DNA of 50,240 bases from Omnitrophica WOR_2 bacterium RIFCSPHIGHO2_02_FULL_45_21 (GTDB lineage Bacteria > Omnitrophota > Gorgyraeia > Gygaellales > UBA12090): assembly GCA_001805575.1 (NCBI GenBank), contig MHGN01000063.1, positions 1 to 50,240 on the forward strand, in the 5' to 3' direction. The position numbers were made by a program, and so were the translations under genes. The notes under the pieces were generated by a model, which saw only the letters and a list, made by a program, of their open reading frames with translations, was not told the DNA's origin and ran no database searches. Of the stretch, positions 1 to 50,240 are shown piece after piece (within the stretch, counting starts at the first letter, position 1; each line of letters starts with the position of its first letter).

Positions 1-1297
1 ATTTCTTTTCACCTAAGGCTAAAAAGCCCAGAAGCCGGCCCCTGGAAGAAGCAGGAATAATCAGGGCGGCAGATAAACTCTCCATCCGGGAGGATATTTC
101 GCGAACAAGCTCGCCTGATTTATCTTTTATGTTTTGGGCCTGCGTTTTTATCTCTTCATAAACTAAAGGCTCTTCAAGCGCTGATAATCTCTGAATTAAA
201 ACATCGTCCTTATCTAGGTATTCTACGTAGCCATATTTGCTCCTTAGCCTGACTGCTTCTAACTTATACCGCCCCCCTTCTTCATCCAGGAGGAAAACCG
301 CAGCATTGTCTAATTTGAGTATCTTGCAAGTGACATGCACCATAAGGCTGACTAACCTTTTAATACTGCGTATGCGCATCATGCCTTCTGAGGCCTGCTT
401 AAGAAGCTCGCGGCCGCGGCGTTCTTCGGCTTGGATACCGGCTTCAGCGCGGCGGCGGAGGAAAATGAAAATAAAAGGCCCACCTGAGGCAAGTATAACA
501 GTAATCCAGGTGGCCAGTTGCCATAATTCATAACGATAACCTAACACAAAAGGTATACCTAAGACAAATAAATAAACAAAAATAAAGATACCAGCACGTG
601 TTAAAGCGATATTAATATCCATGAGGCGGTATTTGAGGATGGCATAGGCCATTATTGCAAAATAGACAACAAGTATATAATCATCTAAAGGTGGGAAGCG
701 TTTAATGCCTAAAACTGAAGAAAAATATTCATAACCGGCGGACAAAGCAACTAATTGAGAAATAAACATGTATTTTAACTGATTCCGCCGTGCACCTGTT
801 GATTCCTTGATTGATGTATAAAGCGTGCTCAAACCCAAATAAGTACCAAATCCAAAGAAAAGTATAAAGACATAATACGCCGGACCAGGATTGGAAATTA
901 AAACACCATATGGTTCTATTATCCTAATCCCTTTAATAAATAGATTACTGAATAAGAAAAATAACAAACCTAAAGAAAGTAAATATGAAATAGGGATAAT
1001 ACTGGTTTTATTTCTCTTTTGGCCAGTTATAAAATAAATAAAATGAAGGTAAATGGGAGGCAATATTACTGCGAATAAATAACAAAATCTTAAGACTAAA
1101 AGAGCAATATACTTATTTGAGATACTATTAACTAACGATGAACCGACACTCCAAAATGCAATGGTAACGCTGAACAAACAGAAGAATGTATTAATAGAAT
1201 TCTTTCTATTTTTAGAATAAACAAACCCTCCGATAAATAAATTAATCACAAATGACAAGTAACCGCTAAAATTAAGCAAAGCGACAAAATTATTCAT
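1..1297 (-). CDS. Membrane sensor histidine kinase-like protein, C-terminal part beyond window (N-terminal multi-TM domain then GAF-like segment)
   Basis: Manual reading of the minus strand: ATG at 1297-1295, frame open to position 1 (stop codons checked line by line). N-term MNNFVALLNFSGYLSFVINLFIGGFVYSKNRKNSINTFFCLFSVTIAFWSVG; end of visible part ...IPASSRGRLLGFLALGEKK is GAF-like. ATGA overlap with the upstream gene. Not in the ORF track because it is partial. Confidence 0.75.
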   Translation of the reverse strand, partial: MNNFVALLNFSGYLSFVINLFIGGFVYSKNRKNSINTFFCLFSVTIAFWSVGSSLVNSISNKYIALLVLRFCYLFAVILPPIYLHFIYFITGQKRNKTSIIPISYLLSLGLLFFLFSNLFIKGIRIIEPYGVLISNPGPAYYVFILFFGFGTYLGLSTLYTSIKESTGARRNQLKYMFISQLVALSAGYEYFSSVLGIKRFPPLDDYILVVYFAIMAYAILKYRLMDINIALTRAGIFIFVYLFVLGIPFVLGYRYELWQLATWITVILASGGPFIFIFLRRRAEAGIQAEERRGRELLKQASEGMMRIRSIKRLVSLMVHVTCKILKLDNAAVFLLDEEGGRYKLEAVRLRSKYGYVEYLDKDDVLIQRLSALEEPLVYEEIKTQAQNIKDKSGELVREISSRMESLSAALIIPASSRGRLLGFLALGEKK

Positions 1298-1731
1298 GTC
1301 TTTGTATTACTTTCTACGGTATTTTTTAAGCAAGATAAAATATTGGCTGTTGTCTTCGGTATAAGTAAACTCCCGATAACTTTCTCAAATAATTTTCCAA
1401 AAAAAAACTGAAAATTAAATTGTGTCCTTATGGTTGCTCTTGTACTCTTTTTATTTAAACCCTCAAATAACCAAGTTGCCCTTAATCCCTTAAGTAGTCC
1501 TTTTGTTTGAGTAAAATCTATGGATTTATTTTTATACTTGATTCCCTCGCCTTCCCATTTCAATATTTTACCATAAAATGATGAGCATATTTTTACAACT
1601 ATCTTACTCTGGTTTTCAAATATTATTTCCTTTTCTTTGTAGAAATCCACAAACCTCGGATAAGTTTCGGCCACAGCATAAACTTTTTCCAACTCTCTGT
1701 CGATAACGATGGACTTTTCGCTCTGAAACAT
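1294..1731 (-). CDS. SRPBCC/START-like (COQ10-type) protein
   Basis: 145 aa; MFQSEKSIVIDRELEKVYAVAETYPRFVDFYKEKEIIFEN resembles the polyketide cyclase/COQ10 family. Confidence 0.65.
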   Translation of the reverse strand: MFQSEKSIVIDRELEKVYAVAETYPRFVDFYKEKEIIFENQSKIVVKICSSFYGKILKWEGEGIKYKNKSIDFTQTKGLLKGLRATWLFEGLNKKSTRATIRTQFNFQFFFGKLFEKVIGSLLIPKTTANILSCLKNTVESNTKT

Positions 1732-1735
1732 ATGC

Positions 1736-2569
1736 TTACTCCACGATCGCCACCGCTCTTATCCAGCCAGCACTTGCACTTTTTATGTTTATTGGAAAAC
1801 ATGCTACCGTAAAATCAAAAGGGCGAGGGATTTTATCCAAATTAACTAATTTCTCAATATGGCAATACTCCTTTTCTTTACCTACAAGGTGAGCAGGCCA
1901 TAGGCATTCTTTGTTTTTAGTTCTTAAATAATTTTTAACCATATCCTCAAAAGGCCTATCAAATCCCCAGGTATCAGTTCCTATAATTTTTACTCCTTTG
2001 TCAAGCAGCCAAAGTGTAGCTTCTTTGCTCATTCCAGGATACTCAAAGAGATACCTCCTTTCATGAGAAAATTTATCTGAGCCTGTCATAATCAAAACAA
2101 TGTCTTTTTCTTTAATCTCATAATTTATTTTCTTACAAGCTGCCTCAAGATCGCTAACCTCGATTTCTTCTCTTTGCTGTTTATGTCGCAGATCTAACAC
2201 TACACCTTTTCCGTAACACCAATCCAGTGGAATTTGATCTATAGTCTTGGATGGCCTGCCATCAGAAGATGGACTGAAATGCCAAGGTGCGTCTAAATGA
2301 GTTCCTGCATGCGTTCCCATTTTAACTTCTTCCCATGCCAAGCCAATTCTATTTGGGAAATCTTGATAGCTTACCTTCTTTATGCCAAGGAAATATAATA
2401 GAAAATTATACAACGTCTGAAGAAAAGATTTTTCTGAAATCATTCCGGCCAACCCTAATAAATTAGCTCCTTTTTTGTGATTTATGAATTTTATTCTGGG
2501 TGAGATAAATTCTTGATTTGAAGCTTCTATAGATAAGCTTAAATCTATTATTCGATATTTGTCAGGCAT
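1736..2569 (-). CDS. Cyclase family protein (kynurenine formamidase-like metal-dependent hydrolase)
   Basis: GTHAGTHLDAPWHF motif and GTDTWGFDRPFEDM, typical of the putative cyclase family (PF04199-like). Confidence 0.75.
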   Translation of the reverse strand: MPDKYRIIDLSLSIEASNQEFISPRIKFINHKKGANLLGLAGMISEKSFLQTLYNFLLYFLGIKKVSYQDFPNRIGLAWEEVKMGTHAGTHLDAPWHFSPSSDGRPSKTIDQIPLDWCYGKGVVLDLRHKQQREEIEVSDLEAACKKINYEIKEKDIVLIMTGSDKFSHERRYLFEYPGMSKEATLWLLDKGVKIIGTDTWGFDRPFEDMVKNYLRTKNKECLWPAHLVGKEKEYCHIEKLVNLDKIPRPFDFTVACFPINIKSASAGWIRAVAIVE

Positions 2570-3803
2570 CTATATATTTTTTCAACACAATAATTGAATT
2601 CTTGCCGCCAAAAGCAAAGGAATTTGATAGGGCGATATTAACTTTCTTAGAAATAGCCTTATTAGGTACATAGTTAAGATCGCATTCCGGGTCCGGCGTT
2701 TGATAGTTAATAGTGGGATGGATTATTCCCTTTTTTAAAGCAAGAATAGTGGCAATAATCTCTAATACTCCACAGGCACCCTGGGTATGACCAATCATAG
2801 ATTTAGTTGAACTTATAGGAATCTTATAGGCATACTCCCCGAATACCTCTTTTATCACAACGGTTTCATTGGCATCATTCATTTGTGTGCCTGTTCCATG
2901 GGCATTTATATACTCAACTTCATTGGGTGCGATACCCGCACTCTTTAAGGCTATTTTTATTGCGCGAACCTTCTCCTTCCCGATAGGTTCCGTGCTCGCC
3001 ATATTATAAGCATCTGTAGTTGTAGCTGAACCTACGATTTCTGCATATATAGGAACGCTGCGTTTCAAGGCATATCCTAACTCTTCCATAATTAACATCC
3101 CCGCTCCTTCGCTAAGTACTGTACCATCTCTATTCTTATCAAACGGTGCCGGAGTGTTATTTTCTTTTTGAGAAAGGACTCTCGCCTGAGAAAAGGCACA
3201 CATAATCGACTCCGACAAAGGCGCATCTGTGCCACCAGCTATACAGACATCTGTTTCCCCGAGTTTTATTCTTTTATAGGCATCTATCGTAGAATTTGTG
3301 CTGGCAGCGCAACCAGCGCAAATAGTTTCAGCCGGACCCCTAAGGCCGAAAATTATGGCCAGTTGCCCTGAACAAGCATCAGGAAAACAAGAAACCGCAG
3401 CAAATGGGCTTAGGTTTTTATAACCTTTGGTAAAATAAACCCTCAATTGTTCTATATATGAAACATGTCCGCTCATAGCGGTACCAATTATTGTATGAAT
3501 TTCTTCTTGAAGTTTATCGGTAAGTTGCAATCTTGCATCCTCTAACGCCATACGTGTAGCAGCTACTGCCAAGTGAGTAGAGCGGTCTGTTCTATGAATG
3601 GCTTTTATAGACATGAATGCCTTAGGATCAAAATCATTTATTTCCCCTGCTAAATGAAAAGGAAAGATAGAAGAATCAAAATAAGTAATCTTTTTTATAC
3701 CGGAATTGCCATTTTTAAGCGCATCCCAAAACTCATCTTTACCTATACCATTAGGAGCAATTGCTCCAATACCTGTTATAACAACCCTTCTATTGTTATC
3801 CAT
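2562..3803 (-). CDS. Beta-ketoacyl-ACP synthase II-like (FabF family)
   Basis: VVITGIGAIAPNGIG, active-site TICAGCAAST, AHGTGT, GHTQGACG: complete Cys-His-His set. Confidence 0.9.
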   Translation of the reverse strand: MDNNRRVVITGIGAIAPNGIGKDEFWDALKNGNSGIKKITYFDSSIFPFHLAGEINDFDPKAFMSIKAIHRTDRSTHLAVAATRMALEDARLQLTDKLQEEIHTIIGTAMSGHVSYIEQLRVYFTKGYKNLSPFAAVSCFPDACSGQLAIIFGLRGPAETICAGCAASTNSTIDAYKRIKLGETDVCIAGGTDAPLSESIMCAFSQARVLSQKENNTPAPFDKNRDGTVLSEGAGMLIMEELGYALKRSVPIYAEIVGSATTTDAYNMASTEPIGKEKVRAIKIALKSAGIAPNEVEYINAHGTGTQMNDANETVVIKEVFGEYAYKIPISSTKSMIGHTQGACGVLEIIATILALKKGIIHPTINYQTPDPECDLNYVPNKAISKKVNIALSNSFAFGGKNSIIVLKKYIDA

Positions 3804-3806
3804 AGA

Positions 3807-4181
3807 TCATTGTTTACCTAAAGATTTAGCTATCTCTGCTAAAAATTCTTTCATATCAAATGGTTTAAAGATTACTTCACCAAATTTCTTGGCTTTTATA
3901 TGAGCGTCGGAATCAGCGTAACCAGTAATAAAGATAACAGGTATATCAGATTTGGACTTGTTTTCAAGATATTTCTTGATATGTTGAACTGTTTCAAGAC
4001 CATCCATATTAGGCATCCTGATGTCTGCGATTATTAAATCGGAACCTGTCTTTTTAATTTCCTCAATGGCCTCTAAACCATTTTCAACTACTATAGTAAT
4101 ATAACCTTCCCTTTTTAATAAATTACCAACTGTTCTGGTTATCATCCCATCATCATCAATCACCAAAATCTTCTTTGCCAT
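3807..4181 (-). CDS. Single-domain response regulator
   Basis: ILVIDDDG...DLIIADIRMPNMDG...FITGYAD...FKPFD receiver motifs. Confidence 0.9.
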   Translation of the reverse strand: MAKKILVIDDDGMITRTVGNLLKREGYITIVVENGLEAIEEIKKTGSDLIIADIRMPNMDGLETVQHIKKYLENKSKSDIPVIFITGYADSDAHIKAKKFGEVIFKPFDMKEFLAEIAKSLGKQ

Positions 4182-4222
4182 TTTTGAATCTCCTGTGCTG
4201 TATATTTAGTTTAACACAATTC

Positions 4223-4471
4223 TTAAGACCTGAGAAAGGTTATTCTCTCCGTAACCCCAGAACTGTTCCTGCGGTTCTTTATATATTTCAATGAGTAAAA
4301 GTGCGTTCTGGTACGATTTCCATTAATTAAGTGATGTATCCCTGGAATTCTATTTAGATTTGATTTGGGATTTCTAAGAAATACAAATATGGCGAGGAAT
4401 AAACAGGTAATAAAGTTCAATGTTGCAGAAAATGAATAGTAGACCAAAGGAATACTTTGAAGGTTAATCAT
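4223..4471 (-). pseudogene. Possible truncated N-terminus of a membrane sensor kinase
   Basis: 82 aa; the first ~40 aa (SATLNFITCLFLAIFVFLRNPKSNLNRI) resemble the N-term of the 1-1297 kinase (YLSFVINLFIGGFVYSKNRKNSINT); the remainder is low quality. Confidence 0.3.
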
Positions 4472-4482
4472 AAAAAATTCCG

Positions 4483-5835
4483 CTACAGCTTTGTGATGGT
4501 AAAATAATAAATATATTCAAAGTCATCGGAATCGGAAGAAAGGTTAAATTTTGAAACACCACAGTCATAAACTAAGTTAATGACCTCTTCTTTATTTCGT
4601 GACACAAATTTCCAATCGCAAAACCAATCTGGAGGTATAGTGGGAAATGTTTTCTCTTTGTTCTTATGAGTTAAAACCAGCTTTCCGCCTTTCGGAAGAA
4701 GCCTATATAATGCGTTAATTAACTTCTTTAAAATTCTATCGGGCAGATAATCAATTAAGCCTATGCTATAAATCAAATTTTGCACGCCAAGCAATCGGGT
4801 TGTATTCTCAACCTTTATTATATTCATAATATCTTCTTTAATAAACTTAAACGACACATTTTTGGGCCTGGCAGAAAGAAGAATGTCCCGCGAAAATTGT
4901 AATGCTTCCTCATCCCAATCTAAACAACTAAAATTAACAGAACTGTCTGTTTTTAAATCCGGCAATAACTCTTTAATTTCTCGGCAAGAACCGCATGCAA
5001 TATCCAATATATCTATTTTTTTTATTTTTGCCTCATTAATATATCGCTGTAGTATTTCACGTAAATGATCCTTCCGAATTCTTACTGCTACTGCATAAGG
5101 ACTTTTTAAAAAATAATTATCGAAATACAGCCCTATATTTTTTGTTTTTGAGATAACGGAGTTATCGTAAACTATCTCTAACATTTTATAGTCTCCGGGA
5201 TAACCACGTGGTTTCTCATATCCACGTTTAACAATCATACTTTTATAACTCCACACTCCAACCAAATGCCTAAAATGCTCCTTTATCTTCTGTATTATAA
5301 TTTTATCAGAGAGTAATTCATCTAAATAATAGCCTTTCAGCAGGATTTGATTATTCAATTGATCTAATCTTTTTTCTGCGTCTTCTGAAAAATCATTATT
5401 TTTTAATAAATCTCTGCTGAGTTTGATAACCTCATTTACGTAATTAAGTATGTCTTTTAAAAAGAAATCGTAAACCTGTTCTCTTATATCGTGCGCCTCA
5501 ATTTCATTTAAAAGCGGGCTTATTTGTGTTTTTATCAACTCTTTTCTTAGCTCGGACTTTTGATTTTCGGTTAAATCCAAAAATTCCATTCCATATGAGG
5601 AGCTACCGGTTTTAAGGTTTCTTCTCCAGACGAGTTTAGCTTCCATTTTTAAATTGGTGTCTGGAAAATGTACGCGCAACGATATGTTCGGACTAGAGAT
5701 CATTTCTGAGGAGTTTATACTTATTCCATTCTCGCTTAGATCGATTGAGGCAGTGTGTATGCTTTTAGGGATATCTACTTTTAAATCCGCTTTTATGCGG
5801 GGAAACGATCTTTTTTCTTCGTAATCCTGAGCCAT
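4483..5835 (-). CDS. PilZ domain - class I SAM methyltransferase fusion
   Basis: N-term EKRSFPRIKADLKVDI...ASIDLSENGISI (PilZ RxxxR and DxSxxG); C-term ILDIACGSCREI...LPKGGKLVLTH methyltransferase. Confidence 0.75.
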   Translation of the reverse strand: MAQDYEEKRSFPRIKADLKVDIPKSIHTASIDLSENGISINSSEMISSPNISLRVHFPDTNLKMEAKLVWRRNLKTGSSSYGMEFLDLTENQKSELRKELIKTQISPLLNEIEAHDIREQVYDFFLKDILNYVNEVIKLSRDLLKNNDFSEDAEKRLDQLNNQILLKGYYLDELLSDKIIIQKIKEHFRHLVGVWSYKSMIVKRGYEKPRGYPGDYKMLEIVYDNSVISKTKNIGLYFDNYFLKSPYAVAVRIRKDHLREILQRYINEAKIKKIDILDIACGSCREIKELLPDLKTDSSVNFSCLDWDEEALQFSRDILLSARPKNVSFKFIKEDIMNIIKVENTTRLLGVQNLIYSIGLIDYLPDRILKKLINALYRLLPKGGKLVLTHKNKEKTFPTIPPDWFCDWKFVSRNKEEVINLVYDCGVSKFNLSSDSDDFEYIYYFTITKL

Positions 5836-5860
5836 CTTATCCTCTGCAATTTCCTAACAA

Positions 5861-6235
5861 CTACGCAAGATTTCTTCTGACAACTTCCAGGAAATCCGCT
5901 ATGTCAAAAGGCTTGTAAATATAGTCTGCTACCTTTAGATCTATTGCCTTTTCATATTTTTCAATATCAGCGTATCCGGTAATTAAAATTTCAGGAATCA
6001 ATTTTCTATTCAATTTTTTTAGGTAATTCCTGGCCTGCTCGATTGTTTCTATCCCATCCATTTCTGGCATTCTAACATCACAAATAATAAGGTCATAATT
6101 GGACTCTTTTACTTTATCTATGGCTTCCTTCCCGCTTCTGACCACGGTTGTGCTGTATCCTTCTTTGTCTAATAATTTTAACAGGCTTTTTGTAATCAAC
6201 TCCTCATCATCAACCACCAAAATCTTCTTTGCCAT
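5861..6235 (-). CDS. Single-domain response regulator
   Basis: ILVVDDEE...DLIICDVRMPEMDG...YIYKPFD. Confidence 0.9.
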   Translation of the reverse strand: MAKKILVVDDEELITKSLLKLLDKEGYSTTVVRSGKEAIDKVKESNYDLIICDVRMPEMDGIETIEQARNYLKKLNRKLIPEILITGYADIEKYEKAIDLKVADYIYKPFDIADFLEVVRRNLA

Positions 6236-6250
6236 ATTCGCATTCTCCAG

Positions 6251-6622
6251 TTATACTCCCGTATAATTAGTCATGTATTTTAAGAATTCCTGATTATCAA
6301 AAGGTTTAAATATCACCTCACCCAATTCTTTGGCTTCAAGATTAATTTTAGAGTCAGTATAACCAGTAATAAAGATTACCGGAATATCAGGCTTGTGTTT
6401 AGCTTTTAGGATTTCTTTTATTCTTTTTACGGTCTCTACCCCGCCTATTTCTGGCATCCTTATATCCACCACAATAAGGTCAATATGCGTGTCTTTGATT
6501 CTATCTATGGCATCAAAACCATTTTCTAAAGCCTCAGCAGAAAAACCGCTCTTATTCAAAAGCCCGCAGAGGCTTTTGCTTACCATACCGTCGTCATCGA
6601 TTACCAAAATATTTTTGGCCAT
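6251..6622 (-). CDS. Single-domain response regulator
   Basis: ILVIDDDG...DLIVVDIRMPEIGG...EVIFKPFD. Confidence 0.9.
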   Translation of the reverse strand: MAKNILVIDDDGMVSKSLCGLLNKSGFSAEALENGFDAIDRIKDTHIDLIVVDIRMPEIGGVETVKRIKEILKAKHKPDIPVIFITGYTDSKINLEAKELGEVIFKPFDNQEFLKYMTNYTGV

Positions 6623-6701
6623 TAACCTGTATCCTCCTGCTTCTTTAGCCGGGCATCGAGCTTAGGCTTCTTAAATCTCCAGTGCCGGCTGGAAAGCAGC
6701 T

Positions 6702-7223
6702 TTATTTCAGGAGGATTCCCAGGATTCCGGCGCAGATAATAATCATGGCGGGCTCAATCTTGGTGAAAAGGAAAAAGCTAAAAGCTGATATAATTACCAG
6801 AAGGTTTTTAAGCTGGGTCAGCCTGTCAATGCTGACGGTCTGAAAGGCCACGGCAATAATCATTGCGAATACCGCCAATTCAATCATATTAAAGGCATTC
6901 TTAACCTGCGGCCGCTCCTTATATTTGAGATAGAAAAACGACGCTAAAGCTACCAGCAGGGCAGGGGCTAAGAGGTTCCCGATATTAGCGGCTGCCGCTC
7001 CCCAGATACCGGCTATCTTATAACCGGTATAGGTAGCATATTTTATGGATATTGCTCCCGGGAATATCTTGACGATACTCAAGACATCCAGGAATTCTTC
7101 CTTGCTTAACCAATTATATTTCTGGACTACCTCTTTTTCTATTAACGGTAAAAATGAATATGCCCCGCCCACGGCGAAAAAGCCTACTTTCAAAAAAGAC
7201 AGAAATAATTTTAATAAAATCAT
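6702..7223 (-). CDS. Chromate transporter family protein (half-size ChrA-like)
   Basis: FFAVGGAYSFLPLIEKEVV...LSIVKIFPGAISIKYATYTGYKIAGIWGA; start moved to MILLKLF, inside the listed 7265 ORF. Confidence 0.75.
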   Translation of the reverse strand: MILLKLFLSFLKVGFFAVGGAYSFLPLIEKEVVQKYNWLSKEEFLDVLSIVKIFPGAISIKYATYTGYKIAGIWGAAAANIGNLLAPALLVALASFFYLKYKERPQVKNAFNMIELAVFAMIIAVAFQTVSIDRLTQLKNLLVIISAFSFFLFTKIEPAMIIICAGILGILLK

Positions 7224-7233
7224 TTTTAATCCG

Positions 7234-7722
7234 TTAGGCGCAGGTGGCGTGGTCCTGCCCGGCAATCATATCCAAGGCATGGACGATAATATCCATAATA
7301 ACCTCTAAAGATTCTTTAACTGCCTTAGGGCTACCGGGAAAATTTATAATTAAAGTCCTGCCCCGCATCCCGGCAACTGCCCGGGAAAGAATTGCCCGCG
7401 GGCTCAACTTAAAACATCCGCTGCGTATTGCCTCTGGTATTCCCTGTACTTCTTTATCTATTACTGCCTTGGTTGCCTCAGGGGTAACGTCTCGCGGGGT
7501 AAATCCGGTTCCGCCATCAGTCAAAACCAAATCTACTTTCAGCTTATCGCTATAATCAATCAACTTTGCTTTAATAATATCCACTTCATCCGGGATAATC
7601 TCGTATTTTACTACTTGAAGAGGAAGATTTTTGATAAGCTCCCGGATAACCTTTCCGCTTAGATCCTCTCTTTCGCCCCTGGAACATCTATCGCTTATGG
7701 TCAATATTACTACTTTATACAT
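7234..7722 (-). CDS. mog: MogA/MoaB-family molybdenum cofactor protein
   Basis: ILTISDRCSRGEREDLSG...LVLTDGGTGFTPRDVTPEAT...NFPGSPKAVKESLE. Confidence 0.9.
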   Translation of the reverse strand: MYKVVILTISDRCSRGEREDLSGKVIRELIKNLPLQVVKYEIIPDEVDIIKAKLIDYSDKLKVDLVLTDGGTGFTPRDVTPEATKAVIDKEVQGIPEAIRSGCFKLSPRAILSRAVAGMRGRTLIINFPGSPKAVKESLEVIMDIIVHALDMIAGQDHATCA

Positions 7723-8195
7723 AGTATCTTAATGCTATCCCCGACTTTAACTTTGCCGCCTTTTAATACCTTAACAAAAATCCCTTCTTTAGGCATCACG
7801 CAGTCACCGGCTTGATAATAAATATTACAACGAGTATGACAAACTTTACCAATCTGAGAGATTTGCAATTCAACATCTTTACCTATTCTAAATCTATCGC
7901 CGAGCTCTAGACTCAGCAAATCAAAACCCTCAGTGGTGATATTCTCGGCAAAATCACCCGGACCCACCTTCAATCCTTTCTCCTGCATCTTCTTTATTGA
8001 TTCCACAGCTAAGAGGCTTACCTGCCTATTTTTTGTCCCCGCGTGCGCATCGCCAATAATGCCAAAATCCTCTTTTAAAATGGCTTGCTTAACATTAGCC
8101 TTCTTTATTCCTTTTTCCTTAGATATGGAAATTGCTTTAATTATGCCTTCGGCTTGAGACTGGGAACTTGTGACTTGAGACTTATTTTCTGACAT
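7710..8195 (-). CDS. MOSC domain protein
   Basis: GDAHAGTKNRQVSLLA...GDFAENITTEG...GDRFRIG; C-terminal MOSC motifs. Confidence 0.85.
   Translation of the reverse strand: MSENKSQVTSSQSQAEGIIKAISISKEKGIKKANVKQAILKEDFGIIGDAHAGTKNRQVSLLAVESIKKMQEKGLKVGPGDFAENITTEGFDLLSLELGDRFRIGKDVELQISQIGKVCHTRCNIYYQAGDCVMPKEGIFVKVLKGGKVKVGDSIKILCIK
8153..8187. repeat. Heptanucleotide microsatellite at the start of the MOSC gene
   Basis: CTTGAGA CTGGGAA CTTGTGA CTTGAGA CTTATTT. Confidence 0.75.
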
Positions 8196-8616
8196 ACCTT
8201 CCGCTCTTTCCGCCGCTTTTTCTTAAAAGCTTTATTTCTGAAATCACTATATCTTTATCCAGAGGCTTACACATATCATAAATGGTTAAGGCTGCTATTG
8301 AGGTTGCGGTTAGCGCTTCCATCTCCATTCCGGTTTTGGCTTTGCCTTTTACTATAGCAGTGATGATTATCTTTTTATTCTCTAAAGTAAAATCTATCTT
8401 TACAGATTCTATAGGTATCGGATGGCATAAAGGAATAAGCTCCGGGGTTTTTTTCGCGGCTAAGATTCCGGCTAATTTCGCGGCTTCTAAACAATCGCCC
8501 TTAGGTATCTTTCTGCTTTTGATTAACTCAATCACCCGCGGCTTGATGAAAACTATGCCTTCAGCTACAGCCTGGCGCGCCGTGACATCTTTTTTTGATA
8601 TATCTACCATACCCAT
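8182..8616 (-). CDS. moaC: Cyclic pyranopterin monophosphate synthase MoaC
   Basis: MVDISKKDVTARQAVAEG...LIPLCHPIPIESV...TGMEMEALTATSIAALTIYDMCK. Confidence 0.95.
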   Translation of the reverse strand: MGMVDISKKDVTARQAVAEGIVFIKPRVIELIKSRKIPKGDCLEAAKLAGILAAKKTPELIPLCHPIPIESVKIDFTLENKKIIITAIVKGKAKTGMEMEALTATSIAALTIYDMCKPLDKDIVISEIKLLRKSGGKSGRYVRK

Positions 8617-8617
8617 A

Positions 8618-8953
8618 TCATTTTCTTCTTCTAATCTTAAGCTTTTTTAGAATATCATTAACCCAAGATAAAGTTGCCATTGCCTGCGGCCAGCCGATAG
8701 TGGTAACGCCCAGCAAGGCCGCCTGATAGATTGCTTCATCGGTTATGCCGGCTTCCCTACACTTACGCACCTGCGAATGCACTCCGCCTTCTGTCTTTGC
8801 GCCTATTGAGATGCCGAGCTTTACTAATCTTTGGCTGCGCTCATCCAGGCCTTTTACTTCTGAGATTGCCTTTGCTAAATCCTCGTAGCTTTTTGCGATT
8901 TTAGGATATTTCCTGACGACTTCTTGGAAAAATTCCGGAAGCTGTTTTTTCAT
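8618..8953 (-). CDS. Carboxymuconolactone decarboxylase / AhpD-like protein
   Basis: LGISIGAKTEGGVHSQVRKCREAGITDEAIYQAALLGVTTIGWPQAMA. Confidence 0.75.
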   Translation of the reverse strand: MKKQLPEFFQEVVRKYPKIAKSYEDLAKAISEVKGLDERSQRLVKLGISIGAKTEGGVHSQVRKCREAGITDEAIYQAALLGVTTIGWPQAMATLSWVNDILKKLKIRRRK

Positions 8954-8971
8954 TTTGTCATCTCCCTCATT

Positions 8972-9982
8972 TTAGCCGCCTATCTGGCACATACTGAAAT
9001 TCTCAGACTCAGAATCTAAAGACGCATGCGCTAATCCTGATCGCTCAGCCAGGTTATGCGCTCTTGGTTTTAAAAACACCGCTTCTTTTATCAATTGCCC
9101 TAATTCCTCTTCTTGAGCGTTCCTATCTAACAGCGCTTTTAGATTAAGGGTCCGGGATGAATGCAGGCAATTCCTGATTCTGCCGTCTGAGGTTAATCTT
9201 AGCTTATTGCAGGATGAGCAAAACGGCTGGCTGACCGCAGATATAAAGCCCAGGCTGCCAGAAAATCCTTCGAGCCTGAAAATTCGGGCAGTTGCGCCGT
9301 GTGCGCTGTCTAAGGGTTTCAGCTCTCCTAAACCGCAGCAGAGGGCTTTTGCTTCTTGCGCGCTAAAGAAAAGCTCGTTATACGAAAAGTAGTTAAAATC
9401 AGTGGGCATATATTCAATAAACCTGACATTAATTGGCCTATCCTTAGTTAAGCCGGCAAAAGAAAGGATTTCATCGCTGTTAAAGCCTTTGAGCAAAACT
9501 GTATTAATCTTAAGGAAAGAAAAACCTGCATCCAAAGCAGAATCTATGCCTCTTAGAACCACTTTAAGGCTTCCGCCGCGGGTTATCTCTTGAAATTTAT
9601 CCGCATTAAGGCTATCTAAACTAACATTTATTCTGTCTAAGCCGGATTTTCTCAAAATAAAAGCATATTCAGCAAGATTTATCCCATTAGTAGTAAGCGC
9701 TATCTCCTTTAATCCCCCGATGGTTTTAAGCTGCTCGATCAAAAGAGGCAAATCCTTTCTTACCAAAGGCTCGCCACCGGTGATTCTTACCTTTTCTATT
9801 CCCAGGCCTGCCGCTACCTTTACGAGCTTGTAAATCTGCTCAAAAGACAAAATCTCCTGATGCGGCTTATGCATAATGCCTTCTTTCGGCATACAATATA
9901 CACAGCGCAGGTTACACCTATCGGTAACCGATATGCGCAGATAATTTATTTCTCTGCCAAATTTGTCTCTAAGTTTTCCCAT
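8972..9982 (-). CDS. moaA: GTP 3',8-cyclase MoaA
   Basis: Radical SAM CNLRCVYC; FCSSCNKLRLTSDGRIRNCL; C-terminal QIGG. Confidence 0.95.
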   Translation of the reverse strand: MGKLRDKFGREINYLRISVTDRCNLRCVYCMPKEGIMHKPHQEILSFEQIYKLVKVAAGLGIEKVRITGGEPLVRKDLPLLIEQLKTIGGLKEIALTTNGINLAEYAFILRKSGLDRINVSLDSLNADKFQEITRGGSLKVVLRGIDSALDAGFSFLKINTVLLKGFNSDEILSFAGLTKDRPINVRFIEYMPTDFNYFSYNELFFSAQEAKALCCGLGELKPLDSAHGATARIFRLEGFSGSLGFISAVSQPFCSSCNKLRLTSDGRIRNCLHSSRTLNLKALLDRNAQEEELGQLIKEAVFLKPRAHNLAERSGLAHASLDSESENFSMCQIGG

Positions 9983-9993
9983 ATACAGAATAA

Positions 9994-10467
9994 CTAGCCT
10001 GTAGTCACAACTGAATCTACTTTATTAAATATGTCTTTTGCTGACGGTTTAAAAACTGAATTCCCTCTTTTTACAAAAATTGCCAAGTCCGGCTTGAGGT
10101 ATTTAAGGATACTATTACCCTCAATGATAATGCCTCTTGCTTTCTTAAGCATAAAGAGGGTTTTCTTAAGGCCTTGCTTTAGCCCTCGAGGACGCGCTTT
10201 AAGCCAGAGCACATCTTTTGCGCCTGCCTGCTTAAAACGTTGAGTATCTTTTCCTTTTTGCTCTATTATTTCCCTATCGCTGACTATGGCAAAATCAGAA
10301 CCCAGCTCATCACAGGCGCCACAATCCCTATGCCTGGGGCATACGTTGCCGCGATGCGAAACAGTCACCTTAATCGCAGACCAACCCCTTAGCTTCTTAA
10401 GAAGCATTTCTGCTACTTTAGTCTTGCCCACCCCGCTATGCGCCCCGGATACTGTAATTATTCTCAC
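9994..10467 (-). CDS. mobB: MobB-like molybdopterin-guanine dinucleotide biosynthesis protein
   Basis: P-loop GAHSGVGKTKVAE, 157 aa, next to moaA. Confidence 0.7.
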   Translation of the reverse strand: MRIITVSGAHSGVGKTKVAEMLLKKLRGWSAIKVTVSHRGNVCPRHRDCGACDELGSDFAIVSDREIIEQKGKDTQRFKQAGAKDVLWLKARPRGLKQGLKKTLFMLKKARGIIIEGNSILKYLKPDLAIFVKRGNSVFKPSAKDIFNKVDSVVTTG

Positions 10468-11288
10468 GCTTCTATGCCTAATTCCTTCATCTGGCTATAT
10501 GAAAAGTTCGGGCCGTCTAAACAGACATATTTCCCTTTTAGATAACAATGCCCGCACTTTCCTATACCGCATTTCATATAGCGTTCAAGCGAAGCCCAGA
10601 TATTCGGCTCTTTAAATCCAAACTTTAATATATCTCTAATGGCAAATTTAATCATTAGCGCAGGGCCGCAGATAAACGCAAAAGAAGTTTTAGGATTTAA
10701 CTTAATTTTAGGAAACAAGACGCAGACCACGCCGCAGGACCCGCCCCATTTTTCATCCGGCTCATCCACGGTAAGATGAACCTTGGTATCAGGGTTATTC
10801 TGCCAGGATTCCATCTCAGCCCTATAAAATCTATCCCCGGGGGTTCGGCAACCATAGATAATCTCAATTTTACCATACTCTTTTCTGTGTTTAAACACAT
10901 ATTGGATAAGCGAACGAAGCGGCGCAATACCGCAGCCCCCGGCCACAAAAAGCAAGTCTTTTTTTTTGAGCTTCTCTAAGGGAAATGTATTTCCATACGG
11001 CCCGCGCACCCCGACAATATCTTTTTCTTTAAACTGATGTAAAGCGTTGGTAAGAGCGCCAACCCTTCTTACTGAGACCTGAAACCTTCCGTCTTTACCG
11101 GGAATTGAGGCAAAGGTAAACGGCGCCTCCCCAAACCCGGCCAAAGAGAGCATCAAAAACTGCCCTGGCTTATATTTTAATCTGCCGTAGGCTCTATGAT
11201 TAAGACAAAGCAGAAAGGTCTTCGTATCTGAAGACTCCTGAATAATCTTCTCAATAATTGCTTTTTTGGGTAAATATTCGTTGTTCAT
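10464..11288 (-). CDS. FAD/NAD(P)- and FeS-binding oxidoreductase (sulfhydrogenase gamma / AsrB-like)
   Basis: GVRGPYGNTFPLEKLKKKDLLFVAGGCGIAPLRSLI; C-terminal CGIGKCGHCYLKGKYVCLDGPNF. Confidence 0.85.
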   Translation of the reverse strand: MNNEYLPKKAIIEKIIQESSDTKTFLLCLNHRAYGRLKYKPGQFLMLSLAGFGEAPFTFASIPGKDGRFQVSVRRVGALTNALHQFKEKDIVGVRGPYGNTFPLEKLKKKDLLFVAGGCGIAPLRSLIQYVFKHRKEYGKIEIIYGCRTPGDRFYRAEMESWQNNPDTKVHLTVDEPDEKWGGSCGVVCVLFPKIKLNPKTSFAFICGPALMIKFAIRDILKFGFKEPNIWASLERYMKCGIGKCGHCYLKGKYVCLDGPNFSYSQMKELGIEA

Positions 11289-11342
11289 CTCGTAATAAGA
11301 TGTCAGTATGATAATATGGGGGCGGCAAGGCCAAGACCCATA

Positions 11343-12374
11343 TTATCCATTTAAGATAACAGTATCAATGAACTTTTTTATACTGATATTTCCCGGACAG
11401 GCCTGAATACACCTGCCACAGCCCACGCAGCTGGGCGTTCCATAGCGCTGGAGATCAACATTTAGTTTATGCTCAAAAAATCTGCGGATATGCTCCTTAT
11501 GCAGAGGAAAGGGAGTGCTGCCTCCTGCCATGCGGGTAAAGCCGGCATAGGGACAGCCGTCGCAATAACGTAAGCGCACACCTTTATCGCCATCTAATCT
11601 GTCCACGATGCTAAAACAACTGCAGGTCGGACATAAGGTTATACAGCCGGAACAGACTACACAGCGCTGTCCAATATCGTCCCAGACCTCCGGGCTGACT
11701 TTATCTTCCTGCATTATATTTGCTAACTTCTTAAAATCTATTTTTTTAACTCTCTCTGCAAAATTCTTTAAGAGAGCTTTAATTTCTTTTTCATCATCAG
11801 GCAAAGCCTTAGAGAATAATTTCTTATTTTTCTGAATTATCTGACTGCCCTTTTTTGAGCCGGCTTCTGCCAGATATCCGCGGCTTAGAGGAATAAGCTG
11901 CAAATCAAACCCCTCTTTAGCAACAGGCCCGGCATCCATCAAATTGCAGAAGGATTTTGCAAAACAACGCTTTCCACAGGCAAGACTGATAAAAACAGAA
12001 TGCTCTAACTTTTGCTTGTAAAAGGTATCCTCAATTCCTTGAAGAAAAAATTCCTTCATTAGGCTTATTGCCTTAATATCGCAGGGGCGAACCCCGTAAA
12101 ATATCCGCGTCTTTTTATCTTCTATCGGCCTAAAGCCGCAATTCTTAACTGACTGTATCTCAAAAAGTGGCTCTGTCTGCGGCAGCAAAAACGCCCGCGG
12201 CGAGATAACGGAATTACCCTCATACTCCAAAAGCTCTCCGCCTTCATTTTTCGCATCGCCAAAGACAAGATCATCTAAATGCTCTCTCTTGGGCGCGATA
12301 AACTCATCACAATCTTTTTTAAGACTTGCGATAAGAACTTTTAGATTTTCTTTCGTGATAAAGAATCTTTGCAT
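11343..12374 (-). CDS. 4Fe-4S protein (sulfhydrogenase beta / AsrA-like)
   Basis: FYGVRPCDIKAI, CVVCSGCITLCPTCSC, CVGCGRCIQACPGNISI. Confidence 0.85.
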   Translation of the reverse strand: MQRFFITKENLKVLIASLKKDCDEFIAPKREHLDDLVFGDAKNEGGELLEYEGNSVISPRAFLLPQTEPLFEIQSVKNCGFRPIEDKKTRIFYGVRPCDIKAISLMKEFFLQGIEDTFYKQKLEHSVFISLACGKRCFAKSFCNLMDAGPVAKEGFDLQLIPLSRGYLAEAGSKKGSQIIQKNKKLFSKALPDDEKEIKALLKNFAERVKKIDFKKLANIMQEDKVSPEVWDDIGQRCVVCSGCITLCPTCSCFSIVDRLDGDKGVRLRYCDGCPYAGFTRMAGGSTPFPLHKEHIRRFFEHKLNVDLQRYGTPSCVGCGRCIQACPGNISIKKFIDTVILNG

Positions 12375-12401
12375 TAGCTATAAACTATCAGCTATCAGCT
12401 G
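12374..12401. repeat. Heptanucleotide microsatellite filling the fdhA / 4Fe-4S gene junction
   Basis: TTAGCTA TAAACTA TCAGCTA TCAGCTG. Confidence 0.7.
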
Positions 12402-14470
12402 CTTGGTTTTTCCACCCTTGCGGCACAGGCCTTGTATTCGCCTATTCGGCAGACCGGGTCAAAGGCATTGTTGGTTAAGACATTAGTCGGCTGATCGCTG
12501 AAGTGAAAGGGCATCCAGAGCACGCCTGCTTTTATCTTATCGGTAACCTCTGGCCATACCTCTAATTCTCCACGACGGGTCTTTACCCTTACCTTCTCCT
12601 CACTTTTTACCCCCAACTTTTGAGCATCTAGAGGATTTATCTGCACAAAGTTACGCGGATGTTCTCTTAAGAGATTCGTCGTCCTTCTGGTCATTGTGCC
12701 GGTATTATAATGAAATAACATTCTACCGGTAGTCAAAATAAAGGGATATTCACTATCAGGCGTCTCTGCCGGAGGCTTGTGCTTAACCGGAATAAATTTT
12801 CCTAATCCTCTGATAAATTTTTCCAAGTGGACAACGGGTGTGCCGGGATGTTCTTTAGAATATACCGGCCACTGTAAACCGTTTTCTTCAAGGCGCTTGA
12901 AACTCACACCTCTAAATAGAGGAGTTAAAGAAGCCATCTCAGCGCAAGCCTGTTCTGGGTCTGCATCCATCGGATAACCCAAGCGCTTGGCGAGCTCACA
13001 AATTATCTGGCCATCAGTTTTACCGGCGATGGGCTCAATTGCCTTGCGCACCCTTTGAAACCTGCGTTCGGCGCAGGTAAATGTGCCGTCTTTCTCGGCA
13101 AAAGATGCTCCCGGTAAAACCACATCTGCCTTCTTGGCGGTTTCGCTCATAAAAATTTCCTGAACTACCAGAAACTCTAAACTATCTAAAGCCTTTTCTA
13201 TCCAGTGCGTATTCGGGTCTGTGCGCAATTGGTCTTCTCCGATGATGTAGAAACACTTCAAACTTCCCTCAATTGCCTTAAATATCATATCGGTAAGAGT
13301 AAGGCCATTAGCAGTCGGTAGGCTTACCGCCCAGGCATTCTCAAATTTCTTACGTACGTCCTCGTCGGTAACCGGCTGATATCCGGAATACACATTCGGC
13401 AAGGCCCCCATATCACAGGCACCCTGGACATTGTTTTGCCCGCGCATCGGATATAACCCTGAGAATTCTTTACCTACATGGCCGCAAACCATACTCAAGT
13501 TAGCCATCGCAATAACATTGTCTGTGCCTACGGTATGCTCGGTCATACCCAAAGAATACATTATGCAGGACCTTTTGCTTGTGGCATAAAGTTTAGCCGC
13601 TTGTTTAATCAGCGCAGGCTCAACTCCGGTTGTATCTCTTATTGATTCAGGGGTATAATCCTTAACCACCTCCCAGAAGACATCAAAACCCTCTGTCCTT
13701 TTGGCAATAAACTCCTTATCGTGCAAGCCTTCACTAACAATAAACTGTATCATGGCATTGATAAGCGCAATGTCTGAACCGGGATAATGCTGAATATAAA
13801 CACTTGCATTTTCAGCCGGCAATATCTTTCTGGGATCACAAACAATTATTTTTGTTCCGTTGTCTATAGCTGTGCGCACGCGCCAGCCGACTATTGGGTG
13901 CGCTTCAGTCGGATTTGAGCCGATAATCAGGATGCAATCCATAAAAGGAATTTCATCATAAGAATTTGTGCTCGCTCCGGAACCAAAAGATTGATTTAAA
14001 CCGGCAACAGTTGGCACATGGCAGGTCCTGGCGCAGTGGTCAACATTATTTGTGCCCAGGACTGCGCGGGCGAATTTCATCATCAGGAAGTTTTCTTCAT
14101 TAGTGCAGCGGGCAGAGGTGCATACGGAAAGAGCATCGGGCCCGTATTTATCTTTGAGCTCTTTCAAGCGGCCGGCCACATAATCTAATGCGCTGCCCCA
14201 GGAGGCCTCTTTGAATTTGCCGTTTTCTTTGATCAGCGGTTTCTTTAGACGGTCAGGGTGCTCAACCGGCTCATGGGCATGCCAGCCCTTAACACAAAGA
14301 TAACCCTTTGAAACAATATTTGACTTAGAAGGAATGATGCCGACAATCCTGCCGTCTCTTACATCAAGATAAAACCCGCAGCCAACCCCGCAATAGGGAC
14401 AGGTAGTCAGGACTCTCTTCAATGGAGTTTCTTCCTTTCTTGCATTTATAGACCTGTTCTCTAAATACAA
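12395..14470 (-). CDS. fdhA: Formate dehydrogenase catalytic subunit, Cys-type
   Basis: TTCPYCGVGCGFYL; NVDHCARTCHVPTVAGL (Cys where FdhF has Sec); MRGQNNVQGACDMG; followed by NAD-linked partner subunits. Confidence 0.88.
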   Translation of the reverse strand: MYLENRSINARKEETPLKRVLTTCPYCGVGCGFYLDVRDGRIVGIIPSKSNIVSKGYLCVKGWHAHEPVEHPDRLKKPLIKENGKFKEASWGSALDYVAGRLKELKDKYGPDALSVCTSARCTNEENFLMMKFARAVLGTNNVDHCARTCHVPTVAGLNQSFGSGASTNSYDEIPFMDCILIIGSNPTEAHPIVGWRVRTAIDNGTKIIVCDPRKILPAENASVYIQHYPGSDIALINAMIQFIVSEGLHDKEFIAKRTEGFDVFWEVVKDYTPESIRDTTGVEPALIKQAAKLYATSKRSCIMYSLGMTEHTVGTDNVIAMANLSMVCGHVGKEFSGLYPMRGQNNVQGACDMGALPNVYSGYQPVTDEDVRKKFENAWAVSLPTANGLTLTDMIFKAIEGSLKCFYIIGEDQLRTDPNTHWIEKALDSLEFLVVQEIFMSETAKKADVVLPGASFAEKDGTFTCAERRFQRVRKAIEPIAGKTDGQIICELAKRLGYPMDADPEQACAEMASLTPLFRGVSFKRLEENGLQWPVYSKEHPGTPVVHLEKFIRGLGKFIPVKHKPPAETPDSEYPFILTTGRMLFHYNTGTMTRRTTNLLREHPRNFVQINPLDAQKLGVKSEEKVRVKTRRGELEVWPEVTDKIKAGVLWMPFHFSDQPTNVLTNNAFDPVCRIGEYKACAARVEKPSS

Positions 14471-14473
14471 ATG

Positions 14474-15352
14474 TTATTCTTTTTTGCCGCGCAGGTAGAT
14501 AAACCAATACACCAGACCCACCAGCACCCCTCCGCCAATAATATTTCCCAGAGTAACCGGCAAAAGATTTTTCATAAAGAGCCCCCGTATTGTAAGGCAG
14601 GAAAAATCATTTACCTTTCCGGTCAAAACAGCTGCTGCCTCTAAGACCGCGGGGTTATTTTTCAACAATAATCCCATAGGGATAAAATACATATTGGCAA
14701 CGCTGTGCTCAAATCCCAATGCCACAAAGGCAGTAATAGGAAAGAGTATGGAGAGTATCTTGTCAGTGGTAGTGCGCCCACTCATACACAGCCAAACTGC
14801 AAGGCAGACTAAGGCATTACATAAGACGCCTCGCGAAAAAGCAACGATAAAAGGAAGGCTAACCTTGGCATTAGCGATCAAAAGCGCCTTTGCCCCAACG
14901 AGATTAGTATTCATCTGCCACTGGCGGGTAAGATATATCCAAAGCGCTATTGAAACCGCTCCCGCAAAATTGCCGAAATAAACAACCACCCAATTCTCTA
15001 ATAACTGGCCTAAGCTTATTTTCTTAGAAACATACGCCATCACCAAAAGATTATTCCCGGTAAACAGCTCGGCCCCTGCCACCACCACCAAAATCAGGCC
15101 TAAGCAGAATGACAAGCCGCCGATAGCTTGAGTAAGGCCAAAACTCATTTTAGAATCGTGCACTACCAGAGTAAATAATACCGCGCCAAAGGCAATGAAT
15201 ACCCCGGCAAGCACCGATAAGGTGAATTTTGCCAGGAACTTTAAATTTGCCTTGCCTGTGCCAATCGTTTCAACGCGCGAGGCAATTTCTTTGGGAGAGT
15301 AGGCATCAAATTTTATCTCGGAGGCAATTATTTCTGTCATTGTGTATTTCAA
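14474..15352 (-). CDS. Formate/nitrite transporter (FNT/FocA) family channel
   Basis: AGVFIAFGAVLFT, GAELFTGNNLLV, ALGFEHSVANMYFIPMG, NIIGGGVLVGLVYW. Confidence 0.92.
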   Translation of the reverse strand: MKYTMTEIIASEIKFDAYSPKEIASRVETIGTGKANLKFLAKFTLSVLAGVFIAFGAVLFTLVVHDSKMSFGLTQAIGGLSFCLGLILVVVAGAELFTGNNLLVMAYVSKKISLGQLLENWVVVYFGNFAGAVSIALWIYLTRQWQMNTNLVGAKALLIANAKVSLPFIVAFSRGVLCNALVCLAVWLCMSGRTTTDKILSILFPITAFVALGFEHSVANMYFIPMGLLLKNNPAVLEAAAVLTGKVNDFSCLTIRGLFMKNLLPVTLGNIIGGGVLVGLVYWFIYLRGKKE

Positions 15353-15375
15353 GGCCTATCCTCGCTAAAACGAGG

Positions 15376-16029
15376 CTACGTCTTGCCCTTGCATGGGTAT
15401 TTTATCCCTATCAATTCTTCTGGCGTATTGATATTTACTAATGAAAGTAAGCCGGGGTCAATTCTCTCTATCTCCTGCCTTGATAAAAAGCGTGCATTCA
15501 ATTTAGGAAATATACTTCTGATGCGCAATTCATTCTTTTCTAACATCTCTTCCATAACCGGAATGCAGGATTTTGAATAGAGACCGAAAAGTGTGTGAAA
15601 CTTTTCACTAACTCTAGAAATAACTATATCATAATTGTCGCGGTTGTCAATGATGAATTTTATTAAAGAGGTATTGATAAAAGGCATATCGCAGGCAACG
15701 ACAAAATTATATTTGCAGGAAGAGGCCTTTAACCCGCAGTAAATGCCCATAAGCGGGCCTTTACCAGGATGTTCATCCTTAATAGTCTTAACTTTAAAGC
15801 TAACATATTTCTCGGGGCTGTTGGTTACGACTATTATTTGTCTTACCCCGTTTGAAATCTCTTTCTCTTTAGAGCTTGCGCAGTAGTTTTGAACGGGGCT
15901 GAGCAACGTCTTTAATTTCTCAATGATCCTGGCGACGATAGGTTTTCCCTCTATTTCTATAAAGGCCTTATCTTCTCCCTGCATCCTTGTATTCCTGCCG
16001 CCAGCCAGAATTATGGCGTTTAATTCCAT
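15376..16029 (-). CDS. mobA: Molybdenum cofactor guanylyltransferase MobA
   Basis: IILAGGRNTRMQGEDKAFIEIEGKPI; VVACDMPFIN. Confidence 0.88.
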   Translation of the reverse strand: MELNAIILAGGRNTRMQGEDKAFIEIEGKPIVARIIEKLKTLLSPVQNYCASSKEKEISNGVRQIIVVTNSPEKYVSFKVKTIKDEHPGKGPLMGIYCGLKASSCKYNFVVACDMPFINTSLIKFIIDNRDNYDIVISRVSEKFHTLFGLYSKSCIPVMEEMLEKNELRIRSIFPKLNARFLSRQEIERIDPGLLSLVNINTPEELIGIKYPCKGKT

Positions 16030-16721
16030 CGGGAAACCCAGATGCCTATTTCATAGAGAAGAATCATCGGGAGAGCCAATAAACACATATTAAACGGATC
16101 TGTCGTAGGAGTGACGATTGCCGCCGCAATCAAGAGCAGGGCATAGGCATATTTTCTTTTTTTCCTTAAAAACTCAGGGGTGGCAATTTTTAATCTGGTA
16201 AGTATCCATATCAAAACCGGAGTCTCAAAAACCAACCCGCATCCCAAAACTAAAGCTAAAACAAAGGAAAGATATTTGCTTAGAGAGATGACCGGGGTAA
16301 GCTCATCTCCTGCGATAGCCAAAAGAAACTTTAACGATATGGGGGTCAAAAACAAATAGCCGAAGGCGCATCCTAAAAGAAAAGCCAGCAGGGCGAGCGA
16401 GATAAAACTTAGGGCAAATCTTTTTTGTTTCTCTGCTAAGGCAGGCAGGATAAATCCCCAGATTTGATAGAGAATCACCGGCAGAGATAAAATCAGGCCG
16501 CTAAATAGCGATATTTTAAAATAGACAAGCACAACTTCCTGGGGGCTGAAAAAGGCTAACTTCTCAATAACCCCTTGGGCAGGAATGCGCAAGAAAAATA
16601 GCAGTGATTTTGCAAAGGGCACGCTGAAAACTACTGTCAGCAAAAAGGGAATCAGGCAATAGATCAGCCGCTTTCTCAATTCGGCAAGGTGTCCAACTAA
16701 GGTTAATTCTTTCTCCGGCAT
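16020..16721 (-). CDS. tatC: Sec-independent translocase TatC
   Basis: HLAELRKRLIYCLIPF; FETPVLIWILTRLKIATPEFLRKKRKYAYA; PTTDPFNMCLLALPMILLYEIGI. Confidence 0.95.
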   Translation of the reverse strand: MPEKELTLVGHLAELRKRLIYCLIPFLLTVVFSVPFAKSLLFFLRIPAQGVIEKLAFFSPQEVVLVYFKISLFSGLILSLPVILYQIWGFILPALAEKQKRFALSFISLALLAFLLGCAFGYLFLTPISLKFLLAIAGDELTPVISLSKYLSFVLALVLGCGLVFETPVLIWILTRLKIATPEFLRKKRKYAYALLLIAAAIVTPTTDPFNMCLLALPMILLYEIGIWVSRWN

Positions 16722-16727
16722 TACTTC

Positions 16728-16913
16728 TTAGCCTTTGGGCTTTGCTTCTTCTTTTTTCTCTTCCTTTTCCTCAGTTGCCTCGCGCATGCCCTTTTTAAAT
16801 TCTGAAATCGTTTTGCCAATAGCTTTGCCTATTTCTGGAAGCTTGGCAGCTCCAAAAATAAGCAGTAAAATCACCAAAATAATAATCAACTCCGGCATCC
16901 CTAATCCAAACAT
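16728..16913 (-). CDS. tatA: Sec-independent translocase TatA/E
   Basis: [43 protein letters not shown]. Confidence 0.93.
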
Positions 16914-17024
16914 AGCATTCCCTCCTCGTTTTTCAAACCAAAACCCATTATTTTTGCGTTTCCCTATTTATTATACCCCTTTTTACCTAAATAGAATAGT
17001 ATTTTTTACCTTATATGTTAGAAT

Positions 17025-19415
17025 ATGGCTATGGCGAGAATACGGCTTGCCCTTCTGTTGATGGGTTTTAGCTCCCTGATAATCCAGACTCTCCTCATCC
17101 GTGAATTTCTCATCAGCTTCTACGGCAACGAGCTAACCATCGGATTAATCTTAGCTAACTGGATAATCTTAGAGGCATTCGGAAGCGGCCTGATTAATCC
17201 ATTCTCCGCAAAATCAAAAAAGCCGCAGCTTGTCTACGCCCTTTTACAGGCAGCTATTGCTTTATACCTGCCAATAAGCATCTATCTTATTCGCAATGTA
17301 AAAAATATCTTAGGGCTTACCCTGGGCGAAGGGATAGGAATCCTGCCCATATTCTTCAGTTCTCTGTTTATCCTTGCGCCTTTAAGCATCCTTGACGGAG
17401 CCCAGTTTCCCTTCGGCTGCCGCATACTCTCGGACAGGGAAAAAAGTCCGCTAGAATCCGCGGGCAAAGTCTATATCTTGGAGGCAATGGGATTTATTCT
17501 GGCCGGCCCTATTTTTACCTATCTTCTGGTTACGAAACTCAATTCCTTTGCCATTGCCTTTTTATTAGGCGGGCTTAACCTATTCTCTGCCGCGGCCCTT
17601 CTTAAGAGAAAACTTTCTGATTTCTCATATAGAACTTCTTTTGTGGTTATAAGCACTTTGTTCTTCCTTAACGGATATTTCCTCCTTAACCAGGCAGAAA
17701 TCCTCCACTGGCATTCCTTGAATAAACAATGGCAGAATCAACAGGTGCTTACTTACCAAAACTCTATCTATGGCAATCTGGCAGTAACCAAGTCGGGAGA
17801 GCAATTTACCTTCTACAGCGACGGAATCCCTATTATCAGCGCTCCCCTGCCTGACATCGCCTCTAGCGAAGAATTAGTGCATTTTTCTATGCTGGCGCAT
17901 CCTAAACCCAAAAACGTCCTCTTATTAAGCGGAGGCGCAGGCGGCATTATCAAGGAAATCCTTAAACACCCGATCGATAAACTAACCTATACTGAACTTG
18001 ACCCTCTACTGATAAAACTAATTAAGGATTTCCCCACCCGGTTAACCCAGGAGGAATTAAGCGACCCGCGGCTTGAGATTAAATATATTGACGGCAGAAG
18101 ATTTCTGTTGCTTACAGAATCAAAATACGATCTGGTTATCCTTCATCTGCCAGCGCCCTCTACCTTACAATTAAACCGCTTTTATACTCAGGAATTTTTT
18201 CAAAAGGTCAAATCTATTTTGGCTGAAGACGGGTTCCTCTCTTTTGGCCTCCCGGGATCCTTAAGCTACCTCAACCCGCAATTACGTAACCTCAATGGCT
18301 CAATATTGGCTACGGCTGAAGATGTATTTGGCAGGGTAAACATCATCCCCGGAGATTTTAATCTTTATCTTGCCTCAAAAACAACTCCCCAGAAGTTAAG
18401 CCAGCAAGGCGACGGTTTGGCTTTCCCTTTAGCCAAAGCCATAAGCCAGCAAGGCAATGGTTTGGCTTTCCCTTTAGCCGCAGCCATAAGCCCGCAGGCA
18501 ATGGTGCGGCTTCCGATAGCCGCAGCCATAAGCCCGCAAGTTTTCCTTAACCGGCTTGAAGAAAGAAATATTCAGACCCAGCTTTTAAACAAATTTCATC
18601 TTGAATACCGCCTTGACCCTCGCTGGTTAGCCTGGTTTAAGGATTCCCTCGGCGATTATAAGCACATGAGAAGAAACTCTGACCTTCTGCCTTCCGGAAC
18701 CTTCTACAGCATCGCTTACTGGAACAGCGCATTTTCAAGCAGGCTGCAAGGATTATTTAACGGTTTAGACAAGCTGAATTTCTCTATAATTATGCTCTGG
18801 CTTGGACTGGCTGCTTTAGTTATATTGCTTTTAAAGAGGTTCGTTGTTAAATTGAAAAGATTCTCTATCGGATTTGCTATTACCACTACCGGTTTTATCG
18901 GAATGAGCTTTGACCTTATCTTTATCTACGCCTATCAGTCATTTTACGGCTTTGTCTTTAGCCACCTTGCCCTCTTAGTTTGCGCCTTTATGGCCGGCAT
19001 TACCTTAGGCGGCTGGATGATCACCAAAAGGCTAAACCGGATAAAGAATGATTTCATCCTCTTCTCAAGAATAGAATTAATCCTTGCGGGTTTTTGCTTA
19101 GCGGTGTGGCTGCTGCTGCAATACTTGAAATATATAAGCCTGACGGAATTCTCTTATCTTTTCTTTGTCTTAGCCGCTCTTTCGGGCTCTCTTGTGGGCC
19201 TGGAATTTCCTTTAGCAAATAAAATTTATGGGAAAGATAAAACCCACACCAAAAGCGCGGGGCTGCTCTATTGCCTTGACCTTTTTGGGGCATGGCTGGC
19301 AGCCCTGATTGTCTCAATAGCTTTTGTGCCGGTCATAGGGATAATAAAGACCTGCCTTATTTTGGCCTTCCTAAAAGCTATAAGCTTTGCCTTTGTTGTT
19401 TTATTTAAGAACTAA
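17025..19415 (+). CDS. Polytopic membrane protein with spermidine synthase-like (SpeE) domain
   Basis: N-terminal TM segments, then LLLSGGAGGIIKEILKHPIDKLTYTELDPLLIKLI, then C-terminal TM segments with LVGLEFPLANKIYG. Confidence 0.85.
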   Translation: MAMARIRLALLLMGFSSLIIQTLLIREFLISFYGNELTIGLILANWIILEAFGSGLINPFSAKSKKPQLVYALLQAAIALYLPISIYLIRNVKNILGLTLGEGIGILPIFFSSLFILAPLSILDGAQFPFGCRILSDREKSPLESAGKVYILEAMGFILAGPIFTYLLVTKLNSFAIAFLLGGLNLFSAAALLKRKLSDFSYRTSFVVISTLFFLNGYFLLNQAEILHWHSLNKQWQNQQVLTYQNSIYGNLAVTKSGEQFTFYSDGIPIISAPLPDIASSEELVHFSMLAHPKPKNVLLLSGGAGGIIKEILKHPIDKLTYTELDPLLIKLIKDFPTRLTQEELSDPRLEIKYIDGRRFLLLTESKYDLVILHLPAPSTLQLNRFYTQEFFQKVKSILAEDGFLSFGLPGSLSYLNPQLRNLNGSILATAEDVFGRVNIIPGDFNLYLASKTTPQKLSQQGDGLAFPLAKAISQQGNGLAFPLAAAISPQAMVRLPIAAAISPQVFLNRLEERNIQTQLLNKFHLEYRLDPRWLAWFKDSLGDYKHMRRNSDLLPSGTFYSIAYWNSAFSSRLQGLFNGLDKLNFSIIMLWLGLAALVILLLKRFVVKLKRFSIGFAITTTGFIGMSFDLIFIYAYQSFYGFVFSHLALLVCAFMAGITLGGWMITKRLNRIKNDFILFSRIELILAGFCLAVWLLLQYLKYISLTEFSYLFFVLAALSGSLVGLEFPLANKIYGKDKTHTKSAGLLYCLDLFGAWLAALIVSIAFVPVIGIIKTCLILAFLKAISFAFVVLFKN
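18397..18540 (+). repeat. Intragenic tandem repeat, two 45-bp units, one 42-bp variant unit, one partial unit
   Basis: Units begin TAAGCCAGCAAGGC / TAAGCCAGCAAGGC / TAAGCCCGCAGG / TAAGCCCGCAAG; encodes SQQGDGLAFPLAKAI-SQQGNGLAFPLAAAI-SPQAMVRLPIAAAI-SPQ. Confidence 0.9.
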
Positions 19416-19452
19416 ATTAAACCAACAATGCATCTTAAGATTGGTTTAATTT
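19414..19452. terminator. Bidirectional terminator-like inverted repeat between convergent genes
   Basis: Perfect 12-bp arms AAATTAAACCAA (19414-19425) / TTGGTTTAATTT (19441-19452); overlaps the stop codons of both flanking genes. Confidence 0.75.
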
Positions 19453-20609
19453 ATCCAGACACCGGGAATTTCTCTGCCGCAGGATTTGCATTTCCCTTTG
19501 ACTATGTCATTACTAAGCACGGTAAAGCCGCGGCGCTGGATTATCGCCTTTTTACAGACGGGGCAGTAGGTGTTTTCAGCTATATGGCCGGGGACATTGC
19601 CGAGATAAACAAAATGTAGCCCCGCGCTCAAAGCAACTTCCCTTGCCTTTTCCAGGGTTTCTACCGGTGTAGGATTGAGAGAAGTGAGTTTATACTGCGG
19701 CATGAAACGGCTAAGATGTAACGGCACATCAGGGCCTAAATTTTCCTTTATCCAAATGCACATCTGTTTTATCTTATCCAGGCCGTCATTTAAACCGGGG
19801 ACAACCAGAGTAGTAATCTCAAGCCAGACCTTGTTCTTCTTTAAAATCTTAAGCGTCTTGAGCACTGTTTCTAAATTTCCCGCGCAGACCTCGCTGTAAT
19901 ATTCCTGGGTAAATGCCTTAAGGTCAATGTCAGCCGCGTCTAAATAAAGGGATGCTTCTTCCACGGCTTGAGGATTTAATGAACCGTTAGAATGATACAT
20001 ATTTCTTAAGCCCCGAATCTTAGCCAGCCGCGCGGTATCAAGCATATATTCATAGAATATTGACGGCTCGGTATAGGTATAGGCGATGCTGGGACAGTTA
20101 TTTCTGACTGCCTGATTCACTACCTCTTCGGGAGGAAGCTCCTGATTAAGGGTTTCCTCAGGGGGAAACTGGGATATCTGCCAGTTCTGACAGAACTTGC
20201 ATCTATAATTGCATCCGGCAGTGGCAATGGAAAATATAGAAGTCCCGGGAAGAAAATGAAACAAGGGCTTTTTCTCCATCGGGTCAATATGCGCCGCGCA
20301 GGCCTTCCCATAGACAAGAGAATAGAGCTTCCCATCTCTGGGCTCCCGCGCCCGGCAGAAACTCCTCATTCCGTTTTTCAGGGTGCATTTTTGCGGGCAA
20401 AGCTCGCACTGCACGGTATCGCTATCTATCTTTTTATAAAATTTTGCTTCATAGCGGAAGAAAGAATCTGAATTCTTCGCCCAGGAGTTTTTTTGCATAA
20501 ACATATCTAAAACCGAATAAGATAGCGCTCCCCCCAGACAAAACAGGCAGCCATCCCTCACGAATTCCTTACGGCTAAACTTTCTCTTTAATAAATCTTC
20601 CATCTCCAT
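19446..20609 (-). CDS. AmmeMemoRadiSam-type (AmrS-like) radical SAM protein with Tat-like N-terminus
   Basis: CELCPQKCTLKNGMRSFCRAR; radical SAM ATAGCNYRCKFCQNWQIS; N-terminal KRKFSRKEFVRDGCLFCLGGALSYSV. Confidence 0.85.
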   Translation of the reverse strand: MEMEDLLKRKFSRKEFVRDGCLFCLGGALSYSVLDMFMQKNSWAKNSDSFFRYEAKFYKKIDSDTVQCELCPQKCTLKNGMRSFCRAREPRDGKLYSLVYGKACAAHIDPMEKKPLFHFLPGTSIFSIATAGCNYRCKFCQNWQISQFPPEETLNQELPPEEVVNQAVRNNCPSIAYTYTEPSIFYEYMLDTARLAKIRGLRNMYHSNGSLNPQAVEEASLYLDAADIDLKAFTQEYYSEVCAGNLETVLKTLKILKKNKVWLEITTLVVPGLNDGLDKIKQMCIWIKENLGPDVPLHLSRFMPQYKLTSLNPTPVETLEKAREVALSAGLHFVYLGNVPGHIAENTYCPVCKKAIIQRRGFTVLSNDIVKGKCKSCGREIPGVWIN

Positions 20610-20698
20610 TGCCCAACTTTATATTTTGTCTTCCAAAATAAATATGCCACAACAAAATTATATTGTCAAGGCGCATCCGTTTTGCGCGCATATAACAT

Positions 20699-20729
20699 AA
20701 AAAACAGCGGCGGCTATCAGCCGTCCGCT
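20699..20729 (-). terminator. Intrinsic terminator after the 20787-24035 molybdoenzyme
   Basis: Minus strand AGCGGACGGCT-GAT-AGCCGCCGCT-G-TTTTTT, one bulged A. Confidence 0.75.
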
Positions 20730-20786
20730 GAAGTGAATTGCTAGATGACTTTGAGAGGCAAACGATTGGATGGATTTACTGTCTCC

Positions 20787-23700
20787 CTACACCTTCACCA
20801 ACGTTACATAGGTATCGTAAAAGGCAACTGAGGCGCCTACCAAATCCTGCAGGCAGACGTTTTTCAGGTAGGGGTCAATACGCATTGCGGAGTTGGCGTG
20901 GATTCCCAGGCTGCGGCGCTTATCCGGCTTTATGTTTTTTCCATCAATGACGATCTCTCCTGCTCCATAAGCCCAGTGGCCATGGCCTAAGGAAAAGGCG
21001 GTTACCCCGGGCCTTATGCCTTCAATCACCTTAAGCTTTCCAATCATCGGCTTCTTACCTGCCGCTTTTAAATCCCAGACGCCTTCTGGATTGGTCTTAG
21101 AGACAACCTTTACCAAATCTCCGTTAGTAAGGCCTAAACGCAGGGCATCCTGGGAATTTAAAAGGATAAAATTTTCCGGAAGCAAACTCAGGAGCCAGTA
21201 ATTTGAGATGGTCCGGCTTTTACATTGCGCCATCTCGCGGTAGGTAATCAGATTCAAGCTGAATCCTTCTTTTTCATCATTAATAATGTTTCCTTGAGAA
21301 TCTGCAATTGGTAAATAGGTAGCTGACGTAGGAAAGCCCTTACCGCTAATTGAATTTTTGGCTTTGGCTAACTTCTCAATATACATATTTATCTGCTTGC
21401 CGTATTTATTCTTCAGTTGTTTGCCATCAAAGGCGGCCTCAAAATCATCAAAGCGCCCGCCGCGATTTAAGACATAAACAACTTTTCTCCATAATAGAGG
21501 GCTAACCGCAGACTGCCATTTCTCTATGCTAAAAACACTCTTTGGTAAATGCCGGCGGGCTTTTAAAAAAACCTCTAATTCCTGAGCATCGGCATCAGGG
21601 ACTGCATTTCTCCCATCATTTTCATCGCCAAAAGCAACATTTGCCGTCATCTTTAAATAATAATCTTCCGGCCTGAATAAATCTAATCCCTCTTTTAATC
21701 CGCCTTTGCCAAAGCCAGGCAAATTCATCAGCTCTGCGGCTTTTAGGAAAAATGCCTCTAGAGAAATGGGCATTCTTTCTTCAAAAACCTCAACCTCTTC
21801 AGGAATAGGCGCTACTGCCGGCTGGCGCACCGGCTGAACCTTCCATATTACCGATGGATGCGAGCCCTGAAACTCCCAGCGCTCTAAATAGGAAAGGTCA
21901 GGAATAATATAATCAGCGTAGATTGAGGACTCGCCAATAGTGATATCCGAGGCAATAAAAAGAGGAATCTTATTGATATCTGCTAAAACCTCGGCTTGAG
22001 TCTGTCCAGCGGGGAGGGAATAAGCCGGAGTTCCCATATACATAATTAAGGCCTTAATCGGATAAGGATAACCATCGCCTGCTGAAGGAAGAATCTCCTG
22101 ATAAACATCTGAAGCCATAGGAAACCAGGGACGCTTTGCCGGGTAACCGCTATAAATAGTTGTTTCTTCATATTTGACATCGTGGCGGATGATACTGATG
22201 CCAAACGGCGAAATCTTTTTGGGATGAAGTTTGGTCATATCATAGGGCTTGCCTTCCTTTTCGCCTACATTGTCATAGGCTGAAGCCTGAGACGAGCCTC
22301 CCTGCCAATCATAGTTACCGATGAGCAGATTCAAGGTATACCAAGCCAGGACATTGTAAAAACCGTTGGTATGCTGGGATACCCCGCGGTGAATATCCGC
22401 GCAGGCGCGCTTTCCGTGTGAGGTAAACTCTTCGCTCACGGCAATAATATCCTTTACCTCTAAACCACAGAGCTCTGCCCATCCATCAATGGTATATTTA
22501 AATGCCTCCTGCCTGATGATTTCTAATACTGACTTTACTTTGATTCCTGAAATTTCAGCATCAACCAATAAATCTCCCTCAGCAGGTATCTCGGCATCAT
22601 TAGGGTCAAAAGCAACGGGTTGGTTATTTTCATAACAGACAAAGTTGTCAAACTCATAGTCAATGCTCGTGCCGTCTTTTAAGCTTTTGGTTTTCCTGGC
22701 TTTCTCTATTCCTATATCTGAGGCGCGCAGGAACTCGCCCGGCTTTTCATCTTTGATTTTAACTAACCAGCAGGCATTAGTCCAGTTCGGCTCTTTATCT
22801 ATTTTTGCCGCGGCCTTGTTAGCATTAGCAAGATATTTCAAGTCGTATTTTCCGTTTTCAATCACCCAGCGGATCATTGCCAGGGCAAGGGCTGCTTCGG
22901 TGCCGGGTTTTATGGGAAGCCACTTCCAGGCCTTGGCAGCGGCCTTAGAAAGCCGAGGGTCAACCACGGCGTATTTAAGCTTTCCGGAAACCAGGCCCTG
23001 AGTAATTTTATTACTGCGATACGGAGGCCCATAATTTGCCTCAAAAGGCGATGAGCCCACAAAGAGCACAAATTCAGCCCCGGATAAATCTGCCTGCCAG
23101 TAAAATTTCTTTCCGCCTCCCCACTTTGCCTTCTTTTCTTTTTCATCAAAGTCATACTGGTCAGACATACTCTTACCGGTAAAATAGAGTGAACCCTGGC
23201 AGACGGTGGTGTGGCCGTGAAAATTAACCGAGCCGAAAGAATCCTGAATAAAGCGCTTAAAAAATTCAGAACGGCCGCTTTTTAAACGCCCGTGAATCCA
23301 GAGCAGCTGATTATTCTTCGGCCCGAAATCCGGATGCTCCGGGTCAATGAGCTTATCTAAATGCTCTTTAAATTTTTCCTTAAACTCCCGGATCTTTTCT
23401 TTCTTTTCCTCCGGCTCTTTGCTATGCCAGATTTCTTTGATATCAGAGTTCATCTCTTTGAAAACTTTCGGGTCTCGTAAAACCCAGATGTCCTTAAGGC
23501 CGCTGAGATCGCGGTTCTCTTCGCCGGGAACATTGCTAAAAAGCTTTCCTCCTTCAACAATTTCCTTTACTGCCTGCTCAAAGGGGATACTCACCCATTT
23601 GTTTTCACCGCGCTTTCCCGCGCGTTTAAGCACGCGGCGGATACGATATGGGTCATAGAGCGTCTGGATGCCAGACTGGCCTTTAGGGCAGATGTGGCCG

Positions 23701-24035
23701 TCAATCCCTGCTGATTCTGAAAGCGAAGTCTTATACGGCAGATGCGGCCACATTGTCCAGGGGCTGTAGGGATTACCGTCAATCTTTACCGCTAAACCGT
23801 CAAGAAGTTTTACCTTTAAGCTGCAGCCGGTATTACACTGCAGGCATACGCTATTAATGATATTTTCGGGTTTATTCAAAACATAATCCGCTTCTTGAAT
23901 TTTCTCTGCCTGCGCGAGAGCATTTTTTAGCAAGCCTGAATTTTCCAGCAACTCTCTGCCCAACAATGCTCCGGCCCCTGCGCCTGTAGACAGCTTGAGG
24001 AATTCTTTTCGGGATAATTGCTTTTTTTGATTCAT
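20787..24035 (-). CDS. Molybdopterin oxidoreductase, TtrA/SrdA/ArrA-like (substrate unresolved)
   Basis: SRKEFLK signal, VCLQCNTGCSLKVKLLDG FeS motif, GHICPKGQSG, HGHTTVCQGSLYF; B-C-A gene order with FeS and NrfD subunits. Confidence 0.85.
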   Translation of the reverse strand: MNQKKQLSRKEFLKLSTGAGAGALLGRELLENSGLLKNALAQAEKIQEADYVLNKPENIINSVCLQCNTGCSLKVKLLDGLAVKIDGNPYSPWTMWPHLPYKTSLSESAGIDGHICPKGQSGIQTLYDPYRIRRVLKRAGKRGENKWVSIPFEQAVKEIVEGGKLFSNVPGEENRDLSGLKDIWVLRDPKVFKEMNSDIKEIWHSKEPEEKKEKIREFKEKFKEHLDKLIDPEHPDFGPKNNQLLWIHGRLKSGRSEFFKRFIQDSFGSVNFHGHTTVCQGSLYFTGKSMSDQYDFDEKEKKAKWGGGKKFYWQADLSGAEFVLFVGSSPFEANYGPPYRSNKITQGLVSGKLKYAVVDPRLSKAAAKAWKWLPIKPGTEAALALAMIRWVIENGKYDLKYLANANKAAAKIDKEPNWTNACWLVKIKDEKPGEFLRASDIGIEKARKTKSLKDGTSIDYEFDNFVCYENNQPVAFDPNDAEIPAEGDLLVDAEISGIKVKSVLEIIRQEAFKYTIDGWAELCGLEVKDIIAVSEEFTSHGKRACADIHRGVSQHTNGFYNVLAWYTLNLLIGNYDWQGGSSQASAYDNVGEKEGKPYDMTKLHPKKISPFGISIIRHDVKYEETTIYSGYPAKRPWFPMASDVYQEILPSAGDGYPYPIKALIMYMGTPAYSLPAGQTQAEVLADINKIPLFIASDITIGESSIYADYIIPDLSYLERWEFQGSHPSVIWKVQPVRQPAVAPIPEEVEVFEERMPISLEAFFLKAAELMNLPGFGKGGLKEGLDLFRPEDYYLKMTANVAFGDENDGRNAVPDADAQELEVFLKARRHLPKSVFSIEKWQSAVSPLLWRKVVYVLNRGGRFDDFEAAFDGKQLKNKYGKQINMYIEKLAKAKNSISGKGFPTSATYLPIADSQGNIINDEKEGFSLNLITYREMAQCKSRTISNYWLLSLLPENFILLNSQDALRLGLTNGDLVKVVSKTNPEGVWDLKAAGKKPMIGKLKVIEGIRPGVTAFSLGHGHWAYGAGEIVIDGKNIKPDKRRSLGIHANSAMRIDPYLKNVCLQDLVGASVAFYDTYVTLVKV

Positions 24036-25189
24036 TTGAGTGTCTTAGTTTTCAATACAGGCAGGAATTTTATTCCCAGATAAAATAATCCCACTGCCAG
24101 ACTCAGAATAAATAAACTTACCTGCCACTCATGGAAACTCGGCACATACGAAAACATCAGCCGTTTCTCGATAAAGGCGCTCTCCAGGCCCTTTAATTCG
24201 GGAATCGCCAGTGCGGGAATGACAATATTAAGCCGGACGCTCATAAAGGTAAGGGCAATCAAACCCGAGGCAAAGGAAAGCTTAGTCAGGTTAGGTTTTT
24301 CCAGTAATAAAAATAAAGGTATAACACTCCCCATGCCAATATGCACCAGCCAGAAAACCCACCAAAATGGGCCGAAGAGGACTAACTTTACCGCCTCAAT
24401 ATGGTAAGCAACCTGTCCCCAGAGCGGAACTACCAGAATAGCCGCCTCGAGAGTAATGTTGACTATAAGCAGGCCCAGAATTAACCGCGGCAGAATATTA
24501 AACATCCCTTCGTCATCCTGCTTAGTGAAGCCAAAGATTATACTTACCAACGCAATTAAAGACATGCCGGATAACAACGCCTCAAATAAAAATATAATCG
24601 GAAACATCGCTGAATGCCAATAGGGCCTCGCGCCGATTACCCCAAAGAGTGAGCCGCCGCAGACCGGAATGGCGATTGCCAAGGGCAGGCCAATCATCGC
24701 CAGAATATGGGCTTTCTTTTCAGAATCCCTAAAGGTATAGATTATCTGGAGCAAAACAAGCAGGAAATAGGCGCTATAGAGCCAGACCATCCAGCTCATC
24801 ATTGAAGAAGGCGTGGGATAAACAAAGACATACCAGAATCTTTCCCAATGGCCTAAATCCAAAACAATGGTTAAAAGCGCGGAGACCAATGCCACCAGGC
24901 TGATTAATAGGCAGAGCCTTTTTAATTTTTCAAAATACTTTAATCCCAGAAAGGAAATTAAAGAGGAAAATAAGTATGCGCCGCTGGATATGCCCACTAA
25001 ATAAATATAGAGGGAAACCCATAAACCCCAGGTGACATAACTTCCTAAATTCAGTAGTTTTTTACCAACAATCAGCCGTTCTAAGACACCGATTCCTCCA
25101 AAGATAAAACATATTCCCCAGAATAGTTTATACAGCTTTTTCATTTTATCCCCAGATATAATAAACCTTAGGCCTTGTCCCCAATTCAC
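24032..25189 (-). CDS. NrfD/PsrC-like membrane subunit
   Basis: Polytopic; [36 protein letters not shown]; between FeS and Mo subunits. Confidence 0.85.
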
Positions 25190-26039
25190 TTTTAAGCGTG
25201 GTGATATTCGGCCGGGCGATAAACTCAGAGACTAAGCTATCCCTGTCATTATTGTCGCCAAAATAAGTTGCTCCTCCGATACAAGTAGTCACGCAAGCCG
25301 GAAGCATCCCCTTCTCTATGCGATGAATACAGAAATGGCACTTTCTGGCATTACCTATCGGAGATGCCCCATGCTTACGCGGCCAAATCTTATTGTATTC
25401 AAAAGCCGGCCTTAATTCATAATCCTGCACTTTTGGCGTCCCTTGAGTATATGTTTCACCAAAATCCGCGCTGCGGGCATTATAGGGACAGGCGGTAATG
25501 CAATAGCGGCAGCCGATACAGCGCTCATAATCTACCGCCACAATCCCATCTTCTCGTTTATGGGTTGCCTTTACAGGACAGACGGGAACGCAGGGCGGCT
25601 TTTCGCATTGCATACAGGGCCGGGGAATAAACCGCCGCGTAACCTTGGGGTAGGTGCCGATTTCTTCATCCATCACCGGACGATATACCACTCCCGGCGG
25701 CAGGACATTTTCCGCTTTACAGGCGATAGTGCAGGCCGAGCAGCCAATACATCTACGTAAATCCAAAACCATAGCCCATTTTCTTTCTTTGCGCGGCTTA
25801 CTCAAGGCGCGCAACAAATCCTCCTGCATCCTCAAAAGCTCATTCTTCTGGACGAGCTCCCGAGGCAGCTTAGATAAATCTACTTCCGGAGCCTGAATTG
25901 ATTCATCTTCCCTGCTGACTGCTTTTGCTAAATTCAAAGAGCCACTGGCTAAAGCAGCCGCAGCGGCTGGCACAGCCAATTTCAGGAAATCCTTACGGCT
26001 GATTTTCTTTTTTTCGTCCATAACTATAACCTTTGTCAT
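25146..26039 (-). CDS. Four-cluster 4Fe-4S electron transfer subunit with Tat-like signal
   Basis: [78 protein letters not shown]. Confidence 0.9.
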
Positions 26040-26146
26040 CCCGCCTCATAAGCTACGCCAAAATTCTGTTCCATAATTTTGCGCGTATTCGGCGGGATAA
26101 TTCGCATTTATAACTTACTTTCCGCCTACGGCGGATCGTAAGTTAT
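26038..26146 (+). repeat. Two-hairpin palindromic repeat element, copy A
   Basis: ATCCCGCC..GGCGGGAT (26038-26045/26091-26098), then GGGATAATTCG, then ATAACTTAC-TT-TCCGCC-TAC-GGCGGA-TC-GTAAGTTAT (26110-26146). Confidence 0.8.
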
Positions 26147-26153
26147 CTGCTCA

Positions 26154-27458
26154 TTAAAATTGCGTTGCTACTATTGCCGAAAGCAAATTATCATCCGTAT
26201 CGCCGATTCCTGACCAAGAATTCTTATTCCAGTCATAGCTGAGTTTTAAAATAGTATTATCTGTCCAACGGTAACCCCCGCCCAAAGAATACCTCTCGTA
26301 CCTATTGGCAATAACTCCGTTTAAGGTAGCAGTGCCATCTCCGTTTATATCTACAAAACTGAACCTGCCCGCTGTATAAAATTTCTCGGTCCAGCTATAG
26401 GTTCCCTCTAGAAAGCCGAAGTTTCCGTCCCGTGTCCTGTTTGCTTCATCCTTAAACTGGCCGTAGGATAATCTCAAGATGGCTTTACTGTCACTAAACG
26501 CCGGAGGGTCAAGAGGTTTTTTTCCTTTACCAAAATCATAACGAGCATCCATTTCCCAGACAGTCCTATCCCAATCATTTTCTCCCGATGGACGAGTAAC
26601 TAAGCCGGCAATGGACATCTCAGCGCTGGAACTGTCTAACCTTCCGGAATTATAATAAGTTGTAGATAAGTATAACGGCTCAATTGGACTGTGATAAAGT
26701 TTCCCCATAAATGCCTTGCCCGCGGTTGAATCTGAGCCTACGCCGGAATTACCGTCGCTCACCGAAACCACCCAGCCCAATGGCTTTAGCTTTAGCTTGT
26801 CTAACTTTACCTTACCGGCAAATTCCAAACCCTCATCAACTACTGTTACTCTAGCCGCAGAATTTGAAGGCAAAACACCTTCAACTAGATTATCTGACCA
26901 GGTCTCCTCGCCAAATCCCAGCTTAAATTTTCCCAAACGAGTAGATAAACTAAACGGAGAATCTTTCAACGCCGGGATAAAATCCTTTGACTGCAGAAAG
27001 AAATAATCCAGCAAAGGGCTCTGGGCGGTGGCATTATTCAGATTAAAACGCATTACTAAGGTATTGATTGCATCCGGCGCGAAAGAAAATTGAAGTTTGG
27101 CATCGGGCATCTCAAAAGAACCGGCAGGGTATGAACCTGCTTTTCCTGAATCAAAAAAACCGAGCGCGGCCCTGCCTTTAATCTTTAGCTTGGCTAAGGT
27201 ATTGGCTAAATCTACTCTCGGCGCCTGCACAGCTTGAGATGCTTCCTTAATTTTAGCTACCTCCTCTTTGGCTTTGAGCGACTCTTCTTTTGCCTTTGCC
27301 TGATCCGCCTCTAACTTTTCAATTCTATTCAATAACTCCTGCACCTGCGTCTTTAGAACTGTTAGTTCCTCATCCCGCTGATCGGCCTTAAGAATTGGGG
27401 CATTAAATGCCAGAACCAATATGAAAACTAATATTCCCGAAAAAATCTTTTCCCTCAT
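26154..27458 (-). CDS. Outer-membrane porin-like beta-barrel with N-terminal coiled coil
   Basis: Signal peptide, coiled coil EELTVLKTQVQELLNRIEKLEADQ, amphipathic strands, terminal Phe (AIVATQF). Confidence 0.75.
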   Translation of the reverse strand: MREKIFSGILVFILVLAFNAPILKADQRDEELTVLKTQVQELLNRIEKLEADQAKAKEESLKAKEEVAKIKEASQAVQAPRVDLANTLAKLKIKGRAALGFFDSGKAGSYPAGSFEMPDAKLQFSFAPDAINTLVMRFNLNNATAQSPLLDYFFLQSKDFIPALKDSPFSLSTRLGKFKLGFGEETWSDNLVEGVLPSNSAARVTVVDEGLEFAGKVKLDKLKLKPLGWVVSVSDGNSGVGSDSTAGKAFMGKLYHSPIEPLYLSTTYYNSGRLDSSSAEMSIAGLVTRPSGENDWDRTVWEMDARYDFGKGKKPLDPPAFSDSKAILRLSYGQFKDEANRTRDGNFGFLEGTYSWTEKFYTAGRFSFVDINGDGTATLNGVIANRYERYSLGGGYRWTDNTILKLSYDWNKNSWSGIGDTDDNLLSAIVATQF

Positions 27459-27649
27459 TTTTTCTCTCCTCCCTCTTCTTCTGTCTTTTCTAATATCAAT
27501 TCAATCTTTTCCGGTTTACCGGTATCCTTGAGATTAAAAACCATGCTCAAGATAATCTGCTTAACAAAATTACTTAAGAATGGTTTTAAAGGAACAAGTT
27601 TATTGTTAATAAACAAGCGCATCTTGAAATTTTTAGCTATGTCTTTCAT
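27455..27649 (-). CDS. Small hypothetical protein between moeA and porin
   Basis: 64 aa; close downstream of moeA and overlapping the porin start. Confidence 0.55.
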   Translation of the reverse strand: MKDIAKNFKMRLFINNKLVPLKPFLSNFVKQIILSMVFNLKDTGKPEKIELILEKTEEEGGEKK

Positions 27650-27651
27650 CT

Positions 27652-28875
27652 TTAATCCAGATAGGTTACCTGCGCCGTATCCCCCGGACGCAGGTTTTCC
27701 AGTTCCTCCGGCAGCTCCATAATCCCATTAGCCAGAACCATTGATTTCAATATTCCTGAACCCTGAGGCCCAGTCAAAGAGGCATAAAGCGTGCCGTTTT
27801 TATTTTCTAAGACTACGCGTAAGAAATAGCGCAGGCCCATTTTCTTCTGAAAATCTTCTCTAAAAATTGCAGGCAGATGAAACCTGAAAATTTCTTTTGC
27901 TCCTGTCATTTTTAAAAGCGCAGGCCGCACGAACTGCTCAAAAGTTACCATACTAGAAACCGGGTTTCCCGGAAGGCCGAAAATAGGAATTTTATCTATC
28001 ATCCCGAAAGCCAAGGGCTTGCCCGGCTTCATTGCCACCCGCCAGAATTTCATCGTAGTACCTAATTTTTTTAAGACGTCCTTAACGAAATCGTAATCCC
28101 CCACTGAAATACCACCTGAGACTAAAAGCATATCGGCACGTAAACCTTTTCTGATTTTCTGCTCTAATTCTTTTCTCTCATCCCTGGCAATCCCTAAGAA
28201 GACAGGGACAGCTCCTGCCCTCTGCGCCTGGGCATATAATGAATAGGTATTGGAATTGCGAATCTTTCCGGGAACAAGCCTTTGATTTATTTCTACCAAC
28301 TCATCCCCGGTAGCCAAAATTGCCGCTTTCGGCTTTCTGTATACCTTTATTTTGCTAACCCCTAAAGATGCCAACATTCCAATATATCCTGATTTTAAGA
28401 TGTCGCCTTTTCTAATGACCACTTCGCCTTTTTTTACATCCTCTCCCGCATAGCGCACATTCTCACCCTTCTTCACTTCACGAAATATTCTTACAAATTC
28501 TTCTTTTCTTTTACTTGACACTTTTTGACTGTCTTCTGCCATCACCACGCTATCCGCGCCTTTGGGAATAGGGGCCCCGGTCATAATCCGTATCGCCTGA
28601 TTATTCCCTATCTTCTTTGCAGTAGTATATCCGGCAGCTAAATCCGAAATTACTTCAAAAACCCTGGGATTTTCACGCGCTGCGCCGGCGGAATCCTCCG
28701 CTCTTACGGCAAAGCCATCCATTGCGCTATTATCAAAAGGCGGAATATTCTCTTTGGCTCTTATATCAACAGCAGAAACTCTGCCTGAGCAGGAATCAAG
28801 ATTAATCAGCTCGGTTTCTTTTACGGGCGAGATATTTTTAAGGATAATTTTTCTGGCTTGGCTTACGTTTATCAT
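27652..28875 (-). CDS. moeA: Molybdopterin molybdenumtransferase MoeA
   Basis: PPFDNSAMDGFAV; IMTGAPIPKGADSVV; GDELVEINQ; VSGGISVGDYDFV; GLPGNPVSSMVTF. Confidence 0.95.
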   Translation of the reverse strand: MINVSQARKIILKNISPVKETELINLDSCSGRVSAVDIRAKENIPPFDNSAMDGFAVRAEDSAGAARENPRVFEVISDLAAGYTTAKKIGNNQAIRIMTGAPIPKGADSVVMAEDSQKVSSKRKEEFVRIFREVKKGENVRYAGEDVKKGEVVIRKGDILKSGYIGMLASLGVSKIKVYRKPKAAILATGDELVEINQRLVPGKIRNSNTYSLYAQAQRAGAVPVFLGIARDERKELEQKIRKGLRADMLLVSGGISVGDYDFVKDVLKKLGTTMKFWRVAMKPGKPLAFGMIDKIPIFGLPGNPVSSMVTFEQFVRPALLKMTGAKEIFRFHLPAIFREDFQKKMGLRYFLRVVLENKNGTLYASLTGPQGSGILKSMVLANGIMELPEELENLRPGDTAQVTYLD

Positions 28876-28910
28876 TTAATTTTGATTAGAGGGTTTTTTC
28901 TTCCATACTT

Positions 28911-28926
28911 TGTGAAATATTTCACA
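28911..28926. promoter_or_regulatory. CRP/FNR-family-like site TGTGA-N6-TCACA upstream of moeA
   Basis: TGTGAAATATTTCACA, perfect palindrome. Confidence 0.6.
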
Positions 28927-28985
28927 TTAGAGCTGTAATAAAAAAGTGCATTTCTTCTGCACATCTGCTTCTATTTACAAAAGGA

Positions 28986-29014
28986 ATAATACCAAAGAAA
29001 ATAGCGCTTGTCAA
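28986..29014 (-). promoter_or_regulatory. Sigma70-like promoter upstream of moeA operon
   Basis: Minus strand TTGACA (29014-29009), 17-bp spacer, TATTAT (28991-28986). Confidence 0.7.
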
Positions 29015-29057
29015 GAGAAATTTTAAAAAGTTCCGAAATATTCTGCGCCGAGTTAAA

Positions 29058-29507
29058 TCACCCCGTCCCATTGTCCTTTTCCTTTGGATTAAAAGATGTC
29101 TTTTTGAATTCTTTGAGTGTGTTTAGTACCTTATAGGCGCAGTCGTCCATCAATTTAGAAAGCCCGGTTATCAACGCGTTAAGTTCTCTTTGGCTTTTGG
29201 CGTGAAGCATTGTGTAGAAACCGAAGGGCCAGAGGCGGCTGGATTTGCGTAGATAAATATGGCTTATCTGGTCTTTATTCCTGAGCTGACAGGAGAGTTT
29301 CCGGCTAAGAGATGATTTTTCCCAGGCAATAAGGGCATTATGGCTAAATCCTAACTTTTGATGGTTGACAATGGCGGTGAACCTGCGGATTTTCCCCAGA
29401 CGCAAATCCTCTTTTATTTTCTTTAACCGGTCTTTGCTAAAAGGCCGGGATGTTATTTCTATGTCCATGATGCTCATCTTGACTCCTGACACATCCTGCC
29501 TGCTCAA
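29058..29507 (-). CDS. ahbB: Siroheme decarboxylase subunit, AhbB-like (Lrp/AsnC fold)
   Basis: IRRFTAIVNHQKLGFSHNALIAW; SHIYLRKSSRLWPFGFYTMLHAKSQRELNALI. Listed start is TTG; MSIMDIEI is an alternative start. Confidence 0.75.
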   Translation of the reverse strand: MSRQDVSGVKMSIMDIEITSRPFSKDRLKKIKEDLRLGKIRRFTAIVNHQKLGFSHNALIAWEKSSLSRKLSCQLRNKDQISHIYLRKSSRLWPFGFYTMLHAKSQRELNALITGLSKLMDDCAYKVLNTLKEFKKTSFNPKEKDNGTG

Positions 29508-29550
29508 GCAGACAAGGATATCTGATACTAAAAATATGGCCTATCCCGAA

Positions 29551-30021
29551 TTATGGTTTAAATACGGTTTTAATCTTTATCATCTTAATCGTGGGCAAAT
29601 TAACCACTGCTTTTATGCCGCTTCTCTCTTTTATGGTTCGGATGATTTCATCGCTCCTTCTCTGGGTGGGGCAAATCAGGGTAAACCAGAGGTTGTAGAT
29701 ATCGTCTTTTCTTAAATAGTTATGGGTTACTTCCTTAAAACTATTTATTATCTCAACTATCTTTTTTAATTTACCCTCCGGCGCCGATATACCGATTAAA
29801 GTACGTTTAAAGCCGCTGGCGTCAGGATTATAAATAGGCCCAATGCGCTTGATAATACCCAATGACTTAAGGCGCTTAATTCTGGAAATAACTTCTTCTT
29901 CGGATAAGCCAAGCTCCTTTCCTAACTTTTGAAAAGGCCTTAAAACCAGAGGAAAGCTCTCCTGCAAAAGAATAACGAGCTTTTTATCCAGTTCATCTAA
30001 TTTTGAGATTAAATCAGCCAC
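29551..30021 (-). CDS. ahbA: Siroheme decarboxylase subunit, AhbA-like (Lrp/AsnC fold)
   Basis: LDELDKKLVILLQESFPLVLRPFQKLGKELGLSEEEVISRIKRLKSLGIIKRIGPIYN; THNYLRKDDIYNLWFTL. Confidence 0.8.
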   Translation of the reverse strand: MADLISKLDELDKKLVILLQESFPLVLRPFQKLGKELGLSEEEVISRIKRLKSLGIIKRIGPIYNPDASGFKRTLIGISAPEGKLKKIVEIINSFKEVTHNYLRKDDIYNLWFTLICPTQRRSDEIIRTIKERSGIKAVVNLPTIKMIKIKTVFKP

Positions 30022-30053
30022 AAGAAAATCACCTCAGGCAGATGGCTTTTATC

Positions 30054-30127
30054 GCCGGTTTGCTTTGCGCACAGCAAAGCAGGCGGAGATAGGCCTGCCT
30101 ACCGGCAAGAAAGTATTTTTATACTTT
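30054..30127 (-). other. Structured 5' region upstream of ahbA-like gene
   Basis: Minus strand: AAAGTATAAAAATACTTT hairpin, then GCCGGT...ACCGGC enclosing GCAGGC/GCCTGC and TTTGC/GCAAA helices. Confidence 0.45.
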
Positions 30128-30136
30128 GCAGTAAAC

Positions 30137-30173
30137 AAAAAATCCTCCCTATTCTTAGCTTAAGAGAGGATTT
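30137..30173 (-). terminator. Intrinsic terminator after the 30205-38544 operon
   Basis: Minus strand AAATCCTC...GAGGATTT then T-run. Confidence 0.7.
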
Positions 30174-30204
30174 GAACAAATCTAACTCTGTTTGTCAAAT
30201 ATGC

Positions 30205-30603
30205 TTATTCTACGAGCAGCTTGCCGTTCATCTGCATATGCTCCTCAGAGCACCAGGCCGTGCACATAAAAGGAAAGCTTCCTCTTTTGTCAGCGACAAA
30301 GGTAACCTCAACCACCTCCCCGGCTTTTATCTCGCTCGAGCTCGGTTCAGTATCAAAATCCGGGAGCGCAAAACCGTGGCTTACGGTCTCGATGTTGCGG
30401 ATGTGCAGTTTTATCTTTTTTCCATAAGGGACTTTGAGCTCTTTAGGATACCAATTCCCGTTATTCGGCGAGCGGGCGATAAGCTCAACAAAAAAATATT
30501 CCGCACTCCGCCTGCGGTAAGACTCATAGGAAAAAACTGCCGCAATCGTTCCGATGGTAACCAGTATCATTAGTGTCACTGCGATGAATTCGTTTCTTTT
30601 CAT
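30205..30603 (-). CDS. CuA-type cupredoxin with membrane anchor
   Basis: C-x3-C-x3-H-x2-M motif in FMCTAWCSEEHMQMNGKLLV; ETVSHGFALPDF. Confidence 0.85.
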   Translation of the reverse strand: MKRNEFIAVTLMILVTIGTIAAVFSYESYRRRSAEYFFVELIARSPNNGNWYPKELKVPYGKKIKLHIRNIETVSHGFALPDFDTEPSSSEIKAGEVVEVTFVADKRGSFPFMCTAWCSEEHMQMNGKLLVE

Positions 30604-30607
30604 TATA

Positions 30608-32041
30608 TTAACCTATATACAGCCATAAAAATAATAATGTGGTTAAGGTCAAAAAGGTGAAGATGGGAATCCAGCCCCGCTTTGCCTCCTGAAGTCCGGG
30701 AAAGGTCTGCTTAGAAAGCCTGAACCCGTAGGCAAGCGAGAAAAGATAAAAGACGAGCAGGGTTATGCCCTGCAGATACCCTAAGGAGTGGGTAAAAACC
30801 GGCGTCCAGGGAACGTTCTTAGTTCCAAAGAGATTCCATCCCCAGGAGAACGGGTCAGATAAAATATGTAAAATATAGCTCCCATTGGGAAGAACTATCC
30901 CAAAGCTAAAGGCAATCCAGGCGCCTAAGCCAATAGGAATAAGCGTGTAGGAGAAATTTATAAAGAGCTTTTTCAAAGATACTTCTTTATTGCCGCTAAA
31001 AACTTTGGAGAGATAACTGAAGACAAAGAAAATACCCGGTATTACTAAAAGACAGAGAACGGTATGAAAAGTGATAAAGGTAAGATACCCCCTTAGGGTA
31101 GATGCCCTGACCATATCTTTAAGCACTCCCCAGGGCCCCTGCATACTCAGGAAAAATACCATTGCAATACCGAGCATAATGAATGACTTCCAGGCCTCAT
31201 CCAGACCCCTTTTATCATCCACCAATAAATCTGCTCCCGGCGGCCTGAGGTTAAAAGCCATATTGTCATATGGACAGCTCTTAAAACACTCTAAGCACAT
31301 CCCGCAGTAAGTATTCTTTCTAAAGCTAAAAGGGGCAAGGAGCCAGGGACAGCCATAGCCCTTTTCATTTCCCAAATAGCAGGTCTTAAGTTTATGCTCT
31401 TTACAGACCTGCGGGTCTTTGCTTCTAATCTCAGTCGTGGCAAACTGCGAATACAGCCCCTGGAAGCCGGATACCGGACAGACATACAAACAGAAACTGC
31501 GCTTTTCAAATATTAAGCCCATAATAAAGGCGATAAGAATGATTAATCCTAGAAGGATAAAAGTTGCCAGGGGCCTGACGGTAAAAAATCCGGAGAAAAA
31601 TGTGGTTACCAAGAAGAAGACATTCATTATCCACATATTCTTAAGCGCCTTTGGCCATTTTAGATTTAGCCCGCCCAATTTTCCCATATTCACTCCAAAG
31701 AGCGCTCCCCTTTGCGCCCATTCGCCGAATATCGGAAAAGGGCACATCAGACACCAGGCGCGGGATAAAACCGGAACCAGGACAAACATCAGCATTACCC
31801 ACCAGAGTATCCAGACAATCATAATACCGAAATTATAGTTTCCGGCTGAATAACCGCCTAAGAATCCGGCAAGCAATATAATCACAAAGATAAAGAGATT
31901 AAAGAGAATGGGCAACAGGGGAAACCAGCGGGATTTAAAAAGCGCCCTCACGGGCCTAAACTTGGTGAGTTCGAAGCGCCAGTCCAGGTCAACTAATCCG
32001 AATAACTTATCCTTGCTCATTTTCTTTTTTTCGGAAAACAA
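30608..32041 (-). CDS. Polytopic 4Fe-4S membrane protein (NapH/NosR polyferredoxin-like)
   Basis: CLYVCPVSGFQGLYSQF; TYCGMCLECFKSCPYDNMAF; multiple TM segments. Confidence 0.8.
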   Translation of the reverse strand: MFSEKKKMSKDKLFGLVDLDWRFELTKFRPVRALFKSRWFPLLPILFNLFIFVIILLAGFLGGYSAGNYNFGIMIVWILWWVMLMFVLVPVLSRAWCLMCPFPIFGEWAQRGALFGVNMGKLGGLNLKWPKALKNMWIMNVFFLVTTFFSGFFTVRPLATFILLGLIILIAFIMGLIFEKRSFCLYVCPVSGFQGLYSQFATTEIRSKDPQVCKEHKLKTCYLGNEKGYGCPWLLAPFSFRKNTYCGMCLECFKSCPYDNMAFNLRPPGADLLVDDKRGLDEAWKSFIMLGIAMVFFLSMQGPWGVLKDMVRASTLRGYLTFITFHTVLCLLVIPGIFFVFSYLSKVFSGNKEVSLKKLFINFSYTLIPIGLGAWIAFSFGIVLPNGSYILHILSDPFSWGWNLFGTKNVPWTPVFTHSLGYLQGITLLVFYLFSLAYGFRLSKQTFPGLQEAKRGWIPIFTFLTLTTLLFLWLYIG

Positions 32042-32477
32042 TAACTAAGCTTCCCAGTCCGATTAGAATAACCGCTGCGGCGGACATACTGAACCTGGAA
32101 TTCGGCTTGACCACTAAATATCCCACCATATAGGGATGAAACTCGCCGCAGGTAACCGAACAGCGAAAGCAAAATCTTCCCGGCTTATCCGCTGTAAATT
32201 TTAAAGAGCCGTCCTGCCCGGGATGGGCTGAAGTGCTGACGGCATATCCGTCTACAAAAAAACCGTGATGCACATCCTCGCTGATAAGTCGAATCCTCAC
32301 CAGGTCGCCTTTGTTAACTTCTATAATGTTAGGCGTATAAGAGAATTTTTTTGCCTTAACCTCAAAAAACTTCTCCGCTTGAGCAAAACTGCTCCCCGCC
32401 ATAAACCATAAACTACAAACTATAAACCAACAAAACACTTGACACTTGATTTTCATTTTATCTGAAGCTCCACCCAA
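32007..32477 (-). CDS. CuA-type cupredoxin, exported
   Basis: CFRCSVTCGEFHPYMVGYLVV (C-x3-C-x3-H-x2-M); VHHGFFVDGY; signal peptide and C-terminal TM. Confidence 0.85.
   Translation of the reverse strand: MGGASDKMKIKCQVFCWFIVCSLWFMAGSSFAQAEKFFEVKAKKFSYTPNIIEVNKGDLVRIRLISEDVHHGFFVDGYAVSTSAHPGQDGSLKFTADKPGRFCFRCSVTCGEFHPYMVGYLVVKPNSRFSMSAAAVILIGLGSLVIVFRKKENEQG
32401..32449. repeat. Heptanucleotide microsatellite encoding the cupredoxin signal peptide
   Basis: ATAAACC ATAAACT ACAAACT ATAAACC AACAAAA CACTTGA CACTTGA. Confidence 0.8.
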
Positions 32478-33340
32478 TCCGAAATGGACTTCCTCCCGCC
32501 CCGGTCGCCACTGGCGCCGTTCCAGACACTAAAGGCACAGAGTTTATTCTTCTCTGCTTGCCCCGCCGTTGGCGGGGCCTGTTCTAAATTAGCATCAACT
32601 TCCGGATCAGTGATAGCGATAGCGCGTTTAAATACCACCTGCCAGGTATTATCCGACCAAAAGCCTCTTCCCTGCACATTCTGAAGCTCTTTGGGGGTAA
32701 GAGTACCTACCCTAATGGCAATCAGGTCATTCACTGCCGATTTAGAAATGTCTTTAGAAACTACAAAAATCTCCTTTTCTTCAAACGGGTAATGATAATC
32801 CGCATAAACTTTTGTCTGCATCAGCTCATCGGTTGCGCCGGCCTTTTCCTGGCTCAACCAATACTCCCTATCCCGGCTTGCCTTCCAGTACCAGATATTG
32901 GACTTATGCATAAAACCCATCATAATAGTCGAGGCAGGTATGCCTTCTCCCATGGGGAACATCACCGCGCAGCCATCGGAAAAGGTATTGATTCCCGCAT
33001 CCCTATCCTCTGTATCGTCCTTCCAGCTGATGTAGAAATAGATATCTTTTTTATTGTGAAAGGCGCTTACTCTAAGCGGCGAAACCAAACTCTTGCCCCA
33101 GGGAAGCACAGTAACTTGCTGCATCAGCTCTATTTCTTCTCTGGGAAGGGATTGCCATATATCAGATACGCTAGCGGAAACATCGATTTCCTTATCTAGA
33201 AATTGAACCTCTAAAGTTACCTTCTTTGGCTTTTCAACTCTAACCGGAACTCCCCGAGAATGCCTTATTCCTATATAAACCAGCGCCGCGAACCCAATTA
33301 CCAATGCTATAGATATTAAGATAACGGTGGATTTTTTCAT
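32453..33340 (-). CDS. EbdC/SerC-like heme-binding gamma subunit of type II molybdoenzyme
   Basis: N-terminal anchor; VSAFHNKKDIYFYISWKDDTED; DGCAVMFPMGEG; HKSNIWYWKASRD; WQVVFKRAI. Confidence 0.8.
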   Translation of the reverse strand: MKKSTVILISIALVIGFAALVYIGIRHSRGVPVRVEKPKKVTLEVQFLDKEIDVSASVSDIWQSLPREEIELMQQVTVLPWGKSLVSPLRVSAFHNKKDIYFYISWKDDTEDRDAGINTFSDGCAVMFPMGEGIPASTIMMGFMHKSNIWYWKASRDREYWLSQEKAGATDELMQTKVYADYHYPFEEKEIFVVSKDISKSAVNDLIAIRVGTLTPKELQNVQGRGFWSDNTWQVVFKRAIAITDPEVDANLEQAPPTAGQAEKNKLCAFSVWNGASGDRGGRKSISDWVELQIK

Positions 33341-33349
33341 TTAATGAGG

Positions 33350-33446
33350 CCGCAGCTTATGGAGCCTCCGCTTTGCGGGGAGGCGAACATAAGTTGTTTG
33401 GCCGAATTATCCCGAAGCGTGCGCAGAAAATTTAAAATAAATTTTC
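33350..33446 (-). repeat. Two-hairpin palindromic repeat element, copy B
   Basis: Minus strand: GAAAATTT/AAATTTTC hairpin (33426-33446), GGGATAATTCG (33413-33403), AACTTATG...GCCTCC/GGAGGC...CATAAG hairpin (33356-33393). Confidence 0.75.
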
Positions 33447-34002
33447 AAGCGTTTACGCGAGGAATGTCAGATGCAATGAATTTTAAACATTCCTGCGCCG
33501 CTTGCGCATAAAAGCTGTCTTTATTCTTTGAAATTATCGCTCCGCTTATCTTCAGGAGCCCGGGATATAAATATTGCGCAAGAAATTTCTTCTGGGCCTC
33601 AACACAAATAGCAACTTTCTCCTTGTCCTCAAATTCCATAGCTCGTTGTGCCTTATAGACAAGATAATGCATGAATTCCAACTGGCAAGCCAAAGAATCT
33701 GCCCTGTCTTTATCCGGCTCTAAACCAAAGGCGCGATAAAAACCCATAATATCCGCTAAATGATTTACCCTTTGGAATTCGTTCTCCGCTAAATGCTCTG
33801 CCGCATAGAGCCAGATTGCTTCTAGCCGAAATAAGCGGTCGTATTCCTCAACTAATTTTCCCTTCTCAGAAGCTAATTCGGGAAAGAAAGCAAAAAAATC
33901 ATCTTGCGGATAAGAAAAGGCGACCGCGAATTTCTTATACTCAATTAACCTTAAGCTTTCCTCAGGTAACGCTGAATCTACGCACATTTCTTTCTTCATC
34001 AA
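33445..34002 (-). CDS. TorD/NarJ-like molybdoenzyme chaperone
   Basis: 185 aa alpha-helical; EYDRLFRLEAIWLYAAEHL...ADIMGFYRAFGLEPDKDRADSLACQLEFMHYLVYKAQRAM. Confidence 0.85.
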   Translation of the reverse strand: MMKKEMCVDSALPEESLRLIEYKKFAVAFSYPQDDFFAFFPELASEKGKLVEEYDRLFRLEAIWLYAAEHLAENEFQRVNHLADIMGFYRAFGLEPDKDRADSLACQLEFMHYLVYKAQRAMEFEDKEKVAICVEAQKKFLAQYLYPGLLKISGAIISKNKDSFYAQAAQECLKFIASDIPRVNA

Positions 34003-35122
34003 ATTCCTTGCGGATATAAATCGGCTCTTTCAGGGGAACCTTTACAATTTCCTTGCCCTGTTCATCATAGCCGGTAACAGAACCTTTCTCTATATCGCCT
34101 TCAACCTTAAAAGAGCGGGTAATCTTATCGGTAGAGCCCATGAGCATTAAAATCCCAATCAGCTTTTTATCCAGAGAGGCGCGGCGGTAATATTCTACCG
34201 CCTTCAGCGCCCCGGGGCCAAAGAGCTGAAGATTAAATTTATCCGGAACATTGATAGGAGGAATGTAATAGACATTAGGCTCTAAGCCGAATTGAGGATA
34301 CAAAGGAAGGGCAACTTTTTTAATATGGATAAGATAATCAAAGGGGTTATCTTCCCTTGCCTCATCGTATCTGCTCTTAAAACCAAAGAGCCGGATTTTG
34401 CCGATGCAATTGATCACGCACTGGGTCTGAATTCTTTCTTTGGCCGGGCTGTTTCCTTCTACACCCGGATAGCAGGCAATACATTTTTCCGATTTTCCGG
34501 TTAATTCCCTGAAAAAGGTTTTCTTATACGGACAGGCTTTTATACATTCCTGATATCCGCGGCATCTTTTCTGGTCAATCAAAACAATTCCGTCTTCTTC
34601 TCTCTTATAGATTGCCTTTCTGGAACAAGCGGCGACACAGGCCGGATAGGTGCAGTGATTACAGATTCTCTGCAAATAAAACATCCAGGGCTGATGGGGA
34701 ATCTTGATATAATCCTTATCCTTGATTGCGCTGCTTACCTCATCCTCTCCGAGATTGGGATAGAGATAATCATTTTCCTCGGGGTGCCAGCCTAAAACCT
34801 CTTCACCAAAGCCGGCTGATTCAAATATGGTTTTACCTTTGTACTTCCAGCCGCTCCAATCTTGCGGCCCTAACTTTTCCAAAAGCCGTACATCCCAGCC
34901 CAGAGGATAAAATCCCCAGGGCTTGGTCTCAACGTTGTTCCACCACATATATTCCTGGCCCTTGCCGGCGGTCCAGGCATTCTTACAGGCAAAGGTGCAG
35001 GTTTGGCAGGCAATGCATTTATTGGTATCAAAAATCCAGGCCGCCTGCTTTTTGGGTCGGCTCTCGGGATATTTATACTCCATTTTCCGATTGAGCTGCC
35101 AGTTATAAACCTTGTGGCTCAT
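33962..35122 (-). CDS. NarH/NxrB-like 4Fe-4S beta subunit
   Basis: WIFDTNKCIACQTCTFACKNAWTAGKGQEYMWWNNVETKPWGFYP; CNHCTYPACVAAC; CRGYQECIKACPYKK. Confidence 0.92.
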   Translation of the reverse strand: MSHKVYNWQLNRKMEYKYPESRPKKQAAWIFDTNKCIACQTCTFACKNAWTAGKGQEYMWWNNVETKPWGFYPLGWDVRLLEKLGPQDWSGWKYKGKTIFESAGFGEEVLGWHPEENDYLYPNLGEDEVSSAIKDKDYIKIPHQPWMFYLQRICNHCTYPACVAACSRKAIYKREEDGIVLIDQKRCRGYQECIKACPYKKTFFRELTGKSEKCIACYPGVEGNSPAKERIQTQCVINCIGKIRLFGFKSRYDEAREDNPFDYLIHIKKVALPLYPQFGLEPNVYYIPPINVPDKFNLQLFGPGALKAVEYYRRASLDKKLIGILMLMGSTDKITRSFKVEGDIEKGSVTGYDEQGKEIVKVPLKEPIYIRKEFDEERNVRRFSVT

Positions 35123-38100
35123 TTAACGAATTCTCCTCCCAGGAACTTCTTCATTGCCACATTCTCATACGACGGCCTAAAGCCCATTTTTGCCGGGCGC
35201 CAGAGTTTATTGCCATTAGTTCCCCCGTCTTCAGCTTTACTGACTTTGACAAATGACTCTTTCGGAGCGCCGGTGGTGCAGTGAACATCCGGAGCAAATC
35301 CTTTTCCAATCACCTGGCCAAAATACTCTTTTCTGGCTAAAGAATCGGTCATCAACGTAGGCCTAAGCCAGGCGCGGGTTGTGGACTGGTGCGAGCCATA
35401 CCTGAACATTGCCTGATAGCCGGTGCGGGAGTTTCTGGCTAATTTATCCGGGTTGGTTTCATGGCCTTCAACCGAACCATAAGTTGCCACATACATATTA
35501 AACCAGGAGCGGGCAACACCGCGCATGATTCCTAAATAATAACGGCAGCGCATCATTGCCCGATGCACCTTATAATCTTCGCCTTTTTTCTGCCAGCCGC
35601 GAAAAGGCCTATCCTCCGGGTCAGCATCTACCCAGACGTAATCTCCGTCTTCAATGCCTAACTCCTTGGCGTCAGCCGGATTGATATCAACATAGCCCTC
35701 GCCAACCCATGGTGAACGGTTATCCTTTCTATAGGGATCGCCAAAGGGGCCAAACCATAAAGAAAGCAGGTCAATATCTACCGGGGTGGTATGCGCGCCA
35801 TGGCGGTATTTGGGAGTTATATAAATGAGAGTAAAGCCGTCTTTTCTGCGGGGATGAACGGTCTTGGTAACCTCTCGCGGGCTGATTACCACATTACGCA
35901 CCTGGCGCACTTCTACCGACAGGTCATCTTTGGATAAACCGTAGCTTTCCGGGCCTTTAGGCCTGATTAAATCCTTAGCCCCGCAGACAATGGTATTGGG
36001 CTCATAAAAGGTAGCGTCCACCGGTTCGCGGTGCACCGGGATATTTTCGCCATGCTCAATAAATTCGTCTTCATCGCGATAAAATTCCAAACGGCCTGAC
36101 TTTGTATAATGCGGCTTATTTTCATTGCTCTGCTCCCAGCCCATAATCTTAGGATAGGTGCGGGTCATCAAAAGCGCCGGGATTCCTTCTTTGGCATTCT
36201 TTTCTAACTCTTCAATGTTGTATCCTTTCAGGGCGGTGGAAGCATCAATGATCCTCTGTAAATAAACCTCTAACTTATTGTCGTAGACAAACTTCCAATA
36301 ATCCTCAAATCTGGTATCCCCGGTTTCTTTGCTCAATGCCTTGGCCACTCCGGCAAACGTCTCTATATCTGCCCGGGTATCATGCAATCTCTCTAAAGGC
36401 GTGCGGGGATAAATCTGTAAAAATGGGTTGGTCACTGCCGCGGTCATATCCGGATATTTAAATTCTGCCCAGGAATCCACGGCAAAAACCACATCCGCGT
36501 ATTCGCAGGAAGCAGACCACCACCACTCATTCACTATCACGCATTCTATCCTGGGAAGAGTATTCACCACAAAATCGTGGTGCCACTTGAGGTTGCCTAA
36601 GATAGAATTGGAATTGCCGAACCAGAGAAATTTTGTCGGCGTGGAGATATGGGTTTTTCCGGTAAAAAGCTTATTGCCTACCCGCAAGGGCCTGTCGCCA
36701 TAGTTATAATAATGCGCGGATTCCATTTTGTAATATGCTTTCGCGCGCACCGGCTTTTGAGGGTCTAATTCAATATCAAAAGGGTCCTCGGTAATGTAAG
36801 TCGGCAGGCCGTTAAAATAGGCGCCGCGGTAATTGCCGGCAAAACTGCCGATATTGCCGCCATGATAACCGATATTTTTTGTCAAGGCGCAGACCAAAAA
36901 TATAGCCCGGTCTTTTAAGTCGTTGTTGAAAAAGTGATTCGGCCCCATTCCTACAGCGATAAGCACCTTGGATTTATTCGCGGCAATTTCTCTGGCTAAG
37001 CTTACTACCGCCTCTTTGCTGATATGGCAGATATCGCTGACCACCTCAGGGGTAAAATGCGAAGCATGCTCTTTCATTAAATCAAATACTGTTCTGACCT
37101 TTACCTTCTTGCCGTCAATGGTATCAACCTCAAACTCACCCTCTAAGGCAAAATCTTTGACTGCGCCGTAATCATCGCGGCTGATAACTACCACTTCATT
37201 CTTCTTCCCATCCCAGGCAACAAAATCGCTCCATTCATTGCGCAGTTTCTCTGTTACAATCTGTAAGTTCTGTTTTATCGACGGCGGGGGTTTTTCTCCT
37301 TCTTTAAGCACCTGGGTATTTTTTAATTCTTTTGGCTGGTAATCTTTAATCATATCCTGGGGTTTCAATAACTTCAGGGTATCCATCCTTACTAAAAGCG
37401 GTAAATCAGTTTGACCCTTCGCAAACTCATCATCGTAAAGCTTCTCCCCGATGATAAGATTCGCTATTCCTAAAGCAAGGGCGGTATCACTTCCCGGACG
37501 GATTAAAATAACCTCTTCTGCCTTATGGGAGGTTGCCTGGTATTCGCAGGCAATTGTGATAACCCTTGTTCCTTTGGCCCTGGCTTCGGATAGCCAGTGC
37601 GCGTCGGGCATTTTGGTGGCAATCCAGTTCATTCCCCAGTTGATGGCAACCTTGCAGTTTTCTACCGTGGCTAAGTCAAAATCGATGGTCTGCTGTCCGC
37701 AGACCATCGGATGTCCTGGCGGCAGGTCGGTATGCCAGGAATAGTTATCCCATCCTCTTGCCCCCAAGGCGTCGTTCTTATCCACACCCCTGATTTTTTC
37801 ATCTAAAAGGGCGGCAGAATTAGCGAAACGATAAAAACCAAAAAGGCGGGTTGCCCCTAAAAGGGGCATTCCGCCTCTGAATTTTAATACTTGAGTTCCC
37901 GCGCCCTTAGTTGCCTCAACCATTGCCTCATCATAGCCCTGGGCCTTGAGCAATTCTTTTCCCTTATCGCCAGAGTAAGTTGTGGCAATGTTAATCATGC
38001 TCTGCGCAACAATCTGAGATGCCTCTTCAAAGGAAACCCTGACAAAAGGCTCTTTCCCGCGGTTAAGATATTCGCCGGGTATACTGCCGTTTGGATTTCT

Positions 38101-38544
38101 GGGAAAACCGGCATTGCGCCACTCTAAGAATCCCTTACGCACACTGGGATATTTTACCCGGCGCGGGCCGTAAACTTTACGCACCATTGCCAAACCTTTC
38201 TGGCACAGGCGCGGATCCCATCTATGCGAGGCCTGATTTCCATAGATATCTTTGGCTTTGCCATAGCCGTAACTAGGGCCTATCTTGGTAACTACGCCAT
38301 TTTTTACGTAGGCCCTAAGCAGGCAGTTATGGGTATCATTGGGAGCGCAGAGAAAATGAAAGGTAGAATCATAGCGGAACTGGTCGCGGTATATCTTTTC
38401 CCAGTTTCTATCCGGATAATAGTCCAGGGGATTGTCAATCTCGGGGACAAATTTTAAAGCCGCAAGCAATGGCCTGCTTGCGGCTAATCCCGCAATGGTA
38501 GCTGCGGATACTTTTAAAAACTCTCTGCGGGTGATTCTTTTCAT
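35119..38544 (-). CDS. NarG/NxrA-like type II DMSO-reductase family alpha subunit
   Basis: Start placed at MKRITRREFLKVSAATIAG (Tat; listed ORF begins 38595); FHFLCAPNDTHNCLLRAYVKNGVV; RLCQKGLAMVRKVYGPRRVKYP; strong NarH-like partner. Confidence 0.88.
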   Translation of the reverse strand: MKRITRREFLKVSAATIAGLAASRPLLAALKFVPEIDNPLDYYPDRNWEKIYRDQFRYDSTFHFLCAPNDTHNCLLRAYVKNGVVTKIGPSYGYGKAKDIYGNQASHRWDPRLCQKGLAMVRKVYGPRRVKYPSVRKGFLEWRNAGFPRNPNGSIPGEYLNRGKEPFVRVSFEEASQIVAQSMINIATTYSGDKGKELLKAQGYDEAMVEATKGAGTQVLKFRGGMPLLGATRLFGFYRFANSAALLDEKIRGVDKNDALGARGWDNYSWHTDLPPGHPMVCGQQTIDFDLATVENCKVAINWGMNWIATKMPDAHWLSEARAKGTRVITIACEYQATSHKAEEVILIRPGSDTALALGIANLIIGEKLYDDEFAKGQTDLPLLVRMDTLKLLKPQDMIKDYQPKELKNTQVLKEGEKPPPSIKQNLQIVTEKLRNEWSDFVAWDGKKNEVVVISRDDYGAVKDFALEGEFEVDTIDGKKVKVRTVFDLMKEHASHFTPEVVSDICHISKEAVVSLAREIAANKSKVLIAVGMGPNHFFNNDLKDRAIFLVCALTKNIGYHGGNIGSFAGNYRGAYFNGLPTYITEDPFDIELDPQKPVRAKAYYKMESAHYYNYGDRPLRVGNKLFTGKTHISTPTKFLWFGNSNSILGNLKWHHDFVVNTLPRIECVIVNEWWWSASCEYADVVFAVDSWAEFKYPDMTAAVTNPFLQIYPRTPLERLHDTRADIETFAGVAKALSKETGDTRFEDYWKFVYDNKLEVYLQRIIDASTALKGYNIEELEKNAKEGIPALLMTRTYPKIMGWEQSNENKPHYTKSGRLEFYRDEDEFIEHGENIPVHREPVDATFYEPNTIVCGAKDLIRPKGPESYGLSKDDLSVEVRQVRNVVISPREVTKTVHPRRKDGFTLIYITPKYRHGAHTTPVDIDLLSLWFGPFGDPYRKDNRSPWVGEGYVDINPADAKELGIEDGDYVWVDADPEDRPFRGWQKKGEDYKVHRAMMRCRYYLGIMRGVARSWFNMYVATYGSVEGHETNPDKLARNSRTGYQAMFRYGSHQSTTRAWLRPTLMTDSLARKEYFGQVIGKGFAPDVHCTTGAPKESFVKVSKAEDGGTNGNKLWRPAKMGFRPSYENVAMKKFLGGEFVK

Positions 38545-38605
38545 TCCTCTTTCGTAGCTGCAGAAATTATCTTTATGATGACAAATTTGGCGCACTTGTC
38601 CTAAA

Positions 38606-38621
38606 TGTGAATTATTTCACA
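38606..38621. promoter_or_regulatory. CRP/FNR-family-like site TGTGA-N6-TCACA within a 26-bp palindrome
   Basis: CTAAATGTGAATTATTTCACATTTAG at 38601-38626, 11-bp arms. Confidence 0.6.
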
Positions 38622-38684
38622 TTTAGGGGAATAAAAATTAAATTGCCTGCAGTAACTCTACTGTAAAGCAATTTTATAAAATTT

Positions 38685-38712
38685 ATTATACCGAAAGAAA
38701 AAATCTTGTCAA
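38685..38712 (-). promoter_or_regulatory. Sigma70-like promoter upstream of the NarG/NxrA-like operon
   Basis: Minus strand TTGACA (38712-38707), 16-bp spacer, TATAAT (38690-38685). Confidence 0.75.
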
Positions 38713-38821
38713 TAAAAATCTTTAGTCCCTTCATTTTACCCCAACTCCTTAAGGATCGCCCTGCCAATCCCTATCCGCTTAATCCAGGCATCCTGCGTTC
38801 TACGGGGCCCACAATAAAAAA

Positions 38822-38882
38822 GAGGCGTCTTTTTTGGTAAGCCCAAATCAACCGATTGATAAATTTAGGCGGGAGACGCCCC
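38822..38882 (-). terminator. Intrinsic terminator with elaborated stem
   Basis: Minus strand GGGGCGTCT / AGACGCCTC 9-bp outer stem (one G-U), inner GCCTAAA/TTTGGGC and TCAA-TCGG-TTGA, then TTTTTT. Confidence 0.75.
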
Positions 38883-38919
38883 TTTTAAAAATGCAAAATT
38901 TAAAATTTAAAAGTCAAAA

Positions 38920-40413
38920 TTAGGATACTTTACCTAAAAATACCTGCCCTAATTCCTGCCCGCTGCTCATTGATTCTAAGACAACCAAAATATCCCTTAA
39001 CGTATCCTCAGTGTGGTCGCTGCGCTCTTCTTCTTGTCTTAGGATATCTGATATGCAAAGGAGAATTTTATTTCTGTCTTGAGTTATATTATCTTGAGCG
39101 CAGGATGTTTGGATATATTCCTTAATTCTTTCTGAAGAAGGAGTTATTCCTGAACTTACCATTCTACCTATCTCTTGCCACTCCCCAGCAAGGTTAACTT
39201 GCAGCAGGGACAGTCCCCGCAGCGGACTGTCCCTAAACATTCCGCTTAAATTTGTTACCGCCTGGGCGACTATAGGGAGAGAGCGGAAGTCAATACCGCC
39301 TAAGCTTCTAACCGCTTCTTCCTGTTTGCTGCTTTCAGTTTTAGCCGGCGAATTGGTAAGAGGGCTACTCGCAGCGTTATTCCACTCCACAGTTGTTCCA
39401 TTCAGAGAATTCAGGTCTTCAACAAAAAGCGAAAACTCGTTGTTCCCATTTCTGGATATTTTAATAATAAAATGTTTTCCTGATAAGAGTTCATCCGATA
39501 GTCTATAATTGCCAGTCTCTCGTCCTATCTGCATTGGCTGATCTAACTGCATATTGTAGGCGTCGCCGACAGGATAGCTTTTATCGTCTTTATAACGCTG
39601 GAAATTGATACTATTTCTTGTCACAGAAATTTTATAAGCAAATGATCCGGCTATAATCCAAACATCTCCCGTAAAGAGGGTTTCTAAAATGGTGGCGCCT
39701 GGCTTACCGAGCCTAATCTCTGACTCCCCTTTTCCTTCTCTCCGCATACCATCTTCTAAAGCAGATTTTTCTTTTTTTACTCCTTTCTGCCCCGTTTCTT
39801 CTGTTTCGAGTTTCTTATCGACTAACTCTAAATTAGACGAAGCATCGGTAACCTCAATAAAATCGACTCGTCCATTTTGAACAACTGCGTATCCGGCACG
39901 GTCGTGCCCGGCAAAGACGATATGATGATTAGGCAGAGGCTGCCAATGCCAATTTCTATCTCTTCTTGGCGAATGTCCAACAATAAGCTGAGCTCGAGGC
40001 TGACCCATATTATTAAGAAATTCCTGGACATCTCTATCATCGTAACTGTCTTGATACCTTCCCCATTCTGCCTGCTCAACAATCGGATTACCTTCATTTC
40101 CAACATCTACATTTTGTATTTCAGCAAAATTCGCATTTGTGATAGGACCCCCGTGTACCGCAATAAAACCATTACCCATTACCATTAAAGGACTCGCTTT
40201 AATAAAATTTTCATAAGCGGTAATATAATCTTCACCATATAGCTCTTGAAGTTTTTCACTATACAATATTCCTTGCCAGACGCGATCCTGACCCTTTCCC
40301 TTAGAGAATAAATCAGAAAGATAATCATGGTTTCCGAGCACGTAATAAACGTTATCGGGATGCTGAATTTTTAAATCCATAATAAACTGCATAATTTCAA
40401 CTGATGAATCCAT
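38920..40413 (-). CDS. Metallophosphoesterase - FHA domain protein, probably 5'-truncated
   Basis: VYYVLGNHDYL; GNGFIAVHGGP; IVGHSPRRD; FHA segment MQIGRETGNYRLSDELLSGKHFIIKI...LNSLNGTTV. In-frame reading upstream gives EAVLVILGDAVHSEVNLTE but meets TGA with no ATG. Confidence 0.7.
   Translation of the reverse strand: MDSSVEIMQFIMDLKIQHPDNVYYVLGNHDYLSDLFSKGKGQDRVWQGILYSEKLQELYGEDYITAYENFIKASPLMVMGNGFIAVHGGPITNANFAEIQNVDVGNEGNPIVEQAEWGRYQDSYDDRDVQEFLNNMGQPRAQLIVGHSPRRDRNWHWQPLPNHHIVFAGHDRAGYAVVQNGRVDFIEVTDASSNLELVDKKLETEETGQKGVKKEKSALEDGMRREGKGESEIRLGKPGATILETLFTGDVWIIAGSFAYKISVTRNSINFQRYKDDKSYPVGDAYNMQLDQPMQIGRETGNYRLSDELLSGKHFIIKISRNGNNEFSLFVEDLNSLNGTTVEWNNAASSPLTNSPAKTESSKQEEAVRSLGGIDFRSLPIVAQAVTNLSGMFRDSPLRGLSLLQVNLAGEWQEIGRMVSSGITPSSERIKEYIQTSCAQDNITQDRNKILLCISDILRQEEERSDHTEDTLRDILVVLESMSSGQELGQVFLGKVS
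39206..39234. repeat. REP-like palindrome inside CDS
   Basis: AGGGACAGTCC-CCGCAGC-GGACTGTCCCT, perfect 11-bp arms. Confidence 0.75.
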
Positions 40414-40775
40414 CTCTGTTAAATTAACTTCACTATGTACCGCATCGCCTAAGATAACTAAAACTGCCTCGCCTTTTTGAATCTTGCTTAAGTTATTATT
40501 CTTATTAAGTATCTCGCGGCCTCAAAAATGCGTGGTAAATTTAGATACAATTACCACTATCAGAAAATCAATTCTTAGCAAAAGAATCTGTTCGCTAAAG
40601 CAAGAGAAAATAGAACAGATTGATAAGGCACTAAAATTTGCTCTATCACTAGATTAATTTTCCCTCTCGGTTTATCAATCGGGCGAGGACGCATCAAAAA
40701 TCACCTCCTCTGCAAACACCGCAAAGTGCCAGCATATATGATAAGGATTGAATGCGTCAACACGCAATGTAGGGC

Positions 40776-41453
40776 TTAAGAAAGAGTTTTCTGCCTGCTA
40801 AATAAAACTATTAAAACAGTGAATGATAGGATCATTAAAACTAACTCAATTGGCTCTCTGAGGAACCCAGCCCGGCCGAATAATTGGACATCTTCCCAGG
40901 CCTCTATCGCTAATATTCCGATAATAGTCAATATGAGAGAAACGGATTCCTTCTTTACCCAGGATAATTTCAGGCACAGGCGCCCTGGTAAACTCAACAA
41001 ACCCTTAAGGCGGGGAAAACATCTCGGCGTGCTTTGAGAATATGCCGCGTATTCTTCCTTAAACCTCTTTAATAACAAGGCCTCTTCTTTTTTAATCTGC
41101 GGTATGTAAATCAAGAGGAAGATAATAATAAACGGAAAAATTACCCATAACTGCAGGAGGGTGAAGATAACCCCTATCCCGATTAATAATGTCCCGAAAT
41201 ACATCGGATTTCTCACGGCAGTATAAGGGCCGTGCGTAACCAGATTCCTGCCTTGAGAGGACTGCTCTTCTTTGTATCCTCTCGCTGAAATACGAAATAA
41301 AAACCCGCATAAGACCAAAGCTATTCCCAGGCAATCGAATAATTTATCAAGTGACTTTCCCTGCCATTGGGCTAAAAGTATTTTATAGAAAAAAATGACC
41401 AGGAGAAACGAAACGAAGATTAATAACCCCTGGATTCTGATGCGTTTTTTCAT
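40776..41453 (-). CDS. ICMT/PEMT-family membrane methyltransferase
   Basis: LVTHGPYTAVRNPMYFGTLLIGIGV; KKEEALLLKRFKEEYAAYSQSTPRCFP. Confidence 0.85.
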   Translation of the reverse strand: MKKRIRIQGLLIFVSFLLVIFFYKILLAQWQGKSLDKLFDCLGIALVLCGFLFRISARGYKEEQSSQGRNLVTHGPYTAVRNPMYFGTLLIGIGVIFTLLQLWVIFPFIIIFLLIYIPQIKKEEALLLKRFKEEYAAYSQSTPRCFPRLKGLLSLPGRLCLKLSWVKKESVSLILTIIGILAIEAWEDVQLFGRAGFLREPIELVLMILSFTVLIVLFSRQKTLS

Positions 41454-41456
41454 TTT

Positions 41457-42524
41457 TCAAGTTTGCGGCTGATAAATGCAATACGGCTCTTCTTCCTGAA
41501 AATCTCCGCTGCGCCAATAGGCGCGGGCGCGGCAGCCGCCGCAGACCAGCTTAAACTCACAGGCACCACATCTTCCTTTTAATTTTGCGCTATCCCTTAA
41601 GTCCTGAAAAAGTTTGCTCTCAAACCAGACGCTTTTAAAATCCTCTTTTCTTAAATCCCCGGCCTTAACCGGCAGGTAGCCGCATCCGAATACCTCTCCT
41701 TTATAAGAAACAAAACAAACCCCCTGCCCGGCCAGGCAACCCTTGGTGATGGCGCTAAAATTATCGCTCGCGCAAGGCAATTTCTTTTTCTCTTTTGCCA
41801 AACGTTGGCGCAAGACCCGGTAATAGTGCGGGGCGCAGGTCGCCTTTACCCGTATGGTGGAATGGGACTGAAAATCATACAGGCGGTTGAATGCCTCTTC
41901 GTATTCCTGCGCTGAAATCTCATCCCCTTCCAATGATTTTCCTCTGCCTACCGGAACCAGAAAAAATACATGATAGGAAACTGCGCCCTGTTTAAGCGCA
42001 AAGTTACCCATTGCCTCCAATTCAGCTAAATTCTTTTTGGTTATCGTAGTGTTTATTTGCAGAGGTATTCCTGCCTTTTTAAGATTATTGATTCCGGCTA
42101 AGCTCTTTTCAAATGCTCCCGGCGCTCCGCAAAAATTATCATGGCTTTTAGCATTTGAACCATAAATAGACACCGCAACTAATGCGGTTTTATTCTCCTT
42201 TAAGCGCATCGCGCTATCTAAGCTTACCAGCGAGCCATTAGTGGCCAGGGTGCTCTTTAGGCCTAATTGGCTGGCATAGTGGATAAGTTCGTAGATATCT
42301 TCGCGTAATAATGCCTCTCCGCCTGAAAATACAACGATCGGTTTTGAAAAAGATGCGGCTGTCTTTAGAAATCTTTTGGCTTCTTGGGTAGTTAGTTCTT
42401 CCGGCGAGCGCTTCTTCTCTGCCTTGGCCCGGCAGTGCGGGCATTCTAAGTTACAGGCGCGCGTGGCCTCCCAGAATATCAAACGAAGACTTGAGCTCAT
42501 TGTATATTTTGCCGGATGCGTCAA
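41457..42524 (-). CDS. Radical SAM/SPASM protein, AhbC/AhbD/NirJ-like
   Basis: EATRACNLECPHCRA; FSGGEALLREDIYELI; GAVSYHVFFLVPVGRG; C-terminal CGACEFKLVCGGCRARAYWRSGDFQEEEPYC. Confidence 0.85.
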   Translation of the reverse strand: MTHPAKYTMSSSLRLIFWEATRACNLECPHCRAKAEKKRSPEELTTQEAKRFLKTAASFSKPIVVFSGGEALLREDIYELIHYASQLGLKSTLATNGSLVSLDSAMRLKENKTALVAVSIYGSNAKSHDNFCGAPGAFEKSLAGINNLKKAGIPLQINTTITKKNLAELEAMGNFALKQGAVSYHVFFLVPVGRGKSLEGDEISAQEYEEAFNRLYDFQSHSTIRVKATCAPHYYRVLRQRLAKEKKKLPCASDNFSAITKGCLAGQGVCFVSYKGEVFGCGYLPVKAGDLRKEDFKSVWFESKLFQDLRDSAKLKGRCGACEFKLVCGGCRARAYWRSGDFQEEEPYCIYQPQT

Positions 42525-43462
42525 GAAATCAGGAACGCTAAACCTAAAAGAATTCCAAAGGTGAGGGTTAAGGCAATGCTCAAGGCATTTGCCGGAAGGA
42601 GCTTCTCTACTTCATTGTAATTCTTTAAAGCAATCCTGCAGGCCCTGAAGGCTAAGATAAGGGTAAAAAATACAATTGCTGCGGATTTCGGCAGGATATT
42701 TTTTGTGAGCAGAATAAAAGTAAAAAGATAAATCAGCGCGAGCAGGGCCGCATAGGTATAACTTGCTCTTTTCTTTCCCAGGCGCACCACCCAGTTGGTT
42801 TTGCCGGTAACCTTGTCTGCCTCGTAGTCGGGAATTTCATTGAGCCACAAAACGCTTCCGGCCAAAAGCCCCATCAGGCAGCCAATAAGAATAATTTCCA
42901 AATCCACGCTCTGCGCCTGGACATAATAGACGCCGCTTAACATTATCGGCCCAAAGGCAATGGCTACGGATAATTCTCCCAACCCCTTTTTAGAAAGATT
43001 GATTTTAGGATGGATATAGCCTACCGCCAGAAAAACCCCGCTTACTCCCAGCGCTAATACCGGCAAGCCTCTCAAAAAAGCCAAATACACCCCGATCATT
43101 GAACCGATGGCAATAAATACAGTCCCTCCTAAAAGTAAGGATTTTGGGCTGAGGGCTCCCTCTTGAATCACCCGGGAACCTCCGCTAAAAGGGGTAGGGG
43201 TAAGATTTATATTATCCGTTCCGGAGAGATAATCAAAATAATCGTTGAGTGAGCTGGTGCCAAAATGGATAAGCACTAAACCCATTGCCGAAAGCAGCCA
43301 TAGGCCAAAGTCAAGCGCGCCTTTTCTTTGATAGACAATTGCCCCGCCTAAGAAAGAAACTGCCACGGTTAAGGCAATAAACGGCGGGCCTAAGACCCTC
43401 AACCAGGCCCTTACCCAGGCGGTAGGCGAGCGTGAAATAAGCTGACGGATTTTGACCGGCAT
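42521..43462 (-). CDS. UbiA-family prenyltransferase (MenA-like)
   Basis: NDYFDYLSGTDNINLTPTPFSGGSRVIQEGALSP; NEIPDYEADKVTGKTNWVVRLG; 8-9 TM. Confidence 0.88.
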   Translation of the reverse strand: MPVKIRQLISRSPTAWVRAWLRVLGPPFIALTVAVSFLGGAIVYQRKGALDFGLWLLSAMGLVLIHFGTSSLNDYFDYLSGTDNINLTPTPFSGGSRVIQEGALSPKSLLLGGTVFIAIGSMIGVYLAFLRGLPVLALGVSGVFLAVGYIHPKINLSKKGLGELSVAIAFGPIMLSGVYYVQAQSVDLEIILIGCLMGLLAGSVLWLNEIPDYEADKVTGKTNWVVRLGKKRASYTYAALLALIYLFTFILLTKNILPKSAAIVFFTLILAFRACRIALKNYNEVEKLLPANALSIALTLTFGILLGLAFLIS

Positions 43463-43535
43463 TCAAGTGTGCAGGTGAAAAATGTTACTCTAATTATTCT
43501 GTGTAACGTTTAATCTGAGCTTTTAAATGGAAATA

Positions 43536-43712
43536 TTAGAATAAAGTAGATACTATATAGCTGTCTTTTTTCTTCATTGCCGGAGACACACCCACTGCTG
43601 TTTTCAGGGTAAACTCCTCCATTGAGGCGGTCCTGGGGCAGAGATAATTCTTTAATCCCTTTTCCTTAAGGCCTCCTCTTGTTCCTGTAGGTTCAGATTT
43701 TCTTTTTGACAT
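43536..43712 (-). CDS. Candidate RiPP-type precursor peptide, 58 aa (below the ORF-track length cutoff)
   Basis: Manual translation MSKRKSEPTGTRGGLKEKGLKNYLCPRTASMEEFTLKTAVGVSPAMKKKDSYIVSTLF; upstream AAAGAAAGGAGCGGAAAAATG gives a strong Shine-Dalgarno; 26 bp after the PqqD-like gene. Confidence 0.72.
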   Translation of the reverse strand: MSKRKSEPTGTRGGLKEKGLKNYLCPRTASMEEFTLKTAVGVSPAMKKKDSYIVSTLF

Positions 43713-43738
43713 TTTTCCGCTCCTTTCTTTAACTCCGT

Positions 43739-44113
43739 TTAGAATTTCACGATACCTTTCTTAAAAAAATACCCCACCTGTTTTTTTACATCATCTAAAA
43801 TTCTTGCGTAATTTTTCCGCTTAAATTCCTTAGCCAGTAATTGAGCGATACCGAGAAGAGAATTCCTGCCGTTACAGAGCAAGAATATCCTGGCTGCGCT
43901 GAAATTAAGAATTAAGGGAAGAGCGAAATCTTCTTTGGAAAGGATAACAATCTGCTCGCGCTCGCCATCCTTTCTCCAACTTAAGCCCCCCGCCTTCTTC
44001 GGCTTGCGGCTGCGGCTAGCGCCCCGCCTACGGCGGGGTGGCTTATGGCTGCGGCTAGCTGAAGCCGCACCATTGCCCTCTGGCTTATTGGCAGTGGATA
44101 TTCTCTGAAACAT
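43739..44113 (-). CDS. PqqD-like peptide chaperone with Arg-rich repeat-derived insertion
   Basis: LILNFSAARIFLLCNGRNSLLGIAQLLAKEFKRKNYARILDDVKKQVGYFFKKGIVKF. Confidence 0.8.
   Translation of the reverse strand: MFQRISTANKPEGNGAASASRSHKPPRRRRGASRSRKPKKAGGLSWRKDGEREQIVILSKEDFALPLILNFSAARIFLLCNGRNSLLGIAQLLAKEFKRKNYARILDDVKKQVGYFFKKGIVKF
43991..44077 (-). repeat. GC-rich palindromic repeat inside the PqqD-like CDS
   Basis: Direct repeat GGCTTGCGGCTGCGGCTAGC / GGCTTATGGCTGCGGCTAGC flanking CCCCGCC-TAC-GGCGGGG; shares GGCAATGGTGCGGCTTC..TAGCCGCAGCCATAAGCC with 18.5 kb. Confidence 0.85.
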
Positions 44114-45113
44114 AGGGCACCGTTTTATGCTTGATAAGGTCTGACATCATATTCAAGCTGTTAATAAACTCAATTACCTCAGGCCTATGCCAGCCCTCTC
44201 TTAAGAAATGATTCCAGATATACTCAAGTTTCTGGCTCTTTAAATCCCCATAGGTAAAGGGAAGCAGGAGGTCTAAACGACAGGCCCCCTGGGGCGTAAT
44301 AATACACCAGATATTTGGAGGAGCGCTCCTTGTTTTAACATATGTCTTTAAAGTTTCCTTTTCCCGGGAAGGGGCAATAATAGTCAATTTATCGGTGTAG
44401 ATTTTGGCTGCCTCATCTAACAAAGCATAAAATTCCACATACTCTTCTGGCCCCAGTTTAATCTGCTCAAAATTCTTCACTGCCCTTCCGGTCAAAACCA
44501 GCATATCGGTAACAAAATATTCTAAACCCATTTCCACGCATAATCCGATAACGCCTTTGACATCGCGGAAATTTATTCTCGTAGGGACAAAGGAAAGGTG
44601 GGTGCGGATGTTATTTTGTTTTAAATAGCGGATTGCGGCAACGGACTTCTCCCAGCTTCCGCTGAGCCCCCTTACTTTATCGTGGACGCCAGGGCTTGCT
44701 CCGTCAATACTAATCTGCACCCATTTGACTTTTAAATCCGCTAATTTCCCGGCGGCATTGCGGTCAATCTGCGTCCCATTGGTAATCAGCCCTACTTGAA
44801 TCTTTTTTTGGCGCAGCCGCTCAATAAGAACCGGCCAATCCTCTCGTAAAAGAGCTTCGCCTCCGGTAAGGTAAACCTCAAAGACCTTCATTTTGGCTAA
44901 TTGCTCAATAATATTCAGCGCTTCTTTGGTAGTTAATTCATTTTCGCTCTTCTGGTTGGAATTATAATAACAGTGGACGCAGGAAAGATTACAGCGATCA
45001 GTCAGCTCCCACAAAGTAAATACCGGCGCCTTAAAATACTTGGGCAATAAGCCGTCTTTGTAGAGGCGGTTTATCCTTCCTTGATACTGGGTTAAGAAAC
45101 TCGCTCTTTCCAT
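44085..45113 (-). CDS. PqqE/MftC-like radical SAM protein with reduced SPASM region
   Basis: LTDRCNLSCVHCYYNSN; VYLTGGEALLREDW; QISIDGASPGVHDKVRG; C-terminal WCIITPQGACRLDLLLPFTYGDL. Confidence 0.9.
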   Translation of the reverse strand: MERASFLTQYQGRINRLYKDGLLPKYFKAPVFTLWELTDRCNLSCVHCYYNSNQKSENELTTKEALNIIEQLAKMKVFEVYLTGGEALLREDWPVLIERLRQKKIQVGLITNGTQIDRNAAGKLADLKVKWVQISIDGASPGVHDKVRGLSGSWEKSVAAIRYLKQNNIRTHLSFVPTRINFRDVKGVIGLCVEMGLEYFVTDMLVLTGRAVKNFEQIKLGPEEYVEFYALLDEAAKIYTDKLTIIAPSREKETLKTYVKTRSAPPNIWCIITPQGACRLDLLLPFTYGDLKSQKLEYIWNHFLREGWHRPEVIEFINSLNMMSDLIKHKTVPYVSENIHCQ

Positions 45114-46099
45114 ACGTTTGCCTCAGGCGTCAGGTCTACCAGGTCCAAAAGCGCCTTACGGTATTGTGAATCGGATAAGCTCTTTAGCCTGTCTCTTGCC
45201 GAGTTAAGATAAGATAGGGTGATTTTCTTAGTGCGGCTGATGGCATCAGAATTACTCAACTCTACTTTTATTTTTTTAAAGCAGCCATTGGTTTTTGACT
45301 TAAGTAAACTTTCTAAGCGATACCTCTTGTTTTTACTTGAAAACTTCAGCAAGTCTAACAGCGGCAAAGTCATCTCGCCCACCGCGATATCCTGGCCGGG
45401 CGACTTTCCCAATCTTGACTTTGGCGCGGCTATATCAAGGTAATCGTCAATAATCTGAAAGGCGACTCCAAAGTTTAAACCGTATGCCTTTAGCGCGTTT
45501 TGCAGAGGACGTGGAGAATCGGATAAAATTGCTCCTGCCTGGCAGGAGGCAGCAAAAAGGCTGGCGGTCTTTTTCTTCACAATCATAATATAGCGCTCTT
45601 TAAGCAGGGAAAAATTATCCCTCTCCACCACCTGGGTAAGCTCGCCTTCACACATACTTTTGGTGGCTGAGCTGATACAATCCAGGATATCCGTATTATT
45701 GCAGGTTGCGATTAACTTAAAAGCCAAGGAATAAAGATAATCCCCCAAAGCAATTGAAACATCTGCTCCCCAGCGGGAATTTACCGTGGGGTTATTATGG
45801 CGAAGGAGAGAATGGTCAATGACATCATCGTGAATGAGCGAGGCCATATGGATAAGTTCGATAGCGCAGGCAAGATTAATTAACTGCCGGCTGATAACTT
45901 CCGGGCTCCTGCCGACTGTGGCTTTGGCAGAAAGAATGAGCATTGCCGGCCTGAGCCTTTTGCCCGGGGACTTTAAGAGAAAACGATTGAGCTTAAGGAT
46001 GGACTCGTTTTTTGTTTCCTTAAGCGATACTTCCAGGACCTTTTCAACCTGGTCAAGCTCTCTTCTAATAGGTTTATAAATCTCTTTTAGCCGCATCAA
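45092..46099 (-). CDS. Trans-polyprenyl diphosphate synthase
   Basis: GKRLRPAMLIL; LIHDDVIDHSLLRHNNPTVN; GDYLYSLAF; FQIIDDYLDI. Confidence 0.92.
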   Translation of the reverse strand: MMRLKEIYKPIRRELDQVEKVLEVSLKETKNESILKLNRFLLKSPGKRLRPAMLILSAKATVGRSPEVISRQLINLACAIELIHMASLIHDDVIDHSLLRHNNPTVNSRWGADVSIALGDYLYSLAFKLIATCNNTDILDCISSATKSMCEGELTQVVERDNFSLLKERYIMIVKKKTASLFAASCQAGAILSDSPRPLQNALKAYGLNFGVAFQIIDDYLDIAAPKSRLGKSPGQDIAVGEMTLPLLDLLKFSSKNKRYRLESLLKSKTNGCFKKIKVELSNSDAISRTKKITLSYLNSARDRLKSLSDSQYRKALLDLVDLTPEANVWKERVS

Positions 46100-47184
46100 A
46101 ATTTATCGTAGTAGATGTGTATGTCCTGGACGCCTTTTTTGGCCAAGACCTTAAGCGCCGCATCAATCATCGGGGGAGGGCCGCAGAGATAGGCCTCAGT
46201 ATCCCCGTTAGAATGCATATGCCGCTCAACTGCCTGGGTGACAAATCCGGTCTCACCACTCCATTTATCATCCGGCTTGGGCTCGGATAAAACCGGAAAA
46301 TAGCTAAATCTGCCGGAGGACTCTCCTTCCAGCGCCATTAATTCCTCGGTATAGAAAAGGTCTTTTTTGCTTCTTGCCCCAAAGAAGTAACTTGCCTTAC
46401 GCGGCATCCCTTTTTCTCTTAAGTGATAGAGTATGGAACGAATGGGCGCCATGCCGCATCCGCCGCCAATGCAGACTATCTCACGTTCTGAATCTTCTCT
46501 TAAATAAAAATCTCCGTAGGGCCCGGTTACGATTATTTCATCTTGAACATCTAGAACCTCATGAATATAGCTTGAGCATAGCCCGCCGGGAACAAGGCGC
46601 ACAATGAGCTCTAAAATATTCTTCTGCGAAGGAGGCGAGGCAATAGAATAAGCCCTGAACTCTTCAATCTCAGGAATCCTGAATTGGATATACTGGCCCG
46701 GCTTAAAATTAATTTCATTAGGCTCTGATAATTGCATTACCACATACTTGATGTCACTGGTAACATCGGTAATCCGCAATATCCTGGTTTTGTATTCCTT
46801 TGCCTGCAATAAATCCTCGGAAATCAAAACCTCAATATCATTTTTTACCTTGACCTGGCAGGCTAAGCGAATGCCCTTAAGCCTCTCTTCACGGTTGACG
46901 AAAACCTCTTCCGTAGGCAGGATGTGGCCAGCGCCGCTCAATACCTCCACCTTGCAATAGCCGCAGGTTGCCTTTCCGCCGCAGGCAGAAGGAATAAAAA
47001 TCTTGTTTTGAGCGAAATAGCTTAAGAGGCTGTCGCCCCCGTTTACCGCGATGATTTTTTCCTTATTAATGGTAATCTTACATTCGCCATAGGTAACTAA
47101 TAAGCGCTCGGCAATAATGAGCACGATAGCGATGACTAACAAAATTCCATTCATTAAAAACACGGGTAATATTGTATGCAACAT
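46096..47184 (-). CDS. nqrF: Na+-translocating NADH:quinone oxidoreductase subunit F
   Basis: N-terminal TM; 2Fe-2S CGGKATCGYCKV...RLACQ; RAYSIASPP; GGCGMAPIRSIL; terminal YYDKF. Confidence 0.93.
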   Translation of the reverse strand: MLHTILPVFLMNGILLVIAIVLIIAERLLVTYGECKITINKEKIIAVNGGDSLLSYFAQNKIFIPSACGGKATCGYCKVEVLSGAGHILPTEEVFVNREERLKGIRLACQVKVKNDIEVLISEDLLQAKEYKTRILRITDVTSDIKYVVMQLSEPNEINFKPGQYIQFRIPEIEEFRAYSIASPPSQKNILELIVRLVPGGLCSSYIHEVLDVQDEIIVTGPYGDFYLREDSEREIVCIGGGCGMAPIRSILYHLREKGMPRKASYFFGARSKKDLFYTEELMALEGESSGRFSYFPVLSEPKPDDKWSGETGFVTQAVERHMHSNGDTEAYLCGPPPMIDAALKVLAKKGVQDIHIYYDKF

Positions 47185-47186
47185 AT

Positions 47187-47795
47187 TTACTGAAGGGTTA
47201 TAATCCCGGCAAAGCCCATAAAGGCAAGGGCCATTAAACCGGCAATAATCATCGTAATCCCGGGGCCGCGCAGGCCCGGCGGAATATCAGCGCTTAGCAT
47301 CATCTTTTCTTTTATTGCCGCCATAAGAATAATGGCCAATGCCCAGCCGACTGATGTGCCGAATGAATAAAGGACGGTCTGGATAAAATTGTAACTGCGC
47401 ACCACCATAAATAAGCAGACCGCCAGGACAATACAGTTAACCGTAATCAAGGGCAAGAAAATTCCAAAGGATGCCTGAAGCGGCGGGAAGAACTTCTCAA
47501 TGAGCATTTCCAGAAACTGGACCGTGGCCGCGATAACAATGATAAAAATAAGAAAGGATAAAATATCGGAATGCATTGGCACCAACAGCTTCCAGTATAT
47601 CGGCCAGTTAATGATCGCGGTTAAGGTTACCACAAAAACGATTGAAACACCCATACCGAGGGCGGTCTTGTAATTACGCGAGATAACGATAAACGGGCAC
47701 ATCCCCAGGATATAAACCAGGGCGATGTTATGGGTAAAGATTGAGGCGATTAAAATAGTCAGGGGGTTCATCAGATTCCATTCTACTGGATTCAT
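47187..47795 (-). CDS. nqrE: NQR subunit E
   Basis: HNIALVYILGMCPFIVISRNYKTALGMG; position in nqr operon. Confidence 0.9.
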   Translation of the reverse strand: MNPVEWNLMNPLTILIASIFTHNIALVYILGMCPFIVISRNYKTALGMGVSIVFVVTLTAIINWPIYWKLLVPMHSDILSFLIFIIVIAATVQFLEMLIEKFFPPLQASFGIFLPLITVNCIVLAVCLFMVVRSYNFIQTVLYSFGTSVGWALAIILMAAIKEKMMLSADIPPGLRGPGITMIIAGLMALAFMGFAGIITLQ

Positions 47796-47798
47796 CTT

Positions 47799-48428
47799 CT
47801 ACTCCGTCTTCTTGGCAATGGTTCTAAAAATCCATAAATAAACGCCTAAGAGAAAAAACGCGCCCGGGGCAATAGTCAAGATTGACCAGTTCATCCAGGC
47901 CTGCGGCATTACCTTTAACCCAAAGAGTGTGCCAAAGCCCATGGGTTCTCTAATAAGCGCCATTAAGAGCAGCATAAAGCTATAGCCGATACCACATCCT
48001 GCGCCGTCAAGAAAAGACATCCACGGCCCGTTTTTAATCGCGAACGCTTCCGCCCTGCCCATAAGAATACAGTTGGTAATAATCAGGCCTACATAGGGGC
48101 CCATTGACTCGCTTATCGGCGGGAAATACGCCTTCAGCACCCTGTCCACACAGATAACAAAGGTAGAGATAATCACCATATAGGCAAGCATTCTCACCCT
48201 GGAGGGTATAGCATTGCGAAAGAAAGAAACGAATAAAGAGCTAAAGGCGGTGCAGAAGGTAACCCCGATACCCATAGCAATGGCGTTATCCATTTTATTG
48301 GTAACTGCCAGCATTGAGCAAATGCCTAAGACCATACAAAAGGTAGGATGATCATTCCACATCCCTGTGCTAAGGACCTTAAACCATTTGCTCTGCCTGA
48401 AACTTCTTTTAATCTGCTTCTTGGGCAT
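47799..48428 (-). CDS. nqrD: NQR subunit D
   Basis: DHPTFCMVLGICSMLAVTNKMDNAIAMGIGVTFC; YVGLIITNCILMGRAEAFA. Confidence 0.92.
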   Translation of the reverse strand: MPKKQIKRSFRQSKWFKVLSTGMWNDHPTFCMVLGICSMLAVTNKMDNAIAMGIGVTFCTAFSSLFVSFFRNAIPSRVRMLAYMVIISTFVICVDRVLKAYFPPISESMGPYVGLIITNCILMGRAEAFAIKNGPWMSFLDGAGCGIGYSFMLLLMALIREPMGFGTLFGLKVMPQAWMNWSILTIAPGAFFLLGVYLWIFRTIAKKTE

Positions 48429-48436
48429 TCCTTATC

Positions 48437-49012
48437 TTAACTTTTCAGTAAACTCAGATTCTTCTCAATACTTTCGTTCAATAATTTCTCTAACGCCCTA
48501 CTGGTGCCGGTAGCGCCGGTAATCGCGTCTACCTCATTATTTGCCCTGGCATGCCCCTGCGCCGTAAAGATTAATCTGGGAATAACTTCTTTATTTTTAA
48601 ACTGGCCTAAATATTCTTTTTCTACTATCCTCGCCCCCAGGCCGGGAGTTTCCTCCTGATGCAGGATTTTAATCGTGCGGATTGTCTTAAGGTCGGAATT
48701 GATGCTAGCTATGCCGCGTATCGGCCCCCACAGGCCGGGGCCTTCGAATTTGAAAGCCACCGCCCCGTCAGCTCCTCTGTAGAAGGCATATTTGTCTTTT
48801 TGCAGGACTTCCACGTTTTGCTCAAATAATCCCAGGACCGCTTCCTTACTGCCATAGGGAACCTCCAGGGCATCAAGAATTGATGATTTTAATTTCAGTT
48901 CTTCGTTCTTTTTAATCTGCGGCTCGGTAATCTTACTCAAACCCACTAACATTATGCCTGAGACCGTGCCCATAACGATGACAAAGATTATAATTCTCAA
49001 CGCGGCTTTCAT
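48437..49012 (-). CDS. nqrC: NQR subunit C
   Basis: FMN-binding domain with DAITGATGTSRAL flavinylation-type motif; GLWGPIRGI; ETPGLGARI. Confidence 0.92.
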   Translation of the reverse strand: MKAALRIIIFVIVMGTVSGIMLVGLSKITEPQIKKNEELKLKSSILDALEVPYGSKEAVLGLFEQNVEVLQKDKYAFYRGADGAVAFKFEGPGLWGPIRGIASINSDLKTIRTIKILHQEETPGLGARIVEKEYLGQFKNKEVIPRLIFTAQGHARANNEVDAITGATGTSRALEKLLNESIEKNLSLLKS

Positions 49013-49022
49013 TTTTCCTTAT

Positions 49023-50093
49023 TTATTTCTTCAGCGCGGGATATTTTACATCTAAGACCAGGTGGTCAATCAAAGGCGCGAAGACATTCAGAAGCAATAT
49101 ACTAAACATAACTCCCTCTGTGTATCCGGATAAACCCCGAATCAAAACCACCAAAAATCCGAACATAATGCCGCCCAGCCATTTGCCGGCTTTGGTAAAG
49201 GGACAGGTAACCGGGTCAGTAAGCATAAAGAATGTTCCCAGCAGCAATCCTCCGTTTAAGATTTGAAACAGAGGCGGGGCAAATTTTTGCGCGGCAAAAA
49301 GATTGCCTAAGAATGAAAAAAATAATACCGATAAAATAGCGGCAAGCGGAAGCCGCCAATTGCTGACTTTGGCTAAAATCAGGAATAAACCGCCTAAGAT
49401 AATTCCGATACGAAAGGTCTCGCCGATACAACCTAAAGAATTACCCAAAAATAAATCTAAGTAACCGGTGAACAACTTCTCGTTCTTAAACAGGGCCAGC
49501 GGCGTTGCCTGGGTGGTGGCATCAGCGGAAAATTTTAAAAAACCGCCTAAGCCCTGATGAAAAGGCTGGCTCCAGGAAACCGTCATGCCTTGAGGAAAAG
49601 CAACGCTGAGGAAAATTCTACCCACAATTGCCGCGTTAAAGACATTTCTTCCGGTTCCGCCAAAGGCCTCCTTGCCAAAAATCACTCCAAACATCACTCC
49701 CACTGCCACCATCCACAAAGGCACTGTTGGCGGCAGAATCAAAGGAAATATCAAACCGGTAACTAAGAAGCCTTCGTGAATTTCTTTTTTTCTAACCACC
49801 GCGAAGGCAACCTCTACCAGCCCGCCGAATATATAGGAAACGGCAATAACCAATAAAACCCTCAAGCCCCATAAATAGACAGCGGCAATAGTGGCCGGCA
49901 AGAGGCCGATTACCACAAAGCTCATAAAGCGCTTGATATCAATATGGTCAACGATGTGCGGTAAAGCGGTAACCTGAGCCGTGCCAAAGAAGAACTCATC
50001 CGTGGCATTAATTACCGGCTTAAAGCGCTTAAGAAGCTTATTTTGCTCACTTAACTTATTAAGATTTTCAAATATGTCTCTTAAAAACTTCAT
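49023..50093 (-). CDS. nqrB: NQR subunit B
   Basis: TTQATPLALF flavinylation-type motif; GKEAFGGTGRNVFNAAIVGRIFL; LTDPVTCPFTKAGKWLGGIMFG; start set at ATG 50093. Confidence 0.92.
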   Translation of the reverse strand: MKFLRDIFENLNKLSEQNKLLKRFKPVINATDEFFFGTAQVTALPHIVDHIDIKRFMSFVVIGLLPATIAAVYLWGLRVLLVIAVSYIFGGLVEVAFAVVRKKEIHEGFLVTGLIFPLILPPTVPLWMVAVGVMFGVIFGKEAFGGTGRNVFNAAIVGRIFLSVAFPQGMTVSWSQPFHQGLGGFLKFSADATTQATPLALFKNEKLFTGYLDLFLGNSLGCIGETFRIGIILGGLFLILAKVSNWRLPLAAILSVLFFSFLGNLFAAQKFAPPLFQILNGGLLLGTFFMLTDPVTCPFTKAGKWLGGIMFGFLVVLIRGLSGYTEGVMFSILLLNVFAPLIDHLVLDVKYPALKK

Positions 50094-50095
50094 CC

Positions 50096-50240
50096 TCAAT
50101 ACACCTCTTTTGCTCCCCGGTATTCTTCAATGCCTCTTATATTATCAAAGTAGGGCAGGATACACTGGTTGCGGTCACAGCCCTGGATAGTCAACTTTTC
50201 CTGGCCTTCCTTAATATATTTAGCTAAGGGAATCTTGGAG
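50096..50240 (-). CDS. nqrA: NQR subunit A, C-terminal fragment
   Basis: Manual translation SKIPLAKYIKEGQEKLTIQGCDRNQCILPYFDNIRGIEEYRGAKEVY-stop; immediately upstream of nqrB. Confidence 0.55.
   Translation of the reverse strand, partial: SKIPLAKYIKEGQEKLTIQGCDRNQCILPYFDNIRGIEEYRGAKEVY

Follow-up and report, generated by a model that had tools for sequence, protein, structure and literature searches.

A conserved peptide, PqqD-like, radical SAM and UbiA gene cassette in an Na+-NQR operon of uncultured bacteria: a candidate route to a peptide-derived respiratory lipid

Gene content of the nqr operon

The window analyzed here is the whole 50,240-nucleotide stretch of contig MHGN01000063.1 from Omnitrophica WOR_2 bacterium RIFCSPHIGHO2_02_FULL_45_21. 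On its minus strand, a cassette at positions 42521-46099 lies directly after nqrBCDEF and holds genes for a long-chain polyprenyl diphosphate synthase (PPS), a radical SAM enzyme, a PqqD-like protein, a 58-aa peptide and a MenA-like UbiA prenyltransferase. The nqrF, E, D, C and B genes (46096-50099, nqrF at 46096-47184) encode a divergent NQR-like complex, the likely user of the cassette product. NqrF scored above the curated cut-off, and NqrB-E had NQR models as their best matches, below cut-off. No nqrA was seen before the contig end, and relatives carry an NqrA-like gene. Every ORF was found where a preliminary description had put it, all on the minus strand, with overlaps of 4 bp (nqrF-PPS), 22 bp (PPS-radical SAM) and 29 bp (radical SAM-PqqD-like), gaps of 26 bp (PqqD-like-peptide) and 73 bp (peptide-UbiA), a 4 bp overlap between UbiA and a second radical SAM gene, and a 3 bp gap to an ICMT-like gene. 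The presence of the cassette in an nqr operon is confirmed.

PPS (45092-46099, Pfam E 6e-67) was 67% identical to the PPS that follows nqrF in a genome of the same family, G003. UbiA (42521-43462) belongs to the UbiA superfamily (PF01040, E 5e-28) and keeps both Asp-rich motifs, NDYFDYLSGTD and NEIPDYEAD. It matched NCBIfam MenA at 4e-39, below the MenA cut-offs (best model 134.8 bits vs 264; TIGR00751 89.7 vs 102). The preliminary family assignments of PPS, radical SAM, UbiA and, weakly in the window, the PqqD-like protein held up, and that of the second radical SAM protein was revised. This protein (41457-42524), a SPASM radical SAM, had been taken as a cassette part, and its candidacy as a peptide maturase was rejected. 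It scored 466 bits vs 500 against TIGR04545 (E 6e-140), clustered in the tree with AhbD of AhbC-AhbD operons, and was 68-69% identical to the AhbD that follows PPS in operons lacking the cassette (G003, G005 and G006). A probable AhbC partner lies on contig C51 of G000, with genes named hemA-, hemC- and cobA/hemD-like from their sequence starts. These results suggest that it belongs to the AhbD heme branch, as a probable AhbD-like heme b synthase. The ICMT/PEMT-like membrane methyltransferase (40776-41453, Pfam PEMT 1e-8), previously proposed as the methylation step, was likewise dropped, as it does not recur among cassette neighbours or travel with the cassette.

Precursor peptide and predicted maturation proteins

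The 58-aa ORF (43536-43712) had no family match in Pfam or NCBIfam. AGGAG stands just 5' of its ATG, and the type-A orthologue (L061:9602-9781, minus strand) keeps LKTAVGVSPA and YIVSTLF; over the last 37 codons the two differ by 15 synonymous and 12 non-synonymous changes. The ribosome-binding site and the orthologue with synonymous changes together indicate a real gene. The window peptide has a leader motif Y23-L-C-P26, the conserved TAVGVSPA and the C-terminal YIVSTLF. Type-B peptides carry a WxxP leader motif ahead of MAQPYIRFT, which was the invariant C-terminal end in 28 of the 28 peptides recovered, with codons that vary up to five per residue. Invariance at the protein level with codon variation is the pattern of a cofactor precursor, not of an antibiotic. 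Tyr-Ile in the C-terminal core is common to both types. Short, encoded and conserved precursors thus stand beside the enzymes, as expected of a RiPP (28 type-B and 2 type-A peptides). Two residues of the earlier proposal did not survive the comparison: Cys25, suggested as a conserved core residue, is Ser in the G158 orthologue, and Tyr23, suggested as a head group, sits in the YxxP motif and is probably a leader residue. The region between peptide and UbiA gave no significant fold (z 0.16).

The predicted radical SAM peptide maturase (44085-45113, Pfam 2.5e-29) has the CNLSCVHC motif, and the SPASM cysteine set was absent by cysteine count. Its model was closest in fold to SkfB and PqqE. It fell short of the PqqE equivalog (103 bits vs 381) and of MftC, whose TIGR03962 was its best NCBIfam match (140 bits vs a cut-off of 265). 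Type-A and type-B cassette radical SAM proteins formed one clade (SH-aLRT 98).

The PqqD-like protein (43739-44113), a predicted RiPP recognition element (RRE) or peptide chaperone, is a weak match in the window (E 9e-4 in Pfam, below cut-off; 8e-6 in NCBIfam), and a palindromic repeat is inserted in frame in its N-terminal part at about 43985-44075. Type-B counterparts scored 1e-12 to 1e-13, with PF05402 above cut-off. Against the PDB, the family profile matched solely PqqD/RRE chains (PqqD and lasso B1), and the best fold match was PqqD 3g2b, with probability 0.99 though E was 0.23. An RRE domain is therefore assigned from the type-B PF05402 scores and the profile and fold matches to PqqD/B1.

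It could be argued that unrelated genes share one operon here, with a non-coding short ORF and a radical SAM enzyme for heme or another cofactor; the second radical SAM protein does appear to be a heme enzyme, and the 58-aa ORF is without family match. The conserved peptide with synonymous variation, the conserved synteny described below and the separate clade of the cassette radical SAM contradict this, and we regard it as very improbable.

Distribution of the cassette and menaquinone markers

Type A was found in the window genome and one other genome, G158; among 174 relatives of G158 there was no further type A, just type-B loci already known. Type B accounts for 33 loci, and the MAGs that carry them are labelled Omnitrophota, Planctomycetota, Lentisphaerae, Elusimicrobia and others. 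The order PqqD-radical SAM-UbiA was kept in all type-B loci without a contig-end cut, with the peptide in 28. In both types, the peptide gene is conserved as a unit with those for radical SAM, PqqD and UbiA. The preliminary description had named unlinked genes in homologous loci as evidence against its proposal; the four proved to be linked. PqqD-type genes of G193 and G135 were rejected as further cassettes because their neighbours differ.

Conservation near nqr, also anticipated, was borne out in Omnitrophota and Planctomycetota. The cassette follows nqr genes directly in five type-B loci, L148 (Omnitrophota) and L155, L157, L158 and L162 (Planctomycetota or MAGs close to that phylum). At L174 an NqrF gene lies downstream of the cassette, and NrfD follows the cassette at L162. 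The majority of type-B loci are not adjacent to nqr, and G158 has no NqrB match in its genome, its type-A cassette adjoining metal-efflux and iron-uptake-like genes. Such locations, and the position of UbiA after the radical SAM gene wherever a type-B locus has room, would suit a pathway in which UbiA prenylates the modified peptide itself to give no electron carrier but a lipopeptide that is secreted or anchored in the membrane, a signal or a cell-envelope factor. We consider this unlikely: no exporter or protease recurs among cassette neighbours, the core is invariant across phyla, unlike signals and antibiotics, nqr linkage occurs in two phyla, and UbiA is MenA-like, with the type-A form nearest to the UbiA of respiratory operons.

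A standard menaquinone route using this UbiA had been named as counter-evidence, and none was found. In the window genome, the cassette UbiA is the sole UbiA found, MqnA/D had no match, and MenB was just a weak crotonase match. MenB was above cut-off in 0 of the 34 cassette genomes and MqnA/D (PF02621) matched in 1 of 34, counts which may be affected by the incompleteness of MAGs. Three genomes of the same family, G003, G005 and G006, lack the cassette in their Nqr-PPS-AhbD operon; a men operon is present in G003 and G005, and MenB in G006. Within the phylum sample alone, mutual exclusion of cassette and menaquinone genes carries little weight: with MenB or MqnA/D in 109 of 384 genomes, chance would produce it for 8 genomes about 7% of the time.

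Type-C Omnitrophota (G028, G025, G412, G329 and others) carry NqrA-F-UbiA-PPS without PqqD, peptide genes, MenB or MqnA/D, which points to another head-group source in the class; linkage to UbiA alone therefore proves nothing. The type-C UbiA is the nearest relative of the type-A UbiA, which occupies the operon region that the type-C UbiA holds elsewhere. G158 has a second UbiA, of type C, beside complex I genes, so both are present there. In a survey of Omnitrophota, over half of the genomes in two classes had a prenyltransferase, and chorismate-pyruvate lyase was not found (PMC10066038). The type-C operons, the two UbiA types of G158 and this survey would all fit a conventional lipoquinone that UbiA and PPS build on a head group either scavenged or unknown, with peptide, PqqD and radical SAM making a separate PQQ- or mycofactocin-like redox cofactor for a partner enzyme, in mere co-regulation. 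This appears a shade less probable even than a prenylated peptide, given that UbiA accompanies the trio at every type-B locus across several phyla, with genes often overlapping, that no other gene recurs as widely among the neighbours, and that in several cassette genomes (G000, G034, G276 and G351) the cassette UbiA is the only one.

Proposed pathway and related systems

Of the original reading, the linked unit, the nqr recurrence and the lack of a detected menaquinone route stood, and the roles of the AhbD-like and ICMT-like proteins, Cys25 and Tyr23 did not. From these sequence comparisons, we lean towards the cassette being a new RiPP pathway that supplies a head group for UbiA prenylation to a respiratory lipid. 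The PqqD-like protein would bind the peptide leader through the W/YxxP motif and present the C-terminal core, with its conserved Tyr-Ile, to the radical SAM enzyme, which would modify it. A putative protease, not among the genes identified, would release the core once modified, or only the aromatic part of it, and the MenA-like UbiA would attach the chain from PPS. The product may then serve as a membrane-soluble redox carrier for quinone-linked enzymes, the neighbouring Na+-NQR among them, replacing menaquinone.

Cassette and PQQ biosynthesis (PqqA, PqqD, PqqE) share a ribosomal precursor, a PqqD-type chaperone, a radical SAM maturase with PqqE among its best fold matches, and redox-cofactor logic; the cassette differs in its precursor core, in neighbours without PqqB, PqqC and PqqF, in a radical SAM enzyme without SPASM cysteines, and in adding UbiA and PPS. 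Mycofactocin (MftA, MftB, MftC) also has a short conserved C-terminal core with Tyr, a PqqD-family chaperone and a radical SAM enzyme. MftC has auxiliary cluster cysteines and its pathway product is soluble and glycosylated, whereas the cassette radical SAM is below the MftC cut-off, the core differs and the product is probably prenylated. Lasso peptide systems share leader recognition (B1/PqqD, YxxPxL) with the W/YxxP motif and PqqD/B1-type RRE of the cassette, but no lasso cyclase or peptidase was seen with it and the core is not of lasso type. Menaquinone pathways (Men, futalosine) similarly link a MenA-like UbiA and PPS to respiratory genes; the cassette head group would instead derive from a peptide. 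To our knowledge, respiratory lipoquinone head groups of known biosynthesis derive from small molecules, either chorismate or tyrosine-type compounds.

In the searchable literature, neither the string MAQPYIRFT nor UbiA combined with RiPP and radical SAM was found, which is weak evidence of absence as most subscription journals and preprints lie outside that scope. A peptide-to-carrier route in these uncultured bacteria may be new. We see about even chances that, besides the Men, futalosine and ubiquinone-type routes, a lipoquinone or quinone-like carrier with a head group cut from a peptide, modified by radical SAM and prenylated by UbiA replaces menaquinone in uncultured Omnitrophota, Planctomycetota, Lentisphaerae and Elusimicrobia. 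If so, a peptide-encoded head group would join ribosomal peptide chemistry to core energy metabolism, and would bear on the Omnitrophota gap of a prenyltransferase without a head-group enzyme from chorismate (PMC10066038). The MAQPYIRFT peptide with PqqD, radical SAM and UbiA provides a specific genetic marker for the cassette.

Gene content of the cassette region

The window comprises the complete contig C63 of a 1.31 Mb genome that is 90% complete. On its minus strand, nqrB-C-D-E-F are followed by genes for a polyprenyl synthase (PPS), a radical SAM protein, a PqqD-like protein, a 58-aa ORF, UbiA, a second radical SAM protein and an ICMT-like protein. Neighbouring genes overlap as the preliminary description had recorded, and family searches bore out its assignments of PPS, radical SAM, MenA-like UbiA and, weakly, PqqD. 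That description had also counted the last two genes as parts of the cassette (42521-46099, minus strand). The second radical SAM protein probably belongs instead to heme synthesis: it matched AhbD (heme b synthase; 466 bits vs a cut-off of 500), AhbD follows PPS in cassette-free relatives, and an AhbC-like gene lies on contig C51 of the same genome together with hemA-, hemC- and cobA/hemD-like genes. The ICMT-like gene did not recur with the cassette.

The cassette radical SAM proteins form one clade (SH-aLRT 98), separate from AhbC and AhbD, that holds both cassette types defined by their peptides (types A and B). The closest fold matches of the modelled window enzyme were SkfB and PqqE, and cysteine inspection found no SPASM cysteine set beyond CNLSCVHC. 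Profile matches of the PqqD-like family were limited to PqqD and lasso B1 chains; structure prediction for the window protein points the same way at low confidence. UbiA keeps both Asp-rich motifs. In the UbiA tree, the window protein groups (support 84) with a UbiA, termed type C, that adjoins complex I genes in genome G158 and, in other Omnitrophota, is part of NqrA-F-UbiA-PPS operons.

Within the N-terminal part of pqqD lies an in-frame, palindromic repeat-like element (43985-44075, minus strand; fold z -3.65). Its core palindrome was found again at 32561-32577 and its flanking unit, CCGCAGCCATAAGCC, forms a tandem array at 18397-18540; this recurrence suggests that the repeat is mobile and able to reside within genes. 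The window NqrB (49023-50099) and those of its relatives, at ~360 aa, are shorter than the NqrB model and match it from position ~120, which may bear on the quinone used. The window also encodes a molybdoenzyme (35119-38595) with Fe-S, delta and ethylbenzene-dehydrogenase-type subunits; a large subunit 77% identical to its own is encoded directly 3' of NQR-UbiA-PPS in genome G412 (L143:1057-4485).

Putative precursor peptide and distribution of the cassette

Wherever the contig permits, the genes most closely related to that for the first radical SAM protein lie with a short ORF, a PqqD gene and a UbiA gene. The peptides are of two types. Type A occurs in the window (43536-43712, minus strand) and in G158 (L061:9602-9781, minus strand), which have SMExFxLKTAVGVSPAxKKxxxYIVSTLF in common; of the last 37 codons, 10 are identical, 15 synonymous and 12 non-synonymous. 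On these sequence comparisons, the 58-aa ORF is a real gene. In type B, the leader has invariant W, P, V and S (W-x-x-P-x-L-E-D-V-S in most), and 28/28 peptides end in the same nine residues, MAQPYIRFT, encoded by varying codons. Both types share a Y/W-x-x-P leader motif and a Tyr-Ile near the C-terminus. A leader motif described for lasso precursors is YxxPxL (PMC10368454), and YxxP is among the listed RRE recognition motifs (PMC12710340). Against Pfam and NCBIfam, the peptides matched no family above cut-off, the sole weak match being a lasso peptide leader (E 0.06). Of the residues earlier proposed to supply a head group, Cys25 is replaced by Ser in the orthologue and Tyr23 is a residue of the leader motif; Tyr52 is the better candidate.

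When GTDB genomes were scanned once, using the type B radical SAM alignment, 33 true loci and one unrelated match emerged. Hosts, all MAGs and labelled as deposited, were Omnitrophota, Planctomycetota, Lentisphaerae and Elusimicrobia, plus single MAGs labelled Nitrospinota, Deltaproteobacteria, Bacillota and Ktedonobacter. The supposed linkage held: the order PqqD, radical SAM, UbiA was found in every locus uncut by a contig end, with a peptide gene 5' of pqqD in 28/33; the remaining five contigs start inside the cassette or within ~250 bases of pqqD. PPS follows UbiA in five loci. The majority of type B loci are not adjacent to nqr. Genes of nqr lie immediately upstream in L148 (Omnitrophota), L158 and L162 (both labelled Planctomycetota), and L155 and L157, close to the latter pair in sequence; a Lentisphaeria locus (L174) has an NqrF gene downstream of UbiA, and L162 has NrfD and Fe-S protein genes downstream. 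Recurrent non-cassette neighbours were mainly two-component regulators, NQR and PPS. One Omnitrophota genome (JAUYCX) has two type B cassettes, one after nqr (L148) and the other after a flavoprotein gene resembling the hydrogenase/AsrB gamma subunit (L149). In a Planctomycetota MAG, the cassette radical SAM gene is duplicated in tandem (L163:511-2565).

Quinone supply

The two menaquinone pathways are reported to be mutually exclusive (PMC13386864), and the head-group source of Omnitrophota is reported as unclear (PMC10066038). Quinone supply was assessed by the menaquinone markers MenB and MqnA/D alone. The window genome has a single UbiA; MqnA/D were not found, and the MenB search gave a weak crotonase-type match alone. 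A standard menaquinone pathway using this UbiA, which the preliminary description had named as evidence against its proposal, was thus not seen with these markers. Three genomes of the same family (G003, G005, G006) carry an Nqr-PPS-AhbD operon with no cassette between PPS and AhbD (identity to the window: NqrF 80-82%, PPS 61-67%, AhbD 68-69%); in G003 and G005, MenB and MenA lie within men operons, and MenB is also present in G006. Among 384 genomes of the phylum, 35 had MenB, 74 had MqnA/D and 8 had the cassette, with no overlap among the lists. The absence of the cassette from MenB and MqnA/D genomes is by itself a weak signal there, expected by chance in ~7% of cases. In 26 further type B genomes, MenB exceeded the cut-off in none, and one had a single PF02621 match.

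Some Omnitrophota have NqrA-F-UbiA-PPS and lack PqqD, the cassette radical SAM, MenB and MqnA/D. There, UbiA beside NQR is independent of the peptide genes, and the head group must be scavenged or come from elsewhere. Seven such loci with type C UbiA (L103, L104, L137, L141, L143, L144, L145) point to a second source of head groups within the phylum that is likewise unexplained. G158 has a second UbiA, adjoining complex I genes, besides its type A cassette; no NqrB match was found there.

Proposed pathway

From motif and fold, the PqqD-like protein would bind the peptide leader. The radical SAM enzyme would modify the core, the conserved Tyr-Ile or its immediate surroundings being the likeliest site. 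A putative protease would then free a fragment, which UbiA, given its family and the gene order, may couple to the PPS-made chain. Linkage and the missing menaquinone markers suggest that the product would be an electron carrier for NQR and NrfD-type enzymes. We consider this pathway as a whole somewhat better than an even bet. Its first steps are like those of PQQ and mycofactocin biosynthesis, but the cassette falls outside both by their membership tests. Our literature search found no description of this gene combination, and we could find no precedent for joining RiPP-type steps to a lipid prenyltransferase, the combination on which any newness depends; were the product an ordinary soluble RiPP cofactor, the cassette would be a variant of known pathways, not new in kind.

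Next to nqr and cassette loci, genes for a histidine kinase and a response regulator were met repeatedly (L148:8886-10495, L101:8551-9891, L162:9275-10642), and these may encode a redox-sensing regulator.
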